Positions 1 to 64,000 of a DNA stretch of 64,000 nt are shown here, piece by piece. The stretch is from Erigeron canadensis. Lineage: Eukaryota; Streptophyta; Magnoliopsida; Asterales; Asteraceae. The notes under the pieces are model-generated. The model worked only from the letters and a program-made list of their open reading frames with translations. It did not search any database and was not told where the DNA came from. The position numbers were made by a program, and so were the translations under genes. The stretch is from positions 15,254,501 through 15,318,500 of the forward strand of contig NC_057761.1 of assembly GCF_010389155.1 (NCBI RefSeq), read 5' to 3'. The stretch's first letter is position 1. Each line of letters starts with the position of its first letter.

Positions 1-2
1 GA

Positions 3-443
3 GATCATGTTGTTCTAAAAGAAAAGAGCAAAATTCTGAAGAATAAGAAGTCTGTTTCAAATGGAAATGTTTTACCAACCGAATCTGTGTCTAATCCAAA
101 CCACCTCAAATCTGACTCTGACAAAATTATTTCTAAATATGTTGAGTCCAGAAAAGCTAAGATTTCTAATGACACTAATTTACTTACAAGTGTGTCTGAT
201 TCAAATATTGTTGATCAAAGTAAATTAAGGTCTGAATGTAAGAAATCTGGAATAGGCAAAGGTTTTGTTCAAGAGGAAACTCTAAATGTTGCAAGAAAGA
301 ATTTCAAATCTGGCAAGGGTCAGCTTAAGCAACAATGGGTTTCTAAATGTGATAAGAATATTGGTTCTGTTTCCCAATCTGAGTCAGACCCTGTGGTCAG
401 CTCTGATGAACCCATCCTTGGATGGGTTCCCAAAATGAACTAA
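3..443 (+). pseudogene. F: C-terminal part of Gag/spacer
   Basis: The frame is open from the left edge of the window, so the start is missing. The visible stretch is low-complexity, rich in Ser, Lys, Asn and Asp, with no zinc knuckle in view. It ends in GWVPK plus two residues and a TAA stop. A WVxK sequence before a stop also ends the equivalent region of elements A, D and B, so this is the conserved Gag-spacer terminus. The Pol frame begins a few bases later in a different frame, after an AAATGCAG sequence that looks like a 3' splice site. Confidence 0.7.
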
Positions 444-450
444 TATCTTA

Positions 451-746
451 TTGAAAATGCAGGGCTATCACGATGCACAAACCTGGCACTTGGATAGTGG
501 GTGTTCCAAGCATATGACCAGATGTAAGTCCCTGCTATGTAGCTTTAGGACAAGCGATGATCCTAGTGTTACATTTGGAGATGATTCCCAAGGAAGAACT
601 AAAGGATTTGGCATTTTGTCAAATGGTCCCCTTACTTTTAGAAGAGTGTCTTATGTGAATGGCTTGAAGCACAATCTGATAAGTGTGAGTCAATTGTGTG
701 ATGCTGGCTATGAAGTAAGATTCCGAGCTGATAAGGGCATTGTTCT
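451..746 (+). pseudogene. F: Pol start, aspartic protease, interrupted by A
   Basis: The copia protease signature [12 protein letters not shown] lies near the start; the D-S-G triplet is the retropepsin active site. The reading continues through the conserved VxYVxGLKHNLISVSQLCD segment that leads to the pre-integrase domain. At 746 it is cut by insertion of element A. Deleting A and one GTTCT copy joins it in frame with position 12798. No convincing ATG opens this frame, so expression as part of a Gag-Pol product, or from a spliced RNA, is expected. Confidence 0.85.
742..746 (+). repeat. Target-site duplication of A, left copy (GTTCT)
   Basis: GTTCT directly precedes the TGTTAG start of the 5' LTR. 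The same five bases follow the TTACA end of the 3' LTR at 12793-12797. A 5-bp duplication is the normal product of copia integrase and fixes the element ends. Confidence 0.95.
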
Positions 747-1069
747 TGTTAGAAATCCAAAAATAGTGATACATTGTAATTTAAGTTATGGACTTACTTG
801 TAGTTAAGTCATAAGTTGATGATTTCTAAGGTTGAGGGGCTAATAGTGAGAATTAGCATAGTTGATGTGTTTAGACTATAAATAGCCCTCAATCCCTTAG
901 AAATCATAACAATAAGCATAACTCTTGACATACATTCCATACCATTACACCTGAATAACACACACTTAATCCCAATTCTCTCTCAACACACACACAAACA
1001 CCAAGAACACACACACTAACCAAACGCCATTGTTGATGTGAATTCGAGTGATAAAATCGTGTTGTTACA
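747..1069 (+). repeat. A: 5' LTR (323 bp)
   Basis: It begins TGTTAGAAATCC and ends TTGTTACA, followed at once by the primer site. A TATA box, TATAAATAG, lies at 877-885, so transcription probably starts about 30 bp downstream, defining U3/R. CA-rich repeats fill the R/U5 part. It differs from the 3' LTR by two substitutions: G/T in the 'aaggttga-ggg' stretch and C/T in 'cttaatcc-aatt'. Confidence 0.95.
877..885 (+). promoter_or_regulatory. A: LTR TATA box
   Basis: TATAAATAG sits at about 40% of the LTR length, the normal place for a copia LTR promoter. The 3' LTR copy lies at 12600-12608 and could drive readout into F sequence. Confidence 0.7.
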
Positions 1070-1071
1070 TT

Positions 1072-1083
1072 TGGTATCAGAGC
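1072..1083 (+). other. A: primer-binding site for initiator-Met tRNA
   Basis: TGGTATCAGAGC starts three bases after the 5' LTR. It is complementary to the 3' end of plant initiator methionine tRNA and is the standard minus-strand primer site of plant copia elements. The same 12-mer follows the 5' LTRs of B, C and D. Confidence 0.95.
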
Positions 1084-2230
1084 AAAACATCATTTTGATC
1101 TCGATCCATAACTGAATTCAATCACATTTTCATCAAAAATCACCTTTAATTCTGTTTTTTTTCTGTTTCTGTTCGTTTTTTTCCTCACTGAAAATCCAAA
1201 AAAATTAACCTCTCAAATCACATAAAATCACAGATGTTTGTTCACCGTTCGATTCCTCATAGTTAATAACATAATCCTCTCAAGTTTCATGTTCTAATTT
1301 GATCTGAATCAAAAGTTCAGATTTTGAGTTTTTGGCGCTAAAATTTTGGATTTGATTCTGTTGTGTTATAAGCTAAATTGTGTTAATCGGATCATTGCTG
1401 AGGTGAAAACAAACTGTTTGCAAGTGGTTTCATGTTCCAATTCTCAGAAAATCAAAAGATATTGAAGTTTTAAAAAATCGTCAATGGAGGTGTTCATACT
1501 CAGAGGTTGAAGACGACTGTGTGAAGCTAAAACGATCTTATTTAGATCATTTCAGTTTTTCTACCCTTGATACTTTCATATCAGTATTGTGGCTTGTAAA
1601 ACGATTCAAATTTTGATCGTTTTGACAAGTGTGGTTGTGTTGTGAAGAATTAATTGTGGCTAACTGATCCTTTGGATTGGTTTTGGTCAATTCAATTTCT
1701 TGAAAAATACACAAGTTTTTGAGGAATCCTGAAAAGAAACCAAAACGATCTCTTTTAGATCGTTTTAGTTTTCTTAGAGATCAGAACGATCTCTTTTAGA
1801 TCGTTTCAAGTTTTGCTTGAACATTCTCTGGTTTGATTAATTCGTGAAGAGTTGTGTTTGGGAATCATACTACTCTTGGGTAACTGATCTTCGTGATTGG
1901 TTTTGCTCAATTCATTTCATTCCATTTCATACCAAAACTCTGCCCAAATCATTTCAGAATACTTAGAATTTTTCTTCTTCAAAAAATCGTTTCAAGTTTA
2001 AATCGTTTCATTCTTAATTCAATTTAGATCGTTTCAAATTAAATCATTTCATTCCTGCACATTGAGATCATTTCATTCCTGAAAATTCAGATCGTTTCAT
2101 TCATACTTCAAAACAGATCATTTCATTTTCATTTCAATTCAGATCGTTTCATTTCATTCCAACTTAGATCGTTTCATAGTTTCATATTTTCTTCAAAATC
2201 AATTCAATTCTCAATTCAAATCAATTTCAA
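1084..2230 (+). other. A: 1.15-kb untranslated leader with CGATC inverted repeats
   Basis: This region is noncoding and AT-rich. It contains repeated AAACGATCT and AGATCGTTT words. In the first part they form inverted pairs with short loops (1529-1552, 1593-1629, 1742-1766, 1784-1806). In the last part (about 1985-2190) they become a run of single-orientation copies of the ATCGTTTCAT type. The same organisation is present in D and, with different bases, in C. The role is unknown; palindrome-rich cis-regions are known from maize Sireviruses. Confidence 0.75.
1742..1766 (+). other. A: perfect leader hairpin
   Basis: AAAACGATCT (1742-1751) pairs perfectly with AGATCGTTTT (1757-1766) across a five-base CTTTT loop. 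A second hairpin with the same loop is at 1784-1806. A longer one at 1593-1629 pairs CTTGT with ACAAG outside AAAACGAT/ATCGTTTT. Confidence 0.8.
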
Positions 2231-3811
2231 ATGACTACTCGTGAAGCATTGTCTCTGGGTACTGATACAAGACCACCAGTTCTTTATCGTGGTAACTATG
2301 GACTTTGGAAGAAAAGGTTCATGGATTATGTGGAACGTCAGACAAATGGTCACATGCTTAAGGACTCAATCATCAATGGACTTGCTATGCATCGTCATCC
2401 TACTACCCGTGCTATTTTGACTCCTGATCTTTTGAACGCCGAACAAAGAGATCATACTGCTGCTGACAACAGAGCTAGGTCATGCTTGTACCAAGCACTT
2501 CCTGATGAGATCTATGGCTCAGTTGATTCTTACGAGACAACAAAGGAGATTTGGGATGAAGTTGCTAGACAAATGGAAGGTTCTGATGTAACCTCAACAA
2601 TTCGACTGACAAATGTCTTAACTGAGTTTGACAATTTTCAGAAATCACCAAATGAATCTCTTGAGTCCGTGTACTACAAATTCTGCAATGTGATCAATGA
2701 ACTGAGAAAGAACAAGGTCAAGAAAGATGAGATTGAGCTGAACATCAAATTTATCAAAGCACTTGGTCCCGAATGGGAAGATTATGGAACTCAAATCAAG
2801 CAACATCAAGATCTGACCAAATTCACCATTCATACTCTTTATGAATCTTTCAAGCTGAATGAGAGCAAGGTTCTGAGCAAAAATTCATTCAACAAAGTGC
2901 CAGAAGTTGTATCTACTGATCCTTTGGCATTGGTTGTTGAACGAAAGGTTTCTGAGGCTCTTAAAAGACAATTGACTATTGTTTCTTCGTCTGATGAGGA
3001 GGGAGAAGATTACTTGACTCCAAGAGATGGTGTTCCTGATGAATTCTACCAAGCTCTTGCCGCTGTTACCAAGCATTTCAAGAAAAAGTATTTCAAAGCA
3101 AGGCTAACTAACAACAATCTTCGAACTTCATCAACAAGTGCATTTCCAAAGAAGGAACAATATCATCACAAGAGTTTTGAACAAGGTGAAACAACTGTTT
3201 CCAAGAAAAGAGACAAGAAAGCAGAAAATGAGAAATAAATCATGGAAAAAGAAAAGACATCTGACAAAAAGTGTTACAACTGTGGAATTCCTGGTCATTT
3301 TGCTGTGGATTGCAAGCTGCCTCGCAAGAAGGATTATGCATACTACAAGCAGAAGATGCTTCTGGAAAAGCAAGTTGAAGCCGGTCAAGCCTTGATTGCT
3401 GAAGATGACAAGTGGCTTTTACTTTCTGATGATGAAGATGAAGATCTGTCTGCCAATGTATGTTTCATGGCAAGGTTAAGCAAAGACAAAGTGTTGGAGG
3501 CTGACAACACTGACGAGGAATATCCCGATGATGAGGTAAATCTCGACTCTACTTTTTCATCAATTAAGGATGAAGAGTCTTGTAGAATTGCCTTATCAAA
3601 CTTGACGAATCATTACACTTCTTTAGCCAACAAAAACAAGAAATTGAAAAATAGCATTGTATTTTCAAAAAGGGAACACACAAAACTTCTTGAAGAAAAT
3701 TCTAAACTACTTTTTGAGTATGATTCTATGAAACAAGAATTTCAAAACTATAAAGAACAAATGTTGGTTAAAGAATGTGAAATGAATGTGTCTCCTGACT
3801 CTAAGTTATAG
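2231..3811 (+). pseudogene. gag: A: gag with zinc knuckle, broken by stops
   Basis: The ATG at 2231 starts a capsid-like Gag (MTTREALSLGTDTRPP), with the conserved copia capsid segments TKEIWDEV and LTEFDNF. A CCHC zinc knuckle (CYNCGIPGHFAVDC) lies at 3272-3313. An in-frame TAA at 3236 stands where D has a Gln codon, and TAG at 3809 where D has Leu. The reading continues as an acidic then coiled-coil segment. It would form the virus-like particle; here only a knuckle-less truncated Gag of 335 residues can be made without read-through. Confidence 0.88.
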
Positions 3812-6013
3812 AAAAAGTGTCATAATTTAGAAAAGACCATTCTTGATCTTGAAAAAGCCAATCAAGATATTGAAGTTCAAAAGACCAATGAATGGCTTCG
3901 TGCAAATGCGAGACAAATGGATGTTGATATTCTGAATAAGAAGCTTTAAGAAGCTACACCAAAAACAATTGAACTTGAAAGAAAAGTTTTTGATCTAAAT
4001 CATAACTGTTTTTTAAAAGGCATTGAGATTGAAAATCTTGGAAGACAAATTGAGGAACATAAAAAGAATATACTTTTCTATCAAGAAAAGTTGTACAAAG
4101 TTGAACAAAACCCTCTTTTGGATTTCACTGCCTATTTCAATAAGTTAAAAATTGATAGATCAGAACTTCTTCTTGGGTTAGGATTTGAGAATATCACTCC
4201 ATTGCAAAAAGCCAAAGACAAGATCGAACCCTTGTATGATGAAAAGTTTTTGAGACTTGGTATGGTTTAACAATTCATTCGTCCATTGGATGACGAATTT
4301 GAGACTGATGAAGTTGAGAAAATTGAAAATAATAAATTTTTGGTTAATTATGATGCAATTAATACTTCTTACGAAACGAAAAAGTCATCAAGTTTTGAAT
4401 TAGAAGAAATTGCGTCTAATTTTCAAAACCAAGAATCTGTTGTTTCACCACCTAAACCAACTAAATTGTATGTTCCATCCACATTTTTGGAAAAACAAAT
4501 AGAAGGTTTACAACAAAAGGTGGAATCTCAACAAAAACTTATTAATAATCTACAGTCTCAAAGTCCGAATTCAAAGAATGAATCAGTTATTGTTGATATC
4601 AAGAAAGTTTGTGTGAATGTTTCTACCCAAACTGATTTCAGTCTTTTAGTAGACCATTCCACTCAGACTGCTTGTATTTCATCTACTGGTTCCTCCACCC
4701 AAACCTTGACTGATTCTTTTGAGTATTCATGTCAAAATACAGCTACTGAAATAGCTGATGATTATGTGCAATTTGATTTATCTAATGACGAACTTGCGCA
4801 TAGTTTAGTTTTGATATGGTACTACTTTAGGTTTTTCACTTATGAGTTTTCTGAAGAGTTAGTTGTTCACCCTAAGCTTTATGCTAGTATAGGTGTTGAT
4901 ACTTCTACTCAACTTTCTTGTGAAACCAAAGCAGTGTTAGTTCAAGTTGATTTTATTCCTGAGACAACCAATAGTGTGAAGTTGGAAAACAAAACTCCTG
5001 ATTTTTCAAAATTCTCTCCGGTTTCTACATTCACCAAAAATGATTTTGATAAATTCATGGAGGGAGAATATGTTTTTGATTCTGAAACTGAGAAAAAGAT
5101 TGAATCTACCAAAATCAAAGTTGAATCTCCAAAATCGTTTTTCAAAGCTCCAACTTCACATTACTCAAAGAAACGGGTTATTTACAAACCCATCAAGACT
5201 GAACCAAAGACTGTCACCAAACCAAGAATCAATAAGTTAAAAACAAAGTGTCCTACCCCAGAAAAGCATGTTAAAACCAAACAAGATGAGACCAAACCCA
5301 AAATCAAATACAACAAAGTGAAACTTCTGGAAATCAATTCAAATGTTTCTTTGTCTAGCTCTCATTCTAGTTTAAATTCTAAAGTGTCTAAGTCTAGTTC
5401 AGTTTTGCTAACTAGGGATGCTTCAAATGGTGCAACTAGGTATAGGGATAGATATGGCTGGTTTTCTCATGATAAACCTAAGAAACAAGAAGTTTCCGCA
5501 CCGCCAAAAGAGTCTAAAAAGATAAAAGTGCTTCAAAACTCTCGTTCTAATCTTCTTAGTGTCAATTCGACAGGTGGAAAGAGCTTAATTAGTGAGACCA
5601 AATGGGTAGCTAAGTCATTAGTACCTAAGTTCACTAATGTTGATAAAAAGAAGAAAAAGCGAAGAAGAAAAGATGGTAGTAAGAAGAAGCATGTTTCTGT
5701 TAAGTCAAACAATTTATCTTTTAAGTCTTATGTGTTAAACAATGTTAATGGTGCCAAGGCTAGGCCTTGTGATGTTGTAAACAATGTTAATTCTTGTTCT
5801 CATATGCATGGTTTGAATGCTGGTAAACATGTGACTTTTGATTCGTGTGTTAATATTCGTTTGTTTAATCCAAATGTGCTTGTTGATAATGTGCTTGTTA
5901 ACAAGTATGTTGATTCGAAAGCATGTTTGTATGCATCTCCTAAGTTATATCCCCTGCCTGTATTAACTAACCACAAAGGACCCGTCTCTAAGTGGGTACC
6001 TAAAGTTGGTTAA
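3812..6013 (+). pseudogene. A: long coiled-coil Gag-Pol spacer with stops
   Basis: This continues Gag as a Glu/Lys-rich coiled coil, followed by a Ser/Thr/Lys-rich tail that ends WVPKVG and TAA. Stops at 3946 and 4268 (both TAA) replace Gln codons in D; the frame is open from 4286 to 6013. The spacer is unusually long for copia. A basic KKKKRRRKDGSKKK patch near 5650-5690 could be a nuclear or nucleic-acid-binding signal (inference). The TAA is followed by ATTTTTGATTGCAG, which resembles a 3' splice site, immediately before Pol. Confidence 0.8.
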
Positions 6014-6021
6014 ATTTTTGA

Positions 6022-9000
6022 TTGCAGGAAATAACCATCTGTGTATGGATACTCGATTCTGGGTGTTCAAAACACATGACTGGCAATAAATCATTGCTCA
6101 AGAATTTTGTTGAAAGATTCATGGGAACTGTTCGTTTCGGAAACAACAATTTCGCTCCAATTCTAGGTTATGGAGATATTGAAAGAAACGGAATTGTCAT
6201 CAAGAAAGTTCATTATGTTGAAGGCCTGAGTCATAACTTGTTCAGTGTTGGACAGTTTTGTGACAACAATTTTCAAGTTCTTTTTCGACAATCTCTGTGC
6301 AAAGTCCAAACTCTAGATGGAATTGATATCCTATGCGGAGATCATGAAGACAATCTTTTCTCAGTTAATCTTGATGATAACCAACCAACTGATAATATCT
6401 GTCTTGTTTCAAAAGCTACTTCGAAAAATTCGTGGTTGTGGCATAGAAGGCTTTCTCACTTGAATTATCAAACCATCAATGCTTTAGTCAACAAGCAACT
6501 TGTTGAAGGCTTGCCTGACTACAAATATGAGAGTGAGCATGTCTGTCCTTCTTGTGCAGTTGGGAAGATCAAGAGAACTTCTCATAAACCAAAGAAAATT
6601 CCACACACTTTGGCACCTCTTCATTTGCTTCACATGGATCTTTGTGGGCCTATGAAAGTACAAAGTAGAAACGGGAAGAGATATATTCTGGTTATCATTG
6701 ATGATTATTCTAGATACACTTGGGTCAAGTTTCTTGCTTCAAAAGATGAAACAACTCAAATTTTGATCGATTTCATCACTTCCACTCAAGTGAACCTTCA
6801 ACTTCCAGTCCGTTATATCCGTTCAGATAACGGTACTGAGTTCAAAAATGCCATCTTCAATGAATTTTGCAAATCAAAAGGCATTACTCACCAATTCTCT
6901 GCTGTCCGAACCCCGCAACAAAATGGTGTTGTTGAAAGGAGAAATCGTACGCTGGTGGAAGCAGCAAGAACAATGCTTGCTTATTCCAAGTTACCATCAA
7001 ACATGTGGGCTGAAGCTGTTGACACTGCCTGTCATACTCAAAATCGGTCAAACATCAATCAGCGTCATGAGAAGACTCCTTATGAGGTTATTAATAAACG
7101 CAAACCCAACATAAATTACTTCCATATTTTTAGGTGTGTCTGTTATACCTTGAATGATCGGGAAAATGTTGGAAAATTTGAAAGGAAAGGTGACGAAGGT
7201 TACTTTGTTGGTTACTCAAAGACATCGATTGCATATCGCATCTTCAATCGTCGAACAAACACGATTCAAGAAACCATGAATGTTTGGTTTGACGAGATGT
7301 CTGGCATGATATTTGAACAAGAAAGCTTGCTACCAACAATTAATGATCTAAGTAATTCAAGTGCTTCCTCAAGGACGTCTACTTTAGCTTCAAAATTTAA
7401 GAAATATCCAACTCCAACAAGTGAAGAGCTAGATATTCTTTTCGAAGAATTCTACAACTCAAAACCGATTCAAGAAAAGGAACCTCAAGTCATCAATGAA
7501 CCAATTCTGAACAATGACCCCATTCAAACAAATGAATCAATTCCTGACAACAATCATGAATCATCTTCAAATTTTACAGAGCAAGAAGAATCATCTTCAA
7601 GTGATATTTATTCTCAAAAGAATGTTCAAGAACAACCTTCTCAAATCACCCAAACAAAAAATCCATCAAATACTCCAAATGTGTATGTACCACTGGATTT
7701 TGATCATCCAAATTTTGAGGAAAGAGTTATTCCAAGCTATGATTCCATTGCTCAACAGAACTCTGGATTTAATGATGGTAATGTTGACATTCATCAACAA
7801 GATCCTCTTCCTCATGACAACAAGTGGTCACGTATGCGTAAAGATCATCCTACAGAACAGATCATCGGAGATCCACAAGCTGGTGTTTCTACCCGTACTA
7901 CAGTCAATGAGTGTCTTGTTGCACTTTCACTGAGTAACATTGAACCCAAAACTGTCTCTGAAGCTCTTTGTGATCCAGAATGGGTTAAAGCAATGCAAGA
8001 TGAATTAGCTCAGTTTGAGAGACTAAAGGTATGGAGATTGGTTCCAAATCCAAGGAAAGAAGAACCAATTCGCACCAAGTGGATTTTCAAGAACAAGAAG
8101 GATGAAAATGGAGTTGTAGTAAGGAACAAAACTAGATTGGTTGCAAAGGGTTACTGCCAACAACCTGGTGTGGATTTTGACGAAACTTTCGCTCCTATTG
8201 CAAGAATGGAGGCCATTCGTATATTCTTAGCTTATGCCGCATTCAGAAACTTCACAGTGTTTCAAATGGATGTGAAGACAGCATTCTTGAATGGAGAACT
8301 CAAAGAAGAAGTTTACGTGGAGCAACCTGAAGGTTTTGTTGATCCTAAGAAGCCAAACCATGTCTACAGGTTAGACAAGGCCCTCTATGGTTTGAAGCAG
8401 GCACCCCGAGCATGGTATGATTCCTTATCTACTTTCTTACTCAAAGGAGGCTTTACCAAAGGTACTATTGACCCTACCCTGTTTATTCGTAAGCAAGGTA
8501 AACATGTTTTACTTGTCCAAATATATGTTGATGACATTATTTTTGGGTCAACCAGTCAAACTTTTTGTCGAAATTTTTCATCTCTAATGGTCAATCATTT
8601 TGAAATGAGCATGATTGGGGAAATGAAATACTTTTTGGGTCTACAAATCAAACAATTACCAACTGGTATTTTTATATCACAAGGTAAGTACATAAAAGAT
8701 ATGTTGAAAAAGTTTGAAATGACTAATTGTACTTCAATTTCAACCCCAATGGCTGCTCGTACAAACATTAATGCTAATAAAAATGGGAAACCATTTGACC
8801 AAAAGAGGTATAGAAGCATGATTGGTTCGTTGTTGTATCTTACAGCATCTCGCCTAGATATAATGTTTGCAACATGTATGTGTGCTAGGTATCAAGCCGC
8901 TCCGACTGATTTACATTACCAAGCTGTGAAACGAATTTTTCGTTATCTGAAGGGTACACCCAATCTTGGTCTCTGGTATCCAAGGGATACTGGATTCAAT

Positions 9001-9471
9001 TTAACTGCCTATTCAGATGCAGATCATGCAGGTTGTAAGCTTGATCGCAAGAGCACATCTGGTACTTTACAATTCTTAGGGGATAAGATTGTAAGTTGGT
9101 CATCCAAAAAGCAAAATTGCGTATCACTGTCAACAGCAGAGGCTGAATATGTAGCTGCTGCTAGTCGTTGTGCTCAAGTGTTATGGATGAAAACACAACT
9201 TACCGACTATGGTCTGAAATATGATCGTGTCCCTATCTATTGTGATTCACAAAGTGCCATTGCAATTGTTGTCAACTCAGTCAATCACTCACGCTCAAAG
9301 CACATTGATGTGAGATATCATTTTCTCAAAGATCATGTTGAGAAAGGTGACATCGAACTCTACTTCGTGGGAACTGACCACCAACTCCCTGATTTGTTCA
9401 CAAAATCACTGGACGAAAAGAGGTTTAATTTCTTAATCTCTAAACTTGGTATGCTAAATCTTGATCCTTAA
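6022..9471 (+). CDS. pol: A: intact Pol (protease, integrase, RT, RNase H)
   Basis: This is one open frame of 1149 codons. Protease: [10 protein letters not shown], residues about 11-20. Pre-integrase HHCC: WHRRLSH near 139 and CPSC near 174. Integrase [12 protein letters not shown] (about 203), SDNGTEF (about 268) and NGVVERRNR (about 303). [13 protein letters not shown] and the YVDD catalytic motif near 834. RNase [10 protein letters not shown] near 997 and STAEAEYVA. The frame has no ATG; the first in-frame codon after a TGA is TTG at 6022, so it needs a fusion or spliced message. Catalytic residues look intact. RNase H is followed by the usual [11 protein letters not shown] ending. Confidence 0.93.
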
Positions 9472-9614
9472 TTACCTTTACCATGGAATGAATTCTTGAT
9501 TCATTTTTCAAAAATTTTAAACAATTGAAAAACCAAAAATCAAATACAAAAATATAAAATTTTGAAAAATAACAAAAAGATTTTCTTAAATTTTCTTTCT
9601 TTTTACTTCAAAGT

Positions 9615-9811
9615 GGCTTGCATATATTCTGTATGCAACCCGTTCTTCATTAAACTATTTATTTTAAAAGTGGTTTACATATACTCTGTATGTAACCCGT
9701 GTTTAAATGATGTATTTATTACCTCGTGGCTTATGCACACTCAGTGTATAACCCGTGCTTATTTGTGTTATTTATTTTATAAATAGCTTGCAAATACTCT
9801 GTATGCAACCC
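9615..9811 (+). repeat. A: four tandem small hairpins, 57-bp period
   Basis: Units start near 9615, 9672, 9728 and 9785. Each pairs around an ATTCTG/ACTCTG/ACTCA loop. Stems: TTGCATA/TATGCAA, TTACATA/TATGTAA, TTATGCAC/GTGTATAA and TTGCAAA/TATGCAA, usually flanked by GG and CC. The stem bases differ between units while pairing is kept. D has four units at 51190-51384. Confidence 0.85.
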
Positions 9812-9868
9812 AGTTTTAAAAAGAAAAAATATTTATGTTTCAAAATTGAAATTAATTCATGTTGTTAT

Positions 9869-9946
9869 ACATATAAATTGATATAGGATAACGTGGAATT
9901 GAACGCCTTTGTGTACTTCCAAGTGGTCTTATATGAATGTATATGT
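9869..9946 (+). ncRNA. A: stem-loop 1 with GAACGCC loop
   Basis: Arms 9869-9898 and 9917-9946 are 30 nt each and pair at 26 of 30 positions including two G-U pairs. The 18-nt loop is TTGAACGCCTTTGTGTAC. It lies 400 bp after the pol stop. The type is a predicted structured element of the genomic RNA, not a known ncRNA family. D carries the same structure at 51054-51131. Confidence 0.7.
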
Positions 9947-9997
9947 ATAATACAAGATGTTGATTGCAATTTTGTTACACCTGTTTCAAAAACTCTC

Positions 9998-10069
9998 AAT
10001 TGTTGATATGAGAAGCAAAGGATTGAACGCCTTTGTGTACTCCTGAGTTGTCTCATCTTGAACAATTGA
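9998..10069 (+). ncRNA. A: stem-loop 2 with identical loop
   Basis: CAATTGTT (9998-10005) pairs with AACAATTG (10062-10069), ATGAGA with TCTCAT, and AGGA with TCCT, separated by small internal loops. The loop at 10024-10041 is again TTGAACGCCTTTGTGTAC, identical to stem-loop 1 although the arms are unrelated. The same structure occurs in D at 50899-50970. Confidence 0.7.
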
Positions 10070-11071
10070 TTGAGTTCACTTTTCATAAAACCTGTTTTGA
10101 TCTCACATAAATCATTTTTGCTCCACCTTTTCTATGGAAATCTGTTTGATCTATCGTTGCATAGATTAAGGGGGAGTTTGTGATTTCAAAAAAACTCTTT
10201 GAAAATTATTTGTGCAATTTATGGAGTTTGTGTGTGACAATGTGTTTTTAAAACATTTTTTTTCACATATAATGATTTTTTTCAAAAAACATTTAATTCA
10301 AAGGAAGTTCGGTGTTTGGTTTGCACAAGAGCGACTAGGTTTTTCTCAAAATTCTACTCCATGAATTTCATCATTGCCGATGAGTTCTAACCCCAGAGTA
10401 TTCATTTTTTTTCATTAGAAAGTAAGGGTATTTTGAGAGATGATGAATTCGTGCAACTACGTTGGAGGGAGTAAAGTCGAAAAGTGAGAGGTTATGGTGA
10501 TAATGTTGTGAGAAAAGGGTTAAAAGAATTGATACCCTTCCCTAAAATTCTCAAATCGCCGGGTAAAACACATTTCTATCGGATGTCATTTGTTGATATC
10601 TCGGTATTAAAGAAGCCTTCATGGACCCAATGAAGCGATGCACATCTTTACCTAACCACTCAAGTGTTTCTTAACAAATGCTTGTTTTATTTCTCATGAA
10701 GGTTTTCTCATTTCTATTGACTCTTCATTTGGAAGATGTTGATATTGAAAAAGGGTGACACTCTGCTTCAGTCCCCGACTTCATTTGATCACTTTGTGTC
10801 TAGAGCTCTCGTGATTGATCATTAATTTGATCGTTATTCATTCTTTAGGACACATTTACGTCATATCTTTGTGATATACATGCTTATCTTTGTGATATAG
10901 CCGGAACATTTGTAGTAATATCTTAAATGATATTTCACGATGATCAAATGGAAATCCTACCATTGCTAACATCATTTCCAGCTTTGAATGTAGGTCTCAT
11001 AATTGCATTTGTGTAATTATTGAGTTAACAAGAAGTCTATTGTGACCTTGGATTTTTTTCCTAAAAGTCTT

Positions 11072-11134
11072 TAAGGATTGTAGAACATGGTTATCGAACG
11101 CTTAGGTGACACTGACCATGGTTTACATTCTTTG
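11072..11134 (+). ncRNA. A: stem-loop 3 with variant loop
   Basis: Arms 11072-11091 and 11115-11134 pair at 18 of 20 positions, counting three G-U pairs. The loop is TATCGAACGC then TTAGGTGACACTG. It keeps CGAACGC and GTGACACTG, which also occur together in B (44632-44655) and F (22880-22900). D copy: 49904-49966. Confidence 0.65.
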
Positions 11135-12458
11135 AAGCATTCTTGAGGTTGAAAAGCCAAAAGACCGAACTATGTTAGAGGTTTGCTTTGTGCTTTTCTC
11201 AATGATACATAGGAAATCCGATAAATGAAAATACATTTCCTTCGGTCATTTCATTAATCCTTTCGATTTTTGAATGCAAATGGATCATTCTTATCCGGTT
11301 TCTTTTCTCATCACCCAAACACAGAAAACATCAACACCATGATACAATGTTTATCCCAAACAACTTCAATCTTACATTTTAGTCATCCATAGGAACAATT
11401 GGGTTGGTTTATATGGATAGATTGATGTTTTGATGGTTGATAATTCTCCATGAGCATAATGTCTAGATTTTAATCATAATTATTTCTTTTAAACAATCGA
11501 TTCAATCAATGTTTGCATAATGACATTGGTTCTCAACTTTGTCATTATGAGGGGGAGAAAATAGTATGATTGATTATTGATTAGGAGAAGAAATTAGAAT
11601 GATGAATAAGGACAAGGAGAAAAGTTTGTGTTTGGTTGTTTCAATTGCTTTCAAAGATACTATCATTCAGCTTCTTGTTAAAAGTTTTCAATTTTATTTG
11701 GAGTTCTTTTCTCTTAGATTTCATTTGTGATCATTCTTCTTCAAAGTTTGTTTGATTTCATTCCAAACTGCAAAGGTTCCAAATTCAACTTGAAGACTAT
11801 TCATCTCGAAAGAAAAGGATATACATTCAAGATTTAACGAAGAGACTGTGATTACTCATGAATTGGGGGGGAGCATGATTAATTCGTAAGAGACTTGTCA
11901 AAACCTCATTCAAATATTTACTCTCAAAAGTGCCTTTAAATGATGTGACAAAGATCAAAGCTTCAAAGGACAAAAGATTGAAGATTCGAGACAAAGAAGA
12001 TAAGCTTCAAAAAGAGTCTTCATCAAATTAAAGATCTTCAAGTCATATAACAACACTTTACCAAAAGCTACATTGTACATATCAAGGGGGAGAGTACATA
12101 TCTCTGAAAAATCATTCCAAGATTTCAAAGAAAAGACTTCAAGATTCGAAGATTGAAGAATTTAAGACAAGTTCATACCTTCCGCACCTCAAAAGACAAC
12201 TCTGATTCATGATTCAACAATTTTCAAAGATTCAAGACATACACACACTCATCATTCTCTGTTCTATAAAAACACTGATAATCAACAGATGATCTAACTT
12301 CAAGAAGTCCAAGACCAAGACTGAATCAAGTTCTCCAAAGACAATGAGAAAGGTTTGAAGACTTATTTCCACACACCAATTGTCTTCATGACCAGGCTCA
12401 TCAAATTCATTCCTACAAGACAAAACAACACGTACTTCAGATCTTACAATATATCACT

Positions 12459-12469
12459 AAGGGGGAGAA
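12459..12469 (+). other. A: 3' polypurine tract
   Basis: AAGGGGGAGAA abuts the 3' LTR and would prime plus-strand DNA synthesis. Four further G-rich tracts lie upstream; multiple polypurine tracts are described for Sireviruses. Confidence 0.9.
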
Positions 12470-12792
12470 TGTTAGAAATCCAAAAATAGTGATACATTGT
12501 AATTTAAGTTATGGACTTACTTGTAGTTAAGTCATAAGTTGATGATTTCTAAGGTTGATGGGCTAATAGTGAGAATTAGCATAGTTGATGTGTTTAGACT
12601 ATAAATAGCCCTCAATCCCTTAGAAATCATAACAATAAGCATAACTCTTGACATACATTCCATACCATTACACCTGAATAACACACACTTAATCCTAATT
12701 CTCTCTCAACACACACACAAACACCAAGAACACACACACTAACCAAACGCCATTGTTGATGTGAATTCGAGTGATAAAATCGTGTTGTTACA
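12470..12792 (+). repeat. A: 3' LTR (323 bp)
   Basis: Same length and termini as the 5' LTR, with two substitutions. It ends TTGTTACA at 12792 and is followed by the second GTTCT. F's coding sequence resumes directly after. Confidence 0.95.
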
Positions 12793-12797
12793 GTTCT
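12793..12797 (+). repeat. Target-site duplication of A, right copy (GTTCT)
   Basis: Second copy of the five target bases. Joining 746 to 12798 restores the F reading frame through the KGIVLDLEGN segment. Confidence 0.95.
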
Positions 12798-14937
12798 GGA
12801 TTTGGAAGGTAATGTGGTGTTAATTGCTGAGAGATATGATTCCTTGTATTCTTTTGATATGAGAAGTGCAACTGTTACAAGAGAAGTATGTTTCATGTCA
12901 AAGAATCAAGATGAGTTGAATTGGTTGTGGCATAAGAGGCTGTCTCATATGAATTTCAAAGACATCAACAAGCTGTGTAAGAAAGAGTTGGTGTCTAGTC
13001 TGCCAGTGATAAAATATGAGAAGGACAAGCTGTGTGGTCCTTGTGAAAAGGGTAAGCAACATAAAGCTTCCTTTAAGTCAAAAACATGTTCAACCATTGA
13101 CAGTTGTTTAGATTTGCTGCACATGGATCTGTTTGGACCAATAAGTACTCCTTCATTTAATGGAATGAGGTATATTTTGGTCATTGTTGATGAATATTCA
13201 AGATATACATGGGTTTTCTTTTTGAAGCATAAAAGTGATGCAGCTGATAGTATTATTCATTTCATCAAGCAAGCAGAAATACTATACAAAAGGCTTGTTA
13301 GGCAGTTGAGGAGTGACAATGGCACTGAATTCAAGAATGTCACTCTCAACTCATTCTGCAGTGAGAAAGGTATTTCACAAGTGTACTCAGCAGCAAGAAC
13401 TCCCCAACAAAATGGAGTTGCAGAAAGAAGAAACAGAACCCTGATTGAAGCTGCCAGATCCATGATGGCACAAAACAATGTCAAGCCTCATTTTTGGGCT
13501 GAAGCTATTCACACAGCCTGCTTCACTCAAAACAGATCTCTTATTATGAAAAGACACCAGAAAACTGCATATGAACTTCTCAGGGGGAGAAAACCAGAAA
13601 TTGGTTTTCTAAGAATGTTTGGCAGTCCTTGTTACATTCTGAATCAGAAAGACCATCTTGGCAAGTTTGAAGAAAAAGAAGATGAAGGCATCCTACTTGG
13701 ATATGCCACAATGATGAAGGCCTACAGAGTGTACAATAAAAGAACCAAATCTATTGAAAAATCTGTAAACGTGACAATTGATGAAGGCTGCTCCAAGCCA
13801 GACTGCTCTCTACTTGAAGATGACAATATTGATTTTGAAGAACTGATTGTTCCTGAAAAGGAGCCTCCCTCTAATCCATCAATTGAAAATAAGAATGCTC
13901 AAACTCAGGGGGAGCAAGTATTTGAAGAAGAAGAGTTACTTATTTTTGAAAATGTGTAAGCTGATCCTTCTCAAGAAATTATTCCAGTGAATGACTCCCA
14001 AGCTGACTCTGTTCCATCAACTCCAATCCATACTGACCATTTGATTCCTCAAAATGATCAAGCTGGAACGTCTAATGTGAGTCAGCCCATTGTCCAAGAA
14101 TCAAATAATACCCATCATGTAACTAAATGGACAAGGAGTCATCCAATCAACCAAATCATTGGTGATCCTTTATCTGGTGTAAAAACAAGAAGGAAGGCAA
14201 CAGGCAATTTTTGCATGTTTGTCAATTTTGTGAGTAAAATGGAGCCAACTGAGGTTGCTGAAGCTCTGTCAGATTCATCTTGGGTAAATGCGATGCAAGA
14301 TGAATTAACACAGTTTGAAAGAAACAAGGTTTGGGAACTTGTTCCAAGACCTCATCATTCTAAAACTGTGATTGGAACCAAATGGGTCTACAGAAACAAG
14401 ATGGATGAAAGAGGAGTTGTGATCAGAAACAAGGCAAGATAAGTAGCTCTTGGATACAGACAAGAAGATGGGATTGACTATGATGAAACCTTTGCTCCAG
14501 TAGCAAGACTGGAAGCCATCAGAATGTTTTTGGCTTACTCTGCTAACAAAGGCTTCAAGGTTTATCAAATGGATGTGAAAAGTGCTTTTCTGAATGGGAA
14601 ATTGAAAGAAGAAGTCTATGTTGAACAACCTCCAGGTTTTGAAAGTTCAAAGTTTTCTAATCATGTGTATAAGCTTGACAAGGCTCTCTATGGCCTCAAA
14701 CAAGCTCCAAGAGCATGATATGATACTTTATCTAAATTCTTATTAGAAAAAAAGTTCAAAAGAGGTAATGTTGACAAGACTTTATTTGTGAGAAAATACA
14801 ATGGTGATATTTTACTTGTACAAATATATGTAGATGACATAATTTTTGGTTCTAGCAGTGAAAGACTTTGCAAAAAGTTTTCTAAATTAATGTCTAAAAA
14901 GTATGAGATGAGCATGATGGGAGAACTCAACTATTTT
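12798..14937 (+). pseudogene. F: integrase and reverse transcriptase, with stops
   Basis: Pre-integrase WHKRLSH and CGPC form the HHCC zinc site. Integrase carries LLHMDLFGP, SDNGTEF and NGVAERRNR for the D-D-E triad. RT follows from WVNAMQDEL through [11 protein letters not shown] and YVDD (about 14826-14837). The frame is constant but holds TAA at 13954-13956 or adjacent, TAA at 14440 where relatives have Leu, and TGA at 14716 where relatives have Trp. RT is cut after GELNYF by the organelle-DNA insertion. Two or more stops make it nonfunctional. Confidence 0.88.
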
Positions 14938-15749
14938 TGGCTTTCCTTTCTCTGATAGAGGCTCGCTTCTTCAATTCAAGTTCAGCTTGCTGCTTTACCC
15001 CTGCCTTTAGACGATAAAGCCTTCTTTTACATCCCATCCCCTAGACAAAGCCTTTGGCTCTACTCTAATTGGCAACGAGACCTTGGATTGATTCCTTCCT
15101 AACCTATGGGCCCTTTTGCCAGATTATTTCCAATGTAATCATAAAAGGCTAATTTTTCAGGAATTTTAGACCAAGATTCTGATAAACTTTGATTTTCGGC
15201 TAACCCAGCGCTAACTCTTCTATATATTTCTTGTTGGAAGTACCCCTGATCAACGGGAAGTGGTTTAGGAAAGGACTTTAGAATAGGATGGTAGTGCTAG
15301 CAGGAAAGCAAGTGAATGAATCCCATCCCCTAGCGAGTAAAGTGCTTACTCGTTCACTCGTTATTAGTCACTCATTCCCATGCGGTAGAGAAAGAATGAG
15401 ACAAAAGGATGGGAATGAATGGGAAGACTGGAGTAGTCTCTTCGTTAGCCGGAAGGAATTAGTTTCCACTAGCCTCATTCGAAGAACGAACAAGAAAAGG
15501 CTTACTGTTTAGGTTTTTAGCCTTTGTAATCGTAATCTAATTTCAATAATTTTTTCCATAGGTTAGTTTCTTTATTTTAGAGCTCGGGGAGTGTCTTGAG
15601 TTCTTTGTTTGGTTGCCTGGGGTGGGGTATGCCCCTTCATTTATGTTTACTTCGGGGGCATCTAACCCACAAGGGAATGGATAATACGAGGGAAACCTGA
15701 CCAGGGAAGGGAGCACAACCGGCTTATCAGAAGGCTTCATCCTCGCGTT

Positions 15750-15959
15750 TCATTTAAATGAATATATAGTTCCAGCACCGATGACTTTTAAACCCTCCAT
15801 AACAAAGTAGTGCGGAGAACTAGTAAGAATTAGGCCTGCCATCCAATTTGGATGATCCGCCGAATCCATTGCTGACTCCAAGCTATTTATTCCGTTTCCC
15901 GAAATGGTGACCATAACTTGTTTTCCCGGGAAAGGGTTTAGATCTATATCGCAATACAT
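15750..15959 (-). other. Unrecognised short ORF in organelle-like block
   Basis: A 69-codon minus-strand frame with ordinary-looking protein composition (NPFPGKQVMVTISGNG near its start). I do not recognise it. It may be part of a mitochondrial or plastid-derived ORF, or simply chance. There is no supporting context beyond lying in organelle-like DNA. Confidence 0.25.
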
Positions 15960-16020
15960 AGCCCGTAGTGGGGTGGGGAAGGCTGTTTGGTAAAGGCGGA
16001 TCCTCCTGTAGGTACGTAGA

Positions 16021-16068
16021 CAACCTTCTCAACAACTAAGAGATCCCTTCGAGGAACATGGGGACTAA
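16021..16068 (+). pseudogene. psbN: psbN C-terminal fragment (plastid origin)
   Basis: Fifteen codons encode QPSQQLRDPFEEHGD followed by TAA, the well-known C-terminus of plastid PsbN, a small photosystem II assembly factor. The upstream two thirds of the gene are absent and replaced by unrelated sequence, so this is a relic. It marks the block as organelle derived. Confidence 0.85.
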
Positions 16069-16114
16069 TTGAATTAATGAGCCTCCCAATATTGGGAGTC
16101 TCATTAATTCAATT
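16068..16114. terminator. Plastid-type palindrome after psbN
   Basis: AATTGAATTAATGAGCCTCC is followed, after AATATT, by its near-perfect inverted copy with one mismatch (GGGAGTCTCATTAATTCAATT). This matches the hairpin between the convergent psbN and psbT genes in plastids, which stabilises transcript ends. It has no role in the nucleus. Confidence 0.7.
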
Positions 16115-16225
16115 GCGATACTGAAAAATCAAATGATTTTTTTATTTTTTAGTTTGAATAGTTCTTAAACAGAAGAATGGCGATAAAGAGGAAATGATTC
16201 AAATTCAAGAAAAAAAGAGTCGAAT

Positions 16226-16315
16226 TGAGTTACACAAACCAAAAATGGTATTTTCATAAATCAAGGAATATATGTTAAAGATTTGCTGAACAAATTTGGT
16301 TTTAGTGATTGCTCA
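16226..16315 (+). pseudogene. F: short RT segment between two insertions
   Basis: GIFINQG, then YVKDLLNKFGFSDCS, matches the copia RT thumb region (A has [17 protein letters not shown]). It is the only F sequence between the organelle block and block G. It ends at GCTCA, the target duplication of G, and continues at 20098. Confidence 0.8.
16311..16315. repeat. Target-site duplication of G, left copy (GCTCA)
   Basis: GCTCA here is repeated at 20093-20097. Removing G and one copy rejoins F's RT at the conserved SPM motif before RNase H. Confidence 0.92.
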
Positions 16316-19300
16316 TGTAACACCCCGACTAAGGCGGAAACACGAGATGCCACAGAACGACATGGCACAAAAGATTTGAATATAAAATATCAACACAAGT
16401 TTTCAAATGACATTCAAAATCCAAAAGATTACAAATTTAAGATGACGTCCAAATCCATTACATAACCAAATTCATAAATAAAATGTTTAAATGTTTGCAA
16501 TACTTGTCCAGCCATACAAGCATATTAGAGTCCAAAAGGGGCGGTCCAAGCTACGCACCTAAATCTTTAACCTGAAAAGCATGAAGAAGAAGGAGTGTCA
16601 ACTACGAGAGTTGAGTGAGTTCATAGGTTTTTAACTAACAACATAAAGTGTATATATATATATATCCATCATAACCGAAAATTTGAGAGTCACCAAAATT
16701 TCCATGTATACCTCCAATGTAACATTTGAAAAGCGTATGTTCCACTTACTATAATCAAACGTAGTAAAATTACTATCATATAACCACAAGGGTATAATTC
16801 AATCAACCTTGATGAGTAAATGCTTGAGCCACCACTACTACCATTTTTTCAAAGTCCAATAATAAATAAATAAATCTTGCACGAGCTATCAATCAAGTGC
16901 CGTAATAATAATAATATGAAAGGGGTCGTGCCATGGAGACGACCTAAGTAAGGTAGCTAGAACACCCGTGGTCGGACTGGAAGCGGAGGTTGTCATAAAG
17001 GCAACCAACCTTCCACCGTTACACAATTGGGTGGGTGGACGAAACCTAGTTGCGCAACTAACTAACTACAGGCCTCCATAATCGGAGTAAATAGTAGTGA
17101 ACCGAAGAAAGCGGTTTGACAGAACTCAAGCTCATCATATAAATCATTTATCATAATGAACATACGAAATAATTTCATTTCATAATCATAATATCAAGAA
17201 TCATTTCATATATATGTAATAATAAAAGCAATTTAGCTTATATATCATGCTTTTCACCCCGATAGTTAAAACACATAAAATAGTTTGAAAGGGGGCTATG
17301 ACTCACTTGAATTGAGAGTGAAAGAGGGCTGATCAAAAGTGAGATCTCCGGCTAGTGGTGTCTTTCCTCAAGCAAGCCTAAACCATGGTATTCGAAATAT
17401 GCACAACGTAAGTGTGTGTCGCATGACTAGTAAACTAGATCATGAGATGTATGCTAGTAGACTTGCCCAACTTTGGTTGTTGTTTAAATTATGGAATTCA
17501 AGTACATTATGTTGTTCACCTCATTTGGTTGGAAGACATTTGGTAGTAAAGGTCATTCATACGATTTTGTTCGGTTATTGGAATTTCGGTAGTTTAACTT
17601 TGTATTATATATATTTTCCATTGCATGCTTTGTTTAATACCCATATTTGACATTTGTGTTCTCATAATATTAATGTTATTATATGTTACTGATTTATAAT
17701 TATTTATTTAATTTAATGTTATTTAATTAATTTATTTACTTATTTTATTGGTTTATTAATTAAATAATTCCTTATAATTATTTTTAAGTCCTTAAATTAC
17801 CTCTAAAATTCATAGATAATTATAGATGGATTATCTACTGATTTTCGAGTCTTTTTATTTGTAACATTGTGATTCTTATATTTATTTGTGCCTTATTTCT
17901 ATTTATTTAATAATAATGATTAATTAGTGACTTTTACTTAATAATTTACTTTTAAATTGTATAGTTCTTGTTCCCTTGCTTGTAGTTATTTTTCCCCAGT
18001 AGGTTTTGGTCACTTTTATCATTGGTTAAGTGGCTTTGATTAGATTCATGGTTTATATAATTTATTTATTAATTTATATACCTTTTAATTACCATTTTAA
18101 TTCATTAAATCATAGAAATCCTTACAAATCACCACAAGAGTTTTAGTCCAAAAATTCCAGCCCTTTTTGGCAACTTATATCAACACAAATTCATATCAAT
18201 TCAACCTCCCTTGTGTCTTGCTTAAATTGAGGATTTTATATTTGAAAATCGTTTACCGAAATAGTAATTTTAGCCTCATTTCTTAGGCTATTAAGGTACT
18301 TCAAAATGGATTTTCATCCTAAATTCAAAATTCACAGTAAGTTCATCATATTTTGGTGGTTCAAGTCGTGATGGTGGTGGTGGTGTGATATGTGCAATTT
18401 AGTGCTTTTGGTTAGTGATTATTTGACCCGAAAAGACGATTTTTGAACTTATTCTTGCCATGCATCAAATGACTTGAGTTTTATACTTTTAATATGTCAT
18501 ATTTCCAGTATGTTCATCACATTTTCATGGTCATAAAGTTATGGTGCATGTGTGTGCTCAAAATGCATTTTAACAAGCTTTCGGTTTTCGATTTCAAGCC
18601 TATTTTGCCTTGTTTGGTTCCATAATCATATTTTTGTCATTACCATAATTTTTCCAAAATATTAACCTTGATATTAACACATTTTTCACTTATGACAAGC
18701 CTAGCTTCATCTCATAATCCAAACAACAATCCAACTTTCTTAAATCTAGCATGCATGTAATCATCTCATCATTTTTAACAACAATCTTTATCCAACAAAA
18801 ATCCATCAACATAAAAATGTATTTTTATGAAATTTTCCAGAAATATGTACGTAAATATTATATAAAATATGTTCATCTTTTTATATAAAAAGTTACTTTA
18901 CAACTAATCAACACATATCCACCTTTTTGATGCTAACTTTCATAGATCCAACACTTTATCAATAAAATCTATATTTTTATAAATATTTCCAGAAATATTA
19001 ACTTCATAATATGTATGAATATATCCATCTTTCAAAGGAAAAATCATATCAAAAGCTATATAATATATAACTACACTTTTGGGTCTTTAACTAGTTGAAT
19101 CCTTGGATCTTTCTTCATGGATTCAACATGCATGAGCATGGAAAGAAAGATCCTATCAACTTTGCCCTCATCAAGTGTATATTCAAGAGAAACATGAAGA
19201 AAACATGGACTTTTGATAAAACCTTTTTAATATGAACAAGAATAAGATTAATCTAACAAAGAGATGAAGATATATACCCTTGAAGAACACTTTGAGATGA

Positions 19301-20092
19301 AGAAAAGATGGCAGAAAATCGTGGCCTTTCTTGCACCAAATAACCCTTGTTTCAACCTTATATTAACCCTTAAACCTTAGCTTAACACCACCCTTGCTTA
19401 ATCTAATCTAAACCCTTATTATTAACAAGTTTTTAGATGAGTTTAGCTTTGTTTTTCCTTTGTTCTTGGGCTGGCCGAAATCAAGAGGGAGAGAGGGAGA
19501 AAAGGAAGAGTTTTTGAGAGAAAATGAGTTATGTGTGTGTTGGGAGAAGAGAGAGTTTGAGTGTTATTTTCCTTGGAAGTGTAACAGTGTGAAATTTGAA
19601 ATGAGTGTGTGTGTGTCTAAGGGGGGGAGGGACGGCCAAAAGGAGGGGGAAAAGGAAAGACACACATTTTTTTTTTTATAAAATTTTGTTGTATAAGTAT
19701 AAGTGTAGGTATATGTTAAGTGTGGATTTAATTTGTAAGTGTTTTATTAGTAAAATGTAAGTAATTGGTTATTTTAGTTAGGAATATGTATATGTATGCA
19801 TATGTCATGTATATATATGTGTATGGACATATTTTTTGTATTTTTAGTTGGTTACATAGGTCATTGGTTGTAAATTCGTATTCATTTTTAAGCTTATATG
19901 CTTACTTATTAAGTTTTCGACGCTTTTACGCACATAATACTTCAAATTATATTTTTAGTTGGAAATTTTACTTATTATGATCATATTTACTTGATTTGGT
20001 TTTGTTTTTGATTTGTTGGATATTTCATAGGGATTTTGATTGGTATCTCAATTTGTGAGACTTAAGTTATTATTATCGTAACGGTTGTTACA
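16316..20092. mobile_element. Block G: 3.8-kb probable solo LTR of a gypsy element
   Basis: It starts TGTAACACC and ends GGTTGTTACA, giving 7-bp terminal inverted bases with TG...CA ends. GCTCA is duplicated on both sides (16311-16315, 20093-20097). I see no PBS, polypurine tract, gag or pol inside and no internal LTR pair. Such ends and length fit a solo LTR of a Ty3/gypsy chromovirus (Tekay/Del-like LTRs are several kb long). A noncoding LARD-type element is the alternative. Strand not determined. It contains a TA microsatellite at about 16648-16664 and otherwise AT-rich sequence with no supported gene. Confidence 0.65.
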
Positions 20093-20097
20093 GCTCA

Positions 20098-20829
20098 CCT
20101 ATGAAAACTCTTATGGGAACTGGTGATAAGCTTAGTGAAGATAAAAGTGGAAAACCTACTGATGTCACTGCTTACAGGGGTATGATAGGCTTTCTACTTT
20201 ACTTGACTGCTAGTAGACCTGATATTATGTTTGCTACACGTCTATGTGCAAGATATCAGGCTAATCCTAAAGAATCACATCTTAAAGCAGTGAAGAGAAT
20301 CTTTAGATACCTTAAAGGTAGTCCCAATCTGGGTCTTTGGTATCCCAAAGACTCTGGATTTGATCTAATTGGCTATTCAGATTCTGACTTTGCAGGCTGC
20401 AAGATTGATAGAAAAAGTACTTCTGGAGCTTGTCAATTGCTTGGCAATAGACTTGTAAGCTGGTCTAGCAAGAAGCAACATTCAGTTTCCATCTCTACAG
20501 CGGAAGCTGAGTATGTTGCTGCTGGAAGCTGTTGTTCACAAATTTTGTGGATGCAATTTCAGCTACAAGATTATGATGTCACTGCCTCAAAGACTCCTAT
20601 CTTTTATGACAATACAAGTGCCATAGCAATCTCCAACAATCCAGTACTTCATTCTAGGACCAAGCATATCGATATCAGATATCACTTCATTAGAGATCAT
20701 GTGATGAAAGAAGATGTTGAACTGCACTTCATTCTAACTGAGAATCAGCTTGCTGATTTGTTTACCAAGCCATTGGATGAAAACAGGTTCAATTTTCTAA
20801 TAAGTAAGCTGGGAATGCTAAATATGTAA
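20098..20829 (+). pseudogene. F: end of RT and RNase H
   Basis: The reading is open for 240 codons: [20 protein letters not shown], then GLWYPKDSGFDL, the RNase H segment [44 protein letters not shown] and the terminal [13 protein letters not shown] with TAA. No stop interrupts it, but it is cut off from the rest of pol by block G, so it cannot work. It shows that F's pol had the standard copia order. Confidence 0.88.
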
Positions 20830-20890
20830 AAGGCAGTGTGATAAGTAATGATAAATTCAACCCCTTTGAATTTTGTTAAAATTTTAAGGG

Positions 20891-20972
20891 CAAGCTGTGC
20901 TTGACTCAGACTACCTGTTGTTACTTGGTAAAAATCAAGTTAAAATGGGTAAGTTGAGTCTGACCCAGCTTG
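20891..20972 (+). ncRNA. F: predicted long stem-loop after pol
   Basis: CAAGCTG (20891-20897) pairs with CAGCTTG (20966-20972), and GACTCA (20903-20908) with TGAGTC (20955-20960). CTACC can pair near GGTAAG, and an inner ACTTG/CAAGT hairpin caps it. It stands 60 bp after the pol stop, the same region that holds stem-loops in A, B and D. The rest of 20830-21334 is AT-rich noncoding with a TA repeat at about 21179-21196. Confidence 0.5.
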
Positions 20973-21334
20973 GGAGCTGTTTTTATTATTAAATATCTCA
21001 GTGCGTTTTATTATTTTGCATATTTTATTTAGTTTAACTTATATATCTTTTCCTGATCAATGAGTGAGTAACACGTGTGGAGGCAACGAACTTTTATTGC
21101 AAAAGTACCCCCACTGGTTGTTCTCATCCAATCAAATCATTTCTCTCTCTTCCCTCCAAACGGTTATTTTAAAATATGTATATATATATATATACACTTT
21201 GTTTAACCCTTGTCCCAAACAAATTGTATTTTTCATACTCTTATTTTTCTCTCATCTTATTTTAACCTAATCTGTGTTCTGTTCCATCAAACTTTTTAGT
21301 CTTCTTCTTTTGTTCTTTAATTATCTAATTATAA

Positions 21335-24300
21335 ATGGCTTCATCATCATCATCTCAATCTGCTAATAACTCTAACAATAACGATTCCTTATCTGAATCT
21401 GGGTTTCTACACCCAGCTCCGGTAAGTGCGGTCAAGCTTTCACCCTATGTTGTGGGTTCTGATGTAGTTGTAAGCCCGGCTGATCTTGATACTGGTAAAA
21501 TCAAGATCGTCAATCTTGTCTCCGCCAATATTCATCCACCTTCTTGGGCAGAAGGTTATGATGAAATTGTTGCTTTTTTATGGCATCATCCCTTTGGCAA
21601 GATATTGATTGAGAAGCCGGATGTGGTGTACTAGGACATGCTCTGCGAGTTTTGGGCAAGCTGTGTGGTGGGTCAGATGAAGAAAGGACATGCCGTAATT
21701 CGAGGCACCATTCTTAATGGTAAAAAACAGGTATTCATTACTTTAATAAGACTTAGGTCTGCTTTTGAACTGTCTTACATGCCTGAAGTTGATTATGAAA
21801 ATGTTGTCTCTCACACTAAAGCCAAAAACATTTTACCTATTTGTGGATATTCAGGTCCATTGGCTTCAATGATTAAAATGAAATATTTAACTGGCATTTG
21901 GAATTATCTTCTAAGTACCTTATGTAAATCTTTACAAATGAAGGCAGGCAGTTTTGATTAGCCTAATGTTCTTGAATTACAACTTTTTCATTCCTTGGTC
22001 ACTATGACTAGAGTAGATTATGCAGGACTTATATTTAAAGACTTAGTTGGCCGAGTCAACAATAAGACTTTTACCATACCTTATGGTAGAATTCTTGGTC
22101 TCATTATCGAAGCAATTGTTGATGGCGACTTCAGTTTGGCAACTGGCCAGACTGTGGAGTGCAAGGCCATTAATACTAATATTTTTAACAGTCCCAAGGT
22201 AACTGCGCAGGGATTAACCCAAGCAATGCAGGTTTACCTTGATTTTTGCAAGAGAAGACAAAGGGAACAAGCATTGGAGGAAGCTGCCAATTAGGAGAGT
22301 CAAGGTACTCAATCTCTTGAACCCTTAAACTCTTCCAAATCTACTTCTTCTTCTTCTTCTGAGGGTGAAGAGTTGGCCACAACATCAGCCACTCTAGCCA
22401 CACACTCAACCACCATTTCCAAATCCGCCTCCAAAAGACACATTGTTGAGGACTTAGTACCTCGCAATGTATACAAAAAGAAAAGATCCAAGAGAAATAT
22501 ATCAGGTTTAGGGGTTGACAAAACAACCATAAGAATTAAAGTCTCCCAAGCACATTAGAAGCTGAGGAACGTTCCAAAGCTGACTCTGCCACCCAAGCTG
22601 ATAAGCCGGATTCACCACGCCCATCTGCACTCTCCCAAAAGAGTGTAGACGAGTCAAAAGGAACAACTACTTCTGTCCAACCCTCCAAAAAGGGTGAAGA
22701 CATTGAAACAAAGACCTCCTCCCAAGGTCATACTGTGTCTAAGCCTAATTTGCCATCATCAACCTCCCAAAAGGCTGATGATATCACTAAAGGGACACCA
22801 GAGGATCCTGCCCAGATCCAAAAAGAGTCAGAGTCTGTGCACATGTTGACTGAGGATGATCAACCAAAGGATGTTAGCATCGAACGCCTAAGTGACACTG
22901 CTCTTATTCCCCAAGCTGGTCAGATTCCTACTTTCTTACACTCTGAGTCTACACTGGTTGTCAATGCCCTTTCTAGATCACAAAGAGGGGTACAGGCCTC
23001 AATTCTCCCTCGTGATACTTTGGTGACACAACACACCTCTGTTGAAGGGCAATCATCTACCCTTAACATTACACCTGCATGGTCTGTGTCTGCATCTGTC
23101 CTTAGACAGAGGAATCCTGTAGGTTACATGGCTCTCTTTAGGGAGGTCATGTTAGCCCCTTGTGCAGCAAAGGGAACCATTGATGGTCCTCACGATGTCA
23201 ATGAGAATCAGATAACTATCTCCGGAAGTGATTCTTCATTCGATGATGTGCTTGCCCATCCATCCTCAAGGGATGCTCTGATGGAAGATGCCAGTGGAGG
23301 TGCTGATCAAAATCAAGATCAACAAATTCCCACTGGCCCTCAATCTGAATTACATGTCAATCCTTCTCAGATTGTTCAGCACATCATCATTTCTGAAAGA
23401 TCTGCTCATGAGACTCATTCTCATGAGAAAATGCACCAAAACTCCCTTAGCCTCCACCCCCTTCTATATGAGCCCAATGACCCTGATTTTAAGGATTGCA
23501 GGCTGCTCTTTCCAGAGTCAATGGCCTTTAGGCCAACTGCAAGTTCTTCCCAAGCTACCACTATCTCATCCTTAGATATGGTAAATCAGCTCACTGAGTT
23601 CATATCAACCTCTAAGGTTGAGAACTTAAAGTTGGTTAAAGGCTTGGTCAAGATCCAAAAGGATCAGGAATTGACGGATAAGAAGGTAGAGAAGCTGTGT
23701 CAAGATCACAAAGAAACTGAAGAAAGGGTGATAAAGGCACTTGAAAATATGGAGAAGAGCCAGAGCAAATTGACAGAGTCTCTTGATGGGTTGACTAAAG
23801 CAATGATTGAACAAAATGAATTAAACAAGAGTACTCTGGGTCAGATTGAGAAGAATGCAATCAAGTTCACTAGAGATGTATCCATTGAACTAAAAAATTC
23901 CAACAAGTCACAAACTGAATTCAAGAAAGAGTTAGTGGATATCTCTAAAGGTGTACAATCTAACATGGTCAACCTTCATAATGATTTTATTGATCTACAC
24001 AGATCCTAGTATGCAAACAACTTCAGATTTGACATGTTAAATACAAGACTCAGTGGAATCTTTGCTACTCCAGTAAGCTCCTTCCCTCCTAATGATGACA
24101 AAAAGGGGGAGAAGAAAAGAAGTGAAAGGAGTGAGGCTGAAATTGAGCAAGAAAGGATTGTAGTAGAGAAAGAGACTGCTGAGTATCTGAAAAAGTTGGA
24201 TGCAAGATATGCCAAGGCCAGAAGAGAAAAGGAGGCCAATGATAGAAAAATGGTTGTCTATGGCTCTAATCCAAATGAGGAAGTTGAGGAGAAGATAAAA

Positions 24301-25716
24301 ATGCCAGAGTCTGAGTCTGGTGGTGAAAGATCTGAAGGAAAGAATGAGGAAGTTGTTAGGAAATGTGATATTGTTAAGGGGGAGGAAACCGATATTGTGA
24401 TGACTGTTATTGGAGAGATAAGGAAGGAATTTGATGAAGGAGATGCTGAGAAAGGAAAGTCTTCGCAATCTGTCCCTGCACAAGCTGTCCCAGCTTCCAA
24501 AGAAGTTGCAGTTGCTGATTCAACTTCTAGTGATGACACCACCACTTTGAGTCAATTTATGATGAAGAAAAGAGTATCTGGTGAAGGCTCAAGTGGTGTG
24601 AAGGTCTTGACTCAAGAAGAAAAAGACGGGGAGTTTGTTGCAGAAAGAGCTCAAGAGATGAAGGTATCCATCAAGGATGCATACAAGATGATTGTGGAAG
24701 ATAGGTTGGAAAGATTGAAGCTGACAGCTCTTGAGTCTGATCCTGAACTGGCCAAAGCACTTCAAGAACAATTTAATAAGGAAGATGAGGAAGTATTACC
24801 AGTTGTGGGATCAAAGAGAAAGGCTGCAGAAAGAGAAGGGAAGAAAAAGGTGGTGGTTCACTCCAAACCATCACAGAAGGTCAAGGATGTTAGGGAGAGT
24901 TCCAAAGCTCATGCTGGATGGGAAGCTGTAGATATCAAGAAAACAAAGGAAAGATTGAATCACAGAAAGTATCCACAAACCACCCTTCAGGTTATATTAA
25001 AAAGAAGGAAAAATCAATCCACTCCAAGCATCAGATGTACTAGAGAAGGCTATGAAAATACTTGGGAAACCTATGATCTTAACAAGCTATTTGATCTAGG
25101 TTACACTGAGTGGGTTGAGCTATATGACATCATCTATAAACAACCCAGCATTCATAGAGAGAATGTCTTGGAAGCACTTGAGAAGAAGTTGGCCATTATT
25201 GTGAAAAACAAGATTGATGTCTCAAGTCTTCCAAAACCAAGATACTATGACATGGAAGAAGAAGAAACTGAAGAGCCTTTGAAAAGAAGAAGAACAAAAC
25301 ATGTCAAGCTTGATGGTCCTGAAGGGGATCACACAGATTTCATCAGGCAATTAAACCCTTCAGAGCTACTTGAGAAATTGGCACCTGAAGCTCTAGATAA
25401 ACTTCTTGGTCATCTGAATCTGTCTCTGCCTGCTAGCACTCAAGATGCAAAGTGTGGATTGCACATTACTGAGCCTAAGCATGGGATGTATTTTGCAAAT
25501 GCTAGAGGGCAACTTGTATTTCAAAGAACTGCTGAGCTGAAACAGGTACTAACAATGCACCTATTCACCTTGTACAGATTCTGTGTCAATTTTTGTGAAC
25601 AAGGAAATGGGTACGAGCAGTTTCTCATTGAGGAAGGATTGGATAGAAAAGTTGATGTAACAGTTGCCCCTTCATTTGAAGTTAAACAAGAAACTGGAGA
25701 TATCTTAGAAAATTAA
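21335..25716 (+). pseudogene. F: extra ORF after pol (env-position, plant retroelement domain)
   Basis: It starts with a Ser/Asn-rich MASSSSSQS leader. Then comes a folded domain with LCEFWASCVV and LRSAFELSYMP that is clearly homologous to B's extra ORF (LCEFWFTAHF and FRTALGLNYLP). Ser/Thr-rich linkers, coiled coil (about 23600-24000), acidic/basic coiled segments and a C-terminal globular part (about 24900-25250) follow. Stops at 21632, 21959, 22292 and 24007 are all TAG, and one frame change occurs near 22540. I see no signal peptide or membrane segment, so calling it an envelope is not supported. Function unknown. Confidence 0.75.
22880..22900 (+). other. F: copy of the GAACGCC loop motif inside the extra ORF
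   Basis: TCGAACGCC, then TAAGTGACACTG, matches the loop of A's stem-loop 3 almost base for base. Only AGCA/TGCT flanks pair clearly, so the hairpin is weak here. It lies within coding sequence (a frame reading SIERLSDTA). Confidence 0.5.
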
Positions 25717-25937
25717 GCGAAGTGTTTGTAAGATATTCTCCTTTGAAATGCCTATTATATATATTCTATCAGTTTTTCTTGTTACAACTTCTAGTCTAAT
25801 AAAAAAGAAACCAAAAGATTCAAAGGGTCAAATCTGTAATTGTTTATCTTATGGAAGCAAGTGTTGTTCAAGCTGCATCAAATGGTTATAGCATTCAGTC
25901 CAAATCAAAGAGGAGGATTGAAGATAGAAGATCAAGT

Positions 25938-26740
25938 TGTTGGTGGAAGACAGCTTGGGATTAGTAGTCAGCTTGGAAACACTTAGACAGATTTGCTCTT
26001 GACAAACGAGCAATTTGTGTCTAAACAATCAGTGAAGATTACAACCTGGATTTATTGATAAGGACGTATGACGTGACTAGGAAGGTTCCTAGAATCTGGG
26101 TTGGTGGTTTGCTTACATATGCATGTCCATACTCTCATTGGACGATCAAAATGACGTGCTGCAGGTTTTGGGGACCACAAGTACGATGAAGGCACATTCC
26201 AATATTCCCTGATCATCCAACCATAATTGAAGACGTGGCTTATTTGGACACCAAGTGAATTTGAAGCTTTCGCTTATAAAAGCTACAATCCTTGAAGGCA
26301 TAGGAGACATTCCTTTGAATTATTCTTCACAAAAGTTCTCTTTGCTCTTATACACAGCCTCGTCTGTGAGAAGTCAGCTTGGGCTGCTTCTCTTGTGAAA
26401 GAACTTACTTGATTGTTGTTTGTCAATTCATAGGGTTGTTTAGATATTGTAGGTTATCTTGTTTCCGCAACAACCCTGTAATTCTTTGTATAGATTATTT
26501 CTTAATAAAGGATTACATTTGAAAAACGCAATCAGTGCCTAAGAATGTTTATTTTCTGCTTTACTGTTTTATTGATTCTTATAACTCACATTGTTTAATA
26601 TACTTATTGGATCAATTAAAACCCTTTATAAAAGAAAGTATAGGAAAAACGAAGCAGTTGTATTCAACCCCCCCCCCCCCCTCTACAACTACTTGTGTAC
26701 ATTATACCTTGTTATCTTGTTACACCTCTGGGACATAACA
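25938..26740 (+). repeat. F: probable 3' LTR (left edge uncertain)
   Basis: The right end GGGACATAACA has the form of an LTR terminus, and a TATA box (TTATAAAAG, 26274) is followed by a leader-like stretch. The left edge is set at TGTTGG after a purine-rich run, giving TGTT...AACA ends, but no partner LTR is in the window to prove it. A run of 14 C at about 26669-26683 is unusual. 25717-25937 is noncoding AT-rich sequence. Confidence 0.45.
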
Positions 26741-26768
26741 GAGACTTTAGGTGATTAATTATATTTTG

Positions 26769-27652
26769 TTAAGATTCCACCTTTTGTTGTAAACCTTCTA
26801 TTTGTTTTTCCAAAATTGTGGTTGGAACATACATTTTAGTTGGTTTAGGTGAATTACCGACGGACTCTTGATTTTGAAAGTTTGATGCTATTTCTTCCAA
26901 TTTAAAAATTGAAGATTCTTTAGATTTGTATGAAGCATTTATAGCATCATAATTAACCAAAAATTCACCTTTTGGTATTTTCTCAACTTCATCAGTCTCA
27001 AATTCGTATCCAATGGACGAATAAATTGTTGTACTATACCAAGTCGAAGAAATTTTTCATCATACAAAGGTTCAATTTCCTCTTTGGCTTTTTATAATGG
27101 AGTGATATTCTCAAATCACAACCCGAGAAGATCTGTTTTGTCAATTTTTGACTTGTTGAAATAGGCAGTGAAATCCAATAGAGGGTTTTGTTCAACTTTA
27201 TATAACTTCTCTTGATAGAAAAGTATATTCTTTTTAAATTCCTCAACTTGTTTTTCAAGATTTTCAATCTCAACGCCTTTTAGAAAACAAGTATGATTTA
27301 AGTCGGAAATCTTTCTTTCGAGTTCAACATTGTTTGGTTTAGCTTCTTGGAGCTTTTTATTAAGAATATCAACATCCATTTGTCTAGCATTTGCCCGAAG
27401 CCATTCATTGGTCTTTTGAATTTCAAGATCTTGATTGGCTTTTTCAAAATCATGAATGGTCTTTTCAAGATTATGACATTTGTTCAATAACTTAGAATCA
27501 GGAGAGGCATTCAACTCACATTCTTTAACCAACACTTGGCCTTTATATGATTGAAAGTCTTGTTTAATGGCATTATGTTCAAAAAGTAATTTTGAATGTT
27601 CTTCAAGAAGTTTTGAAAATTCACTTTTAGACAATGAAATACTATTTTGCAA
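26769..27652 (-). pseudogene. C: coiled-coil spacer of Gag
   Basis: A Glu/Lys/Leu-rich heptad-like sequence (NEWLRANARQMDVDILNKKL) matches the spacer of A and D. It is open from 27652 to 27116, then shifts frame and continues at 26960-26769, where the element is cut. Upstream it is separated from gag by the MITE. Confidence 0.75.
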
Positions 27653-27681
27653 CTTTTTGTTTTTGTTGGCTAAAGACTTAA

Positions 27682-28026
27682 GGGGGCGTTTGGTAGGAGT
27701 GAATCAAAGAGAATGAAAATGTAATAGAGAATGAATATAGTGGGAAAGAGAATGAGTGTTTGGAAAGAGAATGGATTCCGTCGTTTGGTACAAACAGAGA
27801 ATGAATATACAAAAATACAAAATATTGAATAATAATTAAATTTAATATATATAACATCACTAAACCAAAAACAAAAAACATTCCATTCCCATCAATTCTC
27901 TACATTTTATAGAGAATTGAGGGAATGGAATCAATTCTCACTTCTCGATTCTCCATTGCAACCAAACATGACAAGTCTTTCTCATTCCCTTTCCACCCTT
28001 TCCATTCCATTGTACCAAACACCCCC
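27682..28026. mobile_element. 345-bp MITE, Tourist/PIF-Harbinger type
   Basis: Termini GGGGGCGTTTGGTA and TACCAAACACCCCC are 14-bp inverted repeats with one mismatch. Internally it is noncoding with GAATGGAATG-like repeats. GGGxxTGTTTGGT termini are typical of PIF/Harbinger-derived MITEs. The flanks (TTAA left, AATA right) give no clean 3-bp duplication; C's sequence resumes after a few altered bases. It destroys the gag-spacer frame. Confidence 0.8.
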
Positions 28027-29417
28027 AATATGAGTTGTCAAGTTTGACAAAGCTAATCTACATGACTCTTTATCCTTAATTGATGAAAAAGTAGAGTCGA
28101 GATTTACCTCATCATCCGGGTACTCATCATCAGTGCTTTCTGCTTCAAAAACCTTGTCCTTGGCTAACCTCGCCATAAAGCAAACATTAGCAGAGAGATC
28201 TTCATCTTCATCTTCATCATCGGAGAGTAATAGCCATTTGTCATCTTCAGCAAGCAATGCATGACCGGCTTCCACTTGTTTGGCTAACAACATCTTGTGC
28301 TTGTAGTACTCATAGTTCCGCTTCCGAGGTTGCTTGCAATCAATAGCAAAATGACCTGGTATTCCACAATTGTAGCACTTTTTGTCTAATGCTTTACCCT
28401 TCTCAACCACTTGTTTCTCATTAGCTTCCTTTTTCTTACCATGTTTTGATCCACTTGCTTCACCTTGCTCATAACTCTTAGGATGATAGTGATCTTTCTT
28501 GGAAAATGCACTTGTAAAAGAAGTGCGGAGATTGTTGTTTGTTGGCCTTGCTTTGTAAAGTTTCTTTTTGAAATGCTTTGTTACTGCGGCAAGAGCTTGA
28601 TCTAGTTCATCTGAAACACCATCTCTTGAAGCCATCAAATCATCTCCTTCCTCATCAGATGAAGAAACAACTACCATTTGCCTCTTAAGAGCTTCAGAAA
28701 CCTTCTTTTCAACAATCAAAGCCAAAGGATCAGTAGATACAACTTCTGAATTTTGCTTGATGAAGCTTTGTTTAGAACTTGATGTTCATTGAGTTTGAAA
28801 GATTCATGAAGATTATGGATGGTGAACTTGGTCAGATTTTGATGTTGCTTAATCTGTGTTCCAAAATCTTCCCGTTCTAAACCAAGAGCTTTAATGAATT
28901 TGATGTTTAACTCAATCTCTGATTTCTTGACATTGTTCTTCCTAAGTTCATTTATGAAATTGTAGAACCTACAGTAGACAGCTTCTAGAGATTCATTTGG
29001 CAATTTGCTGAAGTTGTCAAACTCAGTCAACACATTTGTCAATCTTATTGTTGAAGTCACGTCAGATCCTACCATTTGTCTTGCCACCTCATCCCATATT
29101 TCCTTGGCTGTACCATAAGAATCAATAGAGCCATAGATTTCATCTGGTAGTGCTTTGTATAAGCATGATCTAGCTCTGTTATCTGCAGCTGTTCTATCTT
29201 TTTGTTCAGCATTCAAATGATCAAGAGTGAGTATTGCACTGGTAGTGGGATGGCGATGAACTACAAGACCATTAAGGATGGAATCTTTAAGCAGGTGACC
29301 ATTTGGTTGACATTCCACATAGTCCATAAATCTTTTCTTCCATAGTCCATAGGAACCACGATAGAGAACTGGAGGTCTAGTATCTGAACCCAATGCCAAT
29401 GCTTTACGAGAAGCCAT
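27982..29417 (-). pseudogene. gag: C: gag with zinc knuckle, one frameshift
   Basis: ATG at 29417 starts MASRKALALGSDTRPP. The capsid segment is intact to about 28720, where a single frameshift moves the reading to the frame 28725-27982. That part holds the CCHC knuckle CYNCGIPGHFAIDC (near 28340-28390) and an acidic DDEDEDEDLSANVCFMA segment. The end runs into the MITE. Apart from the shift no stop is seen. Without pol it could only be mobilised in trans. Confidence 0.85.
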
Positions 29418-30613
29418 TTGAAAGAGATTTGATTTGAAACTTGAATTGAATTAGGAAACAGGAAATGAAACGATCTTGATTGAAGATCGTCCTAGGTAAG
29501 ATGGTCCTAGAAGATCGTCCTAGAATAAAAGAATAATTAAGACGATTTTGAAGATGATCGTCATGAAGAATTTGAGTGGAATTTGGTTAAGTATGTAATG
29601 AACTTGAAATTGAGATTTTTTTTTGGATTTTTGAATAAAGAAAACTGAAACAATCTTGAAAAGGATCGTTTTGAAATTAATGATAATGAGACGATCTTGG
29701 AGGATCGTTTTGGGTTTCTTTGAGAAATTGAAGAAATTTCTAAGTATTTTTAGAAAAATTGGACAGAGTGATAGTATGTATTGGAAAGAAGGAATTTGAG
29801 CAAAACCAATCTATGAGATCAATTACCCAAGAAGTGTGTGATTCCCAATCACAACAACTTCGAATGAACAAACCACAACACACTAACTTTCAAAGATAAA
29901 CTAAGACGATCTTGTTCAAGATCGTCCTAGGGTCAGTGAGCTGAGACGATCTTGTCAAGATCGTCCTAGCTTTTTGTCTTAATATTTTCAAAGTTAAAAT
30001 ACTTTGAATTGACCAAACCAATCCGTAAGGATTAGTTAGCCACAACAATCACTTCTCAACACACAAACACTTGTCAGAACGATCTTGAGAAGATCGTCCT
30101 ACAAGCCACAAAGCTCAAAGAATGAAATTTGAAGTTTCAAGCACTAAGACGGTTCTGAGGATGATCGTCCTGGTGAAGATCGTCCTAGCATCATCTTCTT
30201 CATCATGAAATCTGTTATTTTCATAAACTCCATTAATAACTTCTAAAAACTTCAATATCTTCTGAATTACTTGGAGTTAGGACTTGAAATAACTTGCAAA
30301 ATGCTCGTTTTCACCCCTGCTACAAATCTACAAACAAAATTCAACACAAAACACAACATATTCGAAACCCAAAAATCGCGCCAAAATGCCAAAATTCAAA
30401 CTCGAGATTTAGATCGAATTGGAACTTGAAACTTGACGGGATTATGTTTTAAGCTATCACGAATCTATTGGTGAACAAAAAAACTATGATTTTATGAGAT
30501 TTGATAGGCGAAAAATGAAGAAAAAATGTCGTGAAGAGAAACGGCTTTGATTTTGAAATTTTGATGAATCTGTAATCGAATTCAGTAATGGATCGATATC
30601 AGAATGATGTTTT
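29418..30613 (-). other. C: leader with base-changed inverted repeats
   Basis: The layout is as in A and D, but the repeated word is GACGATCTT/AAGATCGTC instead of AAACGATCT/AGATCGTTT. Clear hairpins: 29905-29926 (10-bp stem), 29945-29965 and 30077-30100. Pairing is kept although both arms changed. Confidence 0.8.
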
Positions 30614-30625
30614 GCTCTGATACCA
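30614..30625 (-). other. C: primer-binding site
   Basis: GCTCTGATACCA on the + strand is the complement of TGGTATCAGAGC, the initiator-Met tRNA primer site, two bases from the LTR. Confidence 0.93.
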
Positions 30626-30627
30626 CA

Positions 30628-30962
30628 TGTGATAACACGATTTCAGCACCGAATTCACAGATTCAATAATGGATAGGACGTGTGTGTGTGTTCTTGGTGA
30701 ATTAGTGTGTGTTTTTTTTAGAGAGAGAGAGAGTGGAATAATTGGAATTAAGTGTGCGTAAAAGTTACAGGTATGAATGATTGTTCAAGGCTTAAAGTTC
30801 TTTTGATTTCTAAGGTGTGAGGGGTTATTTATAGTCTAACTATACATTTATGCTAATTATCACATCTAGTCCCTCAACCTTAGAAATCATTCATCTATGA
30901 CTTAACAACAAGTAAGTCCACTAACTTAAATTACAATTTATCACTATTTTTGGATTTTAACA
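30628..30962 (-). repeat. C: 5' LTR (335 bp)
   Basis: On the minus strand it runs from TGTTAAAATCC (ending at 30962) to TTATCACA (30628). It shares the TATAAATAA box region and CA-rich R/U5 with A and D but is clearly diverged. GAACT follows at 30963; no partner copy survives. Confidence 0.9.
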
Positions 30963-31092
30963 GAACTCTAAAGCATAAACGAAAATAATAACAATACTTC
31001 TTTACAGGATAGTAATCACCAATTGAAATGACATGGGTTTACTAAGGGATTTAAAAATAAAACCAAATTCAATAGAAACAAATTTTAACATC

Positions 31093-31735
31093 CTATATAA
31101 TACTATTGGTGAATTCATCATTGTTGCCATCATCTTCAAAGTCAAAGTCTGGAAATTTTTCTCTCATGAATTTTTCCATTTTATCATACTTACGTGCAAC
31201 CCGTTCGTGTTCACTAACCTTTCTTCTCAATTCTTCCATCTCAGCTGAGTTTTGTTCAGATGTTGAGTCAGCTTGTTGTGATGATTCAGGTAACTCTTTC
31301 ATCCAATAAGCTTTTTTCCTCATCACAAGCCCAACACCCACCTCCCATCCTGATTGTATTGTCTTCTTCCGGCCACAGACACTTTTTATGGCTTGTCTCT
31401 CAATCTCGTGCTCCATATCAGTAGTAATAACAGTTCCTTCATCTTTTAATTTTTCAAGAGCCGTCTGTTTTTATTTACAAATATTTTCCTACCATTATCG
31501 AATGTATGGAATCAAGATTAAAAGATAATCAAGATTAAAAGATGGTTGCACACAATATCATTCTTTAGTAAAAAAATATCATAATCAAATGCTTTTAAAT
31601 AAGAAAGATGCTTACATATTCAATTCGTGCATCATCATTTAGCCATCCGTCTCCGTTCCTGTCCTTCGGTTTTTTATAATGCAACTCGTAATAAACCATG
31701 AGCGGGCTAGGCGGCGTTTGGGTCTCTGTATTTGT
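31093..31735 (-). CDS. En/Spm-type plant transposase accessory protein, two exons (partial)
   Basis: Exon 31735-31616 encodes a PPSPLMVYYELHYKK...NDDARIEY segment, with GT donor at 31615. The 151-bp intron ends in ACAG, and exon 31464-31093 follows in phase, ending in TAG/TAA. This joined part is 163 residues. The pattern WLNDDAR...Y, then KKxxxxGWEVGVG and a C-terminal Glu/Arg coiled coil is that of plant Ptta/En/Spm transposase-domain proteins (TNPA-like DNA-binding partners). Exons 5' of a possible acceptor at 31736 are not identified, so it may be a fragment. Its place near a CACTA end fits. Confidence 0.6.
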
Positions 31736-32789
31736 CTGAAACCATATCTTATAGGTAGAAAATTCTGATCACGATATGGAAGATTTTGATTTAGATTCAA
31801 ATCTAGATGATTTAGATAGTAATGAGATAGACAATAATATCTCAAATCTTGAGATTGAAAGTAATAAGTCGGACGGTGATGATTAGGTAACCTTATTAAG
31901 ATAAATGGTTATTCATCTTTTTTTAACTAGTCTTATTATCGTACTAATATACCATGTAACTTAGCTTTTTCATCTAGTAAAGGTTGAAGTCCAACCAAGC
32001 TAAAGTTAAAGCTGGTGGTGGGTGTTGAAGTGAGATTTCTGTAATTTTTTTGGTGGTTATGTACCCATTTCTAAAGACCCGACCTCGGAGCAACAACATC
32101 CTCAAAGTTTAGCCATCAAATTATTTTTGAGACTTACTGCAACTAAGGTTCCAACATTTATAGTAAATATTTTTTTTCTCAAAGATTAGATTTGTTTTCA
32201 TTTTGAATAAGGACGTATTCAAGTCATTTTAACTGGCTAGATACTTGATACTTTGGATTAATATGTTCCTATGCATTTTTTGGTTATTTTTTTTAGCTTT
32301 GTTAATCGGTAGATTGCTGATGTGAGGAGTCATTTTGAATATAATGTTAGTGGGTAACTGATAGGTATCACTGTACTTGTATGTCTTCTTGTTTGTCTTT
32401 TCGGATGACTGATGTGAAGGGGTGTCGTTTGTGAGGTCCTGCATCATTTTTTCACAGTGAATCTTCTTCTGGTTTTAGATTTCACATAATGGTTGAGAAT
32501 GAATGTAGGAATGTTATATTGTAAAAGAAAGAGTTTGGTCAATTGTTAGACAAAAAGTACATATCTATTTTTTCTACAGAGTTTGAATTACGGGCGAGCT
32601 TCAGCTGTGTTTGACTTTCCAGATGCTGCTATAATGATGTAGGTAATCTTCTAGTTGTATAATCAAAATTCAACACTACCCACTTTTCGTTAATATATTG
32701 TTTGTAAGCAGGGTAGATATCAACTTTGTTGATTATACTATCGTAAGCATAGCTCATAGGATACCTAATTACTCACTGTCATGGACTGT

Positions 32790-33360
32790 GATCGTCTTCT
32801 AGTCATTGATGCAGGTATTTTCTTATCTAATGGTACAAGAGGTAAAATGGACAGCTAGGTAACCAAAGTATAAATTCGGGATAAAACAAGTCTGGATAGG
32901 TTTTCTCTGATTTAGTAAACATTTAGTGAGCTAAACATGATTGAAAACGATATTGTTGTTGGTAGATGTGTCAAAATAGGTGGGTTGGGTAACTGGTTGA
33001 AGTTGAGGTGAGAACTCGTTATAAAGTGAAGGTCAAAATCAGTTATAAGTAGATTAAATAAAATTGGTACAAAAAGATCGTCTTCTAAGTCATTGATGCA
33101 GGTACTTTCTTATCTAAAGGTACACGAGGTAAAATGGACGGCTAGGTAACCAAAGTATAAATTCAGGATAAAACAAGTCTGGATAGGTTTTCTCTAGTTT
33201 AGTAAACATTTAATGAGCTAAACATGATTGAAAACGATATTGTTGGTAAATGTGTTAAAATAGGTGGGATGGGTAACTGGTTGAAGTTGTAGGTGAGAAC
33301 TCGTTAAAAAGTGAAGGTCAAAATCAGTTATAAGTAGATTAACTAAAATTGGTACAAAAA
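32790..33360. repeat. 285-bp tandem duplication
   Basis: Unit 1 (32790-33075) and unit 2 (33076-33360) are about 95% alike by eye, both beginning GATCGTCTTCTA and ending GGTACAAAAA. They are noncoding. The low divergence suggests a duplication younger than the surrounding decay. Confidence 0.85.
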
Positions 33361-33766
33361 GATAAAATACTGTATTTAGATATTGCATTAAGCTTCAAGA
33401 ACAAGATGACATATGATTGTTAGATTGTTAATCAAGTATTTTGGTATGTAGGGTTTAACCAATGTTGAGCTTTGGGTTTAGATGAACAAAATCTTAGAGA
33501 AAACAATTTGGCCCGACATATAGGCTTCTATTTAAGGAGCATTAGATACATGTAACAATCGGTTTTTTAAGTTTGTCATTTTGTTTAAGGTTTGCTTAAG
33601 ATTTTTCTTTCTTAGCCTGTGGTAGCATTCTGTATTCTGTTCTTTGATCATGCTATCCAAGAACTGTTGTTACAGTCGTGTGATTACAAGTCTTTTAAGA
33701 GTTTAAGCTTTTGTAGTTGGTGGTCTGCTGGAAATTTTGTTTTATTTATCTCCATTTCTATTTCAG

Positions 33767-34488
33767 TTGGCGATGAGCAAGAAAGGAGCGGACAACACAC
33801 CCTACGTCTCTGAATTAGATGGTATAGAGGCTTAGGTTCGTATTTGCAGATTCTGCCAACTTCCAGTAAAGCTCCAGAACTTCTAGACTGTTCAATCTAG
33901 TGGTATCGCTTGGCATCTGAAGATGGAAAAAAGGACCTTATTTCAGGTAACATGATACAGTAGTTTTACAGTCTTCAACTTTAACCTCAAGTGGGACCAA
34001 ATTTGATTCTGTGTTGATAGTTACAACTTGAAACCTGATTTACCTATATGTTAAAATCATTAAATCACAGTTACCGGAATGGCATATATCAGTGGTCACT
34101 ATTAGCCTGGCAGCAGTGATTGGGTGGAGTAGCTGATAACTGTAGTTTTAAATCTTATTCTATCTTGTGTGAACATCTCACCTATGTACCTTCTTTTTCA
34201 GAATGAACTTTTGGTTAGAATTCTGTGGCTAAGCAAATCACGTTTGAATCTCATATTGATAATCAACTGTTACTACTTGTGGTTGTATGACTTCAGAAAT
34301 TATATGTTGTTCAATGCATCAATACGCTAGATATTTTCTTGGTATTACTAACCAGCACTCATCCTTGTTAGGTGCCACTAAACCAATTTATGCTCCTGAG
34401 CCCTCTGACGTTGGCCGAGTGCTTCAAGCCAAGGTCATATCAGATGGAACAAGTATCACATTGACGACTTCTGGTCCCATAGATCCAG
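33767..34488 (+). pseudogene. Two-exon fragment resembling SCAB (Ig-PH actin-binding) protein
   Basis: Exon a (33767-33946) reads, across two frameshifts, SELDGIEA, GSYLQILPTSSKAPEL, then DCSI, a TAG stop, WYRLASEDGKKDLIS. Exon b (34372-34488) reads ATKPIYAPEPSDVGR then VLQAKVISDGTSITLTTSGP. Splice sites CAG|GT and TTAG|G are in phase. From memory this matches the Ig-domain region of plant stomatal closure-related actin-binding proteins (SCAB). The stop, a TAA-like break and frameshifts make it a pseudogene. It probably was captured by the CACTA element that surrounds it. Confidence 0.55.
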
Positions 34489-35234
34489 GTTGGTCATGAT
34501 AGAAACTATCTTTCTACTTTTAGCTACAACCATTATTAGCTTATAGTCTTGTGTAAACTGGGGAATATATATAAACTTACAATCAGTTATATTAAGATCT
34601 AAAACTTATGTTTTTTGAACATTATTATGCTTAACTTCGTATGATAATCCATTCATTTTATCAAAGTCTTGTGATATTTTTGAAAGATGTATTTGAGCAG
34701 AGCATTTGTCATACTATGATTTGAGATATTTAATTTGAGTATGATCCAAATTTTGATAAACTTATATGACATATTCAAACGTAAATTGAATATTATTCTT
34801 TCCGCAATCTGAACATAGCCATTTTATATATTTAATTCATCACAGCTGATTAATGTAGTTTTACATGTTTATAGCACATATTACACAAACTAACTTGATT
34901 TGCAAGTGAATATATGTTTTAAATATCTCTTTTCAATCTTCCAGGAAGGTCGTGTTCTCCCGACAATAACATTGGAAGATTCATATCGGATGCAGGATCT
35001 TCCCTTCCAAAGATATCCCCATCGTCATTTAAACGGTTGTATGAATGTGATTAACTTTTATAGTTAACTTTAGAGTTTTAAGAAATAACTTGTAGTTGTA
35101 TGAAACATATTGTTTTGATATATATGAAATGCGCTCTTTTGCTATTTGTGTGTTTATTTGTATTATGAGATTACCTGTTATTTAATTTTGGGATATTAGT
35201 AACTTTATAAAAAATATTTTAAAAAAAAATAAAA

Positions 35235-35416
35235 TTGAACCATGACACGCAAAAAAAAGTGTCATAAAAGTGTGTCGTATAAAGGTGTCATAAAAGCGTG
35301 TCATAAATTCATGACGCGCGAAATGCGTGTCATAAAGCTTTATAACGGGTCGATTTATGACACCAAAAAGCGTGTCATCTGACCCTTTTTATGACACGCA
35401 ATTTTTTTTAGTAGTG
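35235..35416. repeat. CACTA subterminal repeats and terminal inverted repeat
   Basis: Direct and inverted copies of GTGTCATAAA with GCG/TGC flanks are followed by TTTTTTTTAGTAGTG. Arrays of short transposase-binding repeats beside CACTA ends are a hallmark of En/Spm elements. Confidence 0.8.
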
Positions 35417-35763
35417 CAAGCAACTATAATATGAGATAGTTGTTGCAAATGCAACAAAATGGAAGATTCAAACTTCTGTTGCTTGTAGTAGAATGTCCTA
35501 AACCATTTTGTTCTAAACAAAGTTTACAATTAATTAAGTAATATTTTTCAATCATATATATACGGTTATTGTCAACAATATAACAGATATGCTAAATAGT
35601 TATTGTTACTCTGTCCGTTTAGACCCATTATAGAGAAAAAAAAAGTGTGGTCTAAAACCAATTTTAATCTATACCTAACTGTGTTTATATATCGGGTAAA
35701 AGGGTTTACCCTGGTTAGAATTATTGTGTTTATGTATTCTGATCTACTTAACTTATCGTACAG

Positions 35764-35946
35764 GTGACTTTAGGCGTATCAACTCTACTATCTTATGTAC
35801 CAGTTTCACTTGGCACCACCCACCAAGCCGAGGCATTTACTCTTTTGACTTTTTTGCTTCTACTTAATTACACTGTAGGTCGACCATCACCAAATGCTTC
35901 TCAAATCACGTCCTGCCATAGCAAAAACGATGTAATTGGAATATAA
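35764..35946 (+). pseudogene. COX15: COX15 (haem A synthase) last-exon fragment
   Basis: After a CAG acceptor at 35761-35763 the reading VTLGVSTLLSYVPVSLGTTH, then QAEAFTLLTFLLLLNY, is the C-terminal transmembrane region of eukaryotic COX15, the mitochondrial inner-membrane enzyme making haem A. Usual copies read HQAGALTLLT...LNH; here GAL is EAF and the final His is Tyr, suggesting decay. No upstream exon is in view: 35417-35763 is intron-like and bounded by the CACTA end. A frame continues to TAA at 35944. 35947-36419 shows nothing more. Confidence 0.65.
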
Positions 35947-36419
35947 TAAATCAGGGTTTTGATTATACATATAATGCCTCTACAAGTGGCGGCTAATGTA
36001 AGCAATCTAATATGTAGATTGATGTTGTCTTAAGTCATGATTACTCGGTTGTACTACTTTATGTGCACGACTACATCAAATTATTATTTTTTTCATTTAT
36101 CCATTACATGTCAAATGTTAATTATATTTTGCTATATTATATCCAATATTATGGTATTTCCCTCACTTTTTGATAGTGTATCTGGAATTCTCCTTAATGT
36201 ATGATAAATAACTGTAGAATGTTTCATTTATTTTAAATTACAGAATGGCAAAATAATTGTGGCTTTAGCTTTTTCTTCCTTTCAAGCTAAACAACCGAAA
36301 AAGTTGTCTGTCATCAAAGAAAACCATATGAAAATGACATCAACGGAGTTGGATTTTGGATTTCAAGAATGCTGATTATGATTAAATGCTTCTTAGAATG
36401 AACCATCACCAAGTGGTCC

Positions 36420-37421
36420 ATGGTTCTTTATAAGAGGTATAAAGTTTGAATCATGTCCTAGACGGATTTCTTGGCGGTGGCTAGAGAAATTTAGTTTTAA
36501 CAATGTTAGTTCATGTATTAGGGATTTAGTTGGGACTAAAACTCAGTCACTAACAAATTTCGTTCTAAAATTTTAATTTGGTTGTGCAAACATTTTTGTA
36601 ACTGAAATTTAGTCTCAAGTTTTTCACCATGTATTAAGCGTTTAGTTGGGACTGAAATTTAGTCACTAACAAGTTTCCCTCTAAAAAGTTTTATTGCCAA
36701 ACATTTTTGTAACTGAAATTTAGTATTAAATATGTTGCCTATGTATTAGGGTTTCGTTGAGACTAAAATTCAGTAACTAAGAAATTACTTTAGTTTTAAC
36801 TATGATGCTCATGTATTAGGGATTTACTTGGAACTAAAACTTAGTCACTAACAAAATTCGTTCCAAAACTTTTGGTTGTGCAAACATTTTTGTAACTGAA
36901 GTTTAGTCTCAAGTTTTCCACCATGTATTAAGCGTTTAGTTGGCACTGAAATTTAGTCACTAACAAGTTTCCCTCTAAAAAGTTTTATTGCGCAAACAAT
37001 TTTGTAACTGAAATATGGTCTTAAATATGTTGCGCATGTATTAGGGTTTAGTTGGGACTGAAATTCAGTAACTAACAAATTTTCCTCCAAAACTTTTTTA
37101 TTGCATAAACTTGTTTGTAACTGAAATTCAGTCTTAATTATGTTGTCCATGTATTATGGGTTAAGATGCGACTGATATTCAATTACCAACAAATTTCCCT
37201 CCAAAATTTTTTATTGTTGTGATATATTGGTAACTAAAATGTAGTCTCAAATATAGTAGCGATGAACTAGGGACTGATTTTTAGTTGCCACAATCAGTCA
37301 ATAAAATGTCAATCCTTAAAAACATTAGTAACTAATTTTTCAGTTACTGATACTATGTATCTAAGACTGAAATATCAGTCTCTAAAAATTTAGTCCCTCA
37401 AGAACACTTTTTTTTGTAGTG
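36420..37421. mobile_element. End of a second CACTA-like element with long subterminal repeats
   Basis: About seven diverged tandem units of roughly 110-130 bp carry ACTGAAATTTAGTC, CACTAACAAATTTCCCTCC and CAAACATTTTTGTAACTG. They end in ACACTTTTTTTTGTAGTG at 37421, whose complement starts CACTACAAAAAAAAGTG, a classic CACTA terminus. No transposase and no left terminus was found, so this is a partial or nonautonomous copy. Confidence 0.65.
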
Positions 37422-37816
37422 TTTGATTCAGAGACACGTTAGACCAAGAAATGAAGTTTCAAAGCCAAAACCAAGCTTCCGCATGCTACTCAAAGATTCA
37501 AGTTACTTCTCCAAGCAACATCAAGTTGAAATCAACATTAAAAAGTTTAAGTTGTGAAAACTCAAATGCTACAAAGATTTCAAAGATGCTTCCAAAGTAT
37601 TCTAAGTTACAAGAGAAGATCAAGATTTAGAGAGTCATCGTCAAATCAATCTTTTTGTTGAAAAGATTCAAAGTCAAAGTTGATATAAGATGTTGAAGAG
37701 AATGAGAAAGCTTCAAAGTCCAATCAACATTGGAGATTTTCAACAATTGGGCTCATCATGTTTATTTAAAGACCGAAGACGATGCAACATTTACAATTCA
37801 ACACCAAGGAGAAGAT
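37422..37816 (+). other. 3' internal remnant of a copia element upstream of LTR E
   Basis: Noncoding sequence with AAGATTCAAAGTC-like words resembling the 3' region of A, ending in a purine run AAGGAGAAGA directly before TGTTAAAAAT. This fits a polypurine tract, so the following LTR is a 3' LTR (inference). Confidence 0.45.
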
Positions 37817-37897
37817 TGTTAAAAATATAAATATGGTGTTAAATTATAAATTAGTTATTGTGGAAGGGGTTTTAGTATTAAGTAGATGAAATGTATA
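37817..37897 (+). repeat. LTR E (+), first part, split by B
   Basis: It begins TGTTAAAAATATAAATATGG and is cut by B after GTATA. It continues at 60268, where ATACCCCTTCCTTAG follows. The inverted copy at 60426-60676 confirms the continuous order. Confidence 0.8.
37893..37897 (+). repeat. Target-site duplication of B, left copy (GTATA)
   Basis: GTATA precedes B's TGTTAGG start and recurs at 60263-60267 after B's last LTR bases (TTCACA). Confidence 0.88.
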
Positions 37898-38849
37898 TGT
37901 TAGGTCCAGTTTTACTGGACTAGCTCCAGACTTGAAGACTGGAGCAATCCGGAAGATTTGTCCAGAAATTATGGAAGTTCAGTAAGCGTTTATTTGTACA
38001 GGAAATCTGGAGTCTTCTAGATTTGCTTATTGAACTTCACTCCAATCCAGATCTACTCTACTGAAAAACATTCTCACTGAAGACAAAGTCTAAAATTTGA
38101 AGAAGAAGACTGACATGTGGCGGAGCCCACTGGCAGACTTACCAGATCAACAACTGGAGTCCTTGTCAGTGTTCTAGACCTTACAAGTCTGAACACTGAT
38201 TACGAGGAATTGACTTTATACCTTTACACGCTTTTACCTGGATATCACTTTTGTCCCTTGTAAAGGTTATACACGCGTGTAAAGGTGGTTGGCTAAAAGG
38301 TGACAAGTTACTATCAATGTGACTTTATCCTTGTACTTTTAGTATTTATTGCATTTAAAGAAAATAATCTAACTTCCTTAAATGTTCCCAACCACATTTG
38401 TACGGCAAAATAATCACTGTAGAGATTATTTTGCCTATAAATACCAAGTAATTTCCCTCATTCAAATTAATTTTGCAATTTGGTGAACTTGCCTAAATAC
38501 TCTTGATCTAAACAGTTATACTTCACAACTTTAAGTATTTCGATCAAGGAGATTATTTAGCAAGTATAGATCACTTGTAATTCATAAGATTGTTTAGATA
38601 CTTACTTTGGTATTATCTAGGTTCCGCAACAACCTTGTATTTTGTTTATACATCAATAAATAAAATACACATTGAAAATTACTTTCGTGTTCCACCTTTA
38701 TTTAACTTGCTTATTTATTGCTTAAGTCTTGTATTTACTTATTTATATTCTTGCATTTATATTTACGTAAATACTAGTCCTCATCTAGTGCATACTTAAC
38801 TTGTTGTATTTTACAATCGTGAGTTAAACCATCGGTGAGGGACTTCACA
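37898..38849 (+). repeat. B: 5' LTR (952 bp)
   Basis: It starts TGTTAGGTCC and ends GGGACTTCACA; the first and last bases are an imperfect inverted repeat. TATAAATA at 38436-38443 is the probable promoter, followed by a leader-like stretch and polyadenylation-like AATAAA near 38652. Confidence 0.9.
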
Positions 38850-38851
38850 AT

Positions 38852-38863
38852 TGGTATCAGAGC
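38852..38863 (+). other. B: primer-binding site
   Basis: TGGTATCAGAGC, complementary to initiator-Met tRNA, two bases after the LTR. The gag ATG follows at only 38901, so B has a very short post-LTR leader, unlike A, C and D. Confidence 0.93.
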
Positions 38864-38900
38864 AGGTCGCTAAAATATTTGCTAGATCTGCTATTAACTA

Positions 38901-40830
38901 ATGGCAATCCCGGAAAATACACAAGGTGTTGGATCTGACTCTAATGAAACTAATGCTAATGTTGACCCTCCTGTTTCACCTCGTAATGTTAACAATAATC
39001 CACCACCTCCTCCTTCTCTTGTTTCTCCACATGTGCATGTGCATTATTCTAATACTCCCTATCCCAAATTCAGTGGGATTGATGAGGAATTTAGTACGTG
39101 GAAAGCAAGAGTTTTACTTCATGTTACTGGTATTGATAGGAATATGTTAAAAACTTTAAATGAAGGACCTTATATTCTAAGAAATCCTATTAATCCAATC
39201 CTTGATCCAAGTGATTCAAGGACTGGGAGGGAGAAGAGAGAAGAACATTCGTCTGAAGAGGAGAGGAGACTTGTATCTTACGATACACTTCTCAGAAACA
39301 TGATCCTCGGGGCTGTTCTAGAAACTCTTATTCCCACATTAATTCTCTACCCTAATGCGAAAGTATTATGGGATGAATTGGTTAACCAGTATGAAGGAGG
39401 TGATGACACTGTTAGCACCCGAAAGGTTTCTTTAAATAAGAAGTATGAGTCATTTTTTGCTTTGCCCAATGAATCGTTAACTGGTACTTATACCAGATTT
39501 ATGTCAATAGTAAACCAGTTAAAGGCTCTTGGTGTCAATAAAGACAAGGATATACTTCTGGAAAAGTTTTGTGATATTCTTCCCACTAAATGGTCTCATA
39601 TGATTTTGGTTTTAAGACAAGGAAAATACACTTCACACACATACACTTTCAACTTTGTATGGTGCTTTTAGATTTACTGAAGATAACCAAGCTTAAGGAA
39701 TTGAGGCTGAAAAAGATGCTTTAAACCATGCATCAGACCATGCTGCTGTGACCAGTCATTCTGGGCCACCGTGTGCAGTCTTATTATCTTCAGAGAATGT
39801 ATTCTCAATGAAGAAGATGATGTCTGATCTTATGGAATATGGAGTTACTAATAACATCTCTCCAGATTGTGAGGAAGATGACAGTGATGATCTGATGGCC
39901 ATGATTGCTAAAACATCTAACCGTTTCAAAGCAAGAGCCAAAAGACCCACTGGACACAATGCACCCAGTTCTTTCACTGATAAGACCAATTTGACATGCT
40001 TTAAGTGTGGCAGAAAAGGTCATTTCATGAAAAAGTGCAAGACTAGTCATTATGTCTCACAATCTGGTCCATTAACTTCTTATAACAAGCCTGAAGATAA
40101 CTATAAGCATAAATACAAAAAGCTTAAGGCTCAGATTGCACTTATCGCACAACAAATGGAAAATAACAATAATAATAAGTGCATGGTTGCTGAAGAAGAA
40201 TGGATTCCCTTTGATGACTCATCAGTCGATGAAGAGGATGAAAGAGATTGTTGTTATATGGCTCTGGCTGATGAAGAGCATCTGGTGAAGGATGATGTCA
40301 CATCTGGCAGATGGGTAGACATTGTGATCAAAAAGGTTAGTGATTATGATAAAGAAACCGATCCAAAATTGAAACTAGATATTGCTGAAGCTCTAAGTTC
40401 AGATTTAAACTTTGTGGAAACTGTCAGATTTGATAGCTTAAATGGTATTGAAACTGATTCCTTAGAAAAATTTGTTTTAAAATCTAAACTAAAAGAACTT
40501 CAAGATATTGAACTGGCATTTCAAGCCCAGGTGTTGGTAACTGAACAACTTTGTCAAGAAAAAGAGGAATTAGAAAGAGTTTTAGAAAGTGAAAAACAAG
40601 TCATAAAATCTTGGCTTGAAACTAGAAAACCCTATGATGCAGCAGTGAATCAATATCCATCACAAAAACGTGCATTTCAAGATGGAAACATTCATGCTGT
40701 TGCCTTAATTCCTGTACTTGATAAATTGCCAGAAAAGGCCTGTCCAGAAACAATTTATGATGAATCAACCACACCCAAGGCTTGTATAATTCCAGCTGAT
40801 ATCCAAGTGGTTACTACTGGAGCACCCTAG
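38901..40830 (+). pseudogene. gag: B: gag with zinc knuckle, frameshifted
   Basis: ATG at 38901 gives a Pro/Asn-rich N-terminus and a capsid domain (YPKFSGIDEEFSTWKARV, KVLWDELVNQYEG). The frame breaks near 39640 and resumes at about 39748. The CCHC knuckle CFKCGRKGHFMKKC lies at 39997-40038, followed by an acidic, coiled-coil tail. TAG at 40828 ends the reading; the protein-like sequence goes on beyond it. It is less similar to A's Gag than C or D are, marking a separate family. Confidence 0.85.
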
Positions 40831-41267
40831 ATGACTGCTCCAGTAAAAAAGAAAGTCAAAAATTCTTTGCCACAGACTGCCTCCAAAAATCCCCAGATTA
40901 AGAGAATCCCAGTCCTCCTTCAAAGCCGAAAGTCCAGTCATCTGGAAAGGCTAAAGAGTCATCTGAAAATGAAATTTTGTTAAGGTTGGAAAGCCAGTTT
41001 CAGCTACTGGCTCATCAAGTTCAAAGTTGTAATGCAAGACTGAACAATTTTGAGGGTACTTCGTCTAGCCCAAAACAAATTTCAAAACCGGTTTCCAAGA
41101 AAAATGTCTCTTCCAGTGAGAAAAAGAAAAAGGTTTCTAAACTATCTGTCCCAGTGGTTTTTGATAAACCCAATGCTGAAAAACGTGAACTCGACCAGAT
41201 ACCAACAGAGGTCCACAAGGCTGGATCCAGAGAACCCATTAGTCGATGGGTTTCCAAATCTAACTAA
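40831..41267 (+). pseudogene. B: Gag spacer tail
   Basis: A Lys/Ser-rich coiled-coil-like continuation, open from 40977 and ending ISRWVSKSN and TAA. The W-V-x-K end before a stop is shared with A, D and F. TAACTAATCTGG and GTGCAAG separate it from pol, which starts in another frame. Confidence 0.7.
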
Positions 41268-41281
41268 CTAATCTGGTAGAT

Positions 41282-44200
41282 GTGCAAGGTGATCGAAAGA
41301 AATATATTTGGTATCTTGATAGCGCTGCTGGCAGGACTATGACCGGATGTAAGACCCTGCTGGAGGAGTTCACCATTTCTGATGGACCCTCCATTACTTT
41401 TGGGAATGATGGTTGTGGAAAGACTGAAGGGTATGGTGTTCTGAATAATGGTCAAGTAAAGTTCAGACGGGTGGCTTATGTTAATGGTTTGAAATATAAC
41501 CTAATAAGGGTGAGCCAACTGTGTGATGATGGCTACCAGGTGTTGTTTAATATTTCACAGGGCATCGTATTTAACAAAGATTGGAAGGTAGTATTGATTG
41601 CTCCCAGAAAAGAGAATGTGTACGTAATGGATATGGAAAGCTCTCCTTCAGAGCAATGTTTCTATACAAAGGCCGATGAAGACAAACTGGTTATGGCACA
41701 AAAGGTTATCCCATTATATTTCAAAAATATTAACAAGTTGTCCAGAAAACAACTTGCAGATGGAATACCTTCAGTTTCCTTCATAAAGGAAAGGCCATGT
41801 CCAGGATGTGAAAAGGGAAAGCAGAAGCGAGCTAGTTTTAAGAAGACCAAGCATAATTTTAGCATAACTGAACCTCTTCATATGCTTCATATGGACCTCT
41901 TTGGTCCAGTGAATGTTCAGACACTTGCTGGTAAAAGATATACCCTGGTGATTGTTGATGAATATACCAGATATTCTTGGGTTATCTTTCTAAGGTCTAA
42001 AGGTGATGCTGCTGCTGAAATCATCAGTCACATCAAACAAATTGAACTCGAACACAAGCATAAAGTGTGTCAGCTAAGAAGTGATAATGGAACAGAATTC
42101 CAGAATGCAACTCTGGAAAATTTTGTGGTGACACTGGCATCTCTCAGAACTTCTCATCAGCTCGTAAGCCAGAACAAAATGGTGTTGTAGAAAGAAAGAA
42201 TCGTACACTGATAGAAGCTGCCAGGAGTATGCTTGCTGAATCTGGTCTCCCAACCAGTTATTGGGCTGAGGCAATTGCAACTGCTTGCCACACCCAGAAC
42301 CGATCAGTTTATGTTAAAAGACACAAAAAGACTGCATATGAAATGCTCAGAAAAAGGAAACCAAATATTGGTTATTTCCATGTTTTTGGATGTCCAGTTT
42401 ACATCCTGAACAATTCAAGTCAGTTAGGCAAATTCGATGCCAAAGCTGATGAAGGATTTTTCTTGGGTTATTCAGAAATTCGAAAAAGCCTTCAGAGTCT
42501 ACAACAAAAGACTGAAGAAAGTTCATGAGTCAATTCATGTCACATTCGATGAATCCAATGAAGCAATCAATAAAAACCAATTCCTTGATTCAACCCCAGT
42601 AATTCCAATTGTCTTCGATAAATCTGATCTTATCAACTACAATAAAGATTTATCTAAAGAAGTTTCCAGTCATCCTGATCTGGACCCTGTTCAAAAAGTT
42701 GTACCACCCAGTAGTACTTTGTTCTATCCTTCAGTAAGCTTCAAACTACCCTCTGAAGTTACCATTGGATAAGATATTCGTACTACTCCCCCAGTATCAG
42801 TTTTAGTTGAATCTATACTAGTTCTCTAGATCTCTGAATCTCTCTAGGATACTGATCCAGTACTCCAGGAAATGCCACAAAATGATGAATTTTATGATGC
42901 AAATCGTAATCTTACATATTCAGATGAAGATGTGGAGATTGTCTGGCAAGACCCTTTACCTGATGCAACACCATAGGGAAATCAATTGAATCCTTGCACT
43001 GATGTTATTGTTCATAATCCTGGTCATTACTCTAAGTGGACAAGAGCTCATCCAATTGATCAGATAATTGGTGATCCTACTAGAGGGGTTCAGACTAGAA
43101 GTGCCTCCAGTGATCAATGTTTATACGTTAACTTCTTATCTCTGATAGAACCAAAGAAGATTGACGAGGCAATGGAAGATCCAAACTGGGTTATTGCTAT
43201 GCAAGAAGAGCTTAACCAGTTTGAGAGAAATAAGGTATGGAATCTGGTGCCCTTTCCTGCTGGAAAGAAAGAACCTATAGGCACCAGATGGGTTTTCAGA
43301 AACAAGGTTGATGAAGATGGGCATGTGATCAGAAACAAATCCAGATTGGTTGCCCAGGGGTATGTCCAATCTGGAGAAGATTTTGATGAATCATTTGCTC
43401 CAGTGGCTAGACTCGAAGCTATCAGAATGTTCTTAGCATTTGCTGCTCATCACAAGTTCAGAGTCTACCAGATGGATGTAAAAAGTGCATTTTTGAATGG
43501 AACACTTGAAGAAGAAGTTTATGTCAAGCAACCACCAGGCTTTATTGATGAAAAACATCCTCACTGGGTGTATCGTCCGGATAAAGCACTTTATGGTCTC
43601 AGACAAGCACCATGAGCCTGGTATGACACTCTGACTAAACACTTACTGGCACATGGTTTTAAAAGAGGTGCAATTGACAATACCTTATTTATTCTTCGAG
43701 ATAAAGGTAATCTTCTGCTGGTACAAATTTATGTTGATGATATTATATTTGGTTCTACTGATGAAAATATGTGTAAGAAATTTTCGAAAATAATGTCAAA
43801 AGAATACGAAATGAGTTTAATGGGTGAATTAACATATTTTTTAGGTCTTCAGATTAAACAAACCAGTGATGGTATTTTTATTAATCAAGAGAAATATGTT
43901 GAAATTTGATATGAATTCTTCCCAAACAAAACCATCTCCAATTTCTGCACCACTGAACTTAAATTCAGATCCTGATGGTAAGCCAGTGAACATCACTACC
44001 TATAGAGGTATGATTGGTTCACTGATGTATTTAACTGCCAGTAGACCAGATATAATGTTTGCAACATATTTATGTGCCAGATATCAGTCTAACCCAAAAG
44101 AATCTCATATGCTTGCTGTAAAGCGCATACTGAAGTACCTTAAAGGTGTCCCCAGTTTGGGCCTTTGGTATCCCAAAGGTTCAGGCTTAGATTTAATGGG

Positions 44201-44636
44201 TTATTCAGATTCAGATCATGCAGGTTGTAAGATAGACAGGAAATCCACTACTGGTGGATGTCATTTCCTTGGTGGCAAACTGGTAAGCTGGACCAGTAAG
44301 AAGCAAACTTCAGTTTCACTCTCCACTGCTGAAGCTGAATATGTATCTACAGCCAGTTGTTGTGCTCAGATACTCTGGATGAAGAACCAGTTGCTTGATT
44401 ATGGTCTTAAGTATACAAAATCTCCAATTTTCTGTGATAATACCAGTGCCATTGCTATCTCAAACAATCCAGTCATGCACTCCAAAACCAAGCACATTGA
44501 ACTCAGGTACCATTTTATTCGTGATCATGTTATGAAAGATGACGTAGAAATCCATTTCATCCCCACTGACAAACAACTCGCTGACATTTTTACTAAACCT
44601 TTGGATGAACCCATAAATCTGGAACCTTTGTTATGA
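41282..44636 (+). pseudogene. pol: B: pol, degenerate
   Basis: Protease reads WYLDSAAGRTMTG: the active D-S-G is D-S-A. The HHCC histidines (WHKRLSH) lie in another frame near 41694. Integrase shows LLHMDLFGP-like HMLHMDLFGP, SDNGTEF and, after a shift near 42130, NGVVERKNR. RT from WVIAMQEEL through [11 protein letters not shown] stops at TGA 43613, where relatives have Arg; YVDD follows at about 43731. RNase H (YSDSDHAGC) is open from 43866 to 44636. The usual [11 protein letters not shown] end is missing after LDE. Clearly dead. Confidence 0.87.
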
Positions 44637-44676
44637 ACGCCTTTGTGACACTGACAGGATTCTTGATTCCAGATTT
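44615..44676 (+). ncRNA. B: stem-loop 1 with GAACGCC motif
   Basis: AAATCTGGAA (44615-44624) pairs perfectly with TTCCAGATTT (44667-44676). The loop region holds TATGAACGCC and TTTGTGACACTGAC (44632-44655), the same motif as in A and F. It overlaps the present pol stop (TGA at 44634). Confidence 0.6.
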
Positions 44677-44739
44677 GTAAGTCTATGCCAGCTTGGCTAT
44701 CGAACGCCTCTGTGTACTATCATTGCACTATAGACTTAC
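44677..44739 (+). ncRNA. B: stem-loop 2 with GAACGCC motif
   Basis: GTAAGTCTAT (44677-44686) pairs perfectly with ATAGACTTAC (44730-44739). The loop contains TATCGAACGCC and TCTGTGTACTAT. It begins where stem-loop 1 ends. Confidence 0.6.
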
Positions 44740-44818
44740 TGATCACCATTCCAGGGGGAAAGGACTCGACCAAAATTTTCTATCTTTTAATTGACCAAAG
44801 TGAGAATTTATTTGTTTT

Positions 44819-44890
44819 ACTGGAATCTCGTATGCCAGTTTGGATATTGAACGCCTTTCTGTACTATTCTTACTGGTGTGAGGGTCCAGT
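44819..44890 (+). ncRNA. B: stem-loop 3 with GAACGCC motif
   Basis: Nested stems ACTGGA/TCCAGT (44819, 44885) and GCCAGT/ACTGGT (44834, 44872; one G-U pair) enclose TTGAACGCCTTTCTGTAC (44847-44864), one base different from A's loop. A polypurine run AGGGGGAAAGGA lies before it at 44753. Confidence 0.55.
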
Positions 44891-45549
44891 CATTTAAATG
44901 AATTTTCACTAAAACAATTTTTTTTCCAGAAAATGTTACTGGTGTCTTAATACCAGTACCCCATCAATGCATATTTTACTGGAATAATCCACCAGTAACA
45001 CTGGAGTGACTAGTCATCCTCCAGATGCATTGAATTGAGTCATGGTTCGTCAGTCATAACAACTTTAATACTTGGTCTTTGTGATGCCACGTAAGCAACA
45101 CTTTTTTAGTGGGAAACTATCTTTATCCCACGTGGCATAGATATTATACAGATAAAATGATGGTTTGTTACCTTGGGAAGATAAAAAGTTGAAAAATGAG
45201 TTTTGTGGGCTGTTAAATGTCATTATTGATGGGTGAGTTTAATGCGGATCTCAAAAGCCAATGAAAAACTGTTTTGTATAAATTCAAAATAACCTTTTGA
45301 AATCCAATGGTTACTTTCTCTCTCATCTATAAATATTCCAATACTCTCACTTTTCACATTTACTTCGAAAATCTTAACACCCAAAATCTTACAATTCCTT
45401 CATTTACTTCTTCCTTCAATTCCAATCATTAATCTCTTTCTTATTTACTGCAAATTCCTATCATCAATTCCTTCATAAATTTTTCATTTTTCTTTAAAAC
45501 CCTAAATTTCTTTCACTTTCACTTTCACTTTCAATTTCAATATACAAAA
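44891..45549 (+). promoter_or_regulatory. B: spacer with internal TATA box before extra ORF
   Basis: Noncoding. TATAAATA at 45328-45335 is followed by a CT-rich, gene-like 5' leader without upstream ATG in the last stretch, and the extra ORF's ATG at 45550 in an AAAATGGC context. This could be an internal promoter for a subgenomic RNA (inference). F has a TA-rich box at 21179-21196, about 140 bp before its own ORF. Confidence 0.4.
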
Positions 45550-48500
45550 ATGGCTCCTAGACAAGCAAGCACAGAAAGAAATCTCTTAACAAATGCATAC
45601 AATCCTCCTGAACGTGTTGAACAAGCCCCTGGCATTATCATCGACACTGACAAAATGAGAATCAATATGCATAATTGGATGGCAAAGTTGGCCGGAACTC
45701 ATGACCCTCAATCGATCATTGGCCGACTTAATGTATTCTTTCTTAGTTCTCCTCTTTATGGAGCTCTAACCATGAATCCTGGCAAAATGTATCATGGTTA
45801 TCTCTGTGAGTTCTGGTTCACCGCTCATTTCCAGGCTGGTGATGATGCCACCATCCATTATACTCTGAAAAGGGGAAGCGTTCCTCTGACTTTAACAGTC
45901 GATTCATTCAGAACGGCGCTTGGATTGAATTATTTGCCACTGAATGAGTTGCCACTTCAACTTCCAACTGGATTGAATCACAGGCAAGTGTGTCGGGAGA
46001 TGGGACACACAAATTTGTTGATGAGCATGGTGCTCTAAGGAGAAAAGGTACTATATATATGAGTAGGCTGTCTGACTCATGGAGATATTTCTTCACTCAT
46101 ATTGTTTCGTGTTTAGGAAGTGGGTCTGGAGGATTAGACCAGATTAAACAAACCCAGTTATTGATTGCTTATTGTTTATGGTATGGGTTAAGGGTTGATT
46201 TCGCCTAAATTTTGTTCAATGATTTAGCTGATAGACTGAGGACACATAAAAGGAAAGAAAATATCCCGTTTTATTAGATTTTTGTCTATCATTTTCAAGA
46301 GAGAACTGGGTGAGGGTTATGATAATAATTCGAGTCATTTTTCAATGGCTGAGTATATAGGAGATCTAAACCATTTGGTTTCACATAATCTGGAGCTTGA
46401 TATTCCTGAGGCTATGTTGAACAATTTTAGAAGGGAAGTTGTTGAGAATTATGATGAAAATATTGCTAATGAACAAATTGTCGCAGCAATACCAGCTGGC
46501 ACAGGAGAGGCTTCAGGCGGGCCTCAAAACAATGAGGGACCCTCTGGAGTCCTCACTGCTGAAATGGTTCCTCAAGAAACCCTGGAGGTTCCTAACCCAG
46601 AACAGTCTTCTCTTTCTATTTCATCAACCACCTCCTCTAGACCAAGAACTGGACCCAGACGACTTAGGAGAGGGGGAAATTTGGTCATTCTAGTAGTACC
46701 GAAGCCAACCATCCAGATTCCTCCCAACAGGAATCTGGAGATGTCATAAGGGAAAACTTGCAAGCAACCACTCTCGAAACTTCTGTTAGGGAGAGTGGTA
46801 AAGTATCTGAAAGGTCCTCCCAACCTTTGTTAGAGTCCGTGTCTGTACTAAATATTGAAAGCCAAATTTCTGACACAACTCTTTCACGGACTGGTGTCAC
46901 TGGAGCCTCACCTCTAGTGATTCCAGTCCCACATTCTACGGCTGGTGACATTATGGATTTGGATGGATCTTTAATTGTGGAGCAGGTTGAGCCACAAGTA
47001 AATGAAAATGTTGAACAAGTGCAGGTGAATGTTTAAGGACAGGAGTCCAGATTTTGAAATGGAGTCTCCCATTTCTGATCAAGACTTTGACGAAGATATG
47101 GATTTCCTCCGTGATGATGACTTAAATAATGAAAGATCTCCCAGTCATATCACCGTACAGTTGTTGAAGAATTAAATGCAACAGTTTCACCACCACCATC
47201 TTCTCCGGTACAGACTGAAAATCAAGCACCACCAGAATCATCAATACAAACACCACCCCCTCTAATAAATCCACAGAACACTTCTTTTTCTTCTTCTCCA
47301 CAAAATATTCAACAAATTTCTGAACCATTGGTGGAACTGGAGACTGTCAACTAGAATGCAAATATTACAAGAGTTGAAGCTCCAGTATCTCAGGCCACCA
47401 GATTAACTCCTCCAGGTGATCTTTCCACCAGTTTTCCAACCGAGGTCCAAGACCTTTTCACTAAGGTGGCGGACCTGGAAAGATCCCTTCAGACTTCTTC
47501 ACAGGTAGTTTCTGACTTTAAATCTTCACTATCAAATAATATGAGGTCAGAAATGCTTGTTTTTGCTGGTAATGAGATGTTAGTTATTGAGAAGCTGGAT
47601 GAACTGAAACTGGCCACAAATAACAATTCTGAGAAAATCAAAGTGGCAGTCCAGGGCTTAGAAGAAAAGTTGGTCAGATCAGTGTAAACTGCCATTCAGA
47701 CAAGTGTTGCTAGTCCCTTGTTTAGTTTGACTGATGAAGTTCAGATTTTAGTTACCATGGTTGAGAATGTGGAGAAGAAGCCAACACTTGACCAGACTTC
47801 AGTTGTCAGCAACATCAGTGATGAAGTTGCCAGAAAATTAAGAGCTAACATGCTGAAGGAAATTACTGAAGAATTATCTGGGTCAGTATTGAGGACCATT
47901 TAGGATAGTTTGTTGCCACAAGTTGAGAAGACGATAAAAGATGAAATGCCAAAGGACTTGGTCTCTGAAGTCCAATCTCTTAAAAGAGATTTTGAGCAGT
48001 TGAAAACATCTGTGGCTATCATGACCCCTGAATGCAAAACTTTTGGGTCCTCTGATAGAAACAAACTGGAGGATGTGTGGAATGCCCTCAAGTCTGGGAC
48101 TAGTGGTCATTCCAAGGGGGAAAGCAGTTTGAAGGATGGTGCTGATGATTTTAACCAGAATGTTGAAAAGATTACCAAGGCGAAAGTAGAAATGGCTCAG
48201 AAAGCACTCGGCACTGAAGCCATTGCTCAGGTTAATGTGGAAAAAGCAACTGGTACTGATGCTAGTGTGCAAAATGTTGAAGAAGAAGATGATGCCAGTA
48301 CTGAAGCTGGTGAGTCAGAACCTCAGTTTGAGGACTTCCCAGATTTGGCTACATTTAAAAAGCAAAGAAGGCCTCATGTCATTTCTGGTGAAAAACTGAA
48401 GAAGGTGAAGATACAGATATTATTGCCTCCTTGCCTAATGCTGATGAAGAAAGATCATGGAAACTTCAACAGGAGTGCATATTAATTGACATCTGGAAGC

Positions 48501-48952
48501 AAAATCTGAAGAATGACTAGGAAGCACATAAGATGGATATGGCACAAAGGGGAACACTGGATACTTTCAATGCTGGCCGTCTTAGTGTGCACATTGATGT
48601 GTATAGATACATGAAGAATGATCCCAGAGTCATTAAATGTTTGGAAGTGATGGATGATGTTCGTCTTCGTTCAGTATACGCCCAAGATGAGTAGATGTAT
48701 GATGCTGAAACTTATGAGGTTAGTGTACTGGAGTTGATTGCTGCCAGGAAAGATGAGTTGGTTGAGCTCCAGAGAAAAGCAAAGAAGAATGCTCTTGCCT
48801 TGGAAAATGAATATAGGAAAAAGATGAGAGGTGTACCCAAGCCACCCAAGAGAACAAAGGTAGAGAGAGATGCTGATCTGAGCAACTTCATTCCTCTGGA
48901 TGTATCCAGGAGCATAAGCAGGACTCAATTGCAAAAAGTTGCAAATTCATAA
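45550..48952 (+). pseudogene. B: extra ORF after pol, broken
   Basis: MAPRQASTERN opens a domain with YHGYLCEFWFTAHF and FRTALGLNYLP, homologous to F's extra ORF. A stop or frame change occurs at about 46036, 46206, 46747, 47034, 47353, 47685, 47901 and 48518. Beyond the domain come Ser/Thr/Pro-rich linkers, then Lys/Glu coiled coil (about 47400-48300) and a basic C-terminal coil ending near 48952 (KKMRGVPKPPKRTK). No membrane segment seen. Function unknown. Confidence 0.7.
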
Positions 48953-49903
48953 GGCATCTCCAGAGAGACTGAAGAAGAAGTAAGACTGGCAAAGGTAAGA
49001 CAGGAATACAATGAAAGAATGCACTGTAGAGCTGATGCCAAAATTCGAATCTTGAAGTCTTTTCTTTGAAGTCTTGGAATGAATTTTCAGAAATATGTAC
49101 TCTCCCCCTTGATGTGTGCAATGTAGCTTTTGGTAAAGTGTTGTTGTATGACTTGAAGATCTTTAATTTGATGAAGACTCTTTTTGAAGCTTTTCTTCTT
49201 TTGTCTTGAATCTTCAGCCTTTTGTCCTTTGAAGCTTTCATCTTTGTCACATCGTCTTGAACACTTTTGAGAGTAAACATTTCAATAAGGGTTTGGAAAT
49301 TCTTTTATGAAAGTAATCATGCTCCTCCTCAATTCATGAGTAATCACAGTCTTTGATTGGAGCATTTTTGAACTTTTTGTAACATCTTGAGTGAGCATCC
49401 TTTCATTATTGATCTTGATCTTCTTATCCTTAAAATCATTCTAATTTCTTCCTCAATCAAAAATCAATCATACTATTTCCCCCCCCCCCTCTCATAATGA
49501 CAATGTTGGGAACCAATGTCATTATGCAAACATTGATTGAAAAGAATGTCAAAAGAAATCAAAAGATCCATAGCGCAATGTTGTTTACACAAAGATATAT
49601 TAACTAACAACTCATCAACCCAAACCATTAATCCAACCCAAATAACCCTATGGGTGACTAAGATGTAAGGTTGAAGTTGTTGGTATAAGCATTTGATTAT
49701 GATGTTGGTGTTTTCTGTGTTGGGGTGATGAGAAAAGAAACCGGATAAGAATGATCCGTTTGCATTCAAAAATCGAAAGGATTAATGAAATGACCGAAAG
49801 AAATGTATACCATTTATCGGATTTCCTATGTATCATTGAGAAATGCACAAAGCAAACCTCTAACATAGTTTGGTCTTTTGGCTTTCCAATCTAAAGATTG
49901 CTT

Positions 49904-49966
49904 CAAAGAATGTAAACCATGGTCAGTGTCACCTAAGCGTTCGATAACCATGTTCTACTATCCTTA
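49904..49966 (-). ncRNA. D: stem-loop 3
   Basis: Counterpart of A 11072-11134, with the same CGAACGCTTAGGTGACACTG loop on the minus strand. One arm base differs and costs one pair. Confidence 0.6.
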
Positions 49967-50898
49967 AAGACTTTTAGGAAAAAAATCCAAGGTCACAATA
50001 GACTTCTTGTTAACTCAATAATTACACAAATGCAATTATGAGAGCTACGTTCAAAATTGGAGATGATATTAGCAATGGTAGGATTTCCATTTGATCATCT
50101 TGAAATATCAATTAAGATATCACTACAAATGTTCCGGCTATATCACAAAGATAAGCATGTATATCACAAAGATATGATGCAAATGTGTCCTAAAGAATGA
50201 ATAACGATCAAATTAATGATCAATCACGAGAGTTCTAGACACAAAGTGATCAAATGAAGTCGGGGACTGGAGCAGAGTGTCACCCTTTTTTCAATATCAA
50301 CGTCTTCCAAATGAAGAGTCAATAGAAATGAGAAAATCTCCGTGAGAAATAAAACAAGCATTGGTTAAGAAACAATTGAGTGGTTAGGTAAAGATGTGCA
50401 TCGCTTCACTGGGTCCATGAAGGCTTCTTCAATACCGAGATATCAACAAATGACATCCGATAGAAATGTGTTTTACCCGGCGATTTGAGAATTTTAGAGA
50501 AGGGTATCAAGTCTTTTAACCCTTTTCTCACAACATTATCACCATAACCTCTCACTTTTCGACTGTACTCCCTCCAACTTAGTTGCACGAATTCATCATC
50601 ACTCAAAAAGACCCTCACTATCTAATGAAAGAAGTGAAAACTCCGGGGTTTGAGAAAAACCTAGTCGCTCATGTGCAAACTAAACACCGAACTTCCTTTG
50701 AAGAAAATATTTTAGAAAAAAAAACATCAAATGTGAAAAAAAAAAGTTTAAAAAACACATTTGAAGTTTGAAAGAGATTTGAAATCACAAACTCCCCCTT
50801 AACTATGCAAAGATAGATCAAAAATATTTTCATAGAAAAGGTGGAGCAAAAATGATTTGTGTGAAATCAAAACAGGTTTTATGAAAAGTGAACTCAAT

Positions 50899-50970
50899 CA
50901 ATTGTTTAAGATGAGACAACTCAGGAGTACACAAAGGCGTTCAATCCTTTGCTTCTCATATCAACAATTG
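50899..50970 (-). ncRNA. D: stem-loop 2
   Basis: Counterpart of A 9998-10069; the loop TTGAACGCCTTTGTGTAC is unchanged (50927-50944), with CAATTGTT/AACAATTG-type arms. Confidence 0.65.
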
Positions 50971-51053
50971 AGAGTTTTTGAAACAAGTGCAACAAAATTG
51001 CAATCAACATCTTGTGATACTCAGGTTATCATGATGAAAATCCAATATATTAC

Positions 51054-51131
51054 ACATATACATTCATATAAGACCACTTGGAAGTACACAAAGGCGTTCA
51101 ATTCCGCGTTATCTTATATCAATTTATATGT
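51054..51131 (-). ncRNA. D: stem-loop 1
   Basis: Counterpart of A 9869-9946; the loop is identical (51084-51101). A's G-U pair at arm position 18 is an A-U pair here; one other pair is lost. Confidence 0.68.
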
Positions 51132-51189
51132 ATAACAACATGAATTAATTCCAACTTTGAAACATAAATAATTTTTTCTTTTTAAAACC

Positions 51190-51384
51190 GGGTTGCATAC
51201 AGAGTATATGCAAGCCATTATGAAATAAATAACACAAATAAGCACGGGTTATACACTGAGTGTGCATAAGCCACGAAGTAATAAATACATCATTTAAGCA
51301 CGGGTTACATACAGAGTATATGTAAACCACAAAGATATAAATAAAAATATGAAGCCCGAGTTACATACATAGCATATGTAAGCC
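51190..51384 (-). repeat. D: four tandem small hairpins
   Basis: Units at 51357-51384, 51302-51329, 51246-51272 and 51190-51216. The unit matching A's first has TTACATA/TATGTAA where A has TTGCATA/TATGCAA: both arms changed together. Confidence 0.82.
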
Positions 51385-51513
51385 ACTTAAAAAAAATAAA
51401 GAAAATCTTTTTGTTATTTTTCAAAATTTTATATTTTTGTATTTGATTTTTGTTTTTCAACATTTTATAATTTTTGAAAAATGAATCAAGAATTCCTTTC
51501 ATGGTAAAGTGAA

Positions 51514-54500
51514 TCAAGGATCAAGATTTAGCATACCAAGTTTAGAGATTAAGAAATTAAACCTCTTTTCGTCCAGTGGTTTTGTGAACAAATCAGCGAG
51601 TTGGTAGTCAGTTCCCACAAAGTAGAGTTCGATGTCACCTTTCTCAACATGATCTTTGAGAAAATGATATCTCACATCAATGTGCTTTGAGCGTGAGTGG
51701 TTGACTGAGTTGACAGCAATTGCAATGGCACTTTGAGAATCACAATAGATAGGGACACGATCATATTTCAGACCATAATCGGTAAGCGGTGTCTTCATCC
51801 ATAACACTTGAGCACACCAATTAGCAGCAGCCACATATTCAGCCTCCACTGTTGACAATGATACACAATTTTGCTTCTTGGATGACCAACTTACAATCTT
51901 ATCCCCTAAGAATTGTAAAGTACCAGATGTGCTCTTGCGATCAAGCTTACAACCTGCATGATCTGCATCTGAATAGGCAGTTAAATTGAATCCAGTATCC
52001 CTTGGATACCAGAGACCAAGATTGGGTGTACCCTTCAGATAACGAAAAATTCGTTTCACAGCTTGGTAATGTAAATCAGTCGGAGCGGCTTGATACCTAG
52101 CACACATACATGTTGCAAACATTATATCTAGGCGAGATGCTGTAAGATACAACAACGAACCAATCATGCTTCTATACCTCTTTTGGTCAAATGGTTTCCC
52201 ATTTTTATCAGCATTAATGTTTGTACGAGCAACCATTGGGGTTGAAATTGAAGAACATGTAGTCATATCAAACTTTTTCAACATATCCTTTATGTACTTA
52301 CCTTGCGATATAAAAATACCAGTTGATAATTGTTTGATTTGTAAACCCAAAAAGTAATTCATTTCCTCAATCATGCTCATTTCAAAATGATTGGCCATTA
52401 GAGATGAAAAGTTTCGGCAAAAAGTTTGACTGGTTGACCCAAAAATAATGTCATCAACATATATTTGGACAAGTAAAACATGCTTACCTTGCTTACGAAT
52501 AAACAGGGTAGGGTCAATAGTGCCTTTGGTAAAGCCTCCTTTGAGTAAAAAAGTAGTTAAGGAATCATACCATGCTCGTGGTGCCTGCTTCAAACCATAG
52601 AGAGCCTTGTCTAACTTGTAGACATGGTTTGGCTTCTTAGGATCAACAAAACCTTCAGGTTGCTCCACGTAAACTTCTTCTTTGAGTTCTCCATTCAAGA
52701 ACGCTGTCTTCACATCCATTTGAAACACTGTGAAGTTTCTGAATGCGGCATAAGCTAAGAATATACGAATGGCCTCCATTCTTGCAACAAGAGCGAAAGT
52801 TTCGTCGAAATCCACACCAGGTTGATTGGCAGTAACCCTTTGCAACCAATCTAGCTTTGTTCCTTACTACAACTCCATTTTCATCCTTCTTGTTCTTGAA
52901 AATCCACTTGGTGCTAATTGGTTCTTCTTTCCTTGGATTTGGAACCAATCTCCATACCTTCAGTCTCTTAAACTGAGCTAATTCATCTTGCATTGCTTTA
53001 ACCCACTCTGGATCACTAAGAGCTTCAGACACAGTTTTGGGTTCGATGTTACTCAGTGAAAGTGCAACAAGACACTCATTGACTGTAGTACGGGTAGATA
53101 CACCAGCTTGTGGATCTCCGACGATCTGTTCTGTAGGATGATCTTTGCACGTACGCGACCACTTGTTGCCATGAGGAAGAGGATCTTGTTGATGAATGTC
53201 AACATTATCATCATTAAATCTAGAGTTCTGTTGAGAAATGGAATCATAGCTCGGAAGAACTCTTTCCTCAAAATTTGGATGATCAAAATCCAATGGTACA
53301 TACACATTTGGAGTATTTGATGGACTTGATGTTTGGGTGATTTGAGAAGGTTGTTCTTGAACATTCTTTTGAGAATAAATATCACTTGAAAATGATTCTT
53401 CATGCTCTGAAGAATTTGAAGATGATTCACGATTGTTGTCAGGAACTGGTTCATTTGTTTGAATAGGATCATTGTTCGGAATTGGTTCATTGATGACTTG
53501 AGGATCCTTTTCTTGAATCGGTTTTGAATTGTAGAATTCTTCGAAAAGAATATCTAGCTCTTCACTTGTTGGAGTTGGATATTTCTTGAACTTTGAAGCT
53601 AAGGTAGACGTCCTTGAGGAAGCACTTGAAGTACTTGGATCACTAATTGTTGGTAGCAAACTTTCTTGTTCAAATATCATGCCAGACATCTCGTCAAACC
53701 AAACATTCATGGTTTCTTGAATCGTGTTTGTTCGACGATTAAAGATGCGATATGCAATCGATGTCTTTAAGTAACCAACAAAGTAACCTTCGTCACCTTT
53801 CCTTTCAAACTTTCCAACATTTTCCCAATCATTCAAGGTATAACAGACACACCCAAAAATATGGAAGTAATTGATGTTGGGTTTGCGTTTGTTAATAACC
53901 TCATAAGGAGTCTTCTCATGACGCTGATTGATGATGGACCGACTTTGAGTGTGACAGGCAGTGTCAACAGCTTCAGCCCACATATTTGATGGTAACTTGG
54001 AATAAGCAAGCATTGTCCCTGCTGCTTCCACCAGCGTACGGTTTCTCCTTTCAACGACACCATTTTGTTGCGGGGTACGGACATCAGAGAATTGGTGAGT
54101 AATGCCTTTTGATTTGCAAAATTCAGTACCGTTATCCGAACGGATATAGCGGACTGGAAGTTGAAGATTCACTTGAGTGGAAGTGATGAAATCGATCAAA
54201 ATTTGAGTTGTTTCATCTTTTGAAGCAAGAAACTTGACCCAAGTGTATCTTGAATAATCATCAACGATAACCAGAATATATCTCTTCTCGTTTCTGCTTT
54301 GTATTTTCATAGGCCTACAAAGATCCATGTAAAGCAAATGAAGTGGTGCCAAAGTGTGTGGAATTTTTGGTTTATGAGAAGTTCTTTTGATCTTCCCAAT
54401 TGCACAAGAAGGACAGACATGCTCACTCTCATACTTGTAATCAGGCAAGCCTTCAACAAGTTGCTTGTTAACTAAAGCATTGATGTTTGATAATTCAAGT

Positions 54501-54936
54501 GAGAAAGCCTTCTATGCCACAACCAAGAATTTTTCGAAGTAGTTTTTGAAACAAGACAGATATTATCAGTTGGTTGGTTATCATCAAGATTAACTGTGAA
54601 AAGATTATTTTCACGATCTCCGCATAGGATATCAATTCCATCTAGAGTTTGGATTTTGCACAGAGATTGTCGAAAAAGAACTTGAAGGTTGTTGTCACAG
54701 AATTGTCCAACTCTGAACAAGTTATGACTCAGACCTTCAACATAATGGACTTTCTTAATGACAATTCCGTTTCTTTCAATATCTCCATAACCTAGAATTG
54801 GAGCGAAATTGTTGTTTCCGAAACGAACGGTTCCCATGAACCTTTCAACAAAACTCTTGAGCAATGATTTATTACCAGTCATGTGTTTTGAACACCCGGA
54901 ATCGAGTATCCATACACAGATGGTTATTTCCTGCAA
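51514..54936 (-). pseudogene. pol: D: pol with three frame breaks
   Basis: The protease segment (54936-54472) holds [12 protein letters not shown] shift follows near the pre-integrase WHRRLSH. Integrase runs 54448 downward with SDNGTEF (a short in-frame deletion follows) and [11 protein letters not shown] is interrupted by one extra T near 52835 (A has none) and continues 52845-51514 with YVDD (about 52465) and RNase [10 protein letters not shown], ending [15 protein letters not shown]. Except for these small indels it is close to A's pol, so D is a fairly recent loss of function. Confidence 0.9.
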
Positions 54937-54945
54937 TCAAAAATT

Positions 54946-57900
54946 TTAACCGACTTTAGGTACCCACTTAAAGACGGGTCCTTTGTGGTTAGTTAACACA
55001 GGCAGGGAGTATAACTTAGAATATGCATACAAACATGCTTTAGAATCAATATGAGCATTAACAAGCACACCATCAATAAGCACATTCGTATAAAAAGTAC
55101 GCACATTCACATTTGATTTAAAAGTAACATGTTTAACAGCATTCAAACAAGCACGACCATTATCATTGTTTACAGCCCCACAAGGCATAGCCTTGGATTT
55201 ATTAACATTGTTCACTAAAGATGAATTGTTTAAATCAACAAAAACTCTTTTCTTTCTATTACCAACACTCTTTCTCCTCCTCCTCTTCTTCTTTTCCTCA
55301 ACAGACAATTGCTTAAAATTGATCTTAGGTTCTAATGACTTAGGAACCCATTTGGTCTTTCCACCTGTTGAATTGACACTAAGAAGATTAGAACGAGGGG
55401 TTTTAAACTTATTCATCCTTTTTGTCTCTTTTGGGGTTGAGGAAACTTCTTGCTTCTTAGGTTTGGTAATTGAAAACCATCCATGTCTATCCCTATATCT
55501 AGTTACACCATTTGAAGTATCCGTAGTTAGCAAAACGGAGCTAGACTTAGGCACTTTAGAAATTGAACTAGATTGAGAGTTAGACAAAGAAGCATTTGGA
55601 TTGTCATTCGGAAGTTTCACTTTGTGATACCTTGGTTTTGGTGAGGTCTCAGCTTGTTTCTTTTTAACATGTTTGTCGGGTTTTGGAGGGTTAGGACTCT
55701 TTTGTTCAGTCTTGACGAGTTTGGGTTTAACTCGTTCTTGGAAGTAATATGATGTTGGAGCTTTGGACACTGATTTTAGTTTTTGAGATTCTCCTTTTAT
55801 TTCTTTTTGAAAATTTATGATTTTGATAGATTCAATCTTTTTCTCAGTTTCTGAGTCAAAAACATATTCTCCCTCCATGAATTTATCAAAATCATCTTTG
55901 GTGAATTCATTCGAAAATGTTGAAATATCAGGAATCTTGTTGTCCAACATCATACCACGGGTAATCTCAGGAATAAGGTCGACTTGGACTGAAACATCCT
56001 TGGTTTCACAAGAAAATTGAGTAGAAGTATCAACACCTATACTAGCACAAAGCTTAGGGTGAACAACTGGCTCATCAAGATTTTCGCATGTGAAAAATCT
56101 ATAAAAGTACCATATCAAAACTAGGTTATGCGCAAGATCTTCATCAGATAAATCAGATTGCACATAATTTGCAGCTAAAGAACTAGCAGTAGTTTGACAA
56201 GTACATGCAAAACAGTCAGTCACGCTTTGGGTGGATGAACTTGTAGATGAATCACAAATAGTCTGAGTGAAATGGTTTACTAAGAGACTGAAATCAGTTT
56301 GGGTAGAAACATTCACACAAACTTTCTTGATATCAACAACTGATTCATTCTTCGAATTCGGACTTTGAGACTGTAGATTATGAATGAGTTTTTGTTAAGA
56401 TTCCATTGTTTGTTGTAAACCTTCTTTTTTTTTTTTCCACAAATATGGATGGAATATACAATTTAGTTGGTTTTGGTGGAGAAATGACAAATTCTTGGTT
56501 TTGAAAATTAGACGCAATTTCTTCTAATTCAAAAATTGTTGAATTTTTTGTTTCATAAGAAGTATTGATAGCATCATAATTAACCAAAAAATTATTCTTT
56601 TGAATCTTCTCAACTTCATCAGTCTCAAATTCGTCATCCAAAGGACGAATGAATTGTTGTACCATACCAAGTCCCAAAAATTTCTTATCATACAAAGGTA
56701 TAATTTCTTCTTTTGCTTTTTGCAATGGAGTGATATTCTCAAAACCCAACCCAAGAAGAAGTTCCGATCTATCAATCTTTGATTTATTGAAATAGGCAAT
56801 GAAATCCAAAAGAGGATTTTGTTCAACTTTGTACAACTTTTCTTGATAGAAAAGTATATTCTTTTTATGTTCCTCAATTTGTCTTTCAAGGTTTTCAATC
56901 TCAATGCCTTTTAAAAAACAATTATGATTTAATACAGAAACTTTTCTTTCGAGTTCAATTGTTTTTGGTGTAGCTTCTTGAAGCTTCTTATTCAGAATAT
57001 CAACATCCATTTGTCTTGCATTTGCCCGAAGCCATTCATTGGTCTTTTGAACTTCAAGATCTTGATTGGCTTTTTCAAGATCAAGAATGGTCTTTTCTAA
57101 ATTATGGCACTTTTCCAATAACTTAAAATCAGGAGACGCATTCATCTCACATTCTTTAACCAACATTTGTTCTTTATAGTTTTGAAATTCTTGTTTCATA
57201 GCATCATACTCAAAAAGTAGTTTAGAATTTTCTTCAAGAAGTTTGGTGTACTCCCTTTTTGAAAATAAAATGCTATTTTTCAATTTCTTGTTTTTGTTGG
57301 CTAAAGAAGTGTAATGATTCGTCAAGTTTGATAAGGCAATTCTACAAGACTCTTTATCCTTAATTGATGAAAAAGTAGAGTCGAGATTTACCTCATCATC
57401 GGGATATTCCTCGTCAATGTTGTCAGCCTCCAACACTTTGTCTTTGCTCAACTTTGCCATGAAACATACATTTGCAGACAGATCTTCATCTTCATCATCA
57501 AACAACAAAAGCCACTTGTCATCTTTAGCAATCAAGGCTTGACTGGCTTTAACTTGCTTTGCTAAGAGCATCTTCTGCTTGTAGTATTCATAATTCTTCT
57601 TGCGAGGCAGCTTGCAATCCACAGCAAAATGACCAGGAACTCCACAGTTGTAACACTTTTTGTCAGATGTTTTTCCTTTCTCCACGATTTGTTTCTCAGT
57701 TTCTGCTTTCTTATCTCCGTTCTTGGAACCACTTGTTTCACCTTGTTCAAAACTCTTGTGATGATATTGTTCCTTCTTTGGAAATGCACTTGTTAATGAA
57801 GTACGAAGATTGTTGTTAGTTGGCCTCGCTTTGAAATACTTTTTCTTGACATGCTTAGTCACAGCGGCAAGAGCTTGGTAGATTTCATCAGGAACACCAT

Positions 57901-58696
57901 CTCTTGGAGCCAAGAAATCTTCTCCCTCCTCATCAAACGAAGAAACAACAGTCATTTGTCTTTTAAGAGCCTCAGAAACCTTTTTTTCAACAACCAATGC
58001 CAAAGGATCAGTAGATACAACTTCTGGCACTTTGTTGAATGAATATTTGCTTAGAACTTGATGCTCATTCAACTTGAAAGATTCATAAAGAGTATGAATG
58101 GTGAATTTGGTCAGATCTTGATGTTGCTTGATTTGAGTTCCATAATCTTCCCACTCGGGACCAAGTGCTTTGATGAATTTGATGTTCAGCTCAATTTCAG
58201 TTTTCTTGACCTTGTTCTTTCTCAGCTCATTGATTACATTGCAAAATCTGTAGTACACGGACTCGAGAGATTCATCTGGTGATTTATGAAAATTGTCAAA
58301 CATAGTTAAGACATTTGTCAGTTGGATTGTTGAGGTTACATCAGCACCTTCCATTTGTCTAGCAACTTCATCCCAAATCTCCTTTGTTATGTCATAAGAA
58401 TCAACTGAGCCATAGATCTCATCAGGAAGTGCTTGATACAAGCATGACCTAGCTCTGTTGTCAGCAGCAGTACGATCTCTTTGTTCGGCATTCAAAAGAT
58501 CAGGAGTCAAAATAGCACCAGTAGTAGGATGACGATGCATAGCAAGCCCATTCATGATTGAATCCTTAAGCATGTGACCATTAGTTTGACGTTCCACATA
58601 ATCCATGAACCTTTTCTTTCATTGTCCATAGTTACCACGATAAAGAACTGGAGGTCTTGTATCAGTTTCCAGAGCCAACGCTTCACGAGTAGCCAT
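54946..58696 (-). pseudogene. gag: D: gag and coiled-coil spacer
   Basis: ATG at 58696 begins MATREALALETDTRPP. TGA at 58619-58621 replaces the Trp of A's GLWKKRF. The frame is then open from 58606 to 56378 through the capsid, CCHC knuckle CYNCGVPGHFAVDC (near 57616-57657) and full coiled coil, the best-preserved Gag spacer in the window. A frameshift near 56380-56400 leads into 56316-54946, ending WVPKVG, TAA. In D the following TAA, AAT, TTT, TGA are in frame with pol, giving two stops before it. Confidence 0.88.
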
Positions 58697-59818
58697 TAGA
58701 AATTGATTTGAGAATTGAATTGATTTTTGAAGAAAGTATGAAACGATCTAAAATGAGATAGAATGAAACGATCTAAAGTTGGAAAGATAGGAAAACGATC
58801 TAAATTGATAAAGGAATTGAAACGATCTAAATTTGATTGGAAATGAAACGATCTAAATCTTGATTGGAAATGAAACGATCTAAATCTGTGTTCAGGAATA
58901 AAATGATCTAAATTGAATTTTGGATGAAAAATTCTAAGTATTCTGAATAAATTTGGACAGAGTTTTGGTATGAAATGTAATGGAATGAATTGAGTAAAAC
59001 TAATCACGAAGATCAGTTACCCAAGAAGTAATCAAACCAGGAATTGTTTGAGTGAAATATGAAACGATCTAAAAGAGATCGTTTTGGATTCACCAAAACT
59101 GAAATGATCTAAAAGAGATCGTTTTGGTTTTTCAATGTCTGAAATGATCTAAAAGAGATCGTTTTAGATTTCTTCACAGAATTTCACCAAAACTTGATTA
59201 TTTTCAAGAAATTGAATTGACCAAAACCAATCCAAAGGATCAGTTAGCCACAATCAACTCTTCACACCACAACCACACTTGTCAAAACGATCTAAAATGT
59301 ATCGTTTTACAAGCCACAACACTGAAATATAAGTATCAAGAAAAAAACTGAAACGATCTAACTAAGATCGTTTTAGCTTTACAATGTTGTCTTCAACCTC
59401 TGAACATGAACAACTCCATTGACGATTTTTAAAACTTCAATATCTTTTGATTTTCTGGGAATTGGAACATGAAACCACTTGCAAACAGTTTGTTTTCACC
59501 TTAGCAACGATCTGTTTAACACAATTCAGCTTATAACACAACAAAATCAAATCCCAAATTTTACCGCCAAAAACTCAAAATCTAAACTTTTGATCCAGAT
59601 CGAATTAGAACACGAAACTTGAGAGGATTATGTAATTAACTATGAGGAATCGAATGGTGAACAAACATTTGTGATTTTATGTGATTTGAGAGGTTATTTT
59701 TGAATTTTCAGTGATTAAAAAAAACGGACAAAAACAGGATTAAAAACATAATTAAAAGGTGATTGTTTGATGAATTGTGATTGAATTCAGTTATGGATCG
59801 AGATCAAAACGATGTTTT
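58697..59818 (-). other. D: leader with CGATC inverted repeats
   Basis: Hairpins AAACGATCT/AGATCGTTT with AAAAG-type loops lie at 59062-59084, 59102-59124, 59142-59164 (the last two with AAATGATCT, keeping a G-U pair), 59284-59308 and 59351-59373. Single-orientation copies of GAAACGATCTAAAT run from about 58738 to 58915. Same order as in A. Confidence 0.8.
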
Positions 59819-59830
59819 GCTCTGATACCA
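59819..59830 (-). other. D: primer-binding site
   Basis: GCTCTGATACCA on the + strand, complement of the initiator-Met primer site, two bases from the LTR. Confidence 0.93.
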
Positions 59831-59832
59831 CA

Positions 59833-60167
59833 TGTAACAACATGATTTTATCACTCGAATTCACGTCAACAATGGCGGTTTAGTGTGTGTGTGTGTGTTC
59901 TTGGTGTTTGTGTGTGTGTTGAGAGAGAATTGGGATCAAGTCTATGTTATTCAGGTGTAATGGTATGAAAAATGTGTCAAGGTTATGTCAAAGTTATGCC
60001 AAGGTTATGATTTCTAAGGAATTGAGGGTTATTTATAGTCTAAACTAACCAACTATGCTAATTTTCACAATTAGCCCCTCAACCTTAGAAATCATCAATA
60101 CATGACTTAACAACAAGTAAGTCCATAACTTAAATTACAATGTATCACTATTTTTGGATTTCTAACA
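59833..60167 (-). repeat. D: 5' LTR (335 bp)
   Basis: On the minus strand TGTTAGAAATCC (to 60167) through TTGTTACA (59833). Termini identical to A's. It contains TGTGTGTG runs and the TATAAATAA box. A small internal repeat GTCAAGGTTATG/GTCAAAGTTATG/GCCAAGGTTATG makes it 12 bp longer than A's. Confidence 0.92.
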
Positions 60168-60262
60168 CATTTATATTTACATAAATACTATTCCTCATCT
60201 AGTCATACTAGACTTGTTGCATTTTACACTCGTGGGTTAAACCATCCGTGAGGGACTTCACA
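60168..60262 (+). repeat. B: last 94 bp of 3' LTR
   Basis: CATTTATATTTACATAAATA through GGGACTTCACA matches the end of B's 5' LTR (38756-38849) with about nine differences. It fixes B's right end. Confidence 0.88.
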
Positions 60263-60267
60263 GTATA
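60263..60267 (+). repeat. Target-site duplication of B, right copy (GTATA)
   Basis: Matches 37893-37897. Removing B restores LTR E through AAATGTATAAATACCCC. Confidence 0.88.
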
Positions 60268-60414
60268 AATACCCCTTCCTTAGTTATTTTGTAATAAGCC
60301 TTGAACATAATCAATCTTTCCACTCTCTCATATATCTCTCTCGACACTAACACACACATAACCTCCATTAACACACACTTAAACACATAGTAAAGCTCAA
60401 TTACATTCTTTACA
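60268..60414 (+). repeat. LTR E (+), second part
   Basis: Continues LTR E after B: CCCCTTCCTTAGTTATTTTG, then CT- and CA-rich sequence ending near TTTACA. Joined with 37817-37897 it makes an LTR of about 230 bp. The TATA box GTATAAATA was created at, and split by, the B insertion. Confidence 0.65.
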
Positions 60415-60425
60415 TTTATACCAAA

Positions 60426-60676
60426 TGATATAAAAGATAATGAACTTAATTGATGATTTAATGGTGGAATGTGTGTTTTAGTGTGTGTAGGTGATGGGAG
60501 GTTGAAGATGATCTAGAGAGGAAAAATAATCTTAGAGAGAAGGATGTATGGAATTATGGTAAGGCTTATTACAAAATAACTAAGGAAGGGGTATTTCTAC
60601 ATTTCATCTAGTTAACACTAAAACCCCTTCCACAATAACTAATTTACAATTTAACACCATATTTATATTTCTAACA
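60426..60676 (-). repeat. Inverted E-type LTR (251 bp) with primer-site remnant
   Basis: On the minus strand it runs TGTTAGAAATATAAATATGG to TTTATATCA, followed at once by TTTGGTAT (60425-60418), the beginning of a primer site. It is a diverged relative of LTR E in opposite orientation, placed head to head with it. The internal part of its element is missing. Confidence 0.65.
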
Positions 60677-61128
60677 ATTAGCATCCTTTATATACGTAAC
60701 CACTTACTAGACTTCCTCCTTAATCTTTCTCATGTGGATTATTCACACTGTGTTCTTAAATTTTTTTTTTGAGATAGGAAAAGAAAATTCTAGATGATTT
60801 ATATTATAGTTGAGTTCATGAGTTTCTTTTTTCTAATAATGGAAAAGAAATGAAGTGATATGATTTAAAAAGGATTCTTTAGTTGTTTTTGTTTTAAAAA
60901 TCTTCTCCCATATTTTGGCTGATTTGGAAGGATCATATATCTTCTCTTGTCATCCCATCATTTCAATTTTATTCCTTTAAGATAGAACTTAAGAACATAG
61001 TGTCACTAGATCTTGTTTCATTATATCCTTTAGTAAGAACATTTCTTTTGCTCCAACTTGTACATATTAAAAGGTTTTTCAACGATGAGTGGGTTGACAA
61101 GAAAAAGCTACCGTGTGGGTCTCAAAGT
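60677..61128. other. AT-rich sequence without a gene
   Basis: No ORF, repeat or terminus that I can support. Long A and T runs dominate. Confidence 0.5.
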
Positions 61129-61560
61129 GTAACACCCCTCATTTAAAAACTTGGATTTACAAAAAATTTTTGCCAAACGACGTTTAAACGTAGCGGAAAA
61201 GGATCACTTAAAAATTGTCCATCCGTAACGGACGGTACCTTTCATTAAAGTTTGGTGTTACTAATAGCATCATCATAGTAGTCAAAGAAAAATCCAAGTT
61301 ATGGCGCCAACATAAACGCCAACTTATTACATACAACGTAAAAAATAAATAAGTAGCCAAATGATGGCTAAAGGTGAAGTCTAAGCATACAGAAACTAAT
61401 GTTAATCTTCCTTAATTCTTCTACCCATCTCACGTGCTAAATCTTTCTCTATCTCAAACCTGCTTATCTTGAAGGACACAACATTTTTATAAAATCAAGT
61501 GTTAGCTAATAAATTAGCTAAGTAAGATACACACATTTAATAAAACATTCTTTGTTTCGA
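61129..61560. repeat. Probable gypsy LTR fragment
   Basis: TGTAACACCCCTCATTTAAA resembles the TGTAACACCCCGACT start of block G. The following CGGAAAAGG and GTTAGCTAATAAATTAGC stretches resemble the beginning of gypsy LTRs of that type. No matching end or target duplication was found, so the right limit is a guess. Confidence 0.35.
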
Positions 61561-62440
61561 TCAAAAATCACCTAAGATAATCTACGTCGAAGACTTAGAT
61601 TTATTAAGTAACCAACTTTCGTTCGTGAGGTTGTGTGCTTGTAAAATGTGTTGAGTTGCAAAGATGCGTTGTTAAGAAAGACTTTTGACAAGAGATTACT
61701 TCGACTAAACAATAAAGAAGGTTAAGATAATCGCAAACTAATGTAAATGATGCAAAATATGTTAAGGTAAATAAGATATCAAGCAAGAATCAAATAAGTA
61801 ATGCGTAAAATAAAGAGTAAAGAGCAATAACACCGATATTTGTTGACGAGAAAAAGCCCTTAATCCTTAGAGGATCGCCGGCATAAAAACCCCGGGAGGA
61901 AACAATCGTTCTTGCCTTGTTCTTTATTGATTTGTATTGAAATGATTACAAAAGGTGGAAGTTGGTTGATCGATCTTTCCAAGTGTATAAGCAGCGAAGA
62001 AAGTAATATGTAGTGTGTGTGAGTACAAGAAAATTATAGTAGATGATAGTAAGTGCCTAGGATCGATCAACCTTCTTCTATTTATAATGCGAGTGCAAAA
62101 CTAACTATCTGATATTGTAGGGATCTTCCATATCCTCAGTTCTTGAACGTTGGTGAAGATCTTCCCTGGTCAAGTGATCGTTACTGTATTTCTCCTCATG
62201 CAGAATTCTACTTGAAGTTCGATTATGTTGGAGGACTAAGTCTTCTTTGCGTGTTGAAGAGATTCTTTGCTTGTATGCTTGATTTTGTACCGTTAGAGGT
62301 ATTTCCCATGTGTGATTATCATTGATGTGTAACAATACGTTAGTATATCTTTCGAATGTTCCGTTGTGTCAAGATCCTAAGATGTCAAGATCCTGGGCTT
62401 TCAAGATATTGGTGCTTGAAATTTCAGGCATAACAATTGT
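61561..62440. other. Noncoding region upstream of the coiled-coil gene
   Basis: No convincing gene. Short frames on both strands near 62105-62335 overlap and look accidental. 61860-61920 (ATCGCCGGCATAAAAACCCC) looks like part of an unrecognised repeat. Confidence 0.35.
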
Positions 62441-62444
62441 CCCC

Positions 62445-62638
62445 AAAGTTATTTAATAAAATCATTTTTATTTGAATAACTTTGAAGTTTCTAGAGAAAG
62501 CTTTGACCGGAGTCAAATGTTAAAATTTCTAAAACTGTTCCACCGATAAGACGCGTGTAAAAAGGGTAAACAAGAGTCTTGACACGAAAAAAATAACTAC
62601 TTGACGGTTCAATATTCTGTCTTTTACCCCTCTATATA
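62445..62638 (+). promoter_or_regulatory. Promoter of the coiled-coil gene
   Basis: CTATATAAG at about 62631-62639 is a good TATA box 70 bp before the ATG. Upstream, TTTGACCGGAGTCAAA (62502-62517) is a near-palindrome containing a WRKY W-box TTGACC and its reverse, and another TTGACG follows at about 62602. CAAAGTTATT and AATAACTTTG (about 62444-62484) form a separate inverted repeat. W-boxes bind WRKY factors in defence and stress responses; a stress-responsive gene is possible (inference). Confidence 0.5.
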
Positions 62639-62706
62639 AGTCAACACTTCTACTCATATGTAAATCATCAATAACTTATTTTTCTTTAAAAACGCAAATC
62701 TTCATT

Positions 62707-63107
62707 ATGTCTCTAAAATCGCTAGGAGAATTTCTACAAAAGGTGTGTTCAAACATTTTTCATTTGGTTTCTTTTTTCATTTTTGCTAATGTTTATTTCT
62801 TAACTTTATATTTCAGTCTCTTGCCGACCTCGAAGATCAACAAATCGCAGAGGACAAACTAAATGATGATATCATCAAGTCTTTAGAGAATTTGCTTGAA
62901 TCACACAAAGAATGTGCAAAGACCGAGCAAGAAATGAGTTCAGAGGTCAACAGGGGTTTGAAAGCGAGAATCGAGATTTTGGACCACACTCTCGATGCCA
63001 CACAAGAAGAGCTTAGAGTTGCTAGAGAAGAGATGGCAAGAATGAGGTCTATTCTCGACAAGTTGAAGAGAATCAACCCTGATCTTTACTGGGAAATTCA
63101 TCTGTAG
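62707..63107 (+). CDS. Small two-exon coiled-coil protein (108 residues), unknown function
   Basis: Exon 1 (62707-62742) is ATG plus 11 codons (MSLKSLGEFLQK). The 74-bp intron (62743-62816) has GTGTG and a TTTCAG end with a T-rich tract. Exon 2 (62817-63107) reads in phase SLADLEDQQIAEDKLNDDII to PDLYWEIHL and TAG. The product is mostly charged alpha helix with heptad spacing over residues about 25-90, no signal peptide, no membrane segment. I do not recognise the family. TATA box, phase-keeping short intron and no internal stop support a real host gene; a fragment of a larger gene remains possible. Confidence 0.6.
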
Positions 63108-64000
63108 GGAATTTCTATGGGCGATGAAGGATATAATGCAAAGGCCGGAGCCTATACCCTTTTGATATTAGTAATAGGAATCGTTAGGGGTAATGCTTCG
63201 TAGAGAAACAATGTACTAGGAGGGGCGAGATTGATCCGGAGTGATCAATCACGATTGTAAAAAACTACTTTTGAGCAGTTTGATGTAAATTTCTTTTTGA
63301 ATGAACATTAGTCTTTTGATCCATTTTGATTTTTGTTTAAAAAACCAAAGCTGTTAATGAGGGTAAAATAGTAAAATGAGTAATTAATATTACTGCACTG
63401 TTTGTCGGGTAATCATGACTTTTGACTTACTTGACAATAAATTCAGTAAGTAGTCAAATCAACACAGTGATTAAAGATAAGATATATGCACCTTGTGTAA
63501 GCGATTAAGATCCCACTTGATGGCTATGATCTTTGCTCTGCAGTATGTTTAATAATTGTTGATTTCCACTTATGCCTGCATTAAAATAATACATCGGTGT
63601 GGAATCGAATAAGATCTTGTTAGGAATTAAAATCAAGAAGGGACATTCTCAATTTCAATTTATTTCGTAAGAACACTATTGTTCAAGATATTAAGGGTGT
63701 CTTAACATCTTGAAATTACTTAAGAGGCGTGGTTTGCCCATTTCGAATGTTCATTGGACAATGATGGCGTGGCTAGCCAAATCAGGAGATCAATGGTAAC
63801 ATTGATAACCAACAGAATTAATTTCGATGACCTTGGAATTTAACCCTTCAACCATCTAATTAACTTGTGCGACCCGGACGATTTAAGAAAGGTGTATGCC
63901 TTTAACCAATAGTTGGTGTTAGAGTCGTCCGGTAGAAATTCCATAATGAAAAGGTGAAGACCTTTAAACAAATGTAGGCGTTAGAGCCGAACCTTGTCAC
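63108..64000. other. 3' flank of the coiled-coil gene
   Basis: No further ORF supported. GATTGATC and GATCAATC (63229-63250) form an inverted repeat about 125 bp after the stop. Two imperfect repeats near 63887 and 63948 carry AAAGGT...CCTTTAA and TTAGAG(T/C)CG. The rest is unremarkable. Confidence 0.45.

What the first reader, a model, noticed from the sequence alone, without database searches (positions are those of the whole stretch)
9869..11134. One loop motif, GAACGCCTTTGTGTAC, shown by unrelated stems in three copia families
After pol, A has three stem-loops (9869-9946, 9998-10069, 11072-11134), D the same three, and B three more (44615-44890). F has a motif copy at 22880. Arms differ completely from stem to stem, yet the loop keeps (T/C)GAACGC(C/T), two or three variable bases, then GTGTACT or GTGACACTGAC. 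Stem 1 of A pairs at 26 of 30 positions. Conserved loop with free arms is the mark of a protein- or RNA-binding RNA element. By analogy, some retroviruses carry repeated-loop export elements (for example the MPMV constitutive transport element) in the 3' part of the genome. Export, packaging or dimerisation are candidate roles. I know of no description of this motif.
Basis: partly seen in the sequence, partly recalled or inferred. Interest (0 to 1): 0.88.

Follow-up and report, generated by a model that had tools for sequence, protein, structure and literature searches.

The report
Conserved RNA hairpin in plant retrotransposons
Several groups of a common plant "jumping gene" carry the same small folded RNA signal, usually in repeated copies, downstream of their shared enzyme gene; it is kept so strictly that it is probably a handle by which some protein recognises the element's RNA.

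Summary
Ten copies sit where stated. A covariance model finds these ten in the window at 35 bits or more; the next match has 13. The window lies in a 426-Mb plant genome, probably Erigeron canadensis. The exact 17-mer occurs 1,859 times there and its sister form 487 times; reversed controls give 0. By my sorting six Sirevirus-type groups carry it. Of 20 elements chosen by RNase H alone, all close to A, 18 hold two copies each. A group without detectable pol keeps it too. Arms change in compensating pairs.

Two corrections. The "loop" is itself folded: A-U closing pair, UY bulge, G-C pair, A.A mismatch, then W-CGC:GUG-W with a free tetraloop; the inner A-U flips to U-A in the pol-less group. 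And tandem hairpins are partly duplicates that diverged by compensation.

Best reading: a cis-acting, protein-binding hairpin array on full-length Sirevirus RNA, most likely for Gag recognition or packaging; host-mediated export or stability is the main rival. The role is inferred. Spread beyond this genome is unknown (0 of 3 contigs of other plants).

The parts
9863..9952 (+). A, hairpin 1 (type 1; core 9899-9917)
   Evidence: class H1
9991..10076 (+). A, hairpin 2 (type 1; core 10023-10041)
   Evidence: class H2
11069..11137 (+). A, hairpin 3 (type 2, GTGACACTGAC form)
   Evidence: class H3
51048..51137 (-). D, hairpin 1 (type 1), same family as A
50891..50976 (-). D, hairpin 2 (type 1)
49901..49969 (-). 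D, hairpin 3 (type 2)
44613..44678 (+). B, hairpin 1 (type 2), at the end of pol
44679..44739 (+). B, hairpin 2 (type 1); weakest stem of the three (z -1.7)
44819..44890 (+). B, hairpin 3 (type 1)
22876..22902 (+). F, type-2 copy with a 4-bp closing stem only, inside an open frame
747..12792 (+). Element A: LTRs 747-1069 and 12470-12792, GTTCT at 742-746 and 12793-12797, primer site 1072, pol frame 6022-9471

Best explanation
A family of structured, cis-acting RNA hairpins lies in the 3' linker of Sirevirus-type copia retrotransposons of this plant. Each variable stem presents one conserved apical domain: a closing A-U pair, a UY bulge, a G-C pair, an A.A mismatch, then a short inner stem W-C-G-C with G-U-G-(U, AU or AC) that keeps a G.U wobble, capped by a variable tetraloop. 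Elements carry one to three tandem copies, some with a further type-2 copy. Shown by computation: presence, sense-strand placement, conservation, paired arms, and retention both in elements without detectable pol and in a family without an ORF3. Inferred: a protein shared by these elements' life cycle reads the bulge and mismatch region on the full-length RNA. The most likely role is recognition of the genomic RNA by Gag for packaging or assembly, several copies giving cooperative binding. My odds: about 0.9 that it is a selected RNA structure, 0.75 that a protein reads it, 0.4 for packaging.
For: Genome counts with zero in the reversed controls. Blastn of linkers: the hairpin is nearly the only similarity among A, B, F, G and K; exceptions are the polypurine region shared by G and K (1e-14) and two short matches at E 0.037 and 0.040. 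Over 15 hairpins the pair below the closing pair is AU 5, UA 5, GC 2, UG 2, CG 1, none unpaired; covariation 0.276 against 0.089 in shuffles (0 of 500) and above all six slid registers. With 69 model hits (56 distinct; alignment fitted to the model) the inner pair is A-U 43, U-A 5, unpaired 8, and the closing pair A-U 52, G-C 3, unpaired 1. By class, 94.8-98.4% of cells paired, with double-sided changes in H2+H2b 5 of 23 pairs, K1+K2 8 of 42, G 3 of 39, H2b 2 of 33. Majority base over 14 hairpin types (chosen through the motif): core 0.93, arms 0.55. Chosen by RNase H only: 18 of 20 elements, 36 hairpins, all on the sense strand; identity to A: core 0.966 and 0.994, arms 0.91-0.96, other linker stretches 0.85-0.92. 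Group G: gag and ORF3 flank the hairpins and no pol match lies in 5 of 5 loci, so it is not tied to pol. A's linker has no frame of 150 aa or more and no match to G's ORF3, so it is not tied to ORF3. The tetraloop is free: 14 different ones among the 100 listed type-2 sites (my count), pointing to the bulge and mismatch region as the part that is read.
Against: No binding partner, no probing, no packaging data. Position varies: right after the pol stop in B and Z, 0.3-0.55 kb later in A, about 2 kb later in K. F's copy has no long stem, and one of its protein relatives (P0002) has lost the sequence there. No double-sided changes within H1, H2 or H3 alone; covariation is not significant in the set made mostly of type-2 hairpins (139 of 500 shuffles as high). 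Related sequences can exceed shuffles without any structure, and many double-sided changes are single events between classes. 2 of 20 RNase H-chosen elements have no hairpin in the stretch read (L145, L152). Three Sirevirus-like contigs of other plants lack it. The search for A's ORF3 is insensitive: the same query also missed F's. Packaging signals of other retroelements mostly lie near the 5' end (recalled).
Confidence: 0.45

Rival explanations
1. Host-factor element: the hairpins recruit a plant protein that exports the full-length RNA from the nucleus or shields its long 3' part from decay, as repeated 3' elements do in some retroviruses (recalled analogy).
For: One apex is shared by groups whose gag proteins differ widely (G's gag 43-52% identical to those of A, D and E), as a single host partner would explain; it lies downstream of pol in every group seen; other plants' linkers carry a different repeated hairpin.
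Against: No partner known; nothing shows that these RNAs need export or protection; two forms of the apex coexist in A and in B.
Confidence: 0.25
2. Translation element: the hairpins act at the pol stop or upstream of ORF3, for instance in readthrough, reinitiation or internal entry for the ORF3 protein.
For: Type-2 hairpin starts next to the pol stop codon in B and Z copies (read by eye); hairpins precede ORF3 in K and G.
Against: A's linker has no frame of 150 aa or more and keeps the hairpins; G has no pol match; distances to the stop codon vary from nearly 0 to 2 kb.
Confidence: 0.12
3. Dimerisation element: the 3' half of the apex (GUGUAC, or GUGACAC with one mismatch) is nearly self-complementary and could kiss between two RNAs.
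For: Self-complementarity read directly from the sequence, G.U pairs allowed.
Against: It does not explain the fixed 5' half GAACGC; the inner pair's compensating change shows that these bases pair within the hairpin; the GUGAU form and B3's CUGUAC spoil the symmetry.
Confidence: 0.08
4. No function: recent copies of a few elements plus tandem duplication, with the apex similar by descent alone.
For: Copies within a family are close relatives; tandem hairpins are partly duplicates; no double-sided change in three of the classes.
Against: Linkers of different groups are otherwise unalignable while the core is kept; core exceeds arms and linker in the RNase H-chosen sample; compensating changes in arms and inner stem.
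Confidence: 0.05
5. DNA-level signal, such as a recombination site or a protein site on DNA.
For: L095 joins arms of two hairpins at the apex.
Against: Compensating arm changes point to folded RNA or single-stranded DNA; orientation is always sense in 20 of 20 long loci.
Confidence: 0.05

Closest known systems
MPMV constitutive transport element and similar retroviral 3' export elements (recalled, not tested)
   Same: Repeated conserved motif displayed by stems in the 3' part of a retroelement genome.
   Different: No sequence relation shown; no Rfam family reaches its gathering score anywhere in the window; plant copia host; partner such as NXF1 untested.
Sirevirus linker features of Bousios et al. 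2010 (PMC2829016; abstract, passages, sections 6 and 9 read): multiple AGGGGGAG tracts, PPT/LTR inverted repeat, palindromic repeated motifs (RM)
   Same: Short strongly conserved sequences inside an otherwise unalignable Sirevirus linker; RMs lie upstream of the ENV gene, as the hairpins lie upstream of ORF3 in K and G.
   Different: Twelve of the 13 RMs are palindromes with a CGG-CCG core; this motif is an asymmetric folded apex on variable stems. It is not described in the parts read.
TR-GAG-type elements: LTR elements with gag and no pol (search listing only)
   Same: Group G has gag and no detectable pol.
   Different: G also has ORF3 and these hairpins; LTRs and mobility of G were not tested.

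Membership tests
Sirevirus (host elements) | Several AGGGGGAG-like polypurine tracts in the linker | tested here: met
   AGGGGGA(A/G) in A's linker at 10169, 11550, 12085 and 12460; feature as in PMC2829016 section 6. The other groups were not scored one by one.
Sirevirus (host elements) | Copia-type pol | tested here: met
   RVT_2 1.7e-79, rve, gag_pre-integrs in A's pol
Sirevirus (host elements) | Placement of RT inside the genus | not tested
   No tree was built
Sirevirus repeated motif (RM) | Palindrome with CGG-CCG core | tested here: not met
   Core UYGAACGC-N4-GUG(U/AU/AC)AC against Table 3 of PMC2829016
Retroviral CTE-like export element | Repeated conserved motif in stems, 3' part of the genome | tested here: met
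Retroviral CTE-like export element | Promotes export of unspliced RNA through a host factor | not testable with these tools
   Needs reporter and binding assays
Packaging signal (psi-like) | Retained by elements that depend on proteins made elsewhere | tested here: inconclusive
   Group G: 5 of 5 loci without a pol match keep it; G makes its own gag and its mobility was not shown
Packaging signal (psi-like) | Binds Gag or nucleocapsid and is needed for encapsidation | not testable with these tools
   Needs binding and particle assays
miRNA precursor | Arms conserved, loop free | tested here: not met
   Reverse pattern: core 0.93, arms 0.55

The most novel reading that the evidence does not exclude
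An undescribed RNA recognition module of plant Sireviruses: groups in one host genome whose linkers are otherwise unalignable, including one without detectable pol, share a single folded RNA handle read by the same protein, while Sireviruses of other plants use different repeated hairpins in the same linker (L066, L067). The linker would be a fast-evolving array of RNA tags that decides whose RNA is packaged or exported.
Probability: 0.35. Interest if true: 0.85.

Novelty: new variant of a known kind. Interest (0 to 1): 0.72.

Why it matters
Sireviruses make up large parts of some plant genomes (in maize about a fifth, PMC3599292, abstract start), yet the purpose of their long, diverse linker is largely unexplained. 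A compact folded element with more than two thousand exact or near-exact copies in one genome is a defined bait for finding the protein that recognises these RNAs. Its retention in pol-less elements may explain how those are mobilised in trans. The strict core also makes a sensitive marker for such elements.

Tried and rejected
Long-range pairing of the loop with the rest of A: 15 complementary runs of 9 nt or more against 18.1 in shuffles; the single 13-nt run (shuffled maximum 11.1 on average) has no counterpart in D. Rfam: no match at the gathering score. IMG/VR scans with pol found no relative; a 15-base motif pattern gave 65 matches, about chance by my estimate, and I did not inspect them; longer patterns gave 0. 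A coding explanation (frame IERL.DT) fits F and A3 but not the other copies, and P0002 has lost it while P0001 keeps it. Concerted T/C choice among hairpins of one element: 33 of 40 pairs agree; not pursued, since subfamily relatedness may explain it. Two other repeated hairpins (P in A; Q in L066/L067) are not related to the motif by alignment (0.97 and 0.74 of shuffles as high); P against Q gave 0.0095, only suggestive. An RNase H-anchored search for the B/F lineage never got an answer, so whether other Sirevirus lineages of this plant lack the motif is open.

Sampling caveats: L077-L136 were picked by the exact 17-mer (60 clusters of the 100 places listed), L157-L176 by the type-2 pattern. 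Not chosen by the motif: the window's elements with a post-pol region (A, B, D, F: 4 of 4 carry it) and L137-L156 (20 of the 39 best-ranked of 150 listed RNase H matches, none on contig C1, all close to A).

Full report
What is there. The window is 64 kb of a 426-Mb genome. The three proteins found for the F open frame come from Erigeron canadensis, so I take the plant to be that species; this is an inference. Element A looks like a complete copia-type insertion: LTRs at 747-1069 and 12470-12792 (99.1% identical over the 326-bp blast piece), GTTCT on both sides, a TGGTATCAGAGC primer site at 1072, an 1149-codon frame ending at 9471 with RVT_2, rve and related Pfam domains, and four AGGGGGA(A/G) tracts in the linker. 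Multiple such tracts are a hallmark of Sireviruses in Bousios et al. 2010 (PMC2829016, section 6). D is the same family on the other strand; B and F are diverged (RNase H pieces 61% and 65% identical to A).

The motif. Ten copies lie after pol in A, D, B and F. The covariance model finds these ten and nothing else near their scores (window copies were part of the training set). Nine have a stem by folding, with B2 the weakest (z -1.7), and F only four base pairs by eye. Stable hairpins are common in this AT-rich DNA (62 of 2,664 pieces at z <= -3.5), so the argument rests on the conserved apex plus paired arms and not on stability alone.

Genome-wide. The exact 17-mer GAACGCCTTTGTGTACT occurs 948 + 911 times, its backward control 0 times. 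GAACGCNNNNGTGACACTGA occurs 242 + 245 times, control 0. From the 100 listed type-1 places I fetched 60 clusters: 20 as 8-kb loci and 40 as short stretches. In 20 of 20 long loci a gag, pol or ORF3 match lies on the same strand as the hairpins, in L077 only a weak gag match and in L079 gag alone. The 105 motif sites with enough flank fall into classes: H1, H2, H2b (tandem) and H3 (about 1 kb further) in the A family; K (L078: pol end, 2 kb of linker, two hairpins, ORF3); G (five of the long loci, two or three hairpins each); B; F; three sites had arms of two classes. Type-2 sampling added more B copies and a group Z, in which the first hairpin starts next to the pol stop codon (read by eye) and a second follows about 70 nt later in a GTGATACT form. 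The window's B copy lacks the last codons of pol, so its frame ends on the TGA inside the motif.

Structure. On 15 representative hairpins the pair below the closing pair is AU 5, UA 5, GC 2, UG 2, CG 1, none unpaired. Over nine pairs, 93.3% of cells are paired against 84.3% after shuffling (0 of 500 as high), the covariation score is 0.276 against 0.089 (0 of 500), and the slid registers reach at most 60.2% and 0.146; the number of pairs with a change on both sides, 3, is not unusual (88 of 500). I set the structure by eye with folding output in hand, and related sequences can exceed shuffles, so the slid registers matter more. With 69 model hits (56 distinct) the inner pair is A-U 43, U-A 5, unpaired 8, and the closing pair A-U 52, G-C 3, unpaired 1. 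The U-A form (GATCGC...GTGAAC) comes from the second and third hairpins of group G. Hence the apparent loop is a folded apex: A-U, UY bulge, G-C, A.A, W-CGC with GUG-W, tetraloop. In type 2 the W-W pair is replaced by a wider internal loop. The tetraloop is free. Within classes, double-sided changes are found in H2+H2b (5 of 23 pairs), K1+K2 (8 of 42), G (3 of 39) and H2b alone (2 of 33), and in none of H1, H2 or H3 alone. The set made mostly of type-2 hairpins shows no significant covariation (139 of 500 shuffles as high).

Conservation without selection by motif. I searched the genome with the RNase H of A (150 scored matches of 8,932 candidates) and fetched 651 nt downstream of 20 of the 39 best-ranked, none on contig C1. 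Eighteen hold two hairpins each, all in sense; L145 and L152 hold none. Identity to A: core H1 345 of 357 (0.966), core H2 340 of 342 (0.994), arms 0.91-0.96, four other linker stretches 0.85-0.92. These are all close relatives of A, so this tests the family and not the genus.

Between groups. Blastn of linkers from A, B, F, G, K and three contigs of other plants (plus strand, E up to 0.05) finds the hairpin as almost the only similarity among A, B, F, G and K. The exceptions are the polypurine region shared by G and K, a 24-nt match of A and G (E 0.037) and an 18-nt match of B and G (E 0.040). L066 and L067 share only a different repeated hairpin and its flank; L068 matches none. The model finds no copy in L066, L067 or L068 (best 13.2 bits). 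These contigs come from bacterial assemblies and look like plant contamination; their species are unknown.

How it may work. Group G has gag (43-52% identical to those of A, D and E) and ORF3 with no pol match between them in 5 of 5 loci, and keeps the hairpins; aligned pieces of its copies are 66-95% alike, so the signal has been kept through a long history. A's linker has no frame of 150 aa or more and no match to G's ORF3 (an insensitive test, since F's ORF3 was missed too), yet keeps the hairpins. A role shared by both is not likely to be pol or ORF3 expression. A recognition signal on the genomic RNA fits best; I rank packaging by Gag first and host-mediated export or stability second. 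Conserved bulge, mismatch and wobble next to a free tetraloop suggest a protein that reads the internal loop. None of this was tested in the laboratory.

Known or new. A text search for the 16-base sequence in both strands and alphabets found no paper among 5.39 million open ones (supplements not searched). 'Sirevirus' with 'hairpin' gave 8 papers; titles and abstract starts show nothing on this motif, and I did not read them. Bousios et al. 2010 describe other linker motifs (abstract, passages, sections 6 and 9). Searches gave no paper, 63 one and 65 three, none on such an element by title and abstract start. Subscription papers are not covered.

Noticed in passing
window 9602-9825 (+) and 51181-51340 (-): Another tandem hairpin repeat (P, about 57-nt period) just after pol in A (4 copies) and D (3), with compensating stem changes by eye.
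   Followed up: partly
L066 6419-6730, L067 3360-4110: Sirevirus-like linkers of other plants share a different repeated hairpin, nearly the only similarity between the two; it may be distantly related to repeat P.
   Followed up: partly
L083, L084, L086, L092, L096: Elements with gag and ORF3 but no detectable pol between them; perhaps an old non-autonomous lineage related to K, with which it shares the polypurine region.
   Followed up: partly
L095 3968: One hairpin joins the 5' arm of H1 to the 3' arm of H2, as if a deletion or template switch had happened between the identical apices.
   Followed up: partly
window 44600-44640: This B copy lacks the last codons of pol seen in other B copies, so its frame runs into the hairpin.
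   Followed up: partly
window 20881-20976 (+): A strong hairpin (z -4.1) right after the pol end of F without the motif.
   Followed up: no
L066, L067 (Labilibacter sediminis scaffolds 42 and 46), L068 (Eubacterium MAG): Bacterial genome records that encode plant-type copia pol, probably plant contamination.
   Followed up: no
window 32790-33363 and 36486-37272: Direct tandem repeats of roughly 287 and 300 bp outside the elements discussed.
   Followed up: no
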